From Chlorobiaceae bacterium (GTDB lineage Bacteria > Bacteroidota > Chlorobiia > Chlorobiales > Chlorobiaceae), in NCBI GenBank assembly GCA_013334865.1, contig JAAXWS010000003.1:1-64000 (forward strand): 64,000 nt of DNA. Reading direction: 5' to 3'. Under the pieces are notes generated by a model, which made no database searches, had not been told where the DNA came from, and worked only from the letters and a program-made list of their open reading frames with translations. This document shows, piece after piece, positions 1 to 64,000 of the stretch; position 1 is the stretch's first letter, and every line of letters starts with the position of its first letter. The position numbers were made by a program, and so were the translations under genes.

Positions 1-123
1 CAATGCCATGGCGTTACCGGGTACCAGAAGGTGCCTTAGCCGAGGCTTGAGCCGTGTGCGGTGAAAGTCGCATGCACGGTTCTTAGGGGACGGTAGCGCA
101 GCAATGCGCTGCCGTTACCCGAC
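1..123 (+). mobile_element. 3' end of a group II intron (domains V and VI)
   Basis: Positions 49-82 form a 34-nt hairpin with the hallmarks of group II intron domain V: it opens GAGCCGT, closes ACGGTTC, carries the AGC catalytic triad and has a GAAA-type tetraloop near 62-66. A second hairpin at about 91-113 occupies the place of domain VI. Coding sequence of a HipA-like protein resumes right after about position 123. The reverse-transcriptase ORF and the 5' end would lie left of the window. The exact splice boundary is inferred, because domain VI here is almost fully paired and its branch-point A is not obvious. Confidence 0.85.
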
Positions 124-564
124 GAATATTCACTCCAGGCCTCTGCCCTGGAGGTTTACTTCCGCTCCCTCTCTCTTTCTTGTATCGTGAGGAACGGCGA
201 TGCCCATCTCAAGAATTTCGGCGTCCTCTACACGGCATCAGACAAGCCGGTGCGCCTTGCACCTGCTTTCGATATCGTTTCAACAACAGCATATATCAGA
301 AGGGACTCTCTGGCGCTGACTCTGGACGGCAGCAAGCGCTTCCCTACCGCAAAAAAACTGATTACATTCGCAAAATTGCACTGTAACCTTCAGCCGGCAA
401 AAGCAAAACTCATTATCGAAGAGGTTGCCGATGCTGTTGCAGAAACAGTTGCAGGCTTGCGCCAACATACTCTCGATTTCGCTGACTTTAAGCCTGTTGG
501 TGAGGCCATGCTCAGCGAGTGGAATGAGGGTCTCAGCTCTATTGGACGAGCTAAGGGAGAATGA
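124..564 (+). pseudogene. HipA-type Ser/Thr kinase, C-terminal exon interrupted by a group II intron
   Basis: The reading frame open from about 124 encodes the C-terminal part of a HipA-like kinase, the toxin/kinase of HipBA-type modules. The catalytic-loop signature RNGDAHLKNF is visible, followed by APAFDIV, which matches the Mg-binding D motif of the family. The N-terminal part of the gene is not in the window; the group II intron end directly abuts this frame, so the gene is split. If the intron is still spliced the product could be whole, so 'pseudogene' here means interrupted rather than proven dead. It lies outside the main island, on the far side of the left attachment repeat, and probably belongs to an older element in the same tRNA site. 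Confidence 0.75.
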
Positions 565-646
565 ATGCATTCGACCTGTTCAGTGAACGCCTTTCCTATT
601 TGTTGGGATTTCGGCTTTACGGGCGTGTGGCGGTCCAACTAACCAG

Positions 647-903
647 TCACGCTTGCTCACACTTCAAGGAGCGAAGATAATCCGCCCATGCCTGCATCAT
701 CTCACGACGCTCCGAAAGGAAACTGGTGCGGTTATAGGCGCGGCCGTTGGGGTCCCGCACCGCATGGGCGAGTTGGTGTTCGATCAGATCGACGCGAAAC
801 CCGAGGACCTCGTCAAGGATCGTTCTGGCGGTCGCCCGAAAGCCGTGAGCGGTTACGATATCCTTGTCGAAACCGAGATACCGGAGCGCCGCACTGATGC
901 TAA
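647..903 (-). pseudogene. P4-type tyrosine integrase, C-terminal remnant
   Basis: Read on the minus strand this encodes the last ~85 residues of a tyrosine recombinase nearly identical to the C-terminus of the intact integrase at 38217-39419. The block with HGFRATA, the HQLAH motif and the catalytic Tyr in RAYNRTSF is present. The first ~300 codons are missing: homology with the intact copy stops near 903 and resumes at about 911 with the sequence upstream of the intact gene, so an internal deletion of about 1.05 kb removed the N-terminal and central parts. The attachment sequence that normally sits upstream of the gene is kept. It marks a second, decayed element in tandem with the main island. 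Confidence 0.85.
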
Positions 904-910
904 TGCAGGT

Positions 911-1005
911 AACATCAGAGCCATAAACCAAGAAACCCCTGATTTTACAGGGGTTTCGGGACTTCATGGGACGTCTTGAAAACGTCAATTGGCGAGGGAG
1001 GGATT
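911..1005. repeat. Left attachment-site repeat of the genomic island (tRNA-Ser 3'-end copy)
   Basis: This stretch matches 39520-39617 over about 95 bp: 70 bp (925-994) are identical, with two mismatches before them and a 3-nt gap after them. It includes the tRNA terminator hairpin (932-957) and a copy of the tRNA-Ser 3' end (989-1005, reading into the CCA end on the minus strand). Beyond 1005 similarity to the tRNA stops. Both copies have the same orientation, as expected for attL/attR of an element integrated at the 3' end of tRNA-Ser(GCT). Confidence 0.85.
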
Positions 1006-1100
1006 ATAATATAGCTCATAATAAACAATACTATAATGACTTAAGTTTATCACATCACAAGAATACCACCATAAATACCACCAAAATCTTTTCCATCTAA

Positions 1101-1364
1101 TTATTGGCAGAGGGAGCCTCGTCTCGAAAATGCGTCCGCGAACTGCCCAAGAAAACGTCTTTCAGGCGACCAATCGGTGATCGCGAACACCACATCGGAG
1201 AAATGACCGGCGAACTCCCCTTCCAATGCGCTACGAAAATCGCAGGCGGTACGGTATGTATCGTTTCCGAACGCTCCGCATCCCCACGCGCCAAGCACAA
1301 GCGATTCATAACCGTAAGCCGACACAACCTCAAGGACGCGGTGAATGCGTTTCTGGTAACCCAT
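1101..1364 (-). pseudogene. Fragment of a TIGR02452-type (microbial PARG-like) macrodomain protein
   Basis: The ~87 residues resemble the C-terminal end of TIGR02452 proteins, which are microbial-type poly(ADP-ribose) glycohydrolase-like macrodomains; LVLGAWGCGAFGND and the following DVVFAI segment are the recognisable blocks. The family is normally about 260-290 residues, and the expected N-terminal half is not found in frame upstream (above 1364), where other frames contain stops or unrelated sequence. It is the last minus-strand coding remnant before the left attachment repeat, so it was probably cut by rearrangement at the island edge. Confidence 0.6.
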
Positions 1365-1545
1365 TCGGAGTATTTTACTCGACTTAAATATGGTATAACA
1401 AAGCGCTTCCCGGTCGCAGGGGCTACCATCCGCAGGACATGGGCACTCGTTTCCGGAGTCGTTTTTCCGGACTGAAAAGCAACGACCTTAACCTGAAAAA
1501 CCTCACGGACTGGATTCGGAAATGGGGTTTGCATACCGCTTGCGA

Positions 1546-2475
1546 CTAACGCAGGGTGTTGACCGGATTCATGGGGGCCTCATTGACGGTGAGGGTGAAA
1601 ACATCCGGCCGCGAGTAGTGGCCGACGGGATCGAAATCAAAACGGCTCCTGGCGATATCCCCCATATCGATCTCCCCGATCAGCAGGGCATCTTCGTCAT
1701 ACACCGGCCCAGCGACAACCTGCCCGAGGGGATTCACGATGCAGCTCCCTCCCCGAATCAGGAATGCCTCCGGATCAGTGCTGATGCAGTTCCTGAACTC
1801 TGCAGGCATATCCTTACCCCTGAGCAATTGACAAGCCGAAAGCACAAAGCACCTCCCCTCGAGCGCGATATGCTGCATCGACGAAAACCAGGTAGGACGG
1901 TCGTCGACAGTTGGCGCACAGTAGATTTCGATTCCCTTGGCGTACATCGCCATTCGCAGCATCGGCATGTAGTTCTCCCAGCAGATCACCGAACCGATCC
2001 TGCCAATGGGGCTTTCAACGACAGGCAGCGTCGAGCCGTCGCCCTGCCCCCAGAGATAACGCTCTCCGGCGGTAGGCATCAGTTTCCGGTGTTTGCTGAC
2101 GAGCCCCTCATTCGGCCCAAAAAGAAGGGATGAACAATACAACGTACCGCCGGTTCGCTCGATTACCCCGACCATAACATACATGTTCAGTTCCATCGCC
2201 ACCGCTGCAATACGATCGGTCTCAGGTCCCGGCACCGTGATCGCATGCTCAAAATAATGGCGAAACTCTTCCCGTCCGGCAGGCTGCCTGATGCCGATCG
2301 AGATATGGAAATCAGCACCCTTGGGATAACCGCCGATAAATGCCTCGGGAAACACAATCAACTCGACCCCTTTCTGGCGCGCATCCCTTACGGTCGCGAT
2401 CAACCTCTCGACCGTCGCGGGACTGTCACCGGGAACCGGCGACATCTGGACGACCGCCACAACATGTCTAGCCAT
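1546..2475 (-). CDS. Nitrilase / carbon-nitrogen hydrolase
   Basis: This is a 309-residue nitrilase-superfamily enzyme, which hydrolyses nitriles (or amides) through a Glu-Lys-Cys triad. All three signatures are visible: Glu in FPEAFIGGYP, Lys in HRKLMPT and the nucleophile Cys in VICWENYMP. The motifs and length fit branch-1 (aliphatic/aryl) nitrilases better than amidases. The start at 2475 is chosen because a strong GGAGGGG site lies 4-5 nt upstream and the protein then begins just before its first beta strand (VVAVVQMSP); a longer open frame to 2640 has no family support. It is the last intact gene of the minus-strand cargo. The substrate is unknown; a nitrile released from, or accompanying, an imported sulfur compound is one possibility. 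Confidence 0.85.
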   Translation of the reverse strand: MARHVVAVVQMSPVPGDSPATVERLIATVRDARQKGVELIVFPEAFIGGYPKGADFHISIGIRQPAGREEFRHYFEHAITVPGPETDRIAAVAMELNMYVMVGVIERTGGTLYCSSLLFGPNEGLVSKHRKLMPTAGERYLWGQGDGSTLPVVESPIGRIGSVICWENYMPMLRMAMYAKGIEIYCAPTVDDRPTWFSSMQHIALEGRCFVLSACQLLRGKDMPAEFRNCISTDPEAFLIRGGSCIVNPLGQVVAGPVYDEDALLIGEIDMGDIARSRFDFDPVGHYSRPDVFTLTVNEAPMNPVNTLR

Positions 2476-2712
2476 AAACCCCTCCGGGCTTAAGTGTTGT
2501 TGAATCCGTCTGCAAACCAGTTTTCCCGGAAAGCGAACGAAACCCGTCCCGCGTGCCGTCGAGAGGCAATGTGCGACAGCCGGCAGATTCAAGCCATCCG
2601 GCACACGATGGACGGCCTCCAGTAACAACCACCAGCACACATCTCGGCAGATGCAGTCAACTAAAAGGAACCTCGACTGTCGGCAGGAAACGGGCTCGTC
2701 AGGATTTGATTA

Positions 2713-3120
2713 TTATTTTGCAGCGCCGGGGGATTCGTTGCGGATCTCTTCCGGAGCAACGATCCATGCACCGGCGATCTCGGCATCCGGGCCTCTCCTC
2801 GACCTGATCCTCTCCAGCAGCGTCTGGTAAACCTTGTCTGAAGGTGAGGCCGGTGAAACATACCCCTTGACCTGGAAACTGGCAAGCCCCTTGGTGACAT
2901 TTACCGCCACAGGCCTGCTATTGACCTGGCTGTCAAGCAGGTTACTGTTGCTGAGGGAACCCTGGAAGCCTTCGGCAAATACAATGGTATCACTGTCGAA
3001 AGTCGTCAGCGAACCTTTGACGACGACGTGCGGCTTGCCGTCGGCACCGACAGTTGCGACAACTTTCACGCTCTCCCGGTCATTAATGAGCTGGATGAGT
3101 TCTTCTGGCAGTTTGCTCAT
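2713..3120 (-). CDS. Small pyridoxamine 5'-phosphate oxidase-like (PPOX) flavoprotein, copy 1
   Basis: This 135-residue protein has the split-barrel fold pattern of small PPOX-family proteins, which bind FMN (or F420 or heme) and often reduce small molecules. The N-terminus (SKLPEELIQLINDRESVKVV) and the C-terminal segment with IAGAWIVAPEEIRNESP closely match the copy at 23128-23598, while the copy at 7589-8062 is more divergent. It lacks about 20 C-terminal residues found in the other two. It sits between a flavin reductase and a nitrilase in the same transcription direction. Family membership is clear; the cofactor and reaction are not. Confidence 0.7.
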   Translation of the reverse strand: MSKLPEELIQLINDRESVKVVATVGADGKPHVVVKGSLTTFDSDTIVFAEGFQGSLSNSNLLDSQVNSRPVAVNVTKGLASFQVKGYVSPASPSDKVYQTLLERIRSRRGPDAEIAGAWIVAPEEIRNESPGAAK

Positions 3121-3220
3121 GTCTGTTGTGTTTTATTGTTCTTATGATGATTCAGCGACTTTAATCAGGTGACCGTTTAATTTCTCTTTATGTCGGGCTC
3201 CCACTTCGAATGTCTCCCGA

Positions 3221-3793
3221 TCACGAGGAAATCGACTTGCCGATTGCAAACGCCTGCCCTGCAAATGCACCAATGCCGTAGTATCCACGATGGGAAGGAT
3301 CGTAAACAAACGGTTTGATTTTCAGGATGTCGGGCAACCCGTCCTCAGAAAGCACCGCGGAATCGGCCTTGACATCGACGATCTGGCCGATAAACTGGAC
3401 ATGCACACCGATCTCGACCGTCTTGAGCAGACGGCACTCAAGCACGACGGGAAACTCCTCCGCATACGGGGCGTCCACCACATCGCTACGGGCCGGCGTC
3501 AACCCCGTGAAAGCGAATTTGTCCGTGTTCCGTCCTGAGACGATACCGACATAGTCGGCCTCGGCGACATGGCTTTCGGAGGCGACTCCTATGGTGAAGG
3601 CCCCTCGCCGGACGATGGCGTCGTACGTATGCCTTGCCCGCCGCACCGAAACGGCAACACATGGCGGCTCTGAACTGCATATGCCTCCCCATGCAGCGTT
3701 CATAAGGTTCGGCCTCCCTGCTTCGTCGTAGGTGCCGATCAGCAGTACCGGTGTGGGAAAAAGAAGCGTTTTCGCCCCGATCGAATGTTTCAT
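3221..3793 (-). CDS. Flavin reductase family (flavoredoxin-like) protein
   Basis: The 190-residue product matches the flavin-reductase-like FMN-binding family (PF01613 type). It has PTPVLLIGTYDEAGRPN near the N-terminus and AAWGGICSSEPPCVAVSV, the usual FMN-phosphate region. Such proteins pass electrons from NAD(P)H or ferredoxin to FMN-dependent enzymes, or act as flavoredoxin. The start at 3793 is preferred because GGAGA lies 6 nt upstream and the family begins there; the in-frame extension to 3931 looks non-coding. It lies downstream of an ABC exporter pair and upstream of a PPOX gene, so it could be an electron donor for the cluster. Confidence 0.8.
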   Translation of the reverse strand: MKHSIGAKTLLFPTPVLLIGTYDEAGRPNLMNAAWGGICSSEPPCVAVSVRRARHTYDAIVRRGAFTIGVASESHVAEADYVGIVSGRNTDKFAFTGLTPARSDVVDAPYAEEFPVVLECRLLKTVEIGVHVQFIGQIVDVKADSAVLSEDGLPDILKIKPFVYDPSHRGYYGIGAFAGQAFAIGKSISS

Positions 3794-3937
3794 AAGGTTC
3801 TCCTGATTTGGTTGAAAGGCTTGTCCCAGCCGCAAGCTCGGCTGGTCTGTGGGCCTGATGAGGATTTCGTCGATGTCGACATGCCAGCGCCAGCCCTCTG
3901 GGGGGGGGATCACCGGAAAACAGGTGCTCACTCCTCT

Positions 3938-5695
3938 TCATGCGGCCTCGTGCTGTTCGGCCCAGGCCCTGTGAAGCCTCCGGTAGTAACCATCACTTGC
4001 CAGCAGCTCGGCATGGGTTCCCGACTCTGCGATCCGGCCTTTTTCAAGCACCACGATGCGGTCCATCTCGCGGACGGTGGAAAGCCGGTGCGCAATAACC
4101 AGGAGTGTACGCCCCTCCGAAACCTTATGGATTGCCGCCTGCAGTATCTCCTCGGTCCCGGAGTCGAGGCTTGAGGTGGCTTCGTCGAGGATGAGAATCC
4201 GGGGATCGAAAATCAGTACCCGGGCGAACGAGAGCAGTTGGCGCTCCCCGGCTGAAAGGGTAGCCGCCCGCTCCGAAAGCAGCGTCTCATAGCCTTGGGG
4301 AAGACCGAGGATGAAGGCTTCGGCACCAACAAGCCGGCAGGCTTCGTGCACCCGTTCTTCGGGTACATCCGGCTGGAAATAACGGATGTTGTCAAGGACC
4401 GTACCGGCAAAAAGCGTCACGTCCTGCTGGACAATGCCCACGGTACGCCTGAGGCTGTCAAAAGGCCAGTCGCGGATATCGACGCCATCTATGCTGACGG
4501 CGCCGGAGTTGACATCGTAAAACCGCGTCACCAGGTTCATGATGGAGCTCTTCCCCGCCCCGGTGGCACCCACGAAGCCAACCCGTTCACCGGGCCGGAT
4601 GGAAAGGTCTATGTCGTGCAGGACAGGACTGCCGGCGGCATAAGCCAGCGACACCATTTCGAATCGGACCCCTCCCGATACCTGTTCCGGTGCCGGCCCA
4701 CAACCCTCGACAATGTCCGGAGCCTCTTGCAGCGTCCTCACTATACGCCGGGAGGCGACGATAGAGCCCTGCAGGATGTTCATCTGCATCAGGATGACGG
4801 TTATGGGCTGGAAGAACCGCCTGACATAGCCGACGAAAGCGTAGAGCACACCGAACGATACCGTACCATGAAGCACCCCCTTTCCGCCGAACCATACCAG
4901 CGCGGCTATCGAAATATCTGCAAGCGATTCGGTGACGTTGAAAAAGAACATGAACCTTCGGTTCTCCTTGAGGGAAGCCGCCAAGTAAGCTTTGTTACGT
5001 TCATCGAAGCTTTTAGTCTGCCGGGCCTCCCGGAGAAATATCTGGATAATGGACATGCCGCTGAGATTCTCCGCCAGAAAGCCGATGAGCTCACCAAGCC
5101 GCTGCCGGGCTTCCGCGTTCGCTGCCTGCAGTAATTTCTGAAACAGGACCACGACCACGGTGATTACCGGCACAAGCAGGAAACAGCATAACGCCATCTT
5201 GACGTCGAGACGCACCATGAACGCCATGATGAGGCTGAGCGTGAACAGGCTCCTGAGCATGTAGGCCAGGAACTGGGTGAAAAAATTGTTGAGCGCCTCA
5301 GTGTCGCTGACTACGTTGGTGATGATGCTGCCCGGGCTGTGACGGTCGTAATAGCGCAGGGAAAGCCTCTGGATATGCCTGAAAAGCGTAATCCGGATTG
5401 CACGAACAATCGACAGGCCGGCCCGTTGCAGCAGATACTCCTGATACCAGGTCAGGACAAACGAGATCAGCACGAGAGCCAGGTATGCCGACGAAATGCG
5501 AAGAATCGCCAAGGCGTCCGGGTTCGAAGAGGATATGTAACGGTCGATCACCTCCTTGACCAGCAGTGGTTGTTCGAGATCGATCAGCACAACGGACAGG
5601 ATCAGGACGAAGGCCAGCGAAAAGACCGCCTGTTGAGGTTTCGCATATGACCAAAGCGTCGAAACCACACCCTTTTGAATCGACCTTTCCTTCAT
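3938..5695 (-). CDS. ABC exporter half-transporter with canonical ATPase site
   Basis: This 585-residue protein fuses a six-helix membrane domain (about residues 20-310) to an ATPase domain, as in MsbA/LmrA-type exporters. Walker A (GATGAGKSS), signature (LSAGERQLL) and Walker B with catalytic Glu (ILILDEATSS) are all present. It overlaps the upstream half-transporter by 4 nt (ATGA), so the two are translationally coupled and probably form a heterodimer. In such exporters one site is often degenerate; here this subunit supplies the normal Walker B Glu. Substrate unknown. Within this cluster it may export a product, inhibitor or modified peptide. Confidence 0.9.
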   Translation of the reverse strand: MKERSIQKGVVSTLWSYAKPQQAVFSLAFVLILSVVLIDLEQPLLVKEVIDRYISSSNPDALAILRISSAYLALVLISFVLTWYQEYLLQRAGLSIVRAIRITLFRHIQRLSLRYYDRHSPGSIITNVVSDTEALNNFFTQFLAYMLRSLFTLSLIMAFMVRLDVKMALCCFLLVPVITVVVVLFQKLLQAANAEARQRLGELIGFLAENLSGMSIIQIFLREARQTKSFDERNKAYLAASLKENRRFMFFFNVTESLADISIAALVWFGGKGVLHGTVSFGVLYAFVGYVRRFFQPITVILMQMNILQGSIVASRRIVRTLQEAPDIVEGCGPAPEQVSGGVRFEMVSLAYAAGSPVLHDIDLSIRPGERVGFVGATGAGKSSIMNLVTRFYDVNSGAVSIDGVDIRDWPFDSLRRTVGIVQQDVTLFAGTVLDNIRYFQPDVPEERVHEACRLVGAEAFILGLPQGYETLLSERAATLSAGERQLLSFARVLIFDPRILILDEATSSLDSGTEEILQAAIHKVSEGRTLLVIAHRLSTVREMDRIVVLEKGRIAESGTHAELLASDGYYRRLHRAWAEQHEAA

Positions 5696-7557
5696 GGCAT
5701 ATCCTCCAAACAGGTGACTTCAGGCGTTTCGGGGCGGTTCTCAAGTTTATGCGCCACATCTTCGGGCGAACCCGCCTTTACATCCTTGCATTCACCATCG
5801 AAATGGTCGTTCTGGGCGGCCCACTGGCGTGCGTAGTAGCCACCCCCGGCGAGCAGGGTTGAATGGTTGCCGCGCTCGGCAACCCGGCCCTCATGCAGGA
5901 CGAGGATCTCATCGGCAAACTGAACAGCGCTGAGACGGTGGGAAATGATGATCGTAATCTTGCCTCCTGCCGGGGCCGACGCTCCGCCCTGCGCCAGCAG
6001 GCTGCTCAGATTGTTGATTATCCGGCGCTCGGCACGGACGTCGACAGCACTGAGCGAGTCGTCGAGAATCTGAAAGGGGGCATCCTTGTACAGCATCCTG
6101 GCGATGGCGATGCGCTGCTTCTGGCCACCTGACAGTCGCAAGCCCCGGTCCCCTATCTCCGTATCGTACCCGTCCGAAAGCCTCAGGATGTCGTCATGCA
6201 CGGCCGCAACGACAGCGTAGCTTTCGGCCCGCTGCCGATCAGGCCGATCGCCCGAAAAAGCGATGTTTTCAAGCACCGTGCCGGAAAAAAGGAATCCCTC
6301 CTGGGGAACGTAGGCAACCCCGCGGCGGAGCCTGGCGAGCGGATAATCGAGGATGTCATGACCACCAACGATCATAGATCCTTCCGGAGGATCGAAAAGG
6401 CGTATCAGCAGGTCGGCAAGGGTCGATTTGCCGCTGCCGACAGGACCGACGATCCCGAGCGTCCGACCCGGGCGTATAGAGAACGAGATGTCGTGCAGGG
6501 CATCCCGGTCGCTGCCGGGATAACGGAAGGTCAACCCGTTGACGACGAGCTCACCCTCGAAAGCATTATTGGTCAATGCAACAGGCCTGTCCCGGATGTC
6601 AGGAACGACGGCCAGCAGGCCTGCCAGCCGCTCCAGCGAAGGAAGCGCGCGCTGGACGATGTTGACGACATTTGCCAATTGTTCAAGGGGCAGGCGCAGC
6701 AACACCGCATACAGGGTGAACGCCACGAAATCACCGAGAGAAATGGCTTTCGAGGCAACCAGGAACCCGCCGTAACCAAGGATGAGCACGAACCCGATAT
6801 TGACCATGAGCGGCACGAGTGCTGCAAAAAGCGCCGAAAGGCGAGCAAAGTGCATCTTTTCGTGGAATATGGCATCTGCACGTGCTTCGAAACGGCTGCT
6901 GAAAACCGATTCACGACCGAAGGCCTTGATGGCACGAACTCCCCATACAGCCTCCTCTGTCGCCTGCGACATGGCGCCGAGGGCCTCCTGTGCGCGATGG
7001 GACTGGGTCCTGATAGCCGGTCCGAGACGCCTGACCAGCAGAGGAATGACCAGAAGCGGCCCGACGGAGGCAACCGACAGTTTCCAGTCCACATGTGCAA
7101 CCATCAGGTAGAGGGTGCCGAGCAGCGTGGCAGTGCCACTGAGGGACATGTTGAGGCCGAGGGTCGCCAGATCGCCGACGATATCGACATCGCTCAATGC
7201 ATGCGACAGCAGATCTCCTGAACTTTTGTTATGGAAGTATGCGGGAGACAGGGTGCTCCATTTGGCAAAAAGCTGTTTGCGAAGACTGTAGGTCAGTTTG
7301 CGGCCGTTCATGTGTGTCAGGAAGCGTCCGGCCCACCCCATGGAAACACGGGCGATGCTGACAGCCAGGATCAGCCAGGTGAACTGTGCAATATTGGCCA
7401 GGCCTGCATGCCCGTACCCGAGGCTGTCGGTCACAGTACCCAGCAGTCGGGGGATCCATGCGGCAAGAGCACTGCTGGCCGTAATAAAGAGCACGCCGGC
7501 GACATAGGCCGGCAGGTTCTGCCTGCTGTGGGAAGCGAGTATCCCTAATCCGGACAT
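5692..7557 (-). CDS. ABC exporter half-transporter with degenerate Walker B
   Basis: This 621-residue membrane-ATPase fusion has Walker A GPVGSGKST, a canonical signature LSGGQKQRI and Walker B ending ILDDSLSAVD, where Asp replaces the catalytic Glu. That is the usual signature of the degenerate half of heterodimeric ABC exporters such as YheI/YheH or TM287/288. The C-terminus extends about 25 residues beyond the ATPase domain. The start at 7557 lies 31 nt after the preceding PPOX gene; the longer open frame to 7650 overlaps that gene and looks non-coding at its N-terminus. It shares a 4-nt overlap with the partner gene downstream. Confidence 0.88.
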   Translation of the reverse strand: MSGLGILASHSRQNLPAYVAGVLFITASSALAAWIPRLLGTVTDSLGYGHAGLANIAQFTWLILAVSIARVSMGWAGRFLTHMNGRKLTYSLRKQLFAKWSTLSPAYFHNKSSGDLLSHALSDVDIVGDLATLGLNMSLSGTATLLGTLYLMVAHVDWKLSVASVGPLLVIPLLVRRLGPAIRTQSHRAQEALGAMSQATEEAVWGVRAIKAFGRESVFSSRFEARADAIFHEKMHFARLSALFAALVPLMVNIGFVLILGYGGFLVASKAISLGDFVAFTLYAVLLRLPLEQLANVVNIVQRALPSLERLAGLLAVVPDIRDRPVALTNNAFEGELVVNGLTFRYPGSDRDALHDISFSIRPGRTLGIVGPVGSGKSTLADLLIRLFDPPEGSMIVGGHDILDYPLARLRRGVAYVPQEGFLFSGTVLENIAFSGDRPDRQRAESYAVVAAVHDDILRLSDGYDTEIGDRGLRLSGGQKQRIAIARMLYKDAPFQILDDSLSAVDVRAERRIINNLSSLLAQGGASAPAGGKITIIISHRLSAVQFADEILVLHEGRVAERGNHSTLLAGGGYYARQWAAQNDHFDGECKDVKAGSPEDVAHKLENRPETPEVTCLEDMP

Positions 7558-7588
7558 GGTGTTCACTACCGTCTTACCCGGATTTCCA

Positions 7589-8062
7589 TCAGTTCTGCGG
7601 CTTTGCCAGCCGATCAAGGTGGCGGAAAAATGGACGCTGCTGCTCCTCACGAGCCTGGCGTCGCTGCAGCGATTCGTCTATCACCTCCGTCGGCTCGATG
7701 ACCCACACCCCGCTCAGGTCGACATCACCCAGAAGCGCCCGGCTTTCCATGTAATACTTCCGGAAGAGGTCTCCGGTGATGTGAACCTTGACGGGACGCC
7801 CCTTGATCTGGTAATTCTCACCGTTTCTCCCCAGCACAGCTATCGATACCTGTCGTTCGAACCAGATGGCGCTAACGAGGTTATGGTTCGTCCGGGACGT
7901 TTCCAGGTGCTCCAGATAGATGATGTTGCCTTCATCCGAGATGCGGAAAATACCTCCGGCGACAACATCAGGAATACGATCTCCGTCACTGGTGGCCAAT
8001 GCCTTGAACGTACCGGCATCGTTGAAGAGCAAGATCAGTTCTTCGGATAATTGAATACCCAT
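7589..8062 (-). CDS. Small PPOX-family flavoprotein, copy 2
   Basis: The 157-residue protein is the most divergent of three PPOX-like proteins in the cluster. It keeps the opening (QLSEELILLFNDAGTFKALAT), the central IWFERQVSIAVLG strand and the YQIKGRPVKVHITGDLF segment that aligns with YQLKGRPYQYLITGSVF of copy 3. The motif before the C-terminus reads GVWVIEPTEVIDES, parallel to GVWVIVPEEIRNES in copy 3. It lies between the arylsulfotransferase-like gene and the ABC exporter pair. Three non-identical copies in one cluster suggest separate steps or partners rather than dosage. Cofactor and substrate cannot be read from sequence. Confidence 0.7.
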   Translation of the reverse strand: MGIQLSEELILLFNDAGTFKALATSDGDRIPDVVAGGIFRISDEGNIIYLEHLETSRTNHNLVSAIWFERQVSIAVLGRNGENYQIKGRPVKVHITGDLFRKYYMESRALLGDVDLSGVWVIEPTEVIDESLQRRQAREEQQRPFFRHLDRLAKPQN

Positions 8063-8127
8063 CCCCGGGTCCCCCTGTAATTATTTTGAGTTATCTGTAT
8101 ACCCGTTTTCTGCCGGGTATGTATTCT

Positions 8128-9570
8128 TCACTTGGAGATGACGCAATAATCGGCATCCCAGGAATAGCCTCTGACTCCGGCGACCGGAGTCTCCCGTTCG
8201 CGTCCTGCGGGAGCGGCTCCAGGCACGCGGAACGTCGACCGGTCCAGCGGCCTGATCTCCCGTTCGACAGGGGTTTCAAGCTGGGGAACCCATGCATACG
8301 GCGCGCGATAGGCACGATACACCATATTCATGCCGCTGGCCGTTCCCCGGTCTGCGCTCAGATGGTACGGGCTGACATACTCCCAGACGATCCGGTGATC
8401 CCTTGTCACCTCGAAGATTCGACCGTTCGAGCCTTCCGTGATCAGGGTGTTGCCGTTCGGAAGGCGCTGCGCGCTGCTGATGAAGGGGCTGTAAAAACGG
8501 GCGGCATCGAGCGGGACGTCGAAACCCGCTTCGAACGGCGTGTATTGCCAGACGATTTCAAGCGTCACCGGATCGATTTCGAGAACCCGCGAATAGTCGC
8601 GAAGGGCGTTCATCCGCCCGTTCGGGGCTCCCGGACTCGCCTCCCCGTACCCGGCCCAACCGCCGTTGTCGAACAGGAGAAGGTTGCCTTCTCCGGGCAA
8701 ACCCTGAGGAACGATATGGGCATGGTGCTGCCCGATGATCCATCCAAGCTTCTCCTCCTGTTCGTTGTTATCGTACCTTGGGCCAAGCTTCCAGACGATC
8801 TTTCCACTGCTCTTTTCGATGATGGCGATGATGTTTGCCTCGCGGGCATCCCAGATCAGGTTGTCTGGGTGGAAGCGGGTATCGCCGGCATCAAACCAGC
8901 GGTTGGGACCGATCGCCGACACCGAGTTGATGTGGAGCCAGTCGCCCAGTCCCCCGCCGACAGGCCTGAGGTTGGGATCCGAGTATATAATGCGGCGAGC
9001 CTGTTCATCGAAGCCGAGTTCCTCGAAGTGTTCGTTGGGACGCCACTCCCAGACGATATTGCCGTTCCAGTCGACTTCGATGATCTTGTCGTCGATCAGC
9101 TTCTTTTCAGAGATAGCTGTGTTCAAAACCTCCTCGTGCACCAGGATCAGGGTATTGCCTTCGCCTGTTTTCGGTTCGAGCCCGGGGGCGTAATACCCGA
9201 CAGGATTGCCTTCGCGCTGGAAATCGTGGTGCTGGCGGGCAACCCATCGGGGTTCGTCGCCGGGATCCGAGACAAACTCGGTCCGGTCGAAGCGCCAGAC
9301 GATATTGCCGTCCCAGTCGACCTGCACCAGGTCGATCTGGTCCTGGAACCCGTATCTCGGATTGCGGTTGCCGGTGCTTCCGAACACCTGCCCACCTGGC
9401 AGGAGCTTGTTCGGAAAACCGTGGAGCCCTTTCCATAACTGGACTTCACGACCGTTCATATCGATCAGCAGGGCCCCTGTTTCGGCGGCCTGAAGAATCG
9501 TGTAGCCGCCCCAGGCCTCTTCGGGGTTGTAAATAGTCACACCGGTTGGATAAATGGTAGGATGTCCCAT
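8128..9570 (-). CDS. Arylsulfotransferase (ASST)-like beta-propeller protein
   Basis: The 480-residue protein shows repeated blades such as VDWDGNIVWRFD, VDWNGNIVWEWRP and IDPVTLEIVWQYTP, typical of the ASST family (PF05935/PF14269). His-rich segments (ARQHHDF and IIGQHHAHIVPQG) lie where the family's transfer histidines are found. Known ASSTs move sulfuryl groups between phenolic sulfates and phenols in the periplasm, but this protein has no signal peptide and starts MGHPTIYPTGV, so it is predicted cytoplasmic. Many family members are uncharacterised. In this cluster it could handle an aryl sulfate or simply bind an aromatic organosulfur substrate. Confidence 0.75.
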   Translation of the reverse strand: MGHPTIYPTGVTIYNPEEAWGGYTILQAAETGALLIDMNGREVQLWKGLHGFPNKLLPGGQVFGSTGNRNPRYGFQDQIDLVQVDWDGNIVWRFDRTEFVSDPGDEPRWVARQHHDFQREGNPVGYYAPGLEPKTGEGNTLILVHEEVLNTAISEKKLIDDKIIEVDWNGNIVWEWRPNEHFEELGFDEQARRIIYSDPNLRPVGGGLGDWLHINSVSAIGPNRWFDAGDTRFHPDNLIWDAREANIIAIIEKSSGKIVWKLGPRYDNNEQEEKLGWIIGQHHAHIVPQGLPGEGNLLLFDNGGWAGYGEASPGAPNGRMNALRDYSRVLEIDPVTLEIVWQYTPFEAGFDVPLDAARFYSPFISSAQRLPNGNTLITEGSNGRIFEVTRDHRIVWEYVSPYHLSADRGTASGMNMVYRAYRAPYAWVPQLETPVEREIRPLDRSTFRVPGAAPAGRERETPVAGVRGYSWDADYCVISK

Positions 9571-9706
9571 TGATTGACCTCCAGAGTTTTTTCAGGTTTT
9601 CAATTACAAACAAAATGAGAGACAGTTCGCGGGAGGTCTGCCTCAGAGCGCGCAAGTGTCGTGTCCGGTTCAGTCTTCCCGGAGAACCCCTGTTGAAGAT
9701 TGGGGT

Positions 9707-10963
9707 TCAGAGAATCCTTGACAAATCCGTGTCGGCATGGTTGCCGCAACGTCGGTAGTCATCAAAATCGATCGTCAGGCCATAACTTGCCCGCAGCTGG
9801 TGGAGTCCGCTGAAAAGCTGCACGTAGTAATCAAGCGAGGGGTTCTGCTGATCGCTGAACAGCGAACCGGGGCGCGGCAGCCAGACCGTGGACAAGACCG
9901 GAACACCTGCGGCGGCAAACGTTTCGGCCTCTTCGAGGGTCGAACGCAACGCCTCCGCTTCGCTCTCGAACCCGAACGGCCTGGCGAGTTCGACGCCGCC
10001 GACGATTCCCGTGGCGACGTTACCTCTTCCGAAGATCTCCACCGCCTTGAACAGGCGCCGCTTCCACTCACGGTATCCGACACTCTCGGCCTTGCCAGGG
10101 CATATCCAGTTGAATTTCTCTTCATTGAGGACTTCTATATCGCTCGTATAGCTCATGAGGCCGGTCTCGTCATACAGACGCCTGAGCTGGCGTTCGTTGA
10201 ACGCCGAGGCGATCAGCTGGCTCGGGAATTTCTTCGTTTCGAAGTTTTCCCCGATCGCCTGCAGGAGCTCGATGTACCATTCCACCTCCTGGTCGAACAA
10301 GTCCACTCCCTTGAGCACGGAACCCCCGGTGATGCAGAAGGTGGTGAACCGGCCCGTCTCCTTTAGTCCTTCACGGACGATTTCGGCAACCTCCCGCGGA
10401 TTCGCGCGAGCCGGGATCCCTGTCGACTGCCTCAGCTGCTTATAGTTCTTGCCGATGTCGCAGTAGCGGCACTGCTTGTCGCCGACCACGAAATGGCAGA
10501 AACTGGAGCCCAATATGTTGAATCGTTGCGGGCGGGCCGTTACGAGGTTGGCCATTGGTGTGCCCGATGAGGTCTCGAGATCGTAATATTTCGGTTTTTC
10601 CCAGAGATCGACGAATTCGAGAAGCTCTTCGCCATCGGTCAGCGCGAAACGTCCATCGACAAAATCGACGAGGTACGGATTCTTTTCAACGGGGGTGGAA
10701 TCGACCACAATCGAGGTCCCGTCCCTGAGCAGCAGCGATTCAGGCCGCGGTGTGAATTCGCCGTCCCGCGAACCGAAAAGGGCATTGGTTCGAATCTGGT
10801 GTACGGCCGGGTCGACAGCATCGAGGGCTCGCTGCGTGTAATGGACTCCCCTGCGCTGGACATCGATCTTGAGGATGATCAGCCCGGGAACATCCGGGTA
10901 TTTGGCCACAGCTTCCTGCAACGTCGATCGGCTTTCCTTTATGCGTTTCAATGCGACACTCAT
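9707..10963 (-). CDS. Radical SAM protein with CX8CX2C cluster motif (paralog A)
   Basis: The 418-residue protein has a cysteine triad at about residues 156, 165 and 168 (CHFVVGDKQCRYC), spaced CX8CX2C instead of the usual CX3CX2C. The block TTFCITGGSVLKG fits the SAM-binding GGE-like strand, and SDIEVLNEEKFNWICPGK resembles the region after it in biotin-synthase/HydE-type enzymes. It is closest to paralog E at 23620-24870: both have an N-terminal region with PDVP..IILK.D.QRRG. The start at 10963 has AGGAGT upstream. It begins 45 nt after the NifK-like gene and is likely cotranscribed with it. The reaction is unknown; cofactor assembly or substrate activation for the nitrogenase-like enzyme is an inference. 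Confidence 0.8.
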   Translation of the reverse strand: MSVALKRIKESRSTLQEAVAKYPDVPGLIILKIDVQRRGVHYTQRALDAVDPAVHQIRTNALFGSRDGEFTPRPESLLLRDGTSIVVDSTPVEKNPYLVDFVDGRFALTDGEELLEFVDLWEKPKYYDLETSSGTPMANLVTARPQRFNILGSSFCHFVVGDKQCRYCDIGKNYKQLRQSTGIPARANPREVAEIVREGLKETGRFTTFCITGGSVLKGVDLFDQEVEWYIELLQAIGENFETKKFPSQLIASAFNERQLRRLYDETGLMSYTSDIEVLNEEKFNWICPGKAESVGYREWKRRLFKAVEIFGRGNVATGIVGGVELARPFGFESEAEALRSTLEEAETFAAAGVPVLSTVWLPRPGSLFSDQQNPSLDYYVQLFSGLHQLRASYGLTIDFDDYRRCGNHADTDLSRIL

Positions 10964-11008
10964 TGGTACTCCTGTTAATGAATAAGGTGTGGACAACAGA
11001 GGTGGCAG

Positions 11009-12316
11009 CTACTGGTGCGGCCTGGCGAGAATCGCACTGCCGAGGTCTTCGAGCAGGGCGGCAACACCCCGGTACCCTGCATACCCGCGATCAATCACCA
11101 CCCTGTCGGCAAGAGGGAAAGACACTGGCAGGAACGGCACTCCGAGAGTTTCGGCGGCCTTCCCCTCCAGCGCGCTGCCCAAGACCAGGGTGGCGCCCCC
11201 CGAAACCACGAGGTCCGAGATCTCGGCATGGTCCTCACTGAAAAAAACCTCCGCGTCCCAGTCCTCGACAAGGGCCGCGAGTCGCTCCTTGATAACTGAC
11301 CTCGCTTCGTCGGTCGGGTTGTCGGTGACGATCAGCGTACGCGGCAGCAAGCCGAGGCTCCTGGTCAGGAACTCGCCTAGGCCTACAACCTGCGAGCTTT
11401 CGCCCACCAGCGCGAACTCCCGCTGGAATCCCGCCCGGTAAAAGGTGTCGGCAAGGCCGGAAAGCTGCCTGTCGAGGCGTTTTTCTTCTGCCTCGACGAA
11501 CCGTTCAGTACGGCTGGCGTCAAGCCCCAGAAGATCCGTAACCGCGCGAAGGAGGCGGCCGGCGGCCGGTCCGACCGGCAATCCTTCAACCACCAGGAAA
11601 GGGGTACCGTAACGCTCTTCGAGCAACCTGGCGGGAGCCTCGCCCCAAACTGACACCACGATGTTAAGCACGGCATCAGGAACGCAACGCCAATCTTCAG
11701 GCCCGTGTCCGTAACCGACCAGCAGGTTCGGCCTCAACCCGATGCCCTCCAGCAGGCGGCCGAGTTCTTCGAGGTTCCCGGCCCAGAAGGGGTCCTGGTG
11801 CGGAATGATGCCCCAGATGTTCACGAGGTTTTCGGCCTGTTCGGGTTTATCTTTCGACAAGCTGGGCAACTGCTCGATCAGTGCCTTTGCCGCCAGTTCA
11901 TACCCCTGGTGGACCGCTCCACGGAACCCCGGCGTGTTGGCATAGACCACAGGAAAACTCTGGTCGAGCCCCTCCTTGGTCATAGCGGGGATATCGTCCC
12001 CGACCATCTCCGTCGAGCACCCCGAAACAATGAAGTACAGCTCGCCTTCGACAACTTTCACCGTATTCTTGAGTTGCTCCCGCAAACGTGAACTGCCGCC
12101 GAAGACGACATGCTTCTCGGTGATATTGCTGCTGGAGACCGGCGGTCCTCCGTATGGATCGGTACCGGGACCAAGGCGGTTGACGCCAAGGTAATGCTGC
12201 AGGCCGCAACCGGCATTGCTGTGTATGACGGGCACAGCGCCCTCGATTGCCTCGATGAGTTGGAGCGCGCCGTGAAGTGCGCAGGAATTCCGCGATCCGT
12301 CGATATGGTAAGACAT
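11009..12316 (-). CDS. Nitrogenase-like component 1 subunit, NifK-like, with three cluster cysteines
   Basis: This 435-residue protein belongs to the NifD/K/E/N-BchN/B superfamily. Three N-terminal cysteines, about residues 12 (NSCALHGAL), 37 (SNAGCGL) and 100 (VSGCSTEMVGDD), occupy the positions of the P-cluster cysteines of NifK. TPGFRGAVHQGYE matches the NifK/N segment TPSF.GS...GY. It is shorter than NifK (about 520) and lacks the N-terminal extension. The start at 12316 is two bases after the stop of the NifD-like gene; longer in-frame starts overlap that gene. With only one matching cysteine in the partner, the heterodimer most likely holds a single [4Fe-4S] cluster, as in protochlorophyllide reductase. 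Substrate unknown; reductive C-S cleavage is inferred from context. Confidence 0.88.
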   Translation of the reverse strand: MSYHIDGSRNSCALHGALQLIEAIEGAVPVIHSNAGCGLQHYLGVNRLGPGTDPYGGPPVSSSNITEKHVVFGGSSRLREQLKNTVKVVEGELYFIVSGCSTEMVGDDIPAMTKEGLDQSFPVVYANTPGFRGAVHQGYELAAKALIEQLPSLSKDKPEQAENLVNIWGIIPHQDPFWAGNLEELGRLLEGIGLRPNLLVGYGHGPEDWRCVPDAVLNIVVSVWGEAPARLLEERYGTPFLVVEGLPVGPAAGRLLRAVTDLLGLDASRTERFVEAEEKRLDRQLSGLADTFYRAGFQREFALVGESSQVVGLGEFLTRSLGLLPRTLIVTDNPTDEARSVIKERLAALVEDWDAEVFFSEDHAEISDLVVSGGATLVLGSALEGKAAETLGVPFLPVSFPLADRVVIDRGYAGYRGVAALLEDLGSAILARPHQ

Positions 12317-12318
12317 AC

Positions 12319-13731
12319 TTATTTGACTTCCTTTTTGATGTGCCAGTTCGGGCTGCGCTGAAGCCATGACTCCTTGTAGGGCAGGGCGACCGAGGCAAGC
12401 CGTTGTCCGAAGGAGCGGTTTTTCAGCACTACAGAGATGCGACGGCAGAGGATGAGCGTCCCGTCGTAGCCGAGCAGTCGGGAATGTTCAAGCGAAACGA
12501 CCGGGATGCCGAGCCGACCAACCTGACCCAGATGGTTGCCGTCGCCGATATAGAGGTCTGGACCGATCCGCCTGAGAATGTTGAGTTCCTCGAAAGGCTG
12601 GCCGTCCGCGACATGAATCTGAAGTGATGGATGGCGGCTTGCGATATCCTCCAGGCGTGCCTTGTGCAGCACATCGAGATGGCTCACGGTGATGCCGGCA
12701 ATCTCTCCACCGAACTCCTCGACCAGGGACGCGACGGAGAACGCCATTCCCGGAGGAAGCGACAGGTAGACTCGAACGCCCGACAGGCTGAAATCCCCGA
12801 GCTCCCGGCCGATCCTTGCGGACTCCTGCCGATGGAGCTCTGCTGCGGCCTGTTCAAGGCCCGCGGCCTTGCCTGCGGCCACGAGCCACTGGCCGGTGGC
12901 TTCGATTCCGACCGGGCGCCCCGGGGCTTGGTACGGTACGCCGTATTCGTCCCGGAGCACGGTGCCAAGATAGTTTTCCGCATCCTGGTTGAGCGAGAGG
13001 GAAAGCCGTGCGCCGGTTGCCTGCACGAACGACCCGGGCGTCGCATGGTCAGGCAGGATGTTGAGTTCGAGACCGAGCGCCGTCAGGAGTCGCGTGATCT
13101 CCTGGATGTCGGCGCGATGTTCCGTGACGGAGAGCAGGTTGACCCGCCCGTTCCGCTCCCCAGCCTCCCTGCCCCTCACCAGCTGCCTGAGGATGGAGTG
13201 CAGGACGATATCGTAGCCGGTCACGGCGTTGCGGGATGCGAACCCGGTCACGAAAACAGGGATTACGGGCAGTTCGAGCTCATCCTGGAGTTCGTCGACA
13301 ACCGCCTGGATGTCATCGTTGTTGATGGCTGCGACCGGACTCGAAAGGATGAATAGCACCTCTGGCCTGTAGGTCCTGTGTGCTGAGGTCACCGCCTTGC
13401 GGAGCTTCCTGTCGGCGCCCATGATGGTATCCTTCTGGTCGAGGTTGGTTACCAGCCAGTTCCCCTGTCCCAGGGCCAGTTTGTGGTAGAGTGCTCCCGC
13501 CGCACAACCGCGAGGGGCATGGATGACCGTCACGCTGTTTTCGATGCGGCTGAGGATGCGGAGCGCATGCAGGACATCGTCATTCGTGCTCTGTGAAAAG
13601 GTCCTTATTCGCTGGACGGCCTCGTCACCGGCAAATTCCCCTACGGCAGATTTCGCAGGCCCGAGCCATGCGTTCAGCGTGTCGAGACGCTTTTCCCGGA
13701 TGCGCGGCGTTTTGGTTTTCAAGTAGCTCAT
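12319..13731 (-). CDS. Nitrogenase-like component 1 subunit, NifD-like, with most metal ligands lost
   Basis: The 470-residue protein aligns with NifD/E through HAPRGCAAGA (NifD Cys88 region), the KD..MG.DRKL block, NNDDIQAVV and NYLGTVLRDEYGVPY (NifD NYIARHMEEKYGIPW). Only Cys76 of the P-cluster set remains. The Cys62 position falls in FSQSTNDD, the Cys154 position is Ser131 in SSPVAAINNDD, and the FeMo-cofactor ligand Cys275 position is Asn. The only other Cys is near the C-terminus (LILCRRIS). So neither an 8Fe P-cluster nor a FeMoco-type site is expected. It is flanked by the NifH-like gene (27 nt upstream) and the NifK-like gene (2 nt downstream), forming an H-D-K operon. By pattern it is neither nitrogenase nor a tetrapyrrole reductase. 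Confidence 0.87.
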   Translation of the reverse strand: MSYLKTKTPRIREKRLDTLNAWLGPAKSAVGEFAGDEAVQRIRTFSQSTNDDVLHALRILSRIENSVTVIHAPRGCAAGALYHKLALGQGNWLVTNLDQKDTIMGADRKLRKAVTSAHRTYRPEVLFILSSPVAAINNDDIQAVVDELQDELELPVIPVFVTGFASRNAVTGYDIVLHSILRQLVRGREAGERNGRVNLLSVTEHRADIQEITRLLTALGLELNILPDHATPGSFVQATGARLSLSLNQDAENYLGTVLRDEYGVPYQAPGRPVGIEATGQWLVAAGKAAGLEQAAAELHRQESARIGRELGDFSLSGVRVYLSLPPGMAFSVASLVEEFGGEIAGITVSHLDVLHKARLEDIASRHPSLQIHVADGQPFEELNILRRIGPDLYIGDGNHLGQVGRLGIPVVSLEHSRLLGYDGTLILCRRISVVLKNRSFGQRLASVALPYKESWLQRSPNWHIKKEVK

Positions 13732-13758
13732 ATTGTCTGGACTCTCGGTGATTGCCGG

Positions 13759-14634
13759 TTAAATTGCTTCCATCTTCTGTACGACGCCGGTCTCGACCTC
13801 GAATATCCTGTCACCCCACTTCCTCGCCCATTTCTTGAGCTCAGGGCCGTTCAATGGCTTCGGGATCACCGAATCGTTGTTTTCGTCGATATACCTGGCG
13901 AGTTTACGGTATACCTCCGCCTGTTCCGACTCCGGCAGGGCCTCGATGACGGTCTTGCCGTACAGTTCACTCTGGGCAACCGTGATGGACCTTGGCACGT
14001 AACCGATCACCGGCACGCCGCTCTCTTCCGCGAAGTCATGGATCAAGGCCTTCGAATATGAGGCCTGGATGCTGTTGGCGATCACGCCGCCAAGCCGTGC
14101 ACCGCCGGAGGGGGCGTACTTGTTGATCGCCTTGAAAAGGTTGTTTGCCGCGAAAACGGCCATGAAGTCCGATGAAGTCACCACAAACGCCCTGTCAGCG
14201 ATGCCATCACGGATGGGAACGGCGAAGCCGCCGCATACCACGTCACCGAGCACGTCGTAGAGCACGAAGTCAGGCTTGTACTCTTCGAATACCTTCAGGT
14301 CCTGCAACAGCTCGACGGCTGCGTTGATGCCGCGCCCCGCGCAGCCGACGCCCGGCACCGGACCGCCGGCCTCGATGCAGAGGACGCCGCCAAAGCCGAC
14401 TGCGGAGATATCCTCAAGCCTGACCTTGCTCTGCTCCCTGAGCGTGTCGAGCACGGTCGGCAGGTCGTTGCCGCCCCGCAGGATGGTCGTCGAGTCGCTT
14501 TTCGGGTCGCACCCGACCTGGATGACCCGGTATCCGGCCTCCGCCAAGGCCGCACTGATATTCGATGTTGTGGTGGACTTGCCGATTCCGCCCTTTCCGT
14601 AAATGGCAATATGTTTGCCCTGCTTTTCGCTCAT
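13759..14634 (-). CDS. Nitrogenase reductase-like ATPase (NifH/BchL/CfbC superfamily)
   Basis: The 291-residue protein has the P-loop GKGGIGKST (residues 13-21) and the two cysteines that ligate the [4Fe-4S] cluster between subunits: Cys98 in GVGCAGRGI and Cys134 in DVVCGGFA. GCDPKSDST and LYDVLGDVVCGGFA are close to NifH, though it is separated from true NifH by its partners. It would pass electrons with ATP hydrolysis to the NifDK-like complex encoded next. The start at 14634 has AAGGAA at a suitable distance; an in-frame extension to 14751 has no family support. No nifB, nifE or nifN is seen nearby. Confidence 0.9.
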   Translation of the reverse strand: MSEKQGKHIAIYGKGGIGKSTTTSNISAALAEAGYRVIQVGCDPKSDSTTILRGGNDLPTVLDTLREQSKVRLEDISAVGFGGVLCIEAGGPVPGVGCAGRGINAAVELLQDLKVFEEYKPDFVLYDVLGDVVCGGFAVPIRDGIADRAFVVTSSDFMAVFAANNLFKAINKYAPSGGARLGGVIANSIQASYSKALIHDFAEESGVPVIGYVPRSITVAQSELYGKTVIEALPESEQAEVYRKLARYIDENNDSVIPKPLNGPELKKWARKWGDRIFEVETGVVQKMEAI

Positions 14635-14806
14635 TGCAATAAATTCCTTGTTCTTTGGTATCCGTTGTTTTAGCTGCGGGACTTCCCGGCAGCATATTCC
14701 ATTCCCATTCATCTCCTGAGAGCCCGAGCCATCTGCAACCCTCCAGAGCATGTTCCGCAGACCGCCGGTCGATCGAGCCGTCTGTCAGGTAGTATGTCCC
14801 GCTGAT

Positions 14807-15598
14807 TCAACGAGCCGCTGAAGGCCTTAAGAACGAACCGCCGAGATTGAAACCCCCTCCCGAAATATCCAGCAGGGATCCCGTGATGAACGAGGCTTCA
14901 TCGGACAGGAGCCAGACGATAGGCTTCGCAATCTCATCCACGTTACCGGCTCGGCCGAGGGGGATGGTCGATGCGATCTCCGCATAACGATCGGGATCGC
15001 TGGCAAACTCCGCAGTCATGTCCGTGATGGTAAATCCCGGCCGCACGGCCACGGCCCTTATGCCTTCGGCGGCAACCTCCCTGGCCAGGCCGACCGTGAA
15101 CACATCGACAGCGGCCTTCGACGAAGCGTAGAGGCTTATGCCCGGCCGGCCGCCGATGCTCGCTGCCATCGACGAAACGTTGACGATAACGCCTCCCCTG
15201 CCACCACGTGCAGTCGACATGCGCCTGACCGCTTCGCGCGTCGACAGGATCAGGCCGATGACGTTGGTCTGGAACAGCCGGTCCAGCAAGGCGGCATCGG
15301 CCTCGTCAACCCTCGTCGGGGGGATCAGGATCCCGGCGCTGTTAACCAGGGCCGTAAGGGGCCCAAGGCGTTCAGTGACTTCGTCGTACAGCCTTTCGAT
15401 ATCCTCGGGGCGGGAAACATCCGCCTGCACCGCGATTGCCCTTACGCCCGTCGCCTTCAGCTCTTGGACCAGAGTCGCCGCCTCACGCGCTCTCGAACGG
15501 TAGTTGACGGCGATATCGTATCCCTTCCTGGCGGCAATCCTCGCCACGGCGGCGCCGATGCCGCTGGCGCCGCCGGTTATGAGCAACACTTCAGACAT
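14807..15598 (-). CDS. Short-chain dehydrogenase/reductase (FabG-like)
   Basis: This 263-residue classical SDR has the Rossmann motif TGGASGIG near residue 8, NSAG at the NAG position and the YASSK catalytic Tyr-Lys pair. Arg at NYRSR following the second beta strand suggests NADP(H) preference. It would oxidise or reduce an alcohol/carbonyl, such as the carbon fragment left after removal of sulfur. It lies between three radical SAM paralogs and the nitrogenase-like genes in the same direction; 172 nt separate its stop from the NifH-like start, enough for an internal promoter. Substrate cannot be read from sequence. Confidence 0.85.
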   Translation of the reverse strand: MSEVLLITGGASGIGAAVARIAARKGYDIAVNYRSRAREAATLVQELKATGVRAIAVQADVSRPEDIERLYDEVTERLGPLTALVNSAGILIPPTRVDEADAALLDRLFQTNVIGLILSTREAVRRMSTARGGRGGVIVNVSSMAASIGGRPGISLYASSKAAVDVFTVGLAREVAAEGIRAVAVRPGFTITDMTAEFASDPDRYAEIASTIPLGRAGNVDEIAKPIVWLLSDEASFITGSLLDISGGGFNLGGSFLRPSAAR

Positions 15599-15613
15599 GC
15601 ATACCCTCCCGCA

Positions 15614-16825
15614 TCAGACAGCTTCGACCGCCTGGGCCTCTCTGGCGAACACCGGTAGCGTCTCGTCCTCGATCCTGTAGATATCGTGGATCGGAGTGAT
15701 CGGCGCCGCGTAGCAGTCGTAGATCTGGTCATAGGTGAATCCGCTCTTCCTGAAGATACCCGCGACCTTCTTGTAGAGATCGATATGCCATTCCGGCTCC
15801 GGAGAACGATGGCCTTCAAGGGCGGAACCGGGATTAGGGTTCCAGCTCGTCGCGAAGCAGGCGACACCCTTCGATGCGAGGTACTCGATGCCTTCGAGGG
15901 TCGAATCCTTCGGTTCGATACCAGCCACGATGTTGGACCGCACTCGTCCTTTTCCAAAAACCTCTGCTTCATACTCCAGCGTCCTCACCCAGTGGTCATA
16001 TCCGCCGGACTCGAGATCCTTGCCGGGGCAGATAGCCCGGAAAAGGTTCTTGTCCCAGATCTCGATATTGGTTGCCACCGTGCGGAAACCGGCCTCCTTG
16101 TACTTGTCGATGATGCTCAGGTCAAGGGGGGCACCGATCACCGCGGTTCCGTTGAAATCATCCAGTCCTGTATGTTGCCTGATTGCATCGGCGACGTCGA
16201 GGTAGTACTCGACCTCGCGCCGCTCTGCCACGAAACCGCCGGTAAGGGTGATGTGGCGTGCGCCATCCTCCCGGTATGCCGCGGCAACGGCTTCGCCGAT
16301 CTGGTGCGGGTATTTCCAGCCGATGCCTTCGATCTCGCCGTAGGTATTTTTTGTAGCGTTGATGTTGCAGAATTTGCAGTCGCGTCCTTTTTCCTTGAAA
16401 GCGCACTCATTGCTGTAAGCGGTAAGTATCGCCCCTTCCTGGGTGTAGAGGGCCAGGGTGTTCAGCCTCACCCCGTCCGAGGTTTTGAGGCCGTAATATT
16501 TCGGACGTTCAACGAAATCGACCGGGAATATGACCTGATCCCTGTGGGCAAGGTAATAGACACCGTTTTCGTAGATAAAGGAGTATGGTGACCTGCGATC
16601 CCACTTCAAGCCATAGGTCAACCCATGGGGGGAACGGAAGAAGGCGGGAAACTGGAACCCGACATGGGACTCATGGTCGCCTTCAAAAAGGCAGTGGATC
16701 TCTTCCTGGTATTTCCCGCCCAGGTCGAGGTGCTTGAAAATGCGGGGATCGAAATTGATGCCCTCGACGCCGGTAATGACTTTGAGTTCAAGTTCCCGGT
16801 ACAGCTTTTCCTTCAATGTGCTCAT
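15614..16825 (-). CDS. Radical SAM protein with CX8CX2C motif (paralog B, tandem array)
   Basis: The 403-residue protein has cysteines at 141, 150 and 153 (CAFKEKGRDCKFC). TLTGGFVAERREVEYY is the SAM-binding strand, and TNIEIWDKNLFRAICPGKD fits the following substrate/SAM region of biotin-synthase-like enzymes. It is one of three consecutive paralogs of identical length (403), probably more than 75% identical by eye. The start at 16825 (MSTLKEKLYREL) matches the starts of the other two. The array lies between the SsuB-like ATPase and the SDR. Tandem copies may form a hetero-oligomer or act on related substrates; the reaction is unknown. Confidence 0.82.
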   Translation of the reverse strand: MSTLKEKLYRELELKVITGVEGINFDPRIFKHLDLGGKYQEEIHCLFEGDHESHVGFQFPAFFRSPHGLTYGLKWDRRSPYSFIYENGVYYLAHRDQVIFPVDFVERPKYYGLKTSDGVRLNTLALYTQEGAILTAYSNECAFKEKGRDCKFCNINATKNTYGEIEGIGWKYPHQIGEAVAAAYREDGARHITLTGGFVAERREVEYYLDVADAIRQHTGLDDFNGTAVIGAPLDLSIIDKYKEAGFRTVATNIEIWDKNLFRAICPGKDLESGGYDHWVRTLEYEAEVFGKGRVRSNIVAGIEPKDSTLEGIEYLASKGVACFATSWNPNPGSALEGHRSPEPEWHIDLYKKVAGIFRKSGFTYDQIYDCYAAPITPIHDIYRIEDETLPVFAREAQAVEAV

Positions 16826-16924
16826 GATTTTATCTTTTCTGATTAATGTTGCTGATGTCCTGTAGTTTCTGCGCCTGAAATTATCCGGTGCCTGCGCTTT
16901 CTGGCATGTCAAAGATCGATTTGC

Positions 16925-18136
16925 TCAGACTGCCTCGACGGCCTCAGCCTCTTCCCTGAAAATCGGCAGAGTCTCATCTTCGATCCTGTAGATATCGTGA
17001 ATGACGGTTGTCGGCGTTGCGTAGCAGTCATAGATTTCGTCATAGGTGAAACCATGTCTTCTGTAGATGGCCGCAATTTTCTTGAAGAGATCGAAATGCC
17101 ATTCCGGCTCAGGTGAGCGGTGCCCCTCCAGTGCGGAACCGGGATTCGGATTCCAACTGGTCGCAAAGCAGATGACGCCTTTGGATGCGAGGTATTCGAT
17201 CCCCTCAAGGGAAGAATCCTTCGGTTCGAGGCCGGCCACGATGTTCGAGCGCACCTTGCCCCTGCCGAATACCTCAGCCTCGTATTCAAGCGTCTTCACC
17301 CAGTGATCCCAGCCACCGGACTCGATATCCTTTCCGGGGCAGATCGCCCTGAAAATGTTTCTGTCCCAGATCTCGATGTTGGTGGCGATAGTACGGTAAC
17401 CAGCCTCCTTGTACTTGTCGATGATGCTCAGGTCGTGTGGGGCACCGACGCATGCCGTGCCGTTAAAATCATCAAGCCCGGTGTATTGCCTGATGGAATC
17501 GGCCACATCGAGGTAATACTCCACCTCTCGCCTCTCGGCCACGAAACCGCCTGTCAGGGTCACGTGACGGGCACCGTCTTCCCGGTATGCGGCTGCAACC
17601 GCCTCACCGATCTGGTGCGGATATTTCCACCCGATGCCTTCCACCTCACCGTAGGTTCGGCTTGTGGCGTTGATGTTGCAGAATTTGCAGTCACGGCCAC
17701 TCTCTTTGAATGCGCACTCATTGCTGTACGGAACAAGCAGGGTCTGATCCCCGGAGTACAGGGCGAGGGTGTTCATCCTGACGCCGTCCGAGGTTTTCAA
17801 TCCGTAATAATTGGGGCGCTCCGGAAGTTGGATAGGGAAAATAACCTGCCCTTTATGGGCGAGATAAATAACACCGTTTTCCTTGATCAGGGAATACTGG
17901 GACCGTCGATCCCACTTCAGGGGGAAGGCAAACCCGCTGGGGGAATAGAACCCGGCTGGATGCTGGATGCCGACATGAGACTCATGGTCCAGTTCGAAAA
18001 GGCAATGAACCTCTTCCTGGTATTTCACGCCGATATCCAGATGATCGAAGATGCGGTGGTCGAAATTGATGCCCTCGACACCAGTAATGATTTTCAGTTC
18101 GAGTTCCCGGTACAGTTTGTCTTTGATGTTGCTCAT
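16925..18136 (-). CDS. Radical SAM protein with CX8CX2C motif (paralog C, tandem array)
   Basis: The middle of three 403-residue paralogs has the same CX8CX2C triad (CAFKESGRDCKFC) and the same TLTGGFVAERREVEYY block. It differs from B and D in several conserved-looking positions: ACVGAPHDLSII replaces AVIGAPLDLSII, and LVPYSNECAF replaces the TAYSNECAF of the others. These differences may mark a different substrate pocket. The start at 18136 (MSNIKDKLYREL) parallels its neighbours. About 100 nt separate it from each neighbouring paralog, long for a tight operon but with no clear terminator. Confidence 0.82.
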   Translation of the reverse strand: MSNIKDKLYRELELKIITGVEGINFDHRIFDHLDIGVKYQEEVHCLFELDHESHVGIQHPAGFYSPSGFAFPLKWDRRSQYSLIKENGVIYLAHKGQVIFPIQLPERPNYYGLKTSDGVRMNTLALYSGDQTLLVPYSNECAFKESGRDCKFCNINATSRTYGEVEGIGWKYPHQIGEAVAAAYREDGARHVTLTGGFVAERREVEYYLDVADSIRQYTGLDDFNGTACVGAPHDLSIIDKYKEAGYRTIATNIEIWDRNIFRAICPGKDIESGGWDHWVKTLEYEAEVFGRGKVRSNIVAGLEPKDSSLEGIEYLASKGVICFATSWNPNPGSALEGHRSPEPEWHFDLFKKIAAIYRRHGFTYDEIYDCYATPTTVIHDIYRIEDETLPIFREEAEAVEAV

Positions 18137-18234
18137 GATCTTATCCTTTCTGATTCGCTTATTGATGTTCTGCATTTTCGGCGCCTAGAATTTTTCAGGG
18201 CCGGATGTTATGGTAATGTCAACGCACGACATGC

Positions 18235-19446
18235 TCAGGCAACCTCGACGGCATCAGCCTTTTTGCTGAAAATCGGCAGGGACTCGTCTTCGATCCGGTA
18301 AATGTCATGGATCGGCGTTATCGGGGCCGCATAGCAATCATAGATTTCGTCGAAGGTATATCCGTGCCTCCTGAAGATGCTAGCGACCTTCTTGTACAGG
18401 TCGATATGCCACTCCGGTTCAGGCGTGCGATGGCCTTCGAGCGCTGAACCCGGATTCGGGTTCCAGCTCGTCGCGAAGCAGATGACACCTTTGGAGGCAA
18501 GGTACTCGACGCCTTCCAGCGTGGAGTCCTTCGGCTCGATGCCGGCCACGATGTTCGAGCGCACCTTGCCCCTGCCGAATACCTCCGCCTCGTATTCGAG
18601 CGTCTTCACCCAGTGTTCCCAGCCACCGGACTCGAGGTCCTTTCCGGGGCAGATCGCCCTGAAGATGTGCTTGTCCCAGATCTCGATGTTCGTCGCTATG
18701 GTGCGGAACCCGGCTTCTTTGTACTTCTCGATGATGCTCAGGTCGAGAGGGGCGCCAATGACGGCGGTACCGTTGAAATCGTAAAGGCCGGTATGCTCGC
18801 GAATGGCATCGGCCACGTCCAGGTAATACTCGACCTCGCGCCGCTCGGCAACGAATCCCCCGGTAAGCGTGAAGTGCCGGGCGCCATCGAGTTTATAGGC
18901 GGCCGCCACCGTTTCACCGATCTGGTGCGGATATTTCCAGCCAATGCCTTCCGCTTCACCATAGGCACGGCTTGTGGCGTTGATGTTGCAGAATTTGCAG
19001 TCGCGCCCTTGCTCCTTGAAGGCGCACTCGTTACTGTACGCCGTCTGTATCGCTCCGTCCTGATTGTAGATCGCCAGCGTATTCATCCTTACCCCGTCCG
19101 AGGTCTTCAGGCCATAGTATCTGGGGCGCTTCGTGAACTCGACCGGAAAGATCACCTCGCCCTTGTAGGCCAGGTAATACACGCCATACTCAAGGATGAA
19201 CGAATACTGCGACCTCCGGTCCCACTTCAGGAGATAGGTCAACCCGTGCGGAGAAAGGAACCAGGCGGGGAATTCGATGCCGACATGGTGTTCGTGGTCA
19301 GTTTCGAACAGGCAGTGGACCTCCTCCTGGTAGGTATCGCCAAGGTCGAGAGTCCGGAAAATGAGGGGATCGAAATTGACACCCTCGACAGCCGTAGCGA
19401 TTTTCAGTTCGAGTTCCCGGTACAGTGCTTCTTTGATCGTGCTCAT
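18235..19446 (-). CDS. Radical SAM protein with CX8CX2C motif (paralog D, tandem array)
   Basis: The first-transcribed of the three 403-residue tandem paralogs has the triad CAFKEQGRDCKFC and the same TLTGGFVAERREVEYYLDVADAI block. The N-terminal region with HCLFETDHEHHVGIEFP has extra His residues compared with B and C. The start is MSTIKEALYREL at 19446. It follows the SsuB-like ATPase by about 73 nt. Because all three are intact and keep every recognisable catalytic residue, recent duplication with retained function is more likely than decay. Confidence 0.82.
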   Translation of the reverse strand: MSTIKEALYRELELKIATAVEGVNFDPLIFRTLDLGDTYQEEVHCLFETDHEHHVGIEFPAWFLSPHGLTYLLKWDRRSQYSFILEYGVYYLAYKGEVIFPVEFTKRPRYYGLKTSDGVRMNTLAIYNQDGAIQTAYSNECAFKEQGRDCKFCNINATSRAYGEAEGIGWKYPHQIGETVAAAYKLDGARHFTLTGGFVAERREVEYYLDVADAIREHTGLYDFNGTAVIGAPLDLSIIEKYKEAGFRTIATNIEIWDKHIFRAICPGKDLESGGWEHWVKTLEYEAEVFGRGKVRSNIVAGIEPKDSTLEGVEYLASKGVICFATSWNPNPGSALEGHRTPEPEWHIDLYKKVASIFRRHGYTFDEIYDCYAAPITPIHDIYRIEDESLPIFSKKADAVEVA

Positions 19447-19519
19447 TGTTTATCTGCTCCTGTCTGTTGAATGTTGTGGCAGGTGATCGCAAAATCGACC
19501 GCCCGACGGCTACTTGTCG

Positions 19520-20296
19520 TCAAATGGCATAGGAAAAATGGTGTTCTGTGTGGAGCATGAACTCCTCAAGGACCTGCTCCTTCATGTCGGCGAAATCGTG
19601 GCCGGCCCTGTCACGCGGCCTTGGCAGGCTCACGTTGAGGACCTTCTGGATCCGGCCCGGCTTGGCTGACATCACCACGATCTTGTCGGAAAGGTAGAGG
19701 GCCTCCTCGACGTCGTGGGTCACCATGATCATCGTAATCTTCTCCTTTTCCCAGATCCGTTCCAGCTCATTGTGCATATACATCCTCGTCAGGGCGTCCA
19801 GCGCGCCGAGAGGCTCGTCGAGCAGGAGGATCTTGGGCTGGTTGACAAGTGCACGTGCGATGGCCGCACGTTGCGACATGCCGCCCGAGAGCTGGTACGG
19901 GTAACTTTTTTCAAACCCTTTCAGTCCCACGAGCTCGATGTGGCTGTCGACGATCTCCTTTTTCTCTTTTTCGGATTTACCGACGATCCCCAGCGCGATG
20001 TTCTTCTCGACGGTCAGCCACGGGAAGAGCCGATGGTCCTGGAAGACGATCCCGCGATCCAGGCTCGGACCGTTGAGCCGTTTACCGTCAAGCAGGATAT
20101 CTCCCTCATATTCGGATTCGAGTCCGACGATATGCCGCAAGAGCGTCGTCTTGCCGCAGCCACTCAGGCCGATGATCGAAACGAACTCCCCTGGCTTTAT
20201 GGAGAGGTTGATATTTTCAAGGACATGGACATCCCTCTCTTTTCCCGGATACGTCTTCCTGACGTTCCGTATTTCAAGCGCACCAGTGTTGCTCAT
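19520..20296 (-). CDS. ABC transporter ATP-binding protein, nitrate/sulfonate/taurine (SsuB/TauB) type
   Basis: This 258-residue ATPase has Walker A GLSGCGKTT, signature LSGGMSQRAAIARAL and Walker B LLLDEPLGALD, then VTHDVEEALYLSD, characteristic of the SsuB/TauB/NrtD group. It would energise import through the two permeases encoded just upstream; the stop of permease 2 (20302) is only 5 nt away. With the binding protein at 24938-25975 it completes an ABC importer. The family transports alkanesulfonates, taurine, nitrate, nitriles or thiamine precursors, so the substrate is open; sulfonate-like compounds fit the sulfatase-rich context. Confidence 0.9.
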   Translation of the reverse strand: MSNTGALEIRNVRKTYPGKERDVHVLENINLSIKPGEFVSIIGLSGCGKTTLLRHIVGLESEYEGDILLDGKRLNGPSLDRGIVFQDHRLFPWLTVEKNIALGIVGKSEKEKKEIVDSHIELVGLKGFEKSYPYQLSGGMSQRAAIARALVNQPKILLLDEPLGALDALTRMYMHNELERIWEKEKITMIMVTHDVEEALYLSDKIVVMSAKPGRIQKVLNVSLPRPRDRAGHDFADMKEQVLEEFMLHTEHHFSYAI

Positions 20297-20301
20297 ATAG
20301 G

Positions 20302-21090
20302 TTACCTTGCATTTTTCAGGGTTACTCTCCAGGAGGAGAAGACTCGTTCAAGCATCTTCATCAGGATGTTCATTGTGAACCCAACCAGGGCGATCGTAAC
20401 AATACAGACGATGACCAGGTCGTTTCTCGACATCTCGCGGCAGCCCCACATCATGTCTCCGATGCCACCTCCTGACGACATGAAGATCTCCGCGGCGACG
20501 ACAAGCAGCCATGATACGCTCAAACCTATCCTGAGGCCGGTGAGGGTAGAGGGAAAGCTGGACGGAAGAACGATCTTCAGGAATCTTTTCAGCTTGCCGA
20601 ACCGGAAAACCTCGCTGACCTCATGGTATTCGCGTTTGACGCACCTGATCCCCTCGACGGTATTGAGGGCGACGGGATAGCACGCCCCGATCGCGATAAA
20701 CAGCACCCGCGACGGCTCCCCGATGCTGACAAGCACAAGCAGTGGGGCGAACGCCGGGATGGGCACCTGGCGGACCGCGTTGAAAAGCGGGCTGATCAGT
20801 TTGTCCGCTGTCTTCGACAGGCCGATTAGGATCCCGAGGAGATATCCGAATGAAGCACCTGCCAGGAATCCCCTGCATACCCTGACGATGCTGATCAAGA
20901 GGTTCTCGGTGAACGATCCGTCTTTCCAGACCGCCAGGAACCCATTGAGGACATCAGAGGGCGATGGATAACTGTGCGGGTCGATCAAGTGGTATTTCGT
21001 AAGGAGATACCATGCAAGGAGCAGGCCGGCAGGGAGAAAACCACCTTCTGCAAACCTTGCAATGCGTGTTCTGTCAACTGTTACGTTCAT
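20302..21090 (-). CDS. ABC transporter permease, SsuC/TauC type (permease 2)
   Basis: This 262-residue inner-membrane protein has about six hydrophobic segments. The cytoplasmic EAA-like loop, GLRIGLSVSWLLVVAAEIFMS, is characteristic of sulfonate/nitrate/taurine permeases. The start at 21090 (MNVTVDRTRIARF) is 26 nt after the stop of permease 1; a longer open frame reaching 21558 overlaps that gene and is rejected. The family usually works as a homodimer, so the presence of a second, different permease gene suggests a heterodimer here. Confidence 0.88.
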   Translation of the reverse strand: MNVTVDRTRIARFAEGGFLPAGLLLAWYLLTKYHLIDPHSYPSPSDVLNGFLAVWKDGSFTENLLISIVRVCRGFLAGASFGYLLGILIGLSKTADKLISPLFNAVRQVPIPAFAPLLVLVSIGEPSRVLFIAIGACYPVALNTVEGIRCVKREYHEVSEVFRFGKLKRFLKIVLPSSFPSTLTGLRIGLSVSWLLVVAAEIFMSSGGGIGDMMWGCREMSRNDLVIVCIVTIALVGFTMNILMKMLERVFSSWRVTLKNAR

Positions 21091-21116
21091 AACTGATCCT
21101 GTCTCCGTTGTCGTGT

Positions 21117-21899
21117 TTACGAGTTCTTGCGGTGCCATTTCATCAGCGACCCCTCGAGCGCCTCGAGTCCCTTGTACATGACATACCCGGTAGTGCCGAC
21201 GGTAATGATTCCCACGTAGACGATATCCATCTGGAACAGCTGGCGGCCCCAGACGATCAGGTAGCCGATGCCTTCGCTGGACGCGATGAGCTCTGCGCCG
21301 ATCACGCTCATCCACGATATCCCGAGCGACAGTTTGATGCCCGTGAAAATCGAGGGCAGGGCAGCCGGGAACAGCACTTTCCGCATGAGCTTCACATGGT
21401 TGAACTCGAAGGTGCGGGCAACCTCGAGATAGGTCCTGGGAACACCGTGGATGCCCTCGAAGGTGTTCAGCAGCATCGGGAAGAACGCGGCAAGGGATAT
21501 GAACACGATCTTGAACTGCTCCTCGATGCCGAACAGGATCATCAGGAAGGGCACCCATCCGAAAATGGGGACCTGGTTCAACGCGATAAGCAGAGGAGCC
21601 AATACCCTCTCGATACGCGGAAAAAGCGCCATGAGCACCCCAAGCACGAACCCGGTGCCGGAGCCGATCGCAAAGCCGCCCAGGACCCTGACGATGCTGT
21701 ACCTGAGGTGGGTCAGGAGTTCGCCGGTTGAAAGCAGGTCGACAAGCATGGCAAAGATCCTGTGAGGCGGGACGATGATCTGGGAAGGAAGGAATTCACT
21801 TGTTCCGACCAACTCCATGGCAATGAGCAGGAACAGCGGCACAAGAAGTCCCAGGAACAGCGTAGAGATTTTGTTTTTGTCTGGTGAAAGCATACTCAA
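21117..21899 (-). CDS. ABC transporter permease, SsuC/TauC type (permease 1)
   Basis: The 260-residue membrane protein has the same topology as permease 2. Its EAA-like loop reads GIKLSLGISWMSVIGAELIA, and QVPIFGWVPFLMILFGI parallels RQVPIPAFAPLLVLVSIG in permease 2. It overlaps the upstream MFS gene by 4 nt (ATGA), which implies translational coupling of an MFS permease with an ABC importer, an unusual arrangement. It probably pairs with permease 2 in one importer. Confidence 0.88.
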   Translation of the reverse strand: MSMLSPDKNKISTLFLGLLVPLFLLIAMELVGTSEFLPSQIIVPPHRIFAMLVDLLSTGELLTHLRYSIVRVLGGFAIGSGTGFVLGVLMALFPRIERVLAPLLIALNQVPIFGWVPFLMILFGIEEQFKIVFISLAAFFPMLLNTFEGIHGVPRTYLEVARTFEFNHVKLMRKVLFPAALPSIFTGIKLSLGISWMSVIGAELIASSEGIGYLIVWGRQLFQMDIVYVGIITVGTTGYVMYKGLEALEGSLMKWHRKNS

Positions 21900-23131
21900 T
21901 ACTCCTCCTTGATGATCTGATTTACTACCGCCGATTCATCGAAGGATTCCTGAATGGCCCGATTGTTCATGAAAAGCCTGACTCCCAGCAGGAGGTATAA
22001 AGGGATGAAGACCGGGAATACGGCCCAGATGCCGGCCCACTGCCCGGCAAGGCCGCCGAGCACCGGTCCGATGATCGAACCCGACATGGTGAACAGGGCA
22101 AAAATGCCGGCCGTCTTCCCCTTGCCGGAGCTTGCCCGGGAAAGCCTCGTGACATTGACCAGGTTGAACATCCCCAGCCCAAGCCCGATAAGCGCCGCGC
22201 CTCCGACGAGGTACGCAGGATGGCTGTGGACCGACAGGGATGCAAGACCTGAAACGACGGCCAGGATACCTGCCAGATAGAACCTGCGCTGACCGAGGCT
22301 CGACAGGAGGCGCCAGAGTAATAACAGGGCTCCGATATAGACGAACCCTTCCAGGGACACCAGCATCGATGCGCTCTCTGTAGCGAAGTGGAAGACCCTG
22401 ATAGCCGTGACGACGACGAATGAGTTGAAGCAGGAGAAGGTTCCCATCGCGAGTGCCTCGGCAATCGAAGCCTCCAGCACCTCTTCATCCCTAAATAGTG
22501 TCCTGATATCGGAGATCCTTTCCCGGAACGATGCATTGCTCGGCTGCTCTACCCTGGATGTGTTACTCTCGGGGAAGATCAGGATCGCGGCTAACAGCAG
22601 GCACACGCAGGTGGCGCTGATGACGTAAAAAGCTACCGGAATGCCCCATTGGCGGCTGATAGCCGCGCCGACGAGCGGCCCAAGGAAGACAAAACCGAAC
22701 GAATGCGCTCCCCGTTGCCATCCTGCCTTGTCTTGGCCGGCGTTTTTCAGCAGCTCGAGAAAGACGCTGGTAATCGGGATGAACCTGAACGCCATGAAAA
22801 AACCGATGGTAGCCACATAGGCGCACAGGACAGTCGATGTAGTGACGACGAAAGGAAACAGCAGGTAAAGCAGGGCGCTTGAAGCCGCGCCGAACAGGAA
22901 GACGCTCCTCGGGCCGAGGTGATCCACCAGCATACCGACAGGCAGCACGGTGAAAAGCATGCCGATGCCCTGTACCCCGCCGATGAAACCGATCTGGGAT
23001 GTGGTCGCCTGGAGGTTGACGGCGAACAGCGTCGTCGCTATCTGCCCCATGCCCAGGCTCAGCCCCATAAGGATGGAGATGGCCACGAACTGCCCGAAAA
23101 CGCTGTTGCTAACGGTTATCCTCATGCTCAT
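21896..23131 (-). CDS. Major facilitator superfamily transporter
   Basis: The 411-residue protein has about 12 hydrophobic helices. Helix 2-3 carries GMLVDHLGPRSVFLFG, the MFS signature loop (D-x2-G-x-R), and the central loop around residues 190-215 is charged. It resembles drug/solute efflux MFS proteins. It is embedded by 4-nt overlaps with the PPOX gene upstream and the ABC permease downstream, so it is part of the same translationally coupled unit. It may export a reaction product while the ABC importer brings in substrate; the direction of transport is inferred. Confidence 0.85.
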   Translation of the reverse strand: MSMRITVSNSVFGQFVAISILMGLSLGMGQIATTLFAVNLQATTSQIGFIGGVQGIGMLFTVLPVGMLVDHLGPRSVFLFGAASSALLYLLFPFVVTTSTVLCAYVATIGFFMAFRFIPITSVFLELLKNAGQDKAGWQRGAHSFGFVFLGPLVGAAISRQWGIPVAFYVISATCVCLLLAAILIFPESNTSRVEQPSNASFRERISDIRTLFRDEEVLEASIAEALAMGTFSCFNSFVVVTAIRVFHFATESASMLVSLEGFVYIGALLLLWRLLSSLGQRRFYLAGILAVVSGLASLSVHSHPAYLVGGAALIGLGLGMFNLVNVTRLSRASSGKGKTAGIFALFTMSGSIIGPVLGGLAGQWAGIWAVFPVFIPLYLLLGVRLFMNNRAIQESFDESAVVNQIIKEEY

Positions 23132-23598
23132 TCGGCTGCCTTCAGCACGTCCAGATGGTTAGACGAGTGGCCCCGTCGGCCAGCCTCTTCGGCGGCGCGA
23201 TGTTCAGGGGATTCGTTGCGGATTTCTTCGGGAACGATCACCCATACTCCGGCGATGTCCGCCTTCGGGCCGCGCTTTTCGCGAGCCCTATCGATCATGG
23301 TCCTGAAAACGGAACCGGTGATCAGATATTGGTAAGGGCGTCCTTTCAGCTGGTAGCTGACGAACCCCTTGGTCACATTGATGGAAACCCTCCGGTCGTA
23401 CCAGATGCTCCGGACGAGGTTCCTGTTGCTCTGCGTGCCTTCGAAGCCTTCCGCGAAGACAATGGTCTCGCCGTCCAGCGAGGTCAGGGAGCCTTTCGTC
23501 ACGAGATGCGGCGTGCCATCCTCGTCGATCGTGCCGACCACCTTGCCGCTGGAGGGGTCCCTGAGCAACTGGAGGAGTTCTTCCGGTAGTTGTGCCAT
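23128..23598 (-). CDS. Small PPOX-family flavoprotein, copy 3
   Basis: This 156-residue protein begins AQLPEELLQLLRDPSSGKVV and contains IVFAEGFEGTQSNRNLV and YQLKGRPYQYLITGS, matching the PPOX split-barrel family and especially copy 1 at 2713-3120. It overlaps the MFS gene by 4 nt and starts 21 nt after radical SAM paralog E, so the three are cotranslated. A flavin (FMN) cofactor is likely from the family; it might relay electrons or process a product of the radical SAM enzyme, which is inference only. Confidence 0.72.
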   Translation of the reverse strand: MAQLPEELLQLLRDPSSGKVVGTIDEDGTPHLVTKGSLTSLDGETIVFAEGFEGTQSNRNLVRSIWYDRRVSINVTKGFVSYQLKGRPYQYLITGSVFRTMIDRAREKRGPKADIAGVWVIVPEEIRNESPEHRAAEEAGRRGHSSNHLDVLKAAE

Positions 23599-23619
23599 GA
23601 CAAAATCCCTTGTTGAATG

Positions 23620-24870
23620 TTAGTTCAGACGTTCCAGATCGCTGTCGCCGTGGTTGCCGCAGTGCTTGAAGTCGTCGTTGGCCGAAGAGAGCCCGTAGTT
23701 GCGCCTGATCTCCACAAGCCCCCTGACGAGCCTTACATAGTATTCGAGCGGCGGTTGCTTCTGCCCTCCGAGTCCGGTTCCTTTCCAGGGTGTCCAGACA
23801 AGGCTGAGGTAAACCACCCCGTTCTTCGCAAAAAACTCGCATGCCTCGAAGTTCGAATCGAGCGCCTGTTCGATGCTGGTGAATCCGTGCGGCCGGGCAA
23901 ACTCGACACCGGCGACGAAATTGGTGTAGACGTTGCCTTTGCCGAACACCTCGACGGCGTGGAGGGCGCTCCGGATCCAGTAATCCCTCCCGAACCACTT
24001 CTCCTTGCCGCTGCATATCCATTTGAAGAGCTCCCGATCCCAGACTTCGATGTCCGGGCAATAGGAAGAGAGCCCGGTCTCGTCGTACAGCCGCTTCACC
24101 TGCCTCTTGGTATAGGCCGGCGCGATCAGCTGGCTCGGGAAGCGCCTCGTGGCGAAGTTCCGGCCGATCGCCTGGAGCACCTCGATATAGCGTCCGACCT
24201 CTTTTTCGAACGGTATGTCGCCCGAATAGTCGGTGCCTGCGGTCAGGTTGATCTGCGAATAGCGCCCCGGTTCCTTCAGCGCCTCGCGGACGGTCTCGTA
24301 GATATCCTCCGGATCGACCACTTTCGCATAGGCATCGCCGGCAAGCTGCTTCTGCTGCTTGATGTCCGTGAAAAAGGCGCAGAACTTGCACTGGTCCTTC
24401 GTATCCCAGTAATGGCAATAACGGTAGGGATAGATGTCAAGCCGCTGCGGCCGGGACCAGGCGATCGACTCCATCGGCACGCCCCTGCTGGTTGTTTTTC
24501 CGTAGAACTCGGGCCTCGGAGAGAAATCGACCTCGTCAATGAAGCGGCCGTCGTCAAGAATGCGGAATCGGCCGTCGACATAGTCGATCGTATAGGGGTT
24601 CTCGAACTGGTTCGGTATCGGACTGGCGATCACGGTCGTTCCGTCCCTGAGCAGCAGCGGGCCTGGGAACGGTCGATGGTTCGGATCCTTTCCCGAAAAC
24701 GCCGTTTGGTCCGGGCCTCGGTAATAGGGTTCGCTGGTCGCTTCGGCGGTCGCCTCGGTGAAGGCGATGCCCCGGCGCTGCAGGTCCAGCTTGAGAATGA
24801 TCGACCTGGGAACGTCCGGATAGAGTTCAGCAAGGACCGAAAGGCTTTTTTCTTCGACAGCGATCGTCAT
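23620..24870 (-). CDS. Radical SAM protein with CX8CX2C motif (paralog E)
   Basis: The 416-residue protein has its triad at 152, 161 and 164 (CHYWDTKDQCKFC). INLTAGTDYSGD stands in the SAM-binding strand position, where B-D have TLTGGFV, so the GGE-like motif is altered. PDIEVWDRELFKWICSGKEK and YTNFVAGVEFARPHGF follow as in paralog A. It shares the N-terminal domain of paralog A, making A and E one subfamily and B-D another. It lies 67 nt after the binding-protein gene. Its placement with importer genes rather than with the nitrogenase-like genes suggests a role early in substrate processing. Confidence 0.8.
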   Translation of the reverse strand: MTIAVEEKSLSVLAELYPDVPRSIILKLDLQRRGIAFTEATAEATSEPYYRGPDQTAFSGKDPNHRPFPGPLLLRDGTTVIASPIPNQFENPYTIDYVDGRFRILDDGRFIDEVDFSPRPEFYGKTTSRGVPMESIAWSRPQRLDIYPYRYCHYWDTKDQCKFCAFFTDIKQQKQLAGDAYAKVVDPEDIYETVREALKEPGRYSQINLTAGTDYSGDIPFEKEVGRYIEVLQAIGRNFATRRFPSQLIAPAYTKRQVKRLYDETGLSSYCPDIEVWDRELFKWICSGKEKWFGRDYWIRSALHAVEVFGKGNVYTNFVAGVEFARPHGFTSIEQALDSNFEACEFFAKNGVVYLSLVWTPWKGTGLGGQKQPPLEYYVRLVRGLVEIRRNYGLSSANDDFKHCGNHGDSDLERLN

Positions 24871-24937
24871 GGGATTCCTTGGTAAAGACGCCCTGCCTCT
24901 CTCTGTGGAGAAGCAGGGAATCGCGGGTTCTGTTTCG

Positions 24938-25975
24938 TCACTTCCAGTAGCCTTCGAGCTTCAGATCCTTCAGGGCCGCATTGATGTAACTCCTGTCGAT
25001 CCAGGTATTGAGATCGACCGTCTGCCTGATCAGGCCGTTCTTTTTGGTATAATCGATCGCTCCGGCAAAATGGTTTACCAGCGCAGGGTTGATCGTGGGG
25101 TCGCTGATATCTTTCAGCAGACGCCCCTGGATGTCTTCGTTGAAATCACCCGGGGCAATGCCTGCCTTGGCAAAGATGTTGACAACCGCTCTACGATTGG
25201 ACTCTTCCGATCCCCATTTCGCAGCCTCGACATACCTCTTGACGAACCGTTTGGTGATGTCGGGGTAGGCATTGGCAAATTTTTCAGTGACAAACACGCC
25301 GCCGTAGACGCGGAAATCCTTGGAATAATCCTTGGTCGATCCGATGATCCTCACGATGCCCTGGTTACGCAAGGTAAAGAGGGAGTTGGTGCTGATGCCG
25401 GCATCAACGTCACCGGTTTTCAATGCCGCGTTAAGATCGGCTCCCGACAGGTTGTAGATCTTCACGTCGCTCTCTTTCAGGCCGTTGGCGGCAAGGATGC
25501 GGGCGAAAGCCAGCTGGAGGGCCGTTCCCTTGAAGACGCCGACTTTCTTGCCCTTGAGGTCTTTGATCGACCTGATCGGGGAACCGGCAGTTACCGCAAC
25601 GTAGTAGTCGGAGCCGTTGATCGAGTTGGCGATGAACTTCGTTTTCAGCCCCCCAGCCTTGCCGACAATGGCAGGAAGGTCGCCGATGAATGCGAAATCG
25701 AGCGTGTTGTTGGCCAGCGATTCGTTGACCGCAGGGCCGGCGCCCTTGAAGATGTTCCACTGGACCTCGATGCCGTCCTTCTTGAACTCCTCTTCGAGCA
25801 GTCCGAGGCCCTGCAACACGCCCGGTGTCCCCCAGCCGTATGGCTTACCAAAACCTCCCGAGTAGGCCGAGCCGACCCTGATGACCTTCGGCGCCGGTGC
25901 GGCGGCCTGGGCGGTATGCGCCCCTATGCCGATAAGGGACGCCACGGCAACTATTTTTGTAAACAGACGTTTCAT
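24938..25975 (-). CDS. Periplasmic substrate-binding protein, SsuA/TauA type
   Basis: The 345-residue protein has a Sec signal peptide (MKRLFTKIVAVASLIGIGAH, cleavage near AQA-AAP). KGAGPAVNESLANNTLDFAF and LKGKKVGVFKGTALQ are typical of the nitrate/sulfonate/taurine-binding family. It would deliver the substrate to the importer made of the permeases at 20302-21899 and the ATPase at 19520. It is the second gene after the leader region, directly following the porin by 33 nt, so outer- and inner-membrane uptake are coexpressed. Confidence 0.9.
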   Translation of the reverse strand: MKRLFTKIVAVASLIGIGAHTAQAAAPAPKVIRVGSAYSGGFGKPYGWGTPGVLQGLGLLEEEFKKDGIEVQWNIFKGAGPAVNESLANNTLDFAFIGDLPAIVGKAGGLKTKFIANSINGSDYYVAVTAGSPIRSIKDLKGKKVGVFKGTALQLAFARILAANGLKESDVKIYNLSGADLNAALKTGDVDAGISTNSLFTLRNQGIVRIIGSTKDYSKDFRVYGGVFVTEKFANAYPDITKRFVKRYVEAAKWGSEESNRRAVVNIFAKAGIAPGDFNEDIQGRLLKDISDPTINPALVNHFAGAIDYTKKNGLIRQTVDLNTWIDRSYINAALKDLKLEGYWK

Positions 25976-26008
25976 GATTCGATTCTCCTTAATCTTGATG
26001 AATTGGTG

Positions 26009-27385
26009 TTAAAAGGTGTACTGGACCTGGGCAAGGAGCTGGTTCCTCGGTCCGTCGTAAGCGGCGGCCGGAGTCTTGCCAAGGTTCACGATGTTGTAGT
26101 TCAGCTGCAGCTTCGTGGTCTGCGCCAGGAACCAGTTGAGGCCGATGGTGGTGATCTCGGTCACGTTATCGGTCTTGCTGGTATCGGAGTCCCACCAGTC
26201 GAACCGCACGAAGGGCTGGATGGTGGTCGGGTACCAGTCGTCGTAACGGTCCTGGTACTTGTAACCGGTCACGAACTGCTCGCCGATGTTGTAGAAGACC
26301 GTAAGGGTCTGGCCCTGCTTTTTGGTCAAGTTGTCCTGCCCGTGCACATATTCGTAGGTGAAGCCGATCGGGGTGTTCACATACGCGATGTCTGCGCCCC
26401 AGCGTTTGACGTCGGTGTTGCCCAATGCTGCAGCTGCAGTTGAATATGACTTGCCGTTGTAATAAGAGCTGCCGACGGAGAGGCCACGGAAGATCGAAGA
26501 GTAGTCCACCGGGGCGTTCAGCACCAGGCGGCCGGCGATATCCTTGACCCCGTTGTTGTCAAGAGCGTTCGGGCCCGACCCGTTGAAAACGCCGAGCTGG
26601 TATTCGACGGCGGCGACGCGGTAGCGGAACGCGGCATCATACTGCGGGAAAAGGTCGCCCTTGACGACCACGCCGATATCACGGGTATCGAGTCCCAGGC
26701 CGTTCGAAGGGAACGTACCTGTATTGAGACCGGCGTCAAGGGGAGCCAAGTTCGGCCTTGCAGACTGGGCGCTCAGGATCGTCGGCTTCTTGTCTTCGGC
26801 TGCAAGCGCCTCGAGGCCGAACGGCTTCTTCTGCTGACCGACAATGACCTGGAGAAGCGATCCTTCCGGATCGAGCGACGGGCGTAAGTGATAGCTGATG
26901 TAGGCATCGAGCGGCTTGACTGCATAGTCCCAGGTAGCAGTGTTGGCACCAACTGTCATACCACCCGGCGTCACCAGGCTGAACAGGTAGTTGATGTTGC
27001 GCCCCTCCTCGAAATCGCGCTTCAGGTTGCCCTGAAAGTTGAGGATCAGGGCGTTCAGCGAGAAGCCCCCCTGATGGTCACCCGTATTGCCTAACGTGCT
27101 ATTATAACGGCTTTCCTGCTGCGAATACCGCAGCTGCGCGATACCGGTGACGAAAAGAGGGCGCAGGGTCTGCGCGGTATTGCGCTCGTAGGTCCGGTCC
27201 AGGCGCTCCTGGAGACTCGCAATCTCGGACCTTACCCCATCGAGCTCTTCCCTGCTGACCGCCTGGTTCGAAGCTGCCGAACTGCTCCCATCTGTAGCGT
27301 CCTGCTCCGCTGCGCGCAGGGCAGGATTCCCGGCGGCAAGCCCACCGAGCAGAAGCAGGGCGATTTTGATATTCCTTTTTTTCAC
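26009..27385 (-). CDS. Outer-membrane porin (OprO/OprP-like beta-barrel)
   Basis: The 458-residue protein has a signal peptide (MKKRNIKIALLLLGGLAAGN). A predicted coiled coil at about residues 43-66 (EELDGVRSEIASLQERLDRT) is followed by many alternating amphipathic strands and a C-terminal aromatic residue (LLAQVQYTF), as required for outer-membrane insertion. The N-terminal coiled coil plus barrel resembles phosphate-selective-type (OprO/P) porins. It is the first protein gene after the attenuator-like leader and so heads the transport/nitrogenase-like operon. It probably admits the organosulfur substrate. Confidence 0.85.
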   Translation of the reverse strand: MKKRNIKIALLLLGGLAAGNPALRAAEQDATDGSSSAASNQAVSREELDGVRSEIASLQERLDRTYERNTAQTLRPLFVTGIAQLRYSQQESRYNSTLGNTGDHQGGFSLNALILNFQGNLKRDFEEGRNINYLFSLVTPGGMTVGANTATWDYAVKPLDAYISYHLRPSLDPEGSLLQVIVGQQKKPFGLEALAAEDKKPTILSAQSARPNLAPLDAGLNTGTFPSNGLGLDTRDIGVVVKGDLFPQYDAAFRYRVAAVEYQLGVFNGSGPNALDNNGVKDIAGRLVLNAPVDYSSIFRGLSVGSSYYNGKSYSTAAAALGNTDVKRWGADIAYVNTPIGFTYEYVHGQDNLTKKQGQTLTVFYNIGEQFVTGYKYQDRYDDWYPTTIQPFVRFDWWDSDTSKTDNVTEITTIGLNWFLAQTTKLQLNYNIVNLGKTPAAAYDGPRNQLLAQVQYTF

Positions 27386-27430
27386 AGTTTTAACCCTTAT
27401 GAATTAATGTTGATACATCCTGAAAGACAT

Positions 27431-27454
27431 AAAAAAAACGATACCCTGGTATCG
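27431..27454 (-). terminator. Intrinsic terminator in the porin operon leader (candidate attenuator)
   Basis: On the minus strand a perfect 7-bp stem (CGATACC / GGTATCG, 2-nt loop, 27454-27439) is followed by eight T residues (27438-27431). It lies only ~46 nt upstream of the porin start and ~600 nt after the maturase stop. It could end the upstream sulfatase transcript, but its position after a short translated leader suggests conditional termination. Two more hairpins (CGGAA/TTCCG near 27480-27495 and ACGGC/GCCGT near 27459-27472) lie between the leader ORF and the terminator. Confidence 0.7.
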
Positions 27455-27517
27455 TGAAACGGCCCTGCCGTGAAGATTCGGAAATCCATTCCGACCTCTT
27501 GCGCATGACTATTCCAC

Positions 27518-27571
27518 TTACAATCTCAATGTCATACACCGACATCGCATGACCGAATCAAACGCGACCAT
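27518..27571 (-). CDS. Putative Cys/Met leader peptide (attenuator uORF)
   Basis: A 17-codon ORF reads MVAFDSVMRCRCMTLRL, with the strong ribosome site GGGAGG 4 nt upstream of ATG. Two Cys and two internal Met lie within six residues (MRCRCM). Its stop is about 64 nt before an intrinsic terminator that itself sits ~46 nt before the porin ATG. The arrangement is that of amino-acid attenuators such as those of trp or his, but tuned to sulfur amino acids. Known parallels are the cysteine-responsive small uORFs of some actinobacteria and rhizobia. Translation is not proven, and a specific antiterminator pairing was not identified. Confidence 0.5.
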   Translation of the reverse strand: MVAFDSVMRCRCMTLRL

Positions 27572-28063
27572 ATCGCCTCCCGTTAATCGTTTGTAAAATT
27601 ATTTTATGAATAATAATTACCGACCATAGAGCACATTCCAACAAAACATCACCATTCATATTCCGGGTCCAGCAAACGCTGCCCAAACAGCATCATCAGC
27701 ATAAATTCGAACGAAAAAAAATCTTTTTTTCCAACCAAAACAAACATTCAAATAAAAATACCAAAAAGAGGGTAGGGAAATTCATGCGGCCTCAAATAAC
27801 AGCACGCCATCGCTTCCGGATACAAAAAAGAGAATATTCCATTTAATTCATATCCCCTCTTCTTGGTATTTCTCATACCCAATTAGAGCTAACCGAGAAA
27901 TAACATATTCACCAGCAAGCCCTATTATTATAATAATTTACGTTCACCGTTGCCCCCACCGTCGCGAAGATCGCAACGACATCTCCACAGCACCACATCC
28001 GGGTTATTCCAGATTGCCCGCAACAAGTGATGCATGGCATATCAGCTCATACCGGGCATAACA

Positions 28064-29269
28064 CTAAACACCGTCACAGAAATAATCATATGACATGATA
28101 TCCGACGCAGCCCGACCGCGGAGGATAAGATCAGCCATGATACGCATAGGCTTATCGGCGTATTTAAAAAAAACCTTATATCCTGTGCAAAGGTAATTGA
28201 GGTGTAATTCACCATCGGGAGCTACGGCAAACCGGTTCTTCGGGCACTCACCGTTGCATGCAAACAGAAATTGACATGTACGGCAATACTTCGGCAGCAT
28301 ATCAGATTTATCATTTCCGAACCTATCCTGTCTTCCAGAAGAGGCAAGCCGGATCATGGGTGTGTGCATGATGTTTCCCAGCTTGTGTAAGGGCTCGACA
28401 AAATGATCGCATGAATACAGATCGCCATTGTGCTCCAGAGCCATGGATTGCCCACATCTCCGGCTGAAAATGCAAAAAGGGGATTTCCCTCCTACCCAGT
28501 TTGAAAGCAGCGCATCGAAGTTCAGCACATAGGTGCTTCCCACATCTTTTTTCACCCATTCGCAGAATATCACCTTAAGGAATTCCCCCCACTGCTCAGG
28601 ACGCACTGAACGCTCTGTGACCCTCTGCCCGGCTATTGAACCGGCAAACCCGGCATTGCCAATCCGTTCGACGATCGGGATGAACTGGATATACCGGATA
28701 TCGAGCACATCCCGGAAAAAGCGGTAGACCTCCATGGGATAATCGGCGTTTCTGGAATTGACCGAACAGAGGATATTGAATTCGACGCCGTACTTCTGCA
28801 GCAGCCGGACGGCGTCGATTACCCGGTCGAAGGTGCCGTTGCCTCTCCTGTCTTTCCGGAAGGCGTCATGTAACTCCCGTGGCCCGTCGAGGCTCAATCC
28901 GACGAGGAAATTATGCGAACGAAGGAAGCGGCACCACGCCTCGTCAAGGAGGGTGCCGTTGGTCTGGATGGTATTCTCGATATGGGTGCCGGGCTTGCGG
29001 TACTTGCGTTGCAGTTCGATAGAGCGCCGAAAGAAGTCCAAACCCATCAGTGTGGGTTCGCCACCTTGCCAGGCAACGGTTACCCTTGGCACCCGATGCG
29101 CCTCGAACAGATCGCGGATATAGGTTTCATGCACCTCATCGGCCATGCAAAAATCGCTCTCCGGATAGAGGTCCCCCTTTTTCAGGTAGAAACAGTACTC
29201 GCAGGCAAGATTGCACTGCGAGCCTGTCGGCTTTGCCATGACATGGAAAGATGCCGGACGGTTGTTCAT
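28064..29269 (-). CDS. Anaerobic sulfatase-maturating enzyme (radical SAM, SPASM)
   Basis: This 401-residue radical SAM enzyme has the standard CX3CX2C triad at Cys19, 23 and 26 (CNLACEYC), WQGGEPTLMG after it, and a C-terminal SPASM-type region with many Cys (CIFSRRC, YSCDHF, CRTCQFLFACNGECPKN). Enzymes of this type oxidise the active-site Cys (or Ser) of sulfatases to formylglycine without oxygen. It lies 24 nt after a Cys-type sulfatase in the same direction, its obvious substrate. The three cluster sites expected of anSME are accounted for by these cysteines. Confidence 0.93.
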   Translation of the reverse strand: MNNRPASFHVMAKPTGSQCNLACEYCFYLKKGDLYPESDFCMADEVHETYIRDLFEAHRVPRVTVAWQGGEPTLMGLDFFRRSIELQRKYRKPGTHIENTIQTNGTLLDEAWCRFLRSHNFLVGLSLDGPRELHDAFRKDRRGNGTFDRVIDAVRLLQKYGVEFNILCSVNSRNADYPMEVYRFFRDVLDIRYIQFIPIVERIGNAGFAGSIAGQRVTERSVRPEQWGEFLKVIFCEWVKKDVGSTYVLNFDALLSNWVGGKSPFCIFSRRCGQSMALEHNGDLYSCDHFVEPLHKLGNIMHTPMIRLASSGRQDRFGNDKSDMLPKYCRTCQFLFACNGECPKNRFAVAPDGELHLNYLCTGYKVFFKYADKPMRIMADLILRGRAASDIMSYDYFCDGV

Positions 29270-29293
29270 CGTGTATGGCGCTACGATTCGGCT

Positions 29294-31042
<1,749 letters not shown>

Positions 31043-33103
31043 TCAGTTACCCCCATCGGGATCGCTGCGGAATACTGATGCCAGCTTCTCGGCGATACCC
31101 GAAGCCAGCGAACGTAAATGTCGTTGCGTCGATGCCTCTTGCTGGATCGAAGGCCGTGGAGTGACAATCGGAAAGGATGGATCGACCTCATCCAGCAGGC
31201 TGAAAAACTCAACCAGCTTGAGCGGGTTTCCCTTGATCTTGATCAGTCCGGCCCGCCATGACCTCATAAAATCGCTCTCTTTCAGCAAGAGTGCCCGGAA
31301 CGCATCCTGACTCAGCCGGACGGTGGCATCCGGTTTGTCTGCGCGATATCCTGCGATATGGTTGATAGTCGACCGCTCCAATGTCAACAGGTGATCCTGC
31401 TCAAGATCGGTAAAATACCAGTTGATCGTGATCCGCTTTCCGGCAGCACGACCGGCGTTAAGCCTTATGGCAAGGGCATCGAAGAGATTTCCGGCGTCGA
31501 GCGCCCGCTGAAGGTCGAAGGATTTCGCAAGAGGCAGCTGAGCGGGCTGTCCGCGCCTCAACTCGTTCGCACCCTGCAGGTAAGCATTTCGCCATGTGGC
31601 AGACTCGGACTGATACCCCAGTTGCTCAAAGGCTGATGCCAGGAGTTCAAGGGCTTCCTGATTGTGCGGTTCTGCATAAACCAGTTTGCCAAGAACCTCA
31701 GCGACCCAGCGGTATTCGCCCAGTTCGTAGTCCTTTGCCGCTCGTTGCAGGACCGCTACGCTGCCGCCGGCATAGTCGATCCACTTCCGGGCGGAATCAG
31801 TCGGCGTCAAAGGATCAAGGTTTGCCGGATTGCCGTCATACCACCCCAGATACCTTTGGTAGATGGCCTTGACGTTATGCTTGACCGCGCCATACAATCC
31901 TCTAACAGACCACTCCTGTTCCAGTTCCTCGGGCAAAGTGATGATTTCAGCTATTTCCGGTGCGGTGTAGCCCTGATTGGCCAGTTTGAGCGTCTGATCG
32001 TGAAGATGTTTGTAAATATCCCGCTGCTTGCCCAGGTAGTCCACGATGTTACCGTTCTCCCAAATCGGCCAGTGATGCTGAGCGAATACGACCTCGGCTT
32101 CTCGTCCGAACTTTTCGAGTGCCGCGTTCAGGTATTCGGCCCAGGCCTTTGCGTCGCGAACCTTGGCACCACGCAGCGGGAGGAGATTGTGCTGCGTGTG
32201 GGTTGCATTTTCCGCCAGGTTCAACGCTTTCCACTGTGGCAAATAGAGGTGGAGTTCGGCCGGGGCCTCCGTCTCAGGAGTCAACTGAAATACGATCTCG
32301 ACGCCATCGAACGAGTGGGTCTCGAGCTCTTCGGCGATCAACTGCGTGGGAGCTATAAGGCTGATGATGCCCCCTCTCGACGCTTTCCCCAGGCCGGCAT
32401 CGATGGTACCCTTCGGCCCTATCGGCAAAACCTGCCCGAATTGGTAAAGAGAGCGGCGCGCCATCGCCGGTCCTGCAAGCACATTTTCGCTTACCGTCTC
32501 TTCGACAAATCCCGCCGGTGCCACAATGCGCACCTCACCGCTTCGCACCTGCTCTTCGCTTACCAATCCCCGTACGCCACCGAAATGATCGGCATGGCTG
32601 TGGGTATAGATGATGGTATTGATCGGCTTGCGGGGCCGGTACCGATAATAGAGCTCCAGAGCGGCCTTTGCGGATTCAACCGTCGTCAGGGCATCGATGA
32701 TGATCAGACCGGTGTCACCCTCGATGAAGGTGATGTTGGCGATATCCAGGCCGCGGACCTGATAGATGCGATCTACCACCTGAAACAGACCGTTGATGCG
32801 GTTCAGGCGGGCCTGACGCCATAAACTCGGGTTTACGGTATCAGGAGCGGTCTCGTCGGACAGAAAGCCATACTCGCCCAGGTCCCAGACAACAGCACCA
32901 TTTTCCTGACGAATAATGCCATCCTCTAGTGTACCAAGAAAGCCCCGTGTAGCATTCTTGAAATCCCTCGTATCAGAAAAGGGAAGCTTTGTAATCCATT
33001 CCTGATTGGAAGAGCCTGTCTTGGTTGATGCCGAAAGGCCTACGGCCGTATAACGTTCTGCGTGAGGGCACCCGCAGTTTTCATGATGGTCGAGTGTCGC
33101 CAT
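31043..33103 (-). CDS. Type III linear alkyl sulfatase (SdsA1/YjcS-like metallo-beta-lactamase)
   Basis: The 686-residue protein has a metallo-beta-lactamase core with THSHADHFGG (His168, His170, Asp172, His173), a central helical dimerisation region and a C-terminal SCP2-like domain (about 560-660) containing NWYFTDLEQDHLLTLERSTI. Such enzymes cleave primary or secondary alkyl sulfates, such as dodecyl sulfate, into alcohol and sulfate using two Zn ions. Family members are often secreted, but no signal peptide is visible here (MATLDHHENCGCPHAERY). It begins the cargo transcription unit and precedes the arylsulfatase by 66 nt. Confidence 0.9.
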   Translation of the reverse strand: MATLDHHENCGCPHAERYTAVGLSASTKTGSSNQEWITKLPFSDTRDFKNATRGFLGTLEDGIIRQENGAVVWDLGEYGFLSDETAPDTVNPSLWRQARLNRINGLFQVVDRIYQVRGLDIANITFIEGDTGLIIIDALTTVESAKAALELYYRYRPRKPINTIIYTHSHADHFGGVRGLVSEEQVRSGEVRIVAPAGFVEETVSENVLAGPAMARRSLYQFGQVLPIGPKGTIDAGLGKASRGGIISLIAPTQLIAEELETHSFDGVEIVFQLTPETEAPAELHLYLPQWKALNLAENATHTQHNLLPLRGAKVRDAKAWAEYLNAALEKFGREAEVVFAQHHWPIWENGNIVDYLGKQRDIYKHLHDQTLKLANQGYTAPEIAEIITLPEELEQEWSVRGLYGAVKHNVKAIYQRYLGWYDGNPANLDPLTPTDSARKWIDYAGGSVAVLQRAAKDYELGEYRWVAEVLGKLVYAEPHNQEALELLASAFEQLGYQSESATWRNAYLQGANELRRGQPAQLPLAKSFDLQRALDAGNLFDALAIRLNAGRAAGKRITINWYFTDLEQDHLLTLERSTINHIAGYRADKPDATVRLSQDAFRALLLKESDFMRSWRAGLIKIKGNPLKLVEFFSLLDEVDPSFPIVTPRPSIQQEASTQRHLRSLASGIAEKLASVFRSDPDGGN

Positions 33104-34174
33104 AAATAGTGATCAAAAGGTTGCAATCAAGAATAAACGAAGATCTATGAAGTAAATGCATCCCTGATCATTTCGGCCACATGAGTCCGAATGATCGAGG
33201 ATATTTATGGGCTTTTCAATTATTGTCCAGCGTCATTATCCGCCACGATTACGCAGGGCGTCAGTCATCACTCAAACACCGATGCGTTCGAGCGAATAGT
33301 CAAGAATTCATGGCCTCGTTTATGCCAAAGCTCCAGGCTGGCGATATAATGCCATTCACTCATAAAAACATACGGCCACCCCGATTTCCCATATGCTATG
33401 ATTGCCCGAATGCTGACAGTATATCCGTCTTGAACATAATGCGGTCTAATGGAAGGAAATAATACATTAAATCTCCGCAATGCGCAGCATCTACTATAAA
33501 AATACCTTTAAATAGGCATATCGGCTCATTGATACCGTTGCCTACGCCGGCCATCAAACCTCGGAATCCAGTCAACAAGGAATCCGACGCGCCCCACATT
33601 CATAAGGTTCGGCATCATCAGCACGCCATACTCGCGGGGTAAGCTCCCAGCAGTTAATAGGCGAATTTATCAAGCTTACGGTGTTATAATCCCGGTAATC
33701 GTCCCATAAAAAAACCCCCGACATAATATCGAGGGTCTGCTCTCTCTTTTCGTATCACAACCAATAAAAACATAAAAAACATGGCTTAATCCAACTTTAA
33801 ACCACGATTCATAATAACGAATAACAACACTCGCAACCATACCCCAATACCGGTATTTTTTCTCTAACCTGACATACCATAAATGACATCAATCAAAAGG
33901 CATATCCTTAGCACATCACGCAGAAGGGGTCAAACAAGCAGATGGCTTTAATCAACAAGCCACGCCAGACATTAATCATGATACATCTTATGACAAATAC
34001 CCGAAAAGAGGTGTTTTTCGGTTCACCATCAACAAAATAGGTCAAGCAGCCACATCACCGGGGACGGACATCTCTCCCGGAAGGATATCCATCACTTACG
34101 TAATCGGTTGTAATAGCACCCAACAAGACACCTGAACAGGTTTCCCATTATCCATAACATGGCAACAGAACAGA
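33104..34174. other. AT-rich spacer between cargo and island backbone
   Basis: No gene is supported in this 1.07 kb. Short open frames on both strands near 33181-33599 have no recognisable domain, no good ribosome site and amino-acid compositions expected of non-coding AT-rich DNA. The segment presumably carries the promoter of the sulfatase operon near its left end. A minus-strand terminator lies at 33708-33735. It also marks the border between the metabolic cargo and the mobile backbone. Confidence 0.55.
33708..33735 (-). terminator. Intrinsic terminator
   Basis: On the minus strand a 7-bp stem (CCCTCGA pairing TCGGGGG with one G-T pair, 33735-33715) is followed by seven T residues (33714-33708). 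It would end transcription arriving from the island-backbone genes at 34.2-38.0 kb before the sulfatase operon. Confidence 0.7.
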
Positions 34175-34465
34175 TCATCCGGATTTACCAAAATAATGCA
34201 CCGATTTTACAACTCGATCTCTACCTCGCAAATACAACTCGATAACCAGCACTAAAATCAACGGGATAAAGAATATAGCAGCACAGGAAAACCAAGGCCA
34301 CCCCCAAACAGTATAAGCTGCAAATGCTCCCATGATCGCCCCAATCACCGGCAAAAAAGAAATGACCGGGGCTGCCAACAAACCGCCAATCCAGCACCAG
34401 CACAACAACTGCGTCAAATAGACATAGATCACGATTGTCTGAATCAAAAACACCAAGGCAATCAT
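34175..34465 (-). CDS. Small hydrophobic membrane protein
   Basis: This 96-residue protein is almost entirely hydrophobic, with three likely membrane helices (about 3-22, 26-48 and 55-78) and a charged C-terminal tail (LRGRDRVVKSVHYFGKSG). It carries a CWCW pair in the first loop. I do not recognise a family. It belongs to the AT-rich left end of the mobile backbone and could be a superinfection or entry-exclusion type protein, but nothing in the sequence proves that. An overlapping frame with a similar length has less regular hydrophobicity. Confidence 0.4.
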   Translation of the reverse strand: MIALVFLIQTIVIYVYLTQLLCWCWIGGLLAAPVISFLPVIGAIMGAFAAYTVWGWPWFSCAAIFFIPLILVLVIELYLRGRDRVVKSVHYFGKSG

Positions 34466-34778
34466 CCATATTAGCGCATAATATCTCCAACTCAGGGGGC
34501 TATTACCTCATAATCTCTCCTCATAACAACCTCCTCACCAAAACATCTTCTTTATTTATATCCAAGCAGAAAGATGTTCAATAACAAAAACCGGAGTAAA
34601 TATACCGGAACCATCAATTCGAAATGCTCATCAACGATCAGCGTATAACCTGTAAAATTATTGAATTGAAAGCTCCAGCACCATACCCTGATACAGGTAT
34701 TTAACATACCGTAATACAACAGCAGTCCAGGTTGCCAGGACAAGTACATCATCAACAAGGCTTACTATTGCCACCAAA

Positions 34779-35294
34779 TCACTTTCCTTGATCAAAGCCA
34801 TGGCAACCGGCCCGTTTTTTTCGTGATGAGCGCTCCATTTCCACCAGTTGTTCGGGTGTAAATCCTTTGAGGAACGAAAGCTCAGATACCAAGACCCTTT
34901 TGTCGCCTTGCCATTCGTACCAGGCCATCCGCTTGTGGAAATCATCATCGACAAAGCATAGCACCCAGCCTTTCGCTTCACACTCCTCATCTTCGAGCAG
35001 CATTTCCCGGTACTCCTGATCGGTGACTTCCTCGCCAAATGGCTTGCCATATGGCTCGATGCCTGCCCGGCGCGCCAGCTCAGCGATCGATACTTCACCC
35101 CGCAGGTAGTCCTTGTTCCGGCCGTCGGCCCCATGCTCTGTAAGGCGTAGGACATCCTCAAGTCGAAATGCCCATCCCTCTGAGATTATGACATACTTTT
35201 TCTGATCGGCTTTCTCACGTGCTTTCTTTGCGGCCCGGTCAGTGACGGCCACCTCAATATTCTGCAGCCGATTTTCCGTCATGCGTTTCATCAT
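34779..35294 (-). CDS. Hypothetical protein of the integrated element
   Basis: The 171-residue charged protein begins MMKRMTENRLQNIEVAVTDR and contains VSIAELARRAGIEPYGKPF, which may be a short helix-turn-helix-like or coiled segment. The middle is acidic (LLEDEECEAKGW). No family is recognised. It overlaps the upstream 67-residue gene by 4 nt (ATGA), as do several genes of this backbone, supporting that it is real. A role in replication or control of the element is guessed from position only. Confidence 0.5.
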   Translation of the reverse strand: MMKRMTENRLQNIEVAVTDRAAKKAREKADQKKYVIISEGWAFRLEDVLRLTEHGADGRNKDYLRGEVSIAELARRAGIEPYGKPFGEEVTDQEYREMLLEDEECEAKGWVLCFVDDDFHKRMAWYEWQGDKRVLVSELSFLKGFTPEQLVEMERSSRKKRAGCHGFDQGK

Positions 35295-35494
35295 GCCTCC
35301 TCGTTCAGTTGTTGCTCCATACGGGTGATCCTTTCTTCAAGTTCACTGTCCCGAATCGTTCCGGTCAGGATATTGGCGACGTACGCAGCCGCCTTCAGGT
35401 GTGTTTCGTTGATCTCGCCAGCCTCAAACCGGTTCAGCAGATTGGCCAGATAGCGCCGGATATCGCTCAGTTTCTGCAACCTTTTCGTAGCCAT
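35291..35494 (-). CDS. Small hypothetical protein of the integrated element
   Basis: This 67-residue, highly charged and probably helical protein (RYLANLLNRFEAGEINETHL, C-terminus ELEERITRMEQQLNEEA) ends in a predicted coiled coil. It overlaps the downstream 171-residue gene by 4 nt. Proteins of this size and type are common beside primase genes in phages and integrative elements. Function not recognised. Confidence 0.5.
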   Translation of the reverse strand: MATKRLQKLSDIRRYLANLLNRFEAGEINETHLKAAAYVANILTGTIRDSELEERITRMEQQLNEEA

Positions 35495-35598
35495 AGGGGG
35501 TGTGCCTCCTCAATTTCAATTTTAGCAATGTCTTAGCAGCTTTTCTTATTACAAGTACCGCCCATAAATACCTCTCATCGAGCACCGATACCCGCCCG

Positions 35599-37524
35599 TC
35601 AGAATGGCCCTCCATCGTGTTCAACGAAGCCGCCGGCAGCTGGCTCAATTTTCTTCCCGGCGGCTTTCCGGGCGTTTCCATGTTCACTATGTTCACCACG
35701 TTCACTTTTTCGGATGGTGATCCGGCGCCCTTTCTTGCTCTGCTTCGCCCCTGTTTCCGGAATCAGGATAACCCCGACCTCCTGGAGAGCCGGGATCTGC
35801 CGTTTCAGGGCATTGGCCAGTCCCTTCTCGCTTTTCGGCCATCCCTCGCTGTCTGTCCTGAACGGAAGCAGCTTTTCGAGAAGCTCCTTGTAAGTCCCGT
35901 CGAACACGCGCTCATAAGGGGACTCGTCTGCCATTTGGGCAACGGCCAAGGCAACCGGGCTTGACTCCATCGCCCGCTGTATCGATTCCTGGTAATTGCC
36001 CTGATATAATGCCGTGAACACCCGCGGCCCGTACCCCAGACTTTGTGCCATCGCTTCACCGAGATGGTTGAAGTCAGCCATCCTGAGCGCATCGGCAGGA
36101 AGTTCTGTTTTCGGCAGCATCGCTAGCGTACCCACGAACAGGTCCAGCAACCCGCCGAATATCTCCGGCCATGCCTTATTGAAGGCGGCATCAAGCTCCG
36201 ATTCCAGTCGACGTCGGCCAGCGATGACCGGCAATTCGATATGCACCGTCCTGGAAATCAAGTCTTGAGCCGTTACGATGTTGTTGATTCCGGAGAGCAG
36301 CACCGGTCTCTTGATTGTTATCACGGTCTCGTCGCTATTGGTGAATAACGTTCGGCCGGCATAGGCGCCGTCTGTCGCCATGATGCAGAACGCATCCTGC
36401 AAGCCTGGCGTCAAGTGGGAAACATTGTCCAGGGCGACAACCCAGTTGTTGGCGGCTGCAACAAAGGCATCCTCGACGGTCTTGGGCGCGGCCCGCAATG
36501 GAGCCGAACTCGCATCGACCAGGGAGCGGATCCGCTTCTCGGTATTGGACTTGGCCGAGCCTTGCACACCACAGAGCTCCAATGCCGGAAACGGCGTGTC
36601 CGGTCGCCATGCCTCAAGGATCCAGGCAAGCACGAGCAATCGCTCCTCCTCGGGAATGTTGACCAGTTCCCACAGCCGGCCAATATCACCGCCGCGCACC
36701 GGCTCCGGGAATGGCGCTACTGAGCCCGATTTCCAGAACTTGACCGGCGCAGCATCCAGCAAGCGCCACCCCCTGCCGGTCACCTCGGCCACGCGCCACT
36801 TCTCGCCGATCCCATGCAGGTAATAGCCGCCACTCTTTGCATGTCGTCCGGCACGGAGGAAAACGCGCTCGGGCTTGCCTTCATGTTGACAGATCCCGGA
36901 TAACGTGCCACAGGCCTGTTTCAATGCCGAATCACTGGCCGACGACCTGCCGGACTCATGGAAATAATGATAACTCAGCCATTCGGTGAACCTCGTGCTC
37001 CGCACCTTCATGGTTTCGATGCCGACGTCGACAAAGCCATCCCTGGTTGTTTCATCGAAAAACAGCTCTCCGGTTCTAGTCGCCAACGCGACCAGGGCAT
37101 CTGCCGTGCACAGCGCCTCATCACCGTCACCGCGTGATCCAAACCGGTCAATCTCGTTTAACGGGATTCCGGTCGGCTTATACTGCTTGATCTTGACCCG
37201 CAATCGAAACCGCTGCTCTGGGGAGTTCTCGCTAATGCATTGCCATGCCGATTGGAACGCCTCACCTGCATAGAGTGCCGGTTCATCCTTGCCGAGCCGT
37301 ATCACCTCCTCGACAACCGACACACAGCGCTCAAGCGATTGTGCATCTGCTCCGGATTGGTGAACATGGTGAACGTGGTGCACGTCGGAAGTCCCGGTTT
37401 GTCCCATAGAGGAAAAAACGCCATTGCTTGGCTCTTGCGGATGAGCTTCAGGTGTCGTTCCGGGCATCGAGCCCTCAGCATTTGAGATGTACGTTACGAG
37501 CGAACTACTTGAGGCCGGGTTCAT
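35599..37524 (-). CDS. Primase/helicase-like ATPase of the integrated element
   Basis: The 641-residue protein has a Walker A-like GVQGSAKSN near residue 315, a Walker B-type strand WVVALDNVS, and sensor-like LLSGINN, as in the superfamily 3/D5-type helicases of phages and mobile islands. The N-terminal 60 residues are low complexity and include the His-Val repeat VHHVHHVHQ, encoded by 9-nt tandem repeats (37357-37383). The C-terminus carries a matching inverted set (35682-35708). It overlaps the upstream 87-residue gene by 4 nt. It would unwind DNA to replicate the excised element. Its presence implies the island could once replicate or be mobilised. Confidence 0.7.
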   Translation of the reverse strand: MNPASSSSLVTYISNAEGSMPGTTPEAHPQEPSNGVFSSMGQTGTSDVHHVHHVHQSGADAQSLERCVSVVEEVIRLGKDEPALYAGEAFQSAWQCISENSPEQRFRLRVKIKQYKPTGIPLNEIDRFGSRGDGDEALCTADALVALATRTGELFFDETTRDGFVDVGIETMKVRSTRFTEWLSYHYFHESGRSSASDSALKQACGTLSGICQHEGKPERVFLRAGRHAKSGGYYLHGIGEKWRVAEVTGRGWRLLDAAPVKFWKSGSVAPFPEPVRGGDIGRLWELVNIPEEERLLVLAWILEAWRPDTPFPALELCGVQGSAKSNTEKRIRSLVDASSAPLRAAPKTVEDAFVAAANNWVVALDNVSHLTPGLQDAFCIMATDGAYAGRTLFTNSDETVITIKRPVLLSGINNIVTAQDLISRTVHIELPVIAGRRRLESELDAAFNKAWPEIFGGLLDLFVGTLAMLPKTELPADALRMADFNHLGEAMAQSLGYGPRVFTALYQGNYQESIQRAMESSPVALAVAQMADESPYERVFDGTYKELLEKLLPFRTDSEGWPKSEKGLANALKRQIPALQEVGVILIPETGAKQSKKGRRITIRKSERGEHSEHGNARKAAGKKIEPAAGGFVEHDGGPF

Positions 37525-37784
37525 ATTCTTGCGCCTCCCCGCCGGTTGTAGCGCTCGGCTGCAACCGGATCGATGAAGGGGACCGAACGATACATGCCGT
37601 ACACACAGACACGCGGCTCCGGCGTCGCCGCACGAAGCCTGGCAAAGTCCGCTTTCAGCCTGGCATCAAGCTTCATTCTTTCGGACTTCCCGGAAGTCTC
37701 GTACTGCTGTCGCAGTCTCCTGAAAGCGTTTACTGCTTCTTGTCGCTTTTCCTCATTGAGGACGGATTGGTCTTCTTGTTTCAT
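37521..37784 (-). CDS. Small hypothetical protein between AlpA-like and helicase genes
   Basis: This 87-residue, strongly charged and helical protein (EEKRQEAVNAFRRLRQQYET) ends RYNRRGGARI. It overlaps both neighbours by 4 nt: the AlpA-like gene upstream and the helicase downstream. That makes it part of a translationally coupled replication/regulation unit. No family recognised. Confidence 0.55.
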   Translation of the reverse strand: MKQEDQSVLNEEKRQEAVNAFRRLRQQYETSGKSERMKLDARLKADFARLRAATPEPRVCVYGMYRSVPFIDPVAAERYNRRGGARI

Positions 37785-38017
37785 GCTGCACCATCCCTCT
37801 TCGGGGCGTCGTTCATCCCATTGTTGAGGCGTTCAACCAGTGCGTCAATATCGGAAGCCCTCCATGCCGCCGTTTTTTCAGTGAGCCTGACCGGCTTGGG
37901 AAATCGCCCCTCGGCCACCGCCTTGTACCACGTTGCCCGGCTCACCGGAATAATTGCCGGAATGCCCTTTTTCGGGTCACCAATGATCTGACGGATGCGA
38001 TAAAATTTCTGTTCCAT
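37781..38017 (-). CDS. AlpA-type excisionase/transcription regulator
   Basis: The 78-residue protein resembles AlpA/MerR-like excisionases of P4-type islands. IIPVSRATWYKAVAEGRFPKPVRL is split here by the helix-turn; it covers the recognition helix and wing, and AAWRASDIDALVERL follows. Such proteins activate or direct the integrase and start the backbone operon. The start at 38017 (MEQKFYRIRQII) fits the family; an extension to 38089 is not supported. It lies 200 nt from the integrase stop and heads the four-gene coupled cluster. Confidence 0.75.
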   Translation of the reverse strand: MEQKFYRIRQIIGDPKKGIPAIIPVSRATWYKAVAEGRFPKPVRLTEKTAAWRASDIDALVERLNNGMNDAPKRDGAA

Positions 38018-38122
38018 GATGAAAGGATTTGGTTTGCAAGTTTCCTCATCATGAAGATGCCTATAACCGATACCGAGTTTTACGGACAAAACGATTTCAG
38101 CTGAGGCAAGGCAAGACCAAAA

Positions 38123-38141
38123 GCCCGGCGAATGGCCGGGC
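38123..38141 (-). terminator. Intrinsic terminator downstream of the integrase
   Basis: On the minus strand a 7-bp GC-rich stem (GCCCGGC / GCCGGGC) with a 5-nt loop is followed by TTTTGG. It lies 76 nt after the integrase stop and separates integrase transcription from the AlpA-led operon. Confidence 0.6.
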
Positions 38142-38216
38142 GCTGGGGGAGGATATGAAGGAAGGGGAAATAACGGGAGCGTTATTGTGCACCGGTTAGA
38201 TACACAGCGGTGCTCC

Positions 38217-39419
38217 TTACGCCGCTTTCAGACCGTCAAGGTAATCCGCCCATTTCTGCATCATCAGACGACGATCATCAAGAAAGGAGGTGCGGTTGTA
38301 TGCGCGACCGTTGGGATCCCGCACCGCATGGGCGAGCTGGTGTTCGATCAGATCGACGCGGAACCCGAGGACCTCGTCAAGGATCGTTCTGGCGGTCGCC
38401 CGGAAGCCGTGGGCGGTTACGATATCCTTGTCGAAACCGAGATACCGGAGCGCTGCATTGATGCTGTTGTTGCTCATCGGACGAGAGGCTCGACCGGGGA
38501 AAACATATTGGCCGCGGCCGCTTACCGGCTGCAGTTTTCGAAGAATTTGAATTGACTGACGGGAGAGCGGGACAACATGCGGCTGCTTCATCTTCATGAG
38601 TTCCGCCGGAATCGACCAGGTGCCTGTTTCAAAGTCAACCTGTGACCACTCCATTTTCTGAAGCTCACCAGGGCGGACGAACAGCATGGCTGCGAGTTGC
38701 AGAGCTGATTTCACGACAAGGGTGCCCTGATATTCATCAATAGCCTTCAGCAGGGGGGCAAGCTCTTTCGGGTCGGTAACAGCCGCATGATGCCGGGTTT
38801 CACGACGCTTGAAAATCTCACGGGGTTTCAGGGCGGAAGATGGATCATGTTCAAGCCTTCCGGTCGCCACGGCATACCGGAACACCTGCCCGCACATGAT
38901 CTTGATTCTGAGGGCCGTTTCCGCGGCTCCCCTGGCTTCAATCTTGAGGAGCATGTCACGGACGTCTGAAGCCTTGATCTCAGAGACCGGTTTGCTGCCG
39001 ATCGCCGGATACACGTCCTTTTCAAGACGGCATTTGACCGTCAACGCATGGCCGGGAGACCATACCGCCTCATTCTTGCCATACCACTCACGGGCTATCA
39101 GCTCGAGTGATGAGGCTTCGTTGATCAATGCTGCTTTCTTGGCGGCCTGTTTTGCCGCTCCGGGATCTTGTCCGTTGGCCAGAAGAGCCCGTGCTTCCTC
39201 GCGCCGCTTTCGCGCGTTGGCAAGGGTGATTTGAGGATATTGCCCCAAGGCCAGCAACTTCTGTTTCCCGTCGAAACGGTACTGGAAACGCCAGAGCTTG
39301 CCGCCAGTGGTTGTCACAAGAAGATGGAGGCCTGCGCCATCTGAAAGCTTGTAATCCTTTTCTGTCGGTTTGGACCTGCTCACTTGAGCATCGGAGAGGG
39401 GGAGTATCCGTTTTGGCAT
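38217..39419 (-). CDS. P4-type tyrosine integrase of the genomic island
   Basis: The 400-residue protein has the arm-binding N-terminal domain (LPLSDAQVSRSKPTEKDYKL) typical of P4/CP4-57 integrases and a C-terminal catalytic domain. First Arg lies in LFVRPGELQKMEW, the HxxR motif in HGFRATA, His in HQLAH, and the nucleophile Tyr in RAYNRTSF. The start at 39419 (MPKRILPLSDAQ) is chosen by family alignment. It is transcribed away from tRNA-Ser(GCT) 180 nt upstream, the standard arrangement of tRNA-targeted islands. A deleted second copy remains at 647-903. Confidence 0.92.
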   Translation of the reverse strand: MPKRILPLSDAQVSRSKPTEKDYKLSDGAGLHLLVTTTGGKLWRFQYRFDGKQKLLALGQYPQITLANARKRREEARALLANGQDPGAAKQAAKKAALINEASSLELIAREWYGKNEAVWSPGHALTVKCRLEKDVYPAIGSKPVSEIKASDVRDMLLKIEARGAAETALRIKIMCGQVFRYAVATGRLEHDPSSALKPREIFKRRETRHHAAVTDPKELAPLLKAIDEYQGTLVVKSALQLAAMLFVRPGELQKMEWSQVDFETGTWSIPAELMKMKQPHVVPLSRQSIQILRKLQPVSGRGQYVFPGRASRPMSNNSINAALRYLGFDKDIVTAHGFRATARTILDEVLGFRVDLIEHQLAHAVRDPNGRAYNRTSFLDDRRLMMQKWADYLDGLKAA

Positions 39420-39519
39420 CGGCTTGAATTTCGTCTTGATGGTATCCGAAATCCGGTTGGTGGTATCTACCAGAAAAAGTACCACCAAAAAACCCGGACT
39501 TCACAAATCCAATGTAGAC

Positions 39520-39691
<172 letters not shown>

Positions 39692-39703
39692 AAATTTCTG
39701 GTG

Positions 39704-39786
39704 CGGAGGATGAGGGACTCGAACCCCCATGGGCGCAAACCCGGCAGTTTTCAAGACTGCTGCCTTACCAATTAGGCTAATCCTCC
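39704..39786 (-). tRNA. tRNA-Ser (anticodon TGA)
   Basis: The acceptor GGAGGAT pairs with ATCCTCC; G discriminator; the anticodon loop CTTGAAA reads TGA (decodes UCA and relatives); a variable arm of about 15 nt follows. The canonical CCA is not directly encoded after the discriminator (CACCA follows). It is 12 nt upstream of tRNA-Ser(GCT) on the same strand, so the two are probably cotranscribed. Confidence 0.92.
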
Positions 39787-39916
39787 AGCTATGTAAAGAA
39801 CAGAAAAGAAGATAGTGATTCCCTCAAAAATAGCCAGCAAAAAATAAGTTTCTGCTTTTCCCCGACGTGTCGGGATCGGGTGGCAATTGCCGATACAGCT
39901 TTTCTTCCCTTTTCCC

Positions 39917-40274
39917 TGGCGGAGAGGGAGGGATTGATTCGCTTCGCTCACCCCAAGGGGCTTCCTCGCTTCGCTCGTCGTCTAAACTTCCTCCGGAAGT
40001 TTTCGAACCCTCTTGTCGGGTTCGACCCCACCCCTTCTCGTTTCGGCAATCCTGAAACCATTACAGCCACAGGCTTTCCGAAAATCCAGTCTTCTGGCGG
40101 AGAGGGAGGGATTGATTCGCTTCGCTCACCCCAAGGGGCTTCCTCGCTTCGCTCGTCGTCTAAACTTCCTCCGGAAGTTTTCGAACCCTCTTGTCGGGTT
40201 CGAACCCCACCCCTTCTCGTTTCGGCAATCCTGAAACCATTACAGCCACAGGCTTTCCGAAAATCCAGTCTTCT
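39917..40274 (-). repeat. Two tandem 178/180-bp repeats, each starting with the tRNA-Ser 3' end
   Basis: Unit 1 spans 39917-40094 and unit 2 spans 40095-40274; they differ only by two single-base insertions. Each begins with the same 19 nt as the 3' end of tRNA-Ser(GGA) and (GCT) (CCA, acceptor and part of the T arm, read on the minus strand). After 66 nt of unrelated, hairpin-rich sequence each resumes with CGAACCCTC, which follows directly in the true tRNA. The array ends exactly where the intact tRNA-Ser(GGA) begins. The units look like duplicated, interrupted tRNA 3' halves and may be old attachment sites. Confidence 0.85.
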
Positions 40275-40364
40275 GGCGGAGAGGGAGGGATTCGAACCCT
40301 CGAGGGCTGTTACACCCTACCCGCTTTCCAGGCGAGCGCACTAGACCAACTATGCGACCTCTCC
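40275..40364 (-). tRNA. tRNA-Ser (anticodon GGA)
   Basis: This is a 90-nt class II tRNA. The acceptor GGAGAGG pairs with CCTCTCC, with G discriminator and encoded CCA. The anticodon loop CTGGAAA reads GGA (decodes UCC/UCU), and there is a long variable arm. Its 3'-terminal ~23 nt are identical to those of tRNA-Ser(GCT), so both could serve the same integrase. Confidence 0.94.
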
Positions 40365-40563
40365 GTTTCTATGGAGCGTCAATGTACAACGTATTTTCGT
40401 TTTTTAAAAACCTTACGATCCGACTCGGTTGAAAAAATGCATTCCGACCGATATTATCGGCTTATTTGGCCCTCGTACGATCAGGGAATCGTTGCCATTG
40501 CGGGCCCGCTTTCGTAAATTGCCGGATTAATTTTTTGCCGCAATCTTTTTAACAGGTGGCCCT

Positions 40564-42048
<1,485 letters not shown>

Positions 42049-42063
42049 TACCTCCTTAATGAC

Positions 42064-42101
42064 AAATAAGAAACCCCGGCCATGACCGGGGTTTCTTATT
42101 T
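42064..42101. terminator. Strong terminator after guaB
   Basis: A 16-bp perfect stem (AAATAAGAAACCCCGG and its complement) with a 6-nt loop has A and T tracts at its ends, so it can act on both strands. It lies 15 nt after the guaB stop. Confidence 0.85.
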
Positions 42102-42181
42102 GCACAGGCAGGGCAGCCACAGCCTCCCGGGGTTTCGCTGCGCTGCACCCCGCGCTACCCATAGCCCCTGACGGGGCTGAT

Positions 42182-42219
42182 AACGGGAAAACCCCGGGCG
42201 TTTGCCGGGGTTTCCCGTT
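42182..42219. terminator. Second terminator between guaB and the bchH-family gene
   Basis: A 15-bp stem with one bulged base (AACGGGAAA-ACCCCGG against CCGGGGTTTCCCGTT, 7-nt loop) lies 60 nt from the stop of the convergent magnesium chelatase gene. With 42064-42101 it insulates the two convergent transcripts. Confidence 0.75.
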
Positions 42220-42279
42220 TACGGAATGATGGACCGGTAAGAGGGGCAGGCACGGGGCCTGCCCCGCCATTATCCATTA

Positions 42280-45200
42280 TCAATTGTCATCGGTCATACC
42301 TTCCAGGCGGTCCTCCAGGTCGGCGTAGATCTCCTGCAGCTCGTTGATCATGTCCTGATCAGCCTTCCACATGCCCCTGCCGTGGGCTTCGAGCATCCTG
42401 CCGACGATGTTCTTGATCGCCTGCGGGTTCAGCTCGGCAAGCCTTTCGCGCATGTTCGGGTCGAGCGCGTAGGTCTCGGCTGTCTTCTTGTAGACCCAGT
42501 CGTCCACGCTCTTGGTGACGGCGTCCCAGCCGAGCATGTAGGTCACGCGGTTGCTGATCTCGCCGGCGCCGCTGTGGCCGTGCTTGAGCATACCCTCGAA
42601 CCATTTCGGGTTCAGCAGCTTGGAGCGGTATTCAACACGCAGCGACTTGTCGGCGTCGTCGAGCTTGATGTCCGAGGTGAAGGACTCGACGTAGTTGAGC
42701 TTGATGTCCGAGGTCTTGCCGTTCCTGCGGCGCGCGGCGAGCTGCAGCGAACCCGACGAGGAGAAGTAGTGGTCGATGTCGGAGATGCCGAACTCGGTGG
42801 AGTCGACCTGGTGCACGACACGGTCGACCGAGCCGAGCAGCTTCTGCAGGATCTCGGACTGCTTCTCGCCCTTGCGGTTGCCGCCGTAGGCGCAGCTGTT
42901 GCGGCGGATGAAGAGGTCGTCGAGGTCGCTCTCGTTCTCCCATGCGGAATCCTCGATCATGTCGTCGACGTACGTGCCGTAGGCGCCGGGGGCCTGGGTG
43001 AACTGACGCGAGGTGGCCGTCTCGAAGTCCATGCCTTCGGCCATGGCCTCGTCGACATGCTTCCTGATATAGTTCATGTCATGCGGCTCGTCTACCTTTG
43101 CCGCATCCTTGACGAGCTTGTCGAGCTGGTCCATCAGGATGCCGAAGGCATCGCGGAAGATCGGGCTGAGCTGCATGAGCACGTCGACGCGGGGACGGCG
43201 CAGCTTGTCGAGCGGGGTCAGGTTGTAGTGGCTGATCTTGCCGAAGGCGTCGTAGGCCGGTTCGGCGCCCATGAGCCTGATGACCACGGCCACCGCCTCG
43301 CCTTTCGTCTTGATGGTGTCGAGGCCCCAGATCACCTCGGCGATCGTTTCAGGGTAGACACCGTCGTTCTCGGCCACATGCTTGGCGATGAGGCCGTCGG
43401 CGATCTGGCTTCCGCGCTTGAATGCGGTTTCGGACGGAATGCGCCACGGGTCGATGGAGTGGATGTTGCGGCCGGATGGCAGCACGTTCATGCCGTCCCT
43501 GACCAGGTCACCGCCCGGGCCGGACGGGATGTACCCGCCGTTAAGCACCTTGACGAGTGCTTCCATCTCGCCCCTGTTGTCGGAAAGGGCCTGGATCATC
43601 TGGCTCCCCTCCTGGATGATTCGCTGGATGAAGGGCACATCCTCCTGGGGCAGCCTGGTGCCGCCGGTGAGCTGCTCGAACACCGACATCGGGTTCTTGC
43701 GGTCGAACATCACCTGCTGGACAAAGCTCTTGCAGGCCTCCTCGGCCCATTCGCGCAGGCGGATCGCCTCATCTTCGCCCTTGCGGGAGCGGGCTGTCAG
43801 CTCTTCGTAGCTTGCGAAATGGCCGTTCCTGCCCGAGCAGGAAAGAAGGATGTACGGAAGCGTACGGCCGTTGTCTCCCCTGTTCTTGACCGTTTCGGTG
43901 ATGGTGATGATCTGCGAGTCGACCGGGCTCGAATCGCCGAAGACGTGCAGCGAGTTGGAAATAAGCCGGTTCTCGAGCTCGAGGATGTAGATGTAGAGTC
44001 GGCTGACGTAGTCGCTGAACACCTCGTCCGCCTTGCGCGGGCAGTCGTCGGTGAGGTTCAGCAGCTCCGCCTTGTTCATGATGGCCTCCTGCACGGACTC
44101 GATATCCTCCGAGGCATGCCCCCCCTGCGCCTGCTGCCGTTCGCGGTAGTCGGTGAGCAGGTCCTTGAGCGCGGGAAGCTCCTTGTAGAGGCCAGCACGT
44201 GCCAGCGGCGGCACGACGTGCGATACCATGGTTGCCAGGCCGCGTCGTTTGGCGATGGTGGATTCGCTCGGGTTGTTGACCGGGTAGATGTAGAAGTGCG
44301 GGATCTCGCCGAGCAGGGCGTCGGGCCAGCACTCGCCGGTGAGGCCGGTCTGCAGGCCGGGCATCCACTCCACGGAGCCGTGCATGCCGACGTGCACGAG
44401 GGCCTGGGCGTCGAACTCGCGGCTCAGCCAGCGGTAGAAGGAGATGTACTGGTGATGCGGCGTGTTTGCCTTGTCGAAGAGCAGCTTCATCGGGTCGCCC
44501 TGCACGCCCATGCGCGGCTGGACGCCGATGTAGATGTTGCCGAAGCGCACGCCGCCGATGAACACTTCCTCGGAGCCGCACGGCACGATCTCGCCCGGGA
44601 ATGCACCCCAGCGCTCCTCGATGCGCTCGCGCTCATTGTAGGTAACCATTTCGTTGAACTTCTCCCTGCTGACCTTGATCGCGTCGGGCTTGTTCTGCAT
44701 GATCTGGTGGTCGGTCGCCCGGTCGAGCGCTTCGAACAGCTTCTCGGGGCTTTCCGGCAGGGTGCCGACGTTGTACCCCTCTTTCCTGAGGCGGTTGAGG
44801 ATCTGGAAGAGCGTCCTCGGCACGTCGAGCAGCGCCGCGCTGGCCTTCTTGCCGAGTCCCGGCGGGTAGTCGTAGACCACGAAGGCGACCTTCTTGTCCC
44901 TGTTCGAGGTGGCGCGGAGGCGCAGCCACTTGTTCGACATGAGGGCGAGCCGGTCCAGACGCTCCTGCACGGTCTCGATCTTGCCGTCCTGCAGGGCGCC
45001 GAGAATGATCGGCGAGATGGCGCCGTCCATCTCAGGGATCGAGTAGGTGAAGGTCACCTGCATAGGAGAGACACCGAGCTCGTGCCACGACTCGAAATCC
45101 TGGATCAGCAGCGGCTGGGAGACGATATAGGGCACGTTGAGCTCCGTGAGGATCTCGTGGCGGGCATCCGCGGCGGTACCGGGCTTGGTCGAGCCGGCAG

Positions 45201-46110
45201 GGCCGCCGACCAGGCCGAAGCCCATCATGTTGACAAGCAGGTCGATACCCTCCTTGACGAACCAGTCCCTGACGAGCACGTGGCCCTCGACGCCCATCAC
45301 GAAGGCGGGATAGGCGGCGATGCCCTGCTTTTCGAGGGTCCTGATGGTGTTGTCGATGTAGGTCTTCTCCTGCAGCAGGTGCTTGCGGAAGAAGAGCAGG
45401 GCAACTTTCTGCGACTTGTCGAAGTTGACGCCGCGCTTCTTGGACCAGGACTTGAAGCTCTTGAGGTCCTTGAAGTACTCCTTCGAGTCGGGATGGTAAA
45501 GGCCCATGTTCGGAACGTCGACGATCGGATCGACCTTGACGTCAACCTGGAAGTACTCCCTGAGGATGAGCCGGAACATGTTGGCGATATTCTCGGGGGT
45601 CGGCTGCAGCCAGTAGGAGTAGACCATCAACCAGTTCTTGAAATCCTTGGCCTTGTTGGGCACCAGCGGCAGGATGGTCCTCATGATCTTCATGAGCTTC
45701 ATGTAGCCGTACAGCGCGTCCTCGTCGCGTCCGTGGACGAGCATCTTGGCGATCTTCTTGACCATGTCGGGCATGCCGGACTTGCCTTCGGTGACGGCGT
45801 AGCTGCCGACCTTGGTCAGCGCCATCGCCTCGGGCATGGATTCGAAGATGAAAATCGTCTTTTCGTTGGTCCCCTGCTCGAGCTGCTCCTTGAACCAGTC
45901 GATCTGCTCCTTGAAGTTGATCATGCTCATGAACACGCAGTCCGCTTCACGGATGGCCGTCGCGGCTTCGGGGTTCTGCTTTTCGAGATCCACATCGCTC
46001 AGCTGCACAAGGTCTGCATCCTTTTCGAGCATTCCCTTGATTTTCTTCCAGAGCCCGGCGTTATACTGCTCCAGGCCGACGATTGCCGTGATTTTACGAC
46101 GAGTTGCCAT
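42280..46110 (-). CDS. bchH: Magnesium chelatase subunit H (BchH family; probably the BchT paralog)
   Basis: The 1276-residue porphyrin-binding subunit of Mg-chelatase inserts Mg2+ into protoporphyrin IX with BchI and BchD. Family blocks include VGMHGSVEWMPG, NPSESTIAKRRGLATMVSH, HVGMHGS and the conserved FGSNGFRG-like C-terminal region with SAYGGNRKGE-type sequence (SCAYGGNRKGEKQ). The start at 46110 (MATRRKITAIVGLEQYN) fits; an extension to 46179 is unsupported. Green sulfur bacteria have three BchH paralogs (BchH, BchS, BchT). In Chlorobaculum tepidum the one next to bchD and bchI is, as I recall, named bchT, so this copy probably corresponds to it. CobN is excluded by the bchID context. 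Confidence 0.93.
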   Translation of the reverse strand: MATRRKITAIVGLEQYNAGLWKKIKGMLEKDADLVQLSDVDLEKQNPEAATAIREADCVFMSMINFKEQIDWFKEQLEQGTNEKTIFIFESMPEAMALTKVGSYAVTEGKSGMPDMVKKIAKMLVHGRDEDALYGYMKLMKIMRTILPLVPNKAKDFKNWLMVYSYWLQPTPENIANMFRLILREYFQVDVKVDPIVDVPNMGLYHPDSKEYFKDLKSFKSWSKKRGVNFDKSQKVALLFFRKHLLQEKTYIDNTIRTLEKQGIAAYPAFVMGVEGHVLVRDWFVKEGIDLLVNMMGFGLVGGPAGSTKPGTAADARHEILTELNVPYIVSQPLLIQDFESWHELGVSPMQVTFTYSIPEMDGAISPIILGALQDGKIETVQERLDRLALMSNKWLRLRATSNRDKKVAFVVYDYPPGLGKKASAALLDVPRTLFQILNRLRKEGYNVGTLPESPEKLFEALDRATDHQIMQNKPDAIKVSREKFNEMVTYNERERIEERWGAFPGEIVPCGSEEVFIGGVRFGNIYIGVQPRMGVQGDPMKLLFDKANTPHHQYISFYRWLSREFDAQALVHVGMHGSVEWMPGLQTGLTGECWPDALLGEIPHFYIYPVNNPSESTIAKRRGLATMVSHVVPPLARAGLYKELPALKDLLTDYRERQQAQGGHASEDIESVQEAIMNKAELLNLTDDCPRKADEVFSDYVSRLYIYILELENRLISNSLHVFGDSSPVDSQIITITETVKNRGDNGRTLPYILLSCSGRNGHFASYEELTARSRKGEDEAIRLREWAEEACKSFVQQVMFDRKNPMSVFEQLTGGTRLPQEDVPFIQRIIQEGSQMIQALSDNRGEMEALVKVLNGGYIPSGPGGDLVRDGMNVLPSGRNIHSIDPWRIPSETAFKRGSQIADGLIAKHVAENDGVYPETIAEVIWGLDTIKTKGEAVAVVIRLMGAEPAYDAFGKISHYNLTPLDKLRRPRVDVLMQLSPIFRDAFGILMDQLDKLVKDAAKVDEPHDMNYIRKHVDEAMAEGMDFETATSRQFTQAPGAYGTYVDDMIEDSAWENESDLDDLFIRRNSCAYGGNRKGEKQSEILQKLLGSVDRVVHQVDSTEFGISDIDHYFSSSGSLQLAARRRNGKTSDIKLNYVESFTSDIKLDDADKSLRVEYRSKLLNPKWFEGMLKHGHSGAGEISNRVTYMLGWDAVTKSVDDWVYKKTAETYALDPNMRERLAELNPQAIKNIVGRMLEAHGRGMWKADQDMINELQEIYADLEDRLEGMTDDN

Positions 46111-46220
46111 GATGTTACTAAATCTATAGGCATTAATGGAAAAACCGCGCCACCCCTGACTCAGGGGTACGTATAACAATCTATACTAATGTATAAAAGG
46201 CGCAATTAATTCCGAAGAAA

Positions 46221-46249
46221 TCATTTGCCGGTTAAGCACCGGCAAATGA
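46221..46249 (-). terminator. Hairpin between bchD and the bchH-family gene
   Basis: A perfect 12-bp stem (TCATTTGCCGGT / ACCGGCAAATGA, 5-nt loop) starts 16 nt after the bchD stop and is followed on the minus strand by TTTCTTC. It may be a partial terminator that lowers bchH expression relative to bchID, or an mRNA-stabilising 3' structure. Confidence 0.6.
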
Positions 46250-46264
46250 TATATGAGGATGGAA

Positions 46265-48121
46265 TCAGCTGAGGGCGGCTTCGACGATCTGTTCGGCCTT
46301 GGCGTTGGGGAGGTAGAAATACCTGCCGCCGAGCTTCTGCGCCAGTTTCGGCGCCTCGCCCCGCGAAAGGTAGTTCATCTGGGTATCGACCACGATGGAG
46401 GCAACGCCATCCGCCTGGATGGTCAGCGCGATCGCCTCGATCTCCTTCTCGAGCTCCTCCTTGGGAGCCTTCTCAGCGTTCGGCTCATAGGCCGCTGCGA
46501 GCGGGATGTTGCCCCTACCGTCGGTGATCAGGACGAACATGATCTGGGTGATGCCCTTGGTGCGGGCCTGTTTGGCGGTCTCCCAGGCAGTGATCAGGGC
46601 CGAGGCCAGCGGGGTTCCGCCACCCGTCGGCAGCACGTCGAGCTCACGCTTGGCGCGGTCCACGCTCTGCGAAGGAGGCAGCAGCACCTGCGCCTGCTTG
46701 CCGCGGAACGAGATCAGCGCGACCTGGTCACGGTGCACGTAGGCGTTCTGGAGGAGGCTCGCCACGGCGCCCTTGGCCTGGCGCATGCGGTTCAGCGCCA
46801 TCGAACCGGAAGCGTCCACCATGAAGATGAAGAGCGTTCCGGACTTGTCGCGGAACTTCTTGATCTTGACATCCTCCTTGTTGATGACGAGGGCACCGGT
46901 CTTGATGCCTTTCTTCGCCTTGTCCGCCTTCCTCGTTTTCTGCCACGGGGCAGCCGAGATCAGGGTAGGTATCAGGGCGACCTTGCCGCTCTTCATCTCC
47001 CCCTCCTGGGCACGCACGAAACGGCCACGGCGGTTGTTGAGCGCCTCGCCGCGGCTTCCGGACTTGGCTTTCTTCTTGGAGGCGAGCGAGATGTTCAGGA
47101 TGTTGTCCGGGAGTTCGGTCTCCATGGCGTCCATCATGAGCTCCTCGATCATGTCGGGGGTCTCCTCCTGCTCTTCATCAGCGTCGGCGTCCGGCTCGTC
47201 CGGGGGCGCATTCTCGTCCTCGGTCTCGGGAGCCTCTTCCTCCGGCGGAGCTTCGTCCGGTGCCTGCATCTCCTCCTCGGTCGCCTCACGCTCCGGCATG
47301 CGGGTGGCGCGCGGCACAAGCACGAGCTTCACGGCAAGCTTCAGGTCTTCGTCGTCCACCTCGGTACGCTGGGCCAGCGCAGCGCTAGCAATGGCGCACC
47401 TGATCGTGAAGATGTCCACGCGGTTGCCCTCGACGCCCAGGCTGATTGCCGTCTGGATGAGCCCCTTGATCTGCTCCTTGGTCATGGAGACGTGCGACAG
47501 CTGCTCACGTGCGGCCTCGATAAGGCCCCTGAGCATGCGAAGCTCGTCCTGCGTGTCCTCGGAATAGCGCTCGCCGAGCACGACGCTGACGATCTTCTTG
47601 CGGGCGCGGTAGTCGTTCTGTGTCGCGAACGGCACGATGATGCCGATCCGGTCGAGCAACCCCATGCGCACCTCGCCATCACTCGGGTCATAGGTGCCGA
47701 CCAGCATGAAGTCTGCCGGGTGCACCTCGCTGAGGCCTTCGCGTTCGACAAGCACCACGCCACGGGACATGGCGTCCATGACGTGCGAAACAGCCGAACT
47801 GTCGAGCAGGCTGAGCGAGTCGACGTAGAGCACGCCCTTGTGGGCCCGGGAGAGCACGCCGTGCTGCACGACGCGCTGGCCGGTCGCCAGGGTGGCCTCG
47901 AGGTCGACGCCGCCGATAAGGCGGTCTTCGGTCACGTTCAGCGGAAGTTCCACGAAGGGGGTGCCTTCCGGAAGGATGTCCGCGAATGCCCTTGCCAGTG
48001 TCGATTTTCCGGAGCCGACGGCCGACGGGATCACGACACCACCGAGGGAGGGATCGACGGCCAGCAGCATGAGCGCCTGCTTGGCCAGATCCATTCCTAC
48101 GATATCGGTAAATGCTATCAT
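46265..48121 (-). CDS. bchD: Magnesium chelatase subunit D
   Basis: The 618-residue protein has an N-terminal AAA+ domain (Walker A VGSGKSTLA near residue 40, VTEDRLIGGVD), a central Pro/Glu/Asp-rich acidic linker (about 285-340) and a C-terminal von Willebrand A domain with the MIDAS motif DASGSM near residue 435. BchD forms the two-ring complex with BchI that drives Mg insertion by BchH. It overlaps bchI by 4 nt (ATGA), and the order I-D-H is preserved. Confidence 0.95.
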   Translation of the reverse strand: MIAFTDIVGMDLAKQALMLLAVDPSLGGVVIPSAVGSGKSTLARAFADILPEGTPFVELPLNVTEDRLIGGVDLEATLATGQRVVQHGVLSRAHKGVLYVDSLSLLDSSAVSHVMDAMSRGVVLVEREGLSEVHPADFMLVGTYDPSDGEVRMGLLDRIGIIVPFATQNDYRARKKIVSVVLGERYSEDTQDELRMLRGLIEAAREQLSHVSMTKEQIKGLIQTAISLGVEGNRVDIFTIRCAIASAALAQRTEVDDEDLKLAVKLVLVPRATRMPEREATEEEMQAPDEAPPEEEAPETEDENAPPDEPDADADEEQEETPDMIEELMMDAMETELPDNILNISLASKKKAKSGSRGEALNNRRGRFVRAQEGEMKSGKVALIPTLISAAPWQKTRKADKAKKGIKTGALVINKEDVKIKKFRDKSGTLFIFMVDASGSMALNRMRQAKGAVASLLQNAYVHRDQVALISFRGKQAQVLLPPSQSVDRAKRELDVLPTGGGTPLASALITAWETAKQARTKGITQIMFVLITDGRGNIPLAAAYEPNAEKAPKEELEKEIEAIALTIQADGVASIVVDTQMNYLSRGEAPKLAQKLGGRYFYLPNAKAEQIVEAALS

Positions 48122-49329
48122 GCTGCTGCTTCGCCTTCTCCCAGGACTTTTGCGAGTTCGCGCTCGATCTTCTCGCCGGCGTCGACCGTCTCGAGCGGAT
48201 CCTTGCGGAGGCGGTGGCGCAGGCAGAGGCCGGCAACCTCCTTGACGTGCGCCATGGTGACCGTCGTCTTGCCCTGCAATGCGGCAAAGGCGTGGGCGGT
48301 CCTGGTGATGGTCAGCTCACCGCGGTGGCCGTCGATGCCGAGGCTCATGCAGAGCCTGGCGATGTCGGTCAGCACCTTGTCGTCCATCGTCACCTGCGGC
48401 AGGAGCTCCTGGGCGGCGACGATCTTCTTCTGCAGCTTCTGCTGGTCGCGGGTGACCTTCTTGATGTAGGCTTCCGGATCCTCGTCGTACTCGCGACGAC
48501 GCTTCACGATCTCGACCCTCTTGGCGACGTCGTTGATGGTGATGATGCGGGCGTGCAGGCCGAAACGGTCGAGTAGCTGCGGCCTCAGCTCGCCCTCCTC
48601 AGGGTTGCCGGAGCCGACAAGCACGAAACGGGCGGGGTGGCGGATGCTGATACCTTCACGTTCGACCACGTTCTTGCCGCTGGCGGCCACGTCGAGGAGC
48701 ACGTCGACAAGGTGGTCGTCGAGCAGGTTAACCTCGTCGATGTAGAGGAAGCCGCGGTTGGACTGGGCGAGCAGGCCGGGCTCGAAGGCCTTGACGCCGC
48801 TGGTGAGCGCCTTTTCGATGTCGATGGTGCCGCAGACGCGGTCTTCGGTGGCGCCGAGCGGAAGGTCGACGACCGGAACGGGGATCATCTCGGTCTTGAC
48901 CTCTTCGGGGTTGATGGCCGGAGCGCCCTTCTTGCCGCCCTCAGCTTCGACGTACTGTTCGACGGTGCGGTTGTAGATATCGTCCTTCACGCGAGGAATG
49001 AGCGGGAGCACTTCGGCGAGCGCCCTGACCGTGGTGCTCTTGCCGGTGCCGCGGTGACCCATGACCAGAACGCCGCCAATCCTCGGATCGATGATGTTCA
49101 GGATCAGGCTGAGCTTCATCTCCTCCTGGCCGACGATGGCGGTGAAGGGGAATGCCAGCGCCGACTTCTTCTTCGAAGAGGCCTTTTTCACGGGGGCAGC
49201 CTTGGCTTCCGGCGTTGCCTTTACCTTCGCGGGAGCGGTTGCCTTGGCCTTCGCAGGAGCGACCGCCTTGGCAGGAGCAGCTGCCTTGGAGGAAGAGGAT
49301 TTCTTCGCAGCTTTCACAGTCTGGGTCAT
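48118..49329 (-). CDS. bchI: Magnesium chelatase ATPase subunit I
   Basis: This 403-residue AAA+ ATPase has Walker A GHRGTGKST, Walker B FLYIDEVNLLDDHLVDVLLD and Arg finger-type residues in LVGSGNPEEGELRPQLLDRFG. The N-terminal ~50 residues are an Ala/Lys-rich extension (KAAKKSSSSKAAAPAKAVAP), longer than in proteobacterial BchI, and may be disordered. Its hydrolysis powers Mg2+ insertion into protoporphyrin IX. It heads the operon with bchD; 183 nt separate it from the lpd gene upstream. Confidence 0.95.
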   Translation of the reverse strand: MTQTVKAAKKSSSSKAAAPAKAVAPAKAKATAPAKVKATPEAKAAPVKKASSKKKSALAFPFTAIVGQEEMKLSLILNIIDPRIGGVLVMGHRGTGKSTTVRALAEVLPLIPRVKDDIYNRTVEQYVEAEGGKKGAPAINPEEVKTEMIPVPVVDLPLGATEDRVCGTIDIEKALTSGVKAFEPGLLAQSNRGFLYIDEVNLLDDHLVDVLLDVAASGKNVVEREGISIRHPARFVLVGSGNPEEGELRPQLLDRFGLHARIITINDVAKRVEIVKRRREYDEDPEAYIKKVTRDQQKLQKKIVAAQELLPQVTMDDKVLTDIARLCMSLGIDGHRGELTITRTAHAFAALQGKTTVTMAHVKEVAGLCLRHRLRKDPLETVDAGEKIERELAKVLGEGEAAA

Positions 49330-49512
49330 AATGTGATTGGATGGTTAATACCCGGCCCGGGTCCTGCAGAATTACTCGGCTTTCCCGGCTGAGGCTTGCT
49401 TGGTTGAGAACGAAAATTCAACAATGAATCCTGAATTTATGCTTTTGGCATAGAGATAACAAACGGTTTTCACGATTGTTCCACGTTCATGGGCCGGTTC
49501 ATGCCATCGGTA

Positions 49513-50928
49513 TCACCCTGCCGCCTGCATGGCGTTGAATGCCGCATCCCGGACCGACTCGGAAAGCGTCGGGTGTGCATGCACCGTCCTGACGATGTCG
49601 GACGCCGTCATGCCGAACCTGCAGGCAAGACCGAGTTCGCCTACCAGCTCGACGGCATCGTGGCCTACCAGGTGCCCGCCGAGCATGCGGCCGCTCGGCG
49701 CATCGAACACCAGCTTGACCAGCCCTTCGAGCTGCCCGAAGGCGTTGGCCTTGCCGGAGGCGGCGAAAAGAGAACGGCCGACCCGCACCTCGTGGCCCGA
49801 TTTCAGCGCAGCCTCTTCGGTCAGGCCGACGGAGGCCACCGAAGGCTGGGCATAGACACAGCGGGGAATGAGTGCATCCTCCAGCGGTTCGGGGTTGCCA
49901 CCGGCGATGGCCTCGACCGCTATGGCCGCTTCGGCGGAAGCCTTGTGGGCGAGCAGCATGCCGCCGCGGACGTCGCCGATGGCGTAGATGCCCGGCGCGG
50001 CGGCCCGGCAGGCGGCGTCGGTGGCGATGAACCCGCGTTCGGTCGCAACGCCGGCAGCCTCGAGCCCGAGCCCTTCGATCGAACCGGTAACGCCGATGGC
50101 CACGAGCAGGTAATCGGCCTCCAGGCGTGCCGGCTCCGCCCCTTCGACGGCGATATCGGCGGCAACGCCGGTCTCCCCCCGTTCGACCTCCGCGACTCGC
50201 GCTCCGCAGAGCACCCGGATACCGGCTTTTTCGAACGAGCGCTTCAGCACGTCGGAGATCTCGTCATCTTCGAGCGGCAGCAGCCTCGGCATCATCTCGA
50301 CGATGGTCACTTTCGAACCGGCCTTTGCGTAGAACCAGGCCATCTCGACGCCGATCGCCCCCCCGCCGACGACGATGAGCGAAGCCGGCACCTCTTTCAT
50401 GATGAGGGCTTCGCGGCTGGTGATGACCCGCTTCCCGTCGGGTTCCAGGCCGGGAAGCGCCCTCGGCCGTGCACCTGTGGCCAGGATGATGTTGCGGGCC
50501 TCGACCGTCGACGCCGTCCCGTCGGGGGCGGTGACGCGAAGGACGGTGCCGCCGGCAAGCACGGCCGCCCCCTGCCGGACCTCGACGCCCGCCTTCCGGA
50601 GCATGTACTCCACCGCCTTCGAGCTCTTCAGGGAGACGTTCCTGCTGCGCTTGACGGCCTGCGCGAGGTCGAACGAGACCTCGCTCGCGGAGACGCCGAA
50701 CGATGCCGGGTTCTTCACGAGCTCGTAGACCTCGGCGCTCCTGAGCAGCGCCTTGGTCGGAATGCACCCCCAGTTGACGCAGACACCGCCGAGCGGCCCT
50801 TTTTCGACCAGGCACACCTTCATGCCGTGCCGGGCGGCGTGCAGTGCCGCCTCGTAGCCGCCGGGACCTGAGCCGACGACGGCGACATCGAAAGGTGCGT
50901 TCCCTGTGGTTGCGGCGGAGTCGATCAT
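49513..50928 (-). CDS. lpdA: Dihydrolipoamide dehydrogenase (E3)
   Basis: The 471-residue flavoprotein has the FAD-binding VVGSGPGGYEAA, the redox disulfide GGVCVNWGCIPTKAL, an NAD-binding VVGGGAIGVEMAW and the second FAD motif GIYAIGDVRGG; a C-terminal His-Glu region with HAHPTLSES completes the active site of the neighbouring subunit. It re-oxidises lipoyl groups of 2-oxoacid dehydrogenase or glycine-cleavage complexes. The start at 50928 (MIDSAATTGNAPFDVAVVG) is chosen because a longer frame to 51957 runs antisense across the rluD-like gene. Confidence 0.93.
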   Translation of the reverse strand: MIDSAATTGNAPFDVAVVGSGPGGYEAALHAARHGMKVCLVEKGPLGGVCVNWGCIPTKALLRSAEVYELVKNPASFGVSASEVSFDLAQAVKRSRNVSLKSSKAVEYMLRKAGVEVRQGAAVLAGGTVLRVTAPDGTASTVEARNIILATGARPRALPGLEPDGKRVITSREALIMKEVPASLIVVGGGAIGVEMAWFYAKAGSKVTIVEMMPRLLPLEDDEISDVLKRSFEKAGIRVLCGARVAEVERGETGVAADIAVEGAEPARLEADYLLVAIGVTGSIEGLGLEAAGVATERGFIATDAACRAAAPGIYAIGDVRGGMLLAHKASAEAAIAVEAIAGGNPEPLEDALIPRCVYAQPSVASVGLTEEAALKSGHEVRVGRSLFAASGKANAFGQLEGLVKLVFDAPSGRMLGGHLVGHDAVELVGELGLACRFGMTASDIVRTVHAHPTLSESVRDAAFNAMQAAG

Positions 50929-51015
50929 GGCGGCAGTGGGTTGGATTGTGGTGGCGGGGTACGATTCTTTGTTATATTGCGTCCGGTGCCGGAAAACAGG
51001 CACTTTTTTACGTAC

Positions 51016-52083
51016 ATGAAGATGCAAAAAGAGCCTCAAAAAAACGAACCGGAAGCCATCGACGGGTTCGCCCCCCAACCGGAACCCGAACCGAAGAGGA
51101 TGACCCTGCAGGTCAGCAAGGTGCAGACTCCCATGCGCATCGACCGCTACCTCGCCCAGCAGGTCGAAAACGCCACGCGCAACAAGGTGCAGGAGGCGAT
51201 CGGGGAGCAGCGGGTGCTCGTCAACGGCAAGCCGGTCAAGTCGAACTACCGAATCAAGTCTTGCGACCTCATCCAGATCACCTTCCTGCGCCCGCCGGCA
51301 CCCGAACTGGCTCCGGAGGAGATCCCTATCGACATCATGTACGAGGACGACGACCTGCTGGTGGTCAACAAGGAGGCGGGCATGGTGGTGCATCCGGCGT
51401 TCGGCAACTGGACCGGGACGCTCGCCAACGCCATCCTCCACCACATCGGCAAGGATGCCGACGAACTCGACAAAAGCGGTCTCCGGCCAGGCATCGTGCA
51501 CCGGCTCGACAAGGACACCTCCGGCCTGATCATCATCGCCAAGAACCCGACGGCGCTGCACCGGCTGGCTACGCAGTTCGCCCGGCGGCAGGTGGGCAAG
51601 GTCTACAAGGCGATCGCCTGGGGAGTTCCGGAACCGCGTTCGGGCACCATCCGCACCAACATCGCGCGGTCGCACAAAAACCGGAAGGTGATGGCCAACT
51701 TCCCCTTCGAAGGTCTCGAGGGCAAGCATGCGGTCACGGATTACGAGGTCGCTGAGGATCTGCACTGGTTCTCGCTCGTCAGCCTGACGCTGCACACCGG
51801 CAGGACGCACCAGATCAGGGTGCACCTCCAGCATATCGGCCACCCGATCCTCGGCGACGGGACCTACGGAGGGGCCACGCCCCGGAACCTCCCCTTCAGC
51901 AAGGGCGAGCAGTTCTCGAGGAACCTGCTGGAAACGATGCCCCGCCAGGCGCTGCATGCCGAAACCCTGACCTTCCGCCAGCCCACCACGGGAGAGCCCC
52001 TGTCGTTCACCGCACCCCTTCCGGCCGACATGATCGACGCGCTCGACAGGATCAGGTCGGTTTCGACGTCGAACCTTGCATGA
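51016..52083 (+). CDS. RluD-type 23S rRNA pseudouridine synthase
   Basis: The protein of about 355 residues has an N-terminal S4 RNA-binding domain (MRIDRYLAQQVENATRNKVQ) and a catalytic domain with HRLDKDTSGLIIIAK, where Asp is the invariant catalytic residue, plus GRTHQIRVHL. The family converts uridines of the large rRNA to pseudouridine (RluD acts on helix 69). The start at 51016 or 51022 is preferred; the upstream in-frame codons to 50941 look non-coding. It is divergent from lpdA. Confidence 0.9.
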   Translation: MKMQKEPQKNEPEAIDGFAPQPEPEPKRMTLQVSKVQTPMRIDRYLAQQVENATRNKVQEAIGEQRVLVNGKPVKSNYRIKSCDLIQITFLRPPAPELAPEEIPIDIMYEDDDLLVVNKEAGMVVHPAFGNWTGTLANAILHHIGKDADELDKSGLRPGIVHRLDKDTSGLIIIAKNPTALHRLATQFARRQVGKVYKAIAWGVPEPRSGTIRTNIARSHKNRKVMANFPFEGLEGKHAVTDYEVAEDLHWFSLVSLTLHTGRTHQIRVHLQHIGHPILGDGTYGGATPRNLPFSKGEQFSRNLLETMPRQALHAETLTFRQPTTGEPLSFTAPLPADMIDALDRIRSVSTSNLA

Positions 52084-52204
52084 ACGCCATCCCGGATCCG
52101 CCCTCTTTCCCTTATATTGATGTTGTCACCGTACCGTCGCAAAAACTCCCGTGGGCCGGGTACCGGATGGCAAAGAGTACACTGAACAAGGCAAGCACAA
52201 AGCC

Positions 52205-52696
52205 ATGAAAAGATCAAACGTCATTGCCGCCGCCCTTTTTGCCGCGGCCGTTTGGCCATTGGGCCCCCAGGCATTCGCCCGGGTCGACTTCAACATCAAC
52301 ATCGGGCCCCCGCCGGTCATCATCGCACCGATGCCGCCGCCACCGCCACCGCGCCATCACCGGATATTCATCGAGGGGCGGCCGCGATTCGTCTACTCCC
52401 CCGACCTCGGATTCTCCGTCTCGGTGGGCTCCCCCTACGACATCGTCTACTATGGGGACCGCTACTATGTGTACGACGACGGCGGCTGGTACTGGGCTCC
52501 GGGTTACGACGGCCCCTGGATCTTCATCGAGGACTACCGGCTTCCCGGCAGGATCCGCCGCTTCCGGCACGAAGAGATCCGGCGCTATGGCGACGAGGAG
52601 TTCAGACGGCATGGCCCTCCTGAAGGATGGCGCGAAGACGGCCCCGGCCGTTGGCCTGACCGCGGGCCGGATCGCGGGCCTGACCGCTGGCGCTGA
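52205..52696 (+). CDS. Secreted Pro/Arg/Tyr-rich protein of unknown function
   Basis: The 163-residue protein has a signal peptide (MKRSNVIAAALFAAAVWPLG, cleavage after AFA). A Pro-rich stretch (PPPVIIAPMPPPPPPRH) follows, then a Tyr/Gly-rich middle (YYGDRYYVYDDGGWYWAPGY) and a charged C-terminal tail ending in repeats of PDRG. It resembles the small periplasmic proteins with YXXDG-type aromatic patches often left as hypothetical. Start at 52205; an extension to 52151 is unlikely. Function unknown. Confidence 0.7.
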   Translation: MKRSNVIAAALFAAAVWPLGPQAFARVDFNINIGPPPVIIAPMPPPPPPRHHRIFIEGRPRFVYSPDLGFSVSVGSPYDIVYYGDRYYVYDDGGWYWAPGYDGPWIFIEDYRLPGRIRRFRHEEIRRYGDEEFRRHGPPEGWREDGPGRWPDRGPDRGPDRWR

Positions 52697-52719
52697 ACAA
52701 ACCACGTAACCTTGAACGC

Positions 52720-53298
52720 ATGAAAATCATCGGAATCAACGGCAGCCCCCGGCGCGAGGGCAACACGTCGAAGATGCTCACGACCCTGTTCGACACACTC
52801 CACGAAGAGGGGATAGAAACGGAACTCGTCCAGGTGGGCGGCACCGACATCAGGGGGTGCCGCTCCTGCTACGCCTGCATCCGCAACAAGGACAGGAAGT
52901 GCTCCACGAAAGACGATATCTTCAACGGCATTTTCGAAAAGATGATCGAAGCGGACGGCATGGTGCTCGCTTCGCCGACCTATTTCGCCGACATCACCCC
53001 GGAGCTGAAGGCCCTGATCGACCGCTCCGGGTTCATCTCGAGGGCAAACGGAGGACTCTTCCGCCACAAGGTCGGCGCGGCCGTCGTCAGCCTCCGCAGG
53101 GGCGGAGGCATCCACGCCTACGACAGCATCAACCACCTCTTCCAGATCTGCCAGATGTTCATCGTCGGATCGACCTACTGGAACCTCGGCTTCGGTGGAC
53201 GCGAAGGCGACGAGGTCCTCAAGGACAGCGAAGGGCTCGAAAACATGCGCGACCTCGGGCGCTCGATGGCCCTGCTGCTCAGGAAGCTCAACGACTGA
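52720..53298 (+). CDS. Flavodoxin-family NADPH-dependent FMN reductase / iron-sulfur flavoprotein-like
   Basis: The 192-residue protein has the FMN-phosphate loop GSPRREGNTSKM near the N-terminus and SPTYFADITPELKALIDR, typical of the flavodoxin-like NAD(P)H-dependent reductases. CRSCYACIRNKDRKC between them holds closely spaced cysteines as in archaeal Isf-type flavoproteins, although the fourth ligand pattern is not exact. It would transfer electrons from NADPH or ferredoxin to an unknown acceptor. It follows the secreted protein gene by 23 nt and precedes a peptidase gene by 36 nt. Confidence 0.85.
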   Translation: MKIIGINGSPRREGNTSKMLTTLFDTLHEEGIETELVQVGGTDIRGCRSCYACIRNKDRKCSTKDDIFNGIFEKMIEADGMVLASPTYFADITPELKALIDRSGFISRANGGLFRHKVGAAVVSLRRGGGIHAYDSINHLFQICQMFIVGSTYWNLGFGGREGDEVLKDSEGLENMRDLGRSMALLLRKLND

Positions 53299-53334
53299 AC
53301 GAACCGTAACCTTACCCACTGACAAACGTAATCC

Positions 53335-55560
53335 ATGACGGAACGAACGACCTTTTCACGACTCCTGCCGGCCGCCATCCTGATCTGGACCCTTTTCCCC
53401 GCACCCGCCGCCACAGGTGCGCAAACCCCCGTCCGACCAAGGACAGCGGGCTCCGCGCCGATGGACGGAACCGTGGAGACGATCTGCGGACAGAAGGTCG
53501 CCGACCCGTACCGACCGCTCGAAAACCTCCGGGACCCTCGCGTGCAGCAGTGGTTCCACCAGGAGTCCGACCGCGCCAGGGCGGCGCTCGATGCCATTCC
53601 GGGCAGGGCGGGACTGGTCGCGAAGATGGTCGAATTCGACAGCCGCAGGAGCGCGAAGGCCTACAACCTCTCGATCACCGACAACGACCGCTACTTCTAC
53701 CTGAAGCAGACCCCTGCCGACGAAACCGGCAAACTTTTCTTCCGCAACGGCTTCAAGGGCCGTGAGCGTGAGCTGTTCGACCCGTCGGCCTTTTCGGACG
53801 GGACGGAAACCGGGTACGTCATCAGCAGCGTCACGCCAAACATCGACGGATCGAAAGTCGCCGTCGCCGTCTCGGCGAACGGCTCGGAGAACTCGATCCT
53901 GCTGGTCATGGAGGTCGGCAGCGGCCGCATCTATCCGGAACGGATCGACCGATGCTGGTTCGCCTCGCCCTCGTGGCTGCCGGACGGGGAATCATTCCTG
54001 TACAACCGCCTGAACCCGGGCTCTCTGCACGACAGGGAGCGTGAAAAGAACAGCCGCATCTTCCTGCACCGGGCCGGTTCGGACCCCGCGGCCGACATCG
54101 AGGTCTTCTCACGCACGGCCAATCCGGAGCTCGGCATACGTCCCGAGGAGATACCCGCGCTGCACTACGACCACAAGAGCGGCTACCTGTTCGCCTTCAC
54201 CGAAAGCGTCGACCCCAGGATGAACGCCTGGTATGCGCCGTACCAGACCGTCACGGGCCCGGCAATCCCATGGAAACGGCTCTTCAGGCCCGAAGACGAG
54301 GTGTACGACTTCACCGCCACGAAAAGCGAGATCTACCTCTACTCGCCGAGAAACGCCCCGCGTTACCGGCTGCTGAAGACCTCCCTGGCCGCCCCGGACC
54401 TCGAGCGCGCCGAAACCGTGATCCACGAACGAAGGGACGCGACCCTCAGCGGCTTCTCGGTGACCGGCAAGGGGGTGTTCTACACCCTCTCCTTCAACGG
54501 GGTACGGGAGGAACTGTACAGGAAGGATGTGTCCGGCAGGAGCGAGGAGAAGATATCCCTCCCCTTCGACGCCGGCACAATCAGCCTCGGATCGAAAGGC
54601 TTCGACAGGCCTGACCTTTGGACCGTCATCGGCGGCTGGGCCCACGATTTCAGGCGCTACCGCTACGACAGCGAAACCCGCTCCTTCACGGACGAGACCC
54701 TCTCCTCCCCTGCCGAATACCCCGAATACGGCGACCTGACGGTCGATGAGGTGACGGTGCCGTCACACGACGGCGTCATGGTCCCCCTGTCGCTGATCCA
54801 TGCCAAAGGGCTGCAGAGGGACGGCCGGAACCCGGTACTCATCTATGGCTACGGAGCCTATGGCAACTCGGTCACCCCCTTCTTCGCCCCATCCCTGCTG
54901 CTCTGGACGGCAAACGGCGGCGTCCTGGCCGTAGCCCACGTCCGCGGCGGCGGCGAGCTCGGCGACGCCTGGCACAAGGCCGGCATGAAAGGCTCCAAGC
55001 CGAACACCTGGAAAGACCTCATCGCCTGCGCGGAGTACCTGGTCAGGGAGGGCTACACCTCCCCGAAGCATATCGCCATCAACGCCGCGAGCGCCGGCGG
55101 CATCCTTGTCGGAAGGGCCATGACCGAGCGTCCGGACCTGTTCGCGGCGGCGATGCCCCAGGTCGGCCTGCTCAACGCCCTGCGAGGCGAAGAGACGCCC
55201 AACGGCCCGGCGAACATACCGGAGTTCGGAAGTTCGAAGGATCCCGGAGAGTGCCGGGCCCTCATCGAAATGGACGCCTACCTGCACCTGAAAAAAGGGG
55301 TCCGCTACCCCGCGGCCCTCGTCACCGCCGGCATGAACGACCCGAGGGTGATCGCCTGGGAGCCGGCAAAGTTCGCCGCGCGCCTCCAGGCATCGACCGC
55401 GTCGGACCGGCCGGTGCTTTTCTTCACCGACTTCAAGGCGGGCCACGGCATCGGGGACCAGAAGACCAAGCAGTTCGAATCCCTCGCCGACATCCTCAGC
55501 TTCGGCCTCTGGCAGACCGGCCACCCCGGGTTCCAGCCGATCAAGAAGAAAAGGGACTGA
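53335..55560 (+). CDS. Prolyl oligopeptidase family serine peptidase (S9A)
   Basis: The 741-residue protein has a signal peptide (about residues 1-30, ending near TGAQT), an N-terminal seven-bladed propeller and a C-terminal alpha/beta-hydrolase domain. The nucleophile Ser is in NAASAGGILVG, Asp in TAGMNDPRV and His in KAGHGIGDQ. GXSXGG is altered to AASAGG, a common variation in the family. It cleaves short peptides after proline in the periplasm. The first ~35 residues after the signal are Pro/Ala-rich. Confidence 0.92.
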   Translation: MTERTTFSRLLPAAILIWTLFPAPAATGAQTPVRPRTAGSAPMDGTVETICGQKVADPYRPLENLRDPRVQQWFHQESDRARAALDAIPGRAGLVAKMVEFDSRRSAKAYNLSITDNDRYFYLKQTPADETGKLFFRNGFKGRERELFDPSAFSDGTETGYVISSVTPNIDGSKVAVAVSANGSENSILLVMEVGSGRIYPERIDRCWFASPSWLPDGESFLYNRLNPGSLHDREREKNSRIFLHRAGSDPAADIEVFSRTANPELGIRPEEIPALHYDHKSGYLFAFTESVDPRMNAWYAPYQTVTGPAIPWKRLFRPEDEVYDFTATKSEIYLYSPRNAPRYRLLKTSLAAPDLERAETVIHERRDATLSGFSVTGKGVFYTLSFNGVREELYRKDVSGRSEEKISLPFDAGTISLGSKGFDRPDLWTVIGGWAHDFRRYRYDSETRSFTDETLSSPAEYPEYGDLTVDEVTVPSHDGVMVPLSLIHAKGLQRDGRNPVLIYGYGAYGNSVTPFFAPSLLLWTANGGVLAVAHVRGGGELGDAWHKAGMKGSKPNTWKDLIACAEYLVREGYTSPKHIAINAASAGGILVGRAMTERPDLFAAAMPQVGLLNALRGEETPNGPANIPEFGSSKDPGECRALIEMDAYLHLKKGVRYPAALVTAGMNDPRVIAWEPAKFAARLQASTASDRPVLFFTDFKAGHGIGDQKTKQFESLADILSFGLWQTGHPGFQPIKKKRD

Positions 55561-55676
55561 AAGGACAACAGGGACCAGAGGGAGATAAAGGCGTAAACAG
55601 GCCGGAAACCTTAAGACAAAAAGATCGGTAGGCTCATACAATGTCTGCGCATTTACATCAAAGAGAATATCTGCCA

Positions 55677-55982
55677 ATGAGCACCGTTACCGTAAACATA
55701 TCTTTTCAGGATTCCCTGTTGAACGAAATCGACAAAACGGCAAAAAAGCGGCACCGCAGCCGTTCTGAATTCCTGCGTGAAGCCGCAAGGCTCTACATTC
55801 AGCGCCAGCAGCAATGGGAAGAGCTTTTTCAGCTGGGCAACCGCATGGCTGAAGAAAAACAACTGACTGTCAGGGATGTCGATGATGAGATCAAGGCTGT
55901 TCGTCAGCAAAAGGACAATCCGTCCATGAGGGTGGCCTGTGACACGAATGTCGCATTCCTGACCAGATTTTTTCCCACCTGA
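55677..55982 (+). pseudogene. RHH antitoxin with fused remnant of a PIN toxin
   Basis: The first ~80 residues from 55677 (MSTVTVNISFQDSLLNEIDK) are a ribbon-helix-helix (CopG-like) antitoxin with KRHRSRSEFLREAARLYIQ. At the end the frame continues into MRVACDTNVAFLTRFFP, which matches the start of a PIN-domain toxin (M-R-V-x-D-T-N-V) and then stops. In intact loci the toxin is a separate ~140-residue gene overlapping the antitoxin stop. Here only its first ~17 residues remain, fused in frame, so the module is decayed though the antitoxin could still fold. Confidence 0.7.
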
Positions 55983-56122
55983 TTGCCGTCCGATCCAATA
56001 CATCGATTTCGATAGCGATTTGGACAATTCACAAGATATGCCCTTGTGCCCACAGCAACCCTGACAATCTTTTCGTCAATATTTTCGTGACACGACCGTA
56101 GCCAAGAACGCCAGGGCATCTC

Positions 56123-56836
56123 TCATCCCATTGCGTTCAGCCAGGCCTGCCGCTGGTTCTCGGGGAAGCGTTCGATGGCGTAGCGGAGCATGGTGCGGGG
56201 CATGCGGGGGTAATGGGCTGCGAGGAAGCCTTCGAGCGCCGGCTGGTCGCGTTTGCCGACCTCGCGCAGCATCCAGCCGGTGGCTTTATGGATAAGGTCA
56301 TGCCGGTCGGCAAGCAACCGTTCGGCAATCGCGAGGGTGTCGTCGAACTGGTTGAGCCTGATGAAATGGAACGTAGATACGATGGCTATGCGGCGCTCCC
56401 ACAGGCTTTCGGAAACGGCGAAGCGGTAGAGGGGTGAACGGTCGCGGGTGGCCAAATGCGTACCGACGATATTGGGGGCGGAAAGGTCGACCAGGTCCCA
56501 GTTGTTGATCCTGTCGGTCCGGGAGCAGTAGGTGTTGAAAATCGCCTCCCGGCCTGCCTCGTCAGACAAGTTGTACCGGTCCACCAGCAGGAGCAGGGCC
56601 AGCAGTCGATCTTCGTGCCAGGGAGAGGCCAGCAGTGGCACGATCTCCCCAATGCCAGCCTGCCGGAATTCGCGGCAGAGCTTCCGGAGCGTAGGCACCC
56701 TGATGCCCCGGAACCGGTCTCCCTCCCCGTACTGGCCCGGTCCCGTCTTGAAAAACCATTGCAGCGTGCCGGCGGTCTTTTCGTCTGCAAGGGCCTCGAG
56801 ACGGGCAAGCATCGTGTCGATCATGGCAAGACTCAT
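56123..56836 (-). CDS. DNA alkylation repair protein (AlkD-like HEAT-repeat glycosylase)
   Basis: The 237-residue protein consists of HEAT-like helical repeats. GIRVPTLRKLCREF near residue 46 and WHEDRLLALLLLVDRY are typical of the AlkC/AlkD family, and NNWDLVDLSAPNIVG carries the conserved Trp/Asp (NWDLVD) that contact DNA. AlkD removes bulky or positively charged N3/N7-alkylated purines. The Asp in NNWDLVD is the key residue and is present. No operon partners are obvious. Confidence 0.88.
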   Translation of the reverse strand: MSLAMIDTMLARLEALADEKTAGTLQWFFKTGPGQYGEGDRFRGIRVPTLRKLCREFRQAGIGEIVPLLASPWHEDRLLALLLLVDRYNLSDEAGREAIFNTYCSRTDRINNWDLVDLSAPNIVGTHLATRDRSPLYRFAVSESLWERRIAIVSTFHFIRLNQFDDTLAIAERLLADRHDLIHKATGWMLREVGKRDQPALEGFLAAHYPRMPRTMLRYAIERFPENQRQAWLNAMG

Positions 56837-56874
56837 CGCAAATTGCCGATTTAGTTGCCTTAGCAGGCAGAAAG

Positions 56875-56985
56875 GGACTCAAGGGACAACAGGGTCTTCA
56901 GGGACAGCAGTGATAAGACGACGACGTCCGTCACGTTGTCCTTGATGTCCCTGTTGTCGCTGCTGTCCCTTGATTTTTTTTTTAC
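56875..56985. repeat. Imperfect GGGACAACA-type short repeats with internal inverted symmetry
   Basis: About 110 bp between the AlkD-like and ABC-F genes consist of imperfect ~9-nt units (GGGACAACA, GGGACAGCA) on the plus strand in the left half and their complement (TGTCCCTTG, TGTTGTC) in the right half, so the whole can form a long imperfect hairpin; a T run (56974-56982) follows on the plus strand. Related units occur at 55561-55590. Confidence 0.6.
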
Positions 56986-56995
56986 CAGTCGCCGA

Positions 56996-58888
56996 TCACG
57001 CGAATTCGGCCAGTTCGGACCAGCGGGACATGTCGCGGTCGAGCTTCGCCTGCAGCGCATGCAACTCGTCGCCGAGGCGCTGGACGGCCTGGAAATCGGA
57101 ACCGGCCGCCTGGAGCTCAGAGTTTATCTCGGCCTGGCGCTCCTCGGCCTGCGCGATCGCCGCTTCGAGCTGCTCCATCTCGCGCTTCTCCTTGCCGCTG
57201 AGTTTCCTCTGGTTCGGCGATGGAGGTGGCGCGGGCTTCGGCTCCTCGGGCGCTTTTTTGGCCGGCACGACCTCCGGCTTCGAAGCTGCGGCGGCTTTCA
57301 TTTCGAGGTAGACGCTGTAGTTGCCCGGATAGCGCTTGACGACCCCGTCGCCTTCGAAAACGAAGACATGCTCGACCGTGCGGTCGAGGAAGTAGCGGTC
57401 GTGGCTGACCACCATGAGGCAGCCGGTGTAGGAGTCGAGGTAATCCTCCAGGACGCGCAGCGTCGGGATGTCGAGGTCATTGGTCGGCTCGTCGAGTAGG
57501 AGCACGTTCGGTGAGGCGATGAGCTGTCGGAGCAGGTAGAGTCGCCGGCGCTCGCCGCCCGACAGCGTCTTGATATAGTTGTACTGGGCGGAGGGAGAGA
57601 AGAGGAACCGCTCGAGCATCTTCGACGCCGAAACCTGCGAACCGTCCTTCGTCGTGATCTGCTCGGCGATCTCCTTGATATATTCGATCACCCGCTTCGA
57701 ATCGTCGAGGTCGCGGCTCTGCTGGTCGTAATAACCGAGCCTGACGGTCGACCCGATTTCGACCCGGCCGCTGTCGGGCGTGACGCGCCCGGCGATCATG
57801 TCGAAGAGCGTGGTCTTCCCGGAACCGTTCGGGCCGATAATGCCGATCCGGTCCCCCTTTTCAAGGAGATACTCGAAGTTGTCGAGAAGTCGCCGGGAAC
57901 CGTACGATTTCGAGACCTGGTGGAACTCCACGATACGGTTGCCGAGGCGCTCCGAACCGAAACCGATCTCGAGCTCCTGCTTCTTCTCCTTGCCGGGGGC
58001 ATAGACCAGCGCTTCGGCACGCTGCATGCGCGCCTTCTGCTTGGTGGTCCGCGCCTTGGCTCCGGTGCGCATCCACTCCAGCTCCTGGCGGGCAAGCGCG
58101 TTGCGCTTGCGCTCGTCCCGCGCTTCCTGCTCCTCCATCTCGGCCTTCTGCACCAGGTAGCTCGCGTATCCGCCGGAAAAGGTGAGCGCCGTCTTGCCGT
58201 CGAGCTCTATCATGCGTGTCGCCACCCGGTCCAGGAAATAGCGGTCGTGCGTGATCAGGAGGACGGCGCCCGAATAGCGCCTGATATAGTTTTCCAGCCA
58301 TTCGACGCTGTCCGCGTCGAGATGGTTGGTCGGCTCATCGAGAATGAGCGCGTCGCTCGGCACCACCAGGGCATGGGCAAGGGCAACCCGCTTGCGCTGG
58401 CCGCCGGAGAGCGTCCCCATGCGGGCTGTCAGGTCTTCGAGTCCGAGCTTTCCAAGCACGACCTTCGCATTCGACTCGAGTTCCCATCCACCGCAGGCGT
58501 CGATTTCGTGGGAAAGCTGGCTCATCCTGTCGATAAGGGCCGTGTGGTCGCCCTGCTCATGCTCGAGCTGCGTGCAGACGAGCTCATACTCGCAGATCAG
58601 CCCCATGGTCCGGTCGCTCGACTTCAGCACGGCCTCGAGCACGGTATCGTCAGGCTCGAAGGCCGAATCCTGGGGAAGGTAGACGATCCGCTTCTCCTTC
58701 GAGACCATCACCTTGCCGCTGTCGGGCGTCTCGACGCCGGCAAGGATCTTGAGCAGCGTGCTCTTGCCGCTGCCGTTGGCCCCGATGATGCCGATCTTGT
58801 CGCAGTCGTCGATACCGAACGAAACTTCCCCGAACAGCCTCTTCAGGCCGTACGTCTTGCCAATCCCCTCAACCGTCAGTAGAACCAT
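56996..58888 (-). CDS. ABC-F family ATPase (Uup-like)
   Basis: The 630-residue soluble protein has two ABC ATPase domains (Walker A GANGSGKST and GPNGSGKTT; signatures LSGGQRKRVALAHAL and LSGGERRRLYLL; Walker B LILDEPTNHLD and LLLDEPTNDLD), the inter-domain arm with many Lys/Arg and a C-terminal coiled coil (about 560-625, EKREMEQLEAAIAQAEERQ). ABC-F proteins act on ribosomes; the C-terminal coiled coil is typical of Uup. Both Walker B Glu residues are present. It is divergent from the next gene. Confidence 0.92.
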   Translation of the reverse strand: MVLLTVEGIGKTYGLKRLFGEVSFGIDDCDKIGIIGANGSGKSTLLKILAGVETPDSGKVMVSKEKRIVYLPQDSAFEPDDTVLEAVLKSSDRTMGLICEYELVCTQLEHEQGDHTALIDRMSQLSHEIDACGGWELESNAKVVLGKLGLEDLTARMGTLSGGQRKRVALAHALVVPSDALILDEPTNHLDADSVEWLENYIRRYSGAVLLITHDRYFLDRVATRMIELDGKTALTFSGGYASYLVQKAEMEEQEARDERKRNALARQELEWMRTGAKARTTKQKARMQRAEALVYAPGKEKKQELEIGFGSERLGNRIVEFHQVSKSYGSRRLLDNFEYLLEKGDRIGIIGPNGSGKTTLFDMIAGRVTPDSGRVEIGSTVRLGYYDQQSRDLDDSKRVIEYIKEIAEQITTKDGSQVSASKMLERFLFSPSAQYNYIKTLSGGERRRLYLLRQLIASPNVLLLDEPTNDLDIPTLRVLEDYLDSYTGCLMVVSHDRYFLDRTVEHVFVFEGDGVVKRYPGNYSVYLEMKAAAASKPEVVPAKKAPEEPKPAPPPSPNQRKLSGKEKREMEQLEAAIAQAEERQAEINSELQAAGSDFQAVQRLGDELHALQAKLDRDMSRWSELAEFA

Positions 58889-59038
58889 ATGCTCTCAACC
58901 TCGCGCATGTTAACCTTGAAAAAGCCCAATATAGCCAATTGGAGGCCCTTCCCTCCGTTTAACAGGGGGATTCGTTTCCGTATCACCGATATTTTGGATA
59001 AAATAGGTTTTCGCATCCTTCAGACACTCCACCGACAC

Positions 59039-59593
59039 ATGAGCATACTCGAGGAATCGCTCGCCTGGACAGGCGTACCAGTTCCAGCGACCCTGAAAGG
59101 CCTCGCCCCTCTCGAACAGCAGGCGATAGCCGACTATACCACGGCCGTAGTCAAAGAGAAGACCGACGGGCTCGCCGAACTGTACCAGGCCATCGGCATG
59201 ATCGTGAAGTACATCCCGCACTTCATCGTCATCCCGCTCATGGTCGAGCACATCCGTCCACAGATCGCCGCCGGTGTCTGCCGCACGATGGGAGTCGAAC
59301 AGGCGGTGCACTACGCCAACGACCTGCCTGTCGAATATTTCAGCGAAGTGTCGAAGCACCTGGACGACGTGCTGATGGCGCAGATTTTCGAGCAGATGAA
59401 GCGGCACCACGCCGAAAAGGTGATCAACCACGAGCTCCGGCACCACCTGAGCCACATGCTCGGCATCGCCGCCCACCTCGAGGGCCGAATGCTCGAATAC
59501 GTGTCACGCCAGGTCACGCTCCCCGATCGTAGCGAAGAGCTGCAACAGCACCCACACCGCGAAATCATCGAAAAACTGCGCGCAATGCAGTAA
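59039..59593 (+). CDS. Conserved-looking hypothetical helical protein
   Basis: The 184-residue, predominantly helical protein starts at ATG 59039 (MSILEESLAWTGVPVPATLK); the open frame extends to 58889, but the extra residues look like untranslated leader. It contains AAGVCRTMGVEQAVHYANDL and a His/Glu-rich C-terminal half (RHHAEKVINHELRHHLSHML) whose spacing could bind metal. No signal peptide or membrane helix. Family not recognised; the clustered His residues are the only functional hint. Confidence 0.65.
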   Translation: MSILEESLAWTGVPVPATLKGLAPLEQQAIADYTTAVVKEKTDGLAELYQAIGMIVKYIPHFIVIPLMVEHIRPQIAAGVCRTMGVEQAVHYANDLPVEYFSEVSKHLDDVLMAQIFEQMKRHHAEKVINHELRHHLSHMLGIAAHLEGRMLEYVSRQVTLPDRSEELQQHPHREIIEKLRAMQ

Positions 59594-59697
59594 CGGATGA
59601 GGCGTAACACGTGACGCGAGAGGCGTGAGGCGTGACAAGCGGCCGTGGAGTGCAAAGCAAGGCCACGGCACGCCCAGCTCATGGTTACCTGCCCGGG

Positions 59698-60153
59698 CTA
59701 ATGGAGATCCCGCTTCTCTGAACTTGAAACGATCTTGTGCAGGACGCCGATCACCAGGAGCGAAGCCAGCAGCAGTCCATAATGAAGCGGATTGAACAGC
59801 TGTTCAGGGTTCTGGCCAGCTGTAGCGACCTTGACCGGCTCGACGATGAGCTGCCGCAGGAGCGTGATCATGGCAACCTCGATAAACACGACCAGATGGA
59901 AAACGCCGTTCTGGACATAGTTGATCTCTGCTGAGATAAGGCTGGAAAGGGTCCAGACGATGAAGAGTGTCCCCAGGGCCTGCAGGAAGCCTTGGGCAAG
60001 CTTGTTGAGCTGCACTGCATGTACGACGGCCATGACGAACTCGTAGAGCACCATCATGCTTGCCATGACGAGGGCGATGGCAAGCAGCACATGCAGGAAA
60101 TGGTTGAACGCCTGAAGCGCTCTCACCAGACGCTCCTCGAAAGTTCCTTTCAT
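59698..60153 (-). CDS. PsiE-like (phosphate-starvation-inducible) membrane protein
   Basis: The 151-residue protein has four predicted membrane helices (about 17-40, 52-78, 85-100 and 122-140). QNGVFHLVVFIEVAMITLLRQ is split here around Glu; this block, with V-E-P (LIVEPVKV), is the pattern of the PsiE family (PF06146). The start at 60153 (MKGTFEERLVRAL) is preferred to 60327, whose upstream part lacks family similarity. Function of PsiE proteins is unknown. It is followed on the minus strand by a repeat-rich ~100-bp intergenic stretch. Confidence 0.8.
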   Translation of the reverse strand: MKGTFEERLVRALQAFNHFLHVLLAIALVMASMMVLYEFVMAVVHAVQLNKLAQGFLQALGTLFIVWTLSSLISAEINYVQNGVFHLVVFIEVAMITLLRQLIVEPVKVATAGQNPEQLFNPLHYGLLLASLLVIGVLHKIVSSSEKRDLH

Positions 60154-60279
60154 GACATGCGGGATTTGAGAATGTAATGAACAGCTTATGTTCCGATTTC
60201 CACACCAAGTGTAGTATACGGGTAATTCAGCCAAATCAGCAATACCCGGGAAAATCTGCCGGAGGAGGGCAAACAATAA

Positions 60280-60315
60280 ATCCCGGCATGGTGCCAAGGG
60301 CCACCATGCCGGGAT
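60280..60315 (-). terminator. Terminator after the secreted-protein gene at 60341
   Basis: A perfect 14-bp stem (ATCCCGGCATGGTG / CACCATGCCGGGAT, 8-nt loop) is followed on the minus strand by TTATTGTTTG. It closes the minus-strand cluster of secreted proteins. Confidence 0.75.
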
Positions 60316-60340
60316 CCTGTCATGCAATCCCCAGACCTCT

Positions 60341-61216
60341 TCAGGACTTGCCGGCTGCAGCCGCTACGCTTTGGCTGACGGTATCGTTATTCTTGCCGTT
60401 GCTGTTCGAGGCATCCCCCTTCGGCTCTTGAGGGGTGTTGGATGGCGTATAATTCTGTCGTATGTCGACCCGTCGACTGTGCTCCCCATCCACAAGGACA
60501 AGGAAGGTGCAACCGATCACCGCAGTCGGCACCGTGACGCCTCCGCTCTTGGCAATACTCGGCACTAAGCCGGCGATGACCCCGACAGGGGCGTTGAAGA
60601 ATCCCGAGACAAATGACGAAGCGGCTAGCCCGTTCGTCCTCGTATCAACACCTGTCATGAAGTTGATGGTGCTCGGGCTGCTCAGCAGCGTGATATTGTA
60701 ACCCTTCAGCGCTCCCGACTCCCGAATATAGCTTGTGGCATCATGGATAAGGGTTTGCATATCGACCTCATCGGCCGAATTCTTCCGGCTCTGAATCGTC
60801 AACGAACCGATCAGTTCCCCTTCCGCGACGCCGTTGAACGTGAACGACACCTTCCGATCCTTGCGCTCGGGCCGCTCCGGCACGTCAGAGTAGTTATATA
60901 TAATCTTGGTTCCGTGGCTCTTCCCTATGGCCACATCATGGTGTGCTATCGAATAGAAATTTGTCATCAACAGGGGAAATCCCTTGACATACGCCGGAAG
61001 CCCCTGCGTCGCAAACAGGGTCGGCGACGACACCGGAGCCGTGATGATGCCCGGTGCATACGGGGGCGGATGTTCCGCGCCGCCACCGATGTTCGTGGTA
61101 AAATATCCGACGGCGCTCCCCGTAGCCGTGTTATTGGTATCCTGCGCAATAGCTGTGTGCACTCCCGTCAACAACAGGGCGATACCGATTGCAACATTAC
61201 TGATCCTGTGTTTCAT
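60341..61216 (-). CDS. Secreted protein of unknown function, paralog of 63012-63899
   Basis: The 291-residue protein has a signal peptide (MKHRISNVAIGIALLLTGVH, cleavage near AIAQ). The mature part contains GYFTTNIGGG, HPPPYAPGIITAPVSSPTLF, RPERKDRKVSFTFNG and AVIGCTFLVLVDGEHSRRVD, all nearly shared with the paralog at 63012. The C-terminal ~35 residues are Ser/Asn-rich and low complexity. No known domain is recognised. It is last in a minus-strand cluster with two small Asn/Ser- or Gly/Ala-rich secreted proteins, suggesting an extracellular or outer-membrane assembly. Start 61216. Confidence 0.7.
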   Translation of the reverse strand: MKHRISNVAIGIALLLTGVHTAIAQDTNNTATGSAVGYFTTNIGGGAEHPPPYAPGIITAPVSSPTLFATQGLPAYVKGFPLLMTNFYSIAHHDVAIGKSHGTKIIYNYSDVPERPERKDRKVSFTFNGVAEGELIGSLTIQSRKNSADEVDMQTLIHDATSYIRESGALKGYNITLLSSPSTINFMTGVDTRTNGLAASSFVSGFFNAPVGVIAGLVPSIAKSGGVTVPTAVIGCTFLVLVDGEHSRRVDIRQNYTPSNTPQEPKGDASNSNGKNNDTVSQSVAAAAGKS

Positions 61217-61311
61217 GGCCGTATGGTTGATCCCCTCGCGCATCCATGGCAGAGGTGGCTGATTAGGTTAAGGAGCGGATCGGACATTTCGCCCGGTCCC
61301 GCTATGGCGTA

Positions 61312-61719
61312 TTACTTGTTGGTCGTGCTCGAGTTGCTGTAGTTGCCGCCGACGACGATCGCGGTTGCACTGTTGTTGATCTGCAGGATGCCGCTACCGA
61401 CGCTCACGCCCGTTCCGTTCGAAACCGTCGAGTTGCTCAAATTGACCGACGAGGTCGGGTTCGTCGACGGATTGTTGGTTACCGTCACGTTCAAGTTGCT
61501 CACATTCTGCGTAGCTGTACAGGTGGACTGCACCATATTGCCGTAGATCAGGTAGGACTGGCCGTTGTCCATGGCGATCGACGCCGGAGAAGCCGACGAG
61601 CCGGTCGTTCCGGAATTGTTTTCACCGAATGTTGTCGTCGTCTCCGCGATGGCAGTACTCCCGATCGTCAGCAGCAGGGATACCGCGATTCCCGCACCCG
61701 CATGGCATAGCTGTTTCAT
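61312..61719 (-). CDS. Small secreted Asn/Ser/Thr-rich protein
   Basis: The 135-residue protein has a signal peptide (MKQLCHAGAGIAVSLLLTIG, cleavage at AIA-ET). The mature part is rich in Asn, Ser, Thr and Val (NVSNLNVTVTNNPSTNPTSS), with alternation that suggests beta strands, and one Cys (STCTATQ). It has features of subunits of amyloid-like or beta-solenoid fibres, but no curlin repeat consensus is clear. It lies between the Gly/Ala-rich protein and the 291-residue protein on the same strand. Confidence 0.6.
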   Translation of the reverse strand: MKQLCHAGAGIAVSLLLTIGSTAIAETTTTFGENNSGTTGSSASPASIAMDNGQSYLIYGNMVQSTCTATQNVSNLNVTVTNNPSTNPTSSVNLSNSTVSNGTGVSVGSGILQINNSATAIVVGGNYSNSSTTNK

Positions 61720-61802
61720 TGTCGTCCCTCTGGTCTGTGGTTAAATTGCCACCCGGGGCCAAGCGCCCCGGGCGACAGGATTCACTTATGAAACCGCATC
61801 GT

Positions 61803-62489
61803 TTACTTGCCGATGTTGGCGGTAATAGAAGAAACGCCACCAGCGATTGCGCTGTTAGACATCGAAGCATAGTTTCCAGCCACGCCCATCTGCATCGGAG
61901 AGTTGACCCCGGCCAGCGCGATGCTGTTGACGCCTGAGCCGATGCCGTTGCTTACCGACGACTGGTAGTTCTGCTGGCTAACCGCTGTAGAGGTCGGCGC
62001 ACTGGCCGACGCGCAGTTGCCGGTCAGGCTTGCAGAAAGTCCGGCACCGATACCGACACCGGCACCGCCGTCAAGACTTGCCTCTTTGCAGCGCTGGTCT
62101 AGCGAGCCAGCCAGTCCGCCGCCAATAGCGCCACCGGCTGCGCCAGCGCCCGAGGCACTGAAGGAGCCAGCCTCAGCGCCACCCTGCGTAGAAGGATTGG
62201 TGGCGGTAATGCCCGTCGAAGGATGGAAGTTGAAATCGCCAACATTCATCTGCTGACCAACGGCGTTGTTTCCTGCGGCAACGGCAACCGAGTTTGCTTC
62301 TGCAGCAACGGCAACCTGGTTATGCGTCAGGCTAAGGTTCAGGTCAAGCAGCGCCTGGTCGCACTTCGGTGCCGGGTCGCACTTCGGTGCCGGCGGGTTG
62401 CACTTCGGATCCTGATGGGTTGTGGCGAACGCGTTTCCGGCGAAGCCCATGGCGGCGATGGCGGCCATCGAAACGATCATCGATTTTTT
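61803..62489 (-). CDS. Secreted Gly/Ala/Asn-rich protein, possible fibre subunit
   Basis: The 228-residue protein has a signal peptide (MKKSMIVSMAAIAAMGFAGN, cleavage near AFA-TT). A short Cys/Pro-rich motif set follows (KCNPPAPKC, KCDQ), then a region with VAVAAEANSVAVAAGNNAVG and a long Gly/Ala-rich segment (GAGAAGGAIGGGLAG). Asn/Ala/Gly repeats of this kind recall functional-amyloid subunits (for example FapB/FapC types), but the match is only compositional. Start 62489 (MKKSM) with an AAGGAGA-like site upstream. It heads three minus-strand genes of the cluster. Confidence 0.65.
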   Translation of the reverse strand, partial: KKSMIVSMAAIAAMGFAGNAFATTHQDPKCNPPAPKCDPAPKCDQALLDLNLSLTHNQVAVAAEANSVAVAAGNNAVGQQMNVGDFNFHPSTGITATNPSTQGGAEAGSFSASGAGAAGGAIGGGLAGSLDQRCKEASLDGGAGVGIGAGLSASLTGNCASASAPTSTAVSQQNYQSSVSNGIGSGVNSIALAGVNSPMQMGVAGNYASMSNSAIAGGVSSITANIGK

Positions 62490-63011
62490 CATAATAATCT
62501 CCTTTGATTGCTTGTTTTGTGTAGTGGACAATACCTGGACGCCGTCATGGATCGCATCATCCCCCGGCTCTGCACTATTGTAGTGGGTGTCTGCACGATG
62601 CTTAAGGATTCAGCCTCACAAAACCGTGTCCAGCTGCTCTTCTTTTATCAACAAGCATGCCAAAGGCTCAAGACTCAAGATATTTATCGCTATAATAAAG
62701 AGTTACCAAGACACACGCTACAGCATAACGACCGTTTCTCCCAAGCCGCCATAGCGTACGTACCATCTTGAGACGGGATGTCTCAATGTGAATTGCGGGG
62801 AAATTATCAGCACCCCTGTTCCCGGGCAATGGAGCTGCGGAATCAGAACCGTGCCGCAGGAAACGGGGTAAAAAGACAATGGGACACCCAATCCCCCGAC
62901 AACCGGCACCGGAACGACAAGAGCCCCGCATTGCGGGGCCCCTGAGCCATAGTTGATTTTCAAATCATTCGTTATCGGAGAACACGGCTAGCCGCATCCC
63001 ACGTCAATGCG
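62490..63011. other. Intergenic region with one terminator hairpin
   Basis: No gene is supported in these ~520 bp; short minus-strand open frames (for example at 62668-62963) have no ribosome site or domain. A 7-bp GC-rich hairpin at 62923-62939 (GCCCCGC / GCGGGGC) follows the stop of the gene at 63012 on the minus strand and probably terminates it. The remaining sequence presumably holds the promoter of the 62489 gene. Confidence 0.55.
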
Positions 63012-63899
63012 TCACTTCTGACGTTCAGCCTCGAATTTCTTCTTCCGGATAGTCTGCTTAGAGTTTCTTTTTTCTGTCGTTGGCTGTCCAACCGCAGGAA
63101 CCTGGGATGGGGCGGCAGGCATATAGCTTGGCCGGATGTCCACCCGGCGGCTCCGTTCCCCGTCGACGAGCACCAGGAAGGTGCAGCCGATAACCGCCGT
63201 CGGCACGCTCACCCCTCCGCTCTTCGACACGCTCGGCACGACGCCGACAAGTGCTCCCCCGGGACCATCCACGAAGCCGGAAACATAGGGCGAGGCCGCC
63301 ACCCCGTGGGTTCTGGTATCGACCCCCTGCATGAAGGTGACGGTAGTCGGAATACTCAGCAGCGTGATATCGTACCCCCTCAGTTCCTTGAGTTCCCCGA
63401 CGTACCTGCCGGCGTCGTAGATCAGGGTAGGAATATCGACCTCCTCAGCTGCGTTCTTCCTGCTCTGGATCGTAATCGAGCCGACCACCTCACCCTCCGA
63501 CACGCCATCGAAACTGAACAGTATCTTCCGGTCCTTGCGCTCGGGGCGACTCGAAACTTCAGCACCGTTGTAGATGATCTTCGTCCCGTGGCTGCAGCCG
63601 ATGGCCACGTCGTGTTTGACCGGGCCAAAGAGGTTGCCCAGCATCAGCGGCAACCCCTTCACATATGCCGGAAGACCCTGCGTCGTGAACAGGGTGGGCG
63701 AGGCCACCGGCGCCGTGATGAGACCCGGCGCATACGGTGCCGGATGGTCACCGGCGCCGCCGATATTTGTCGTAAAATACCCGAGTGCGCTTCCCTCGGC
63801 CGTATTGTTCGTAGTGATACCGACCTCTTGGGTAAACGCCGTGTTCGCCCCCACCAGCAGCAGTGCAATGCCGATACCTAGGCACCTGTTTTGTTTCAT
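63012..63899 (-). CDS. Secreted protein of unknown function, paralog of 60341-61216
   Basis: The 295-residue protein has a signal peptide (MKQNRCLGIGIALLLVGANT, cleavage near AFTQ). The same blocks as its paralog are present: GYFTTNIGGAGDHPAPYAPG, SRPERKDRKILFSFDG and VIGCTFLVLVDGERSRRVDI. Its C-terminal tail is Lys/Arg-rich (EKRNSKQTIRKKKFEAERQK), unlike the Ser/Asn tail of the paralog. The two may be alternative versions of one surface component. Start 63899 is chosen for the signal peptide; the frame is open to 63974. Confidence 0.7.
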   Translation of the reverse strand: MKQNRCLGIGIALLLVGANTAFTQEVGITTNNTAEGSALGYFTTNIGGAGDHPAPYAPGLITAPVASPTLFTTQGLPAYVKGLPLMLGNLFGPVKHDVAIGCSHGTKIIYNGAEVSSRPERKDRKILFSFDGVSEGEVVGSITIQSRKNAAEEVDIPTLIYDAGRYVGELKELRGYDITLLSIPTTVTFMQGVDTRTHGVAASPYVSGFVDGPGGALVGVVPSVSKSGGVSVPTAVIGCTFLVLVDGERSRRVDIRPSYMPAAPSQVPAVGQPTTEKRNSKQTIRKKKFEAERQK

Positions 63900-64000
63900 G
63901 ATTGTCATGGTTGTGTCGCGTGCATTGTGTAAAACCGGAAATTTTTTTTCCGTTGATCCATCCGGATGCTTCATGTGTGGAAAATCCCGATAGGAGGCTC

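Follow-up and report, generated by a model that had tools for sequence, protein, structure and literature searches.

A cysteine-codon leader before a porin and organosulfur gene run in a Chlorobiaceae bacterium as a probable transcription attenuator

In the Chlorobiaceae DNA analysed here (a stretch of 64 kb, hereafter the window), a porin gene is preceded by a very short open reading frame and a terminator. Do these elements form an attenuator, and which amino acid would it sense? The original prediction proposed a sulfur-amino-acid attenuator responding to cysteine or methionine, in which GGGAGG, a short ORF, two hairpins, a 7-bp terminator and the porin follow one another. This layout was found to be exact on the minus strand:

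27576-27581, minus strand: Shine-Dalgarno sequence GGGAGG of the leader ORF, read from the sequence; GGAGG is also present in the sister locus L024/L143
27518-27571, minus strand: leader ORF MVAFDSVMRCRCMTLRL, ATG at 27571, 17 codons, TAA at 27520-27518
27478-27494, minus strand: hairpin TCGGAA/TTCCGA, 3' of the stop codon; same fold with a different sequence in L144
27459-27471, minus strand: hairpin ACGGC/GCCGT, directly 5' of the terminator
27431-27455, minus strand: intrinsic terminator with a 7-bp stem, a 4-nt loop and a T tract; near-identical terminator in L144
26009-27385, minus strand: porin (Porin_O_P), predicted to be the first gene controlled

The two Cys codons of the leader are both TGT (27544-27542 and 27538-27536, minus strand). 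The terminator stem ACGATAC/GTATCGT spans 27455-27438 and leads into eight consecutive T including the last stem base, and 45 nt separate the T tract from the GTG start of the porin (27385). Both strands of the window (128 strand-kb) were scanned with a fixed rule, i.e. at least two Cys in four codons, a terminator no more than 120 nt from the stop codon and a gene start within 300 nt. The leader was the sole match; three matches were obtained in the window when the downstream-gene condition was omitted. The 142-nt leader RNA folds 3.4 standard deviations better than its shuffles (z -3.4). Judged alone, with two Cys codons in three, the window leader is a weak case, yet it is rescued by the homologous loci.

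The window porin shares 78-80% identity with the porin of a Chlorobiaceae MAG assigned to the same genus, and the porin is present at 28 loci in 27 of the 98 genomes of the order. Conservation of leader and terminator in related loci had been put forward with the original prediction as a check, and it was borne out: a Cys-cluster ORF with a terminator behind it was identified upstream of the porin at 22 of the 28 loci against 1 of 560 dinucleotide-shuffled regions. Runs of at least three Cys in four codons occur at 18 of the 28 loci against none of the 560 shuffles. The leaders of about 20 other porin loci mostly show CCC or CCCC forms. Examples of the porin leaders are MVLTVVFKRIKRCCCFFVDYGDIKVFAVSDI (with AAGGAG), MSKIFCCCCLEYYDKKGFIPI and MLNICCCCRCKKYSDINVLVPM. 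The closest to that of the window are MSTLSCFIRCRFLTLTCKT (L021/L144) and MRACCWQRCHIWGHLLCDVLSCFMI (L024/L143). The terminator is nearly the same in the window and L021/L144, and the remaining homologues use other terminators. A leader is absent from the porin of G019, and a clear Shine-Dalgarno sequence is missing from most sister-genus leaders. Cys codons in the porin leaders are mainly TGT (71 versus 16 TGC); the long ORFs of the window favor TGC (223 versus 53 TGT). Tandem Cys leaders were observed upstream of the porin at L015, L016, L018, L022, L017, L029 and L034, where a CCC leader, usually with a terminator behind it, lies further upstream and another Cys ORF (e.g. RCCAW) nearer the porin start. 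This second ORF often has no terminator of its own and possibly acts on translation.

Regarding the signal, the cysteine part of the predicted Cys/Met attenuator stood, on the comparative evidence of Cys-codon runs, terminator, family-level antiterminator and sulfur genes, and the methionine part fell. The homologous leaders lack the Met codons of MRCRCM, and runs of three in four codons before the terminator amount to 43 for Cys and 0 for Met in the regulon loci, so Met sensing was rejected. A riboswitch or other known Rfam element was rejected too, since neither the window leader nor those of its relatives matched any Rfam family at the gathering threshold or above. A simple pattern scan across the order (CGATGTTGYTGY) was dropped as too unspecific.

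A covariance model built from 19 porin leaders was run against the order (98 genomes) and retrieved about 80 places at E<1e-4. Single genomes have several of them, and these often sit together on the same contig. Among 296 phylum-wide genomes, the matches were confined to one genus-level group. They are partly selected for Cys, as the training set of the model consisted of Cys-bearing leaders, and draft MAG contigs dominate the sample. The model misses the divergent copy of the window itself, which was placed in the family by its position, its content and its sister loci. Nearly every readable match consists of a Cys ORF that starts with ATG and typically stops about 66 nt short of the end of the terminator, followed by a gene. 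An ATG lies upstream in the frame of the Cys run at 69 of 73 loci (6 and 19 for the other frames), and the tight stop-to-terminator distance is seen in the Cys-run frame only, which argues for translation of the leader. The porin survey (22/28) and the frame test (69/73) are more independent tests than the model matches.

Attenuation by a stalled ribosome calls for an alternative to the terminator fold. When the terminator 3' arm was removed, the ORF tail tended to pair with what is left of the terminator (5' arm and loop), the small post-stop hairpin being enclosed. Over 39 dereplicated loci, ORF tails paired more strongly with their own terminator arms than with permuted ones (-10.1 versus -8.4 kcal/mol; 0 of 5000 permutations), which indicates covariation, dereplication removing relatedness only partly. 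Sequestration of the terminator arm was 0.63 with the ribosome at the Cys run versus 0.29 with the ribosome at the stop codon, the difference holding for 31 of 33 loci. Because chance pairing increases with the length of free RNA, shuffled ORF tails served as a control, and the stalled-state value still exceeded it at the family level (0.63 versus 0.50, p=1.4e-4). The antiterminator was not seen as one consensus helix by RNAalifold on a 75-row alignment, whereas the partner-permutation test did support the pairing.

The leaders are also preceded by an 18-bp operator, ATNCC-N8-GG(G/T)AT, perfect in 60 of 76 cases versus 1 of 1520 shuffles. Two sites precede the window leader:

27852-27869, minus strand: operator ATACC-N8-GGGAT, ATACCAAGAAGAGGGGAT, a perfect match to the operator of the 60 of 76 leaders
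27758-27775, minus strand: second operator-like site CTACCCTCTTTTTGGTAT, a 9/10 match

The first site has a half-site GGTAT just before it (27879-27875), as in relatives, and is probably located at the promoter from which the leader is transcribed. In L143 (ATACCATCTTTGTGGTAT) and L144 (ATACCGGATTAAGGGTAT), a perfect version of the second site is found about as far from the leader. The window holds four distinct perfect operators, all in the sulfur locus (27852-27869, 33502-33519, 33839-33856 and 34683-34700), and its operator strand matches number 7 against a shuffle mean of 0.81. Since the operator is conserved as much as the leader, control could be exerted there by a DNA-binding regulator, the leader merely setting basal read-through. 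Such a scheme leaves unexplained the in-frame Cys-codon runs and the covariation between ORF tail and terminator, and the genus-g1 metY loci L152, L154, L155, L156 and L170 have Cys leaders without the operator; as a full account it is unlikely. The equal conservation suggests that two layers of control probably exist, and the genus-g1 leaders indicate that they are separable.

Could the window element itself be a plain terminator behind a decayed or chance mini-ORF, the working attenuators being found only in relatives? It has two Cys codons only, one of which is not kept in L144, and a Cys cluster with a Shine-Dalgarno-like motif occurs in 3 of the 260 minus-strand ATG mini-ORFs of the window. 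For this copy alone, terminator-arm sequestration was 0.64 versus 0.54 in shuffles, which is not significant and makes the window antiterminator no more than putative. Against decay stand the agreement with L144 and L143 in position, Shine-Dalgarno sequence, hairpin order, terminator and operator, the single match of the fixed rule in the window and the stable fold of the leader RNA, which together make this explanation improbable. Most doubtful is a sensor consisting of the Cys-rich nascent peptide, e.g. a metal- or redox-binding motif arresting or releasing the ribosome independently of Cys-tRNA supply: clustered Cys (CCC, CxC, CCxC) could bind metal and Cys-rich uORFs responding to metals are known, but in the leaders neither the Cys spacing nor the flanking residues are fixed, apart from a frequent Arg-Cys; what they share is the number of clustered Cys codons, and they precede sulfur genes, not metal genes.

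The window leader is probably a ribosome-mediated transcription attenuator sensing cysteine supply and a divergent copy of a Chlorobiaceae-wide family. Comparison of the sequences shows the leader, its Cys run and frame, the terminator, the operator, the sulfur targets and, at the family level, antiterminator covariation; from these we infer translation, stalling, read-through and cysteine as the in vivo signal. Transcription would start upstream, near the conserved operator, and a ribosome would translate the short leader with its clustered Cys codons. When Cys-tRNA is plentiful, the ribosome reaching the stop codon would cover the ORF tail; the terminator could then fold, and transcription would stop short of the porin. 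When Cys-tRNA is short, the ribosome would stall at the Cys codons and the ORF tail would pair with the 5' half of the terminator hairpin, loop included. The terminator being blocked, RNA polymerase would continue into an operon for organosulfur uptake and C-S bond cleavage. Behind the porin, this operon comprises the following genes, whose putative functions were assigned by homology:

24938-25975, minus strand: SsuA-family sulfonate-type ABC substrate-binding protein (TIGR01728 above cut-off)
23620-24870, minus strand: variant radical-SAM protein (NF045502; same family behind other Cys leaders in relatives)
19520-23598, minus strand: PNPOx-like protein, MFS transporter, two ABC permeases and ABC ATPase (SsuBC/Sao type)
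15614-19446, minus strand: three more radical-SAM genes, one by PF04055 and two by evident sequence similarity
11009-14634, minus strand: MarH/MarD/MarK-like nitrogenase-like genes (PF00148, PF00142)
8128-10963, minus strand: radical-SAM gene and arylsulfotransferase-fold (ASST) protein, with which the uninterrupted same-strand run ends

The run from 27385 to 8128 contains about 17 genes in about 19 kb on the same strand, with no internal gap larger than about 175 nt. Control of the whole operon by the leader, as originally proposed, is plausible, the run presumably forming one transcript. The MarH-like protein is 87% identical to the product of a NifH-like gene found behind a Cys leader in G108, and among solved structures methylthio-alkane reductase (9D9U/9FMG) comes closest to the MarD-like protein. 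A second Cys-cluster ORF with a strong terminator (MSFMVCQVREKIPVLGYGCECCYSLL, 33714-33889, minus strand) lies about 600 nt upstream of an alkylsulfatase gene (31043-33103). It is a candidate only, because its 73% relative L148 has no leader and the perfect operator 33502-33519 is downstream of it. Elsewhere in the window, a group II intron piece (RF00029) is found at the edge (47-123, plus strand) and three tRNA genes at 39602-40364 (minus strand).

In relatives, the first genes behind the leaders are variant radical-SAM-like (16), porin (14), CoA-dehydratase-type activase followed by HGD-D/double-cubane-like proteins (8), NifH-like (7), sulfonate/taurine-type ABC ATPase (5), PNPOx-like (3), SDR (2), arylsulfotransferase-like (2) and double-cubane-like (1), together with a periplasmic adaptor-like lipoprotein (6) that was recognized by visual inspection. 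The closest solved structure to the NifH/NifD-like pair of relatives is again methylthio-alkane reductase (9FMG), identified as MarDK2H2 (PMC12552129). Along about 35 kb of L122 and L123 (G108:C4:73000-111000), five Cys-leader operons were observed, in which an activase and several HGD-D/double-cubane-like proteins adjoin sulfonate-type ABC transporters. In the genus of the window, DUF4395 and Cys/Met-metabolism PLP-enzyme genes are likewise preceded by Cys leaders with terminators (e.g. MNFRTDITPTMYPCCCDNGMMHCALKKNRFAWT), and two loci of this type, their leaders moderately rich in Cys, are present in the window genome. SAM riboswitches were detected near DUF4395-metY loci with Cys leaders (L152, 965-1118, minus strand; L155, 2333-2424, plus strand), so that one neighborhood may be under both kinds of sulfur-amino-acid sensor. 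As judged by homology, the controlled genes serve Cys supply, through sulfonate-type transport, Mar-like C-S cleavage and a Cys/Met PLP enzyme. A sulfur-starvation regulon of green sulfur bacteria seems likely, in which the poly-Cys leader attenuator and the common 18-bp operator would form a shared sensor for several operons per genome, nitrogenase-like C-S cleaving enzymes included, with tandem leaders in some cases and, in the lineage of the window, one leader heading the run of about 19 kb and 17 genes.

The nearest described system is uORFC-8-2, a predicted Cys-codon attenuator of cysS in Rhodobacterales with 145 copies, all before cysS (PMC8632094). Both have a uORF with clustered or tandem Cys codons, stems and an intrinsic terminator with a U run, and ribosome-mediated attenuation through Cys-tRNA is proposed for both. 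In contrast to the single gene served by uORFC-8-2 in Alphaproteobacteria, the leaders described here precede several different organosulfur-scavenging operons per genome, carry runs of three to four Cys and share an operator; with a Chlorobiaceae host and genes other than cysS, they are set apart by description. Cys-codon runs in a short ORF are also found upstream of actinobacterial cys operons, where leader peptides without obvious terminators were reported (PMC1262725), and in mycobacterial polycysteine leaderless sORFs, which are described as Cys-responsive and as acting on translation of downstream genes, with no intrinsic terminator in between (Canestrari 2020, as reviewed in PMC9031893). 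Unlike both, the Chlorobiaceae leaders have a strong intrinsic terminator and, at the family level, an antiterminator. A leaderless start at the window sORF is disfavored by the GGGAGG before the ORF and by the operators, which lie some 100 nt or more further upstream. A leader peptide rich in regulatory codons and the competition between antiterminator and terminator recall the classical trp/his/leu attenuators, from which the present ones differ by their amino acid, Cys, and by targets devoted mostly to uptake and scavenging rather than to biosynthesis. No description of such leaders in Chlorobi was found in the literature searched; the kind of mechanism is already known, but the Chlorobiaceae family, the scale of the regulon and its targets appear to be new.

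For the Chlorobiaceae, the classic sulfide-oxidising phototrophs, these leaders would provide a regulatory layer for cysteine and organosulfur limitation, with a Cys-codon attenuator serving as a regulon-wide sensor instead of controlling a single gene. The shared regulation also flags candidates for sulfur scavenging, namely variant radical-SAM proteins, double-cubane reductases with their activases, Mar-like nitrogenase relatives and porins.
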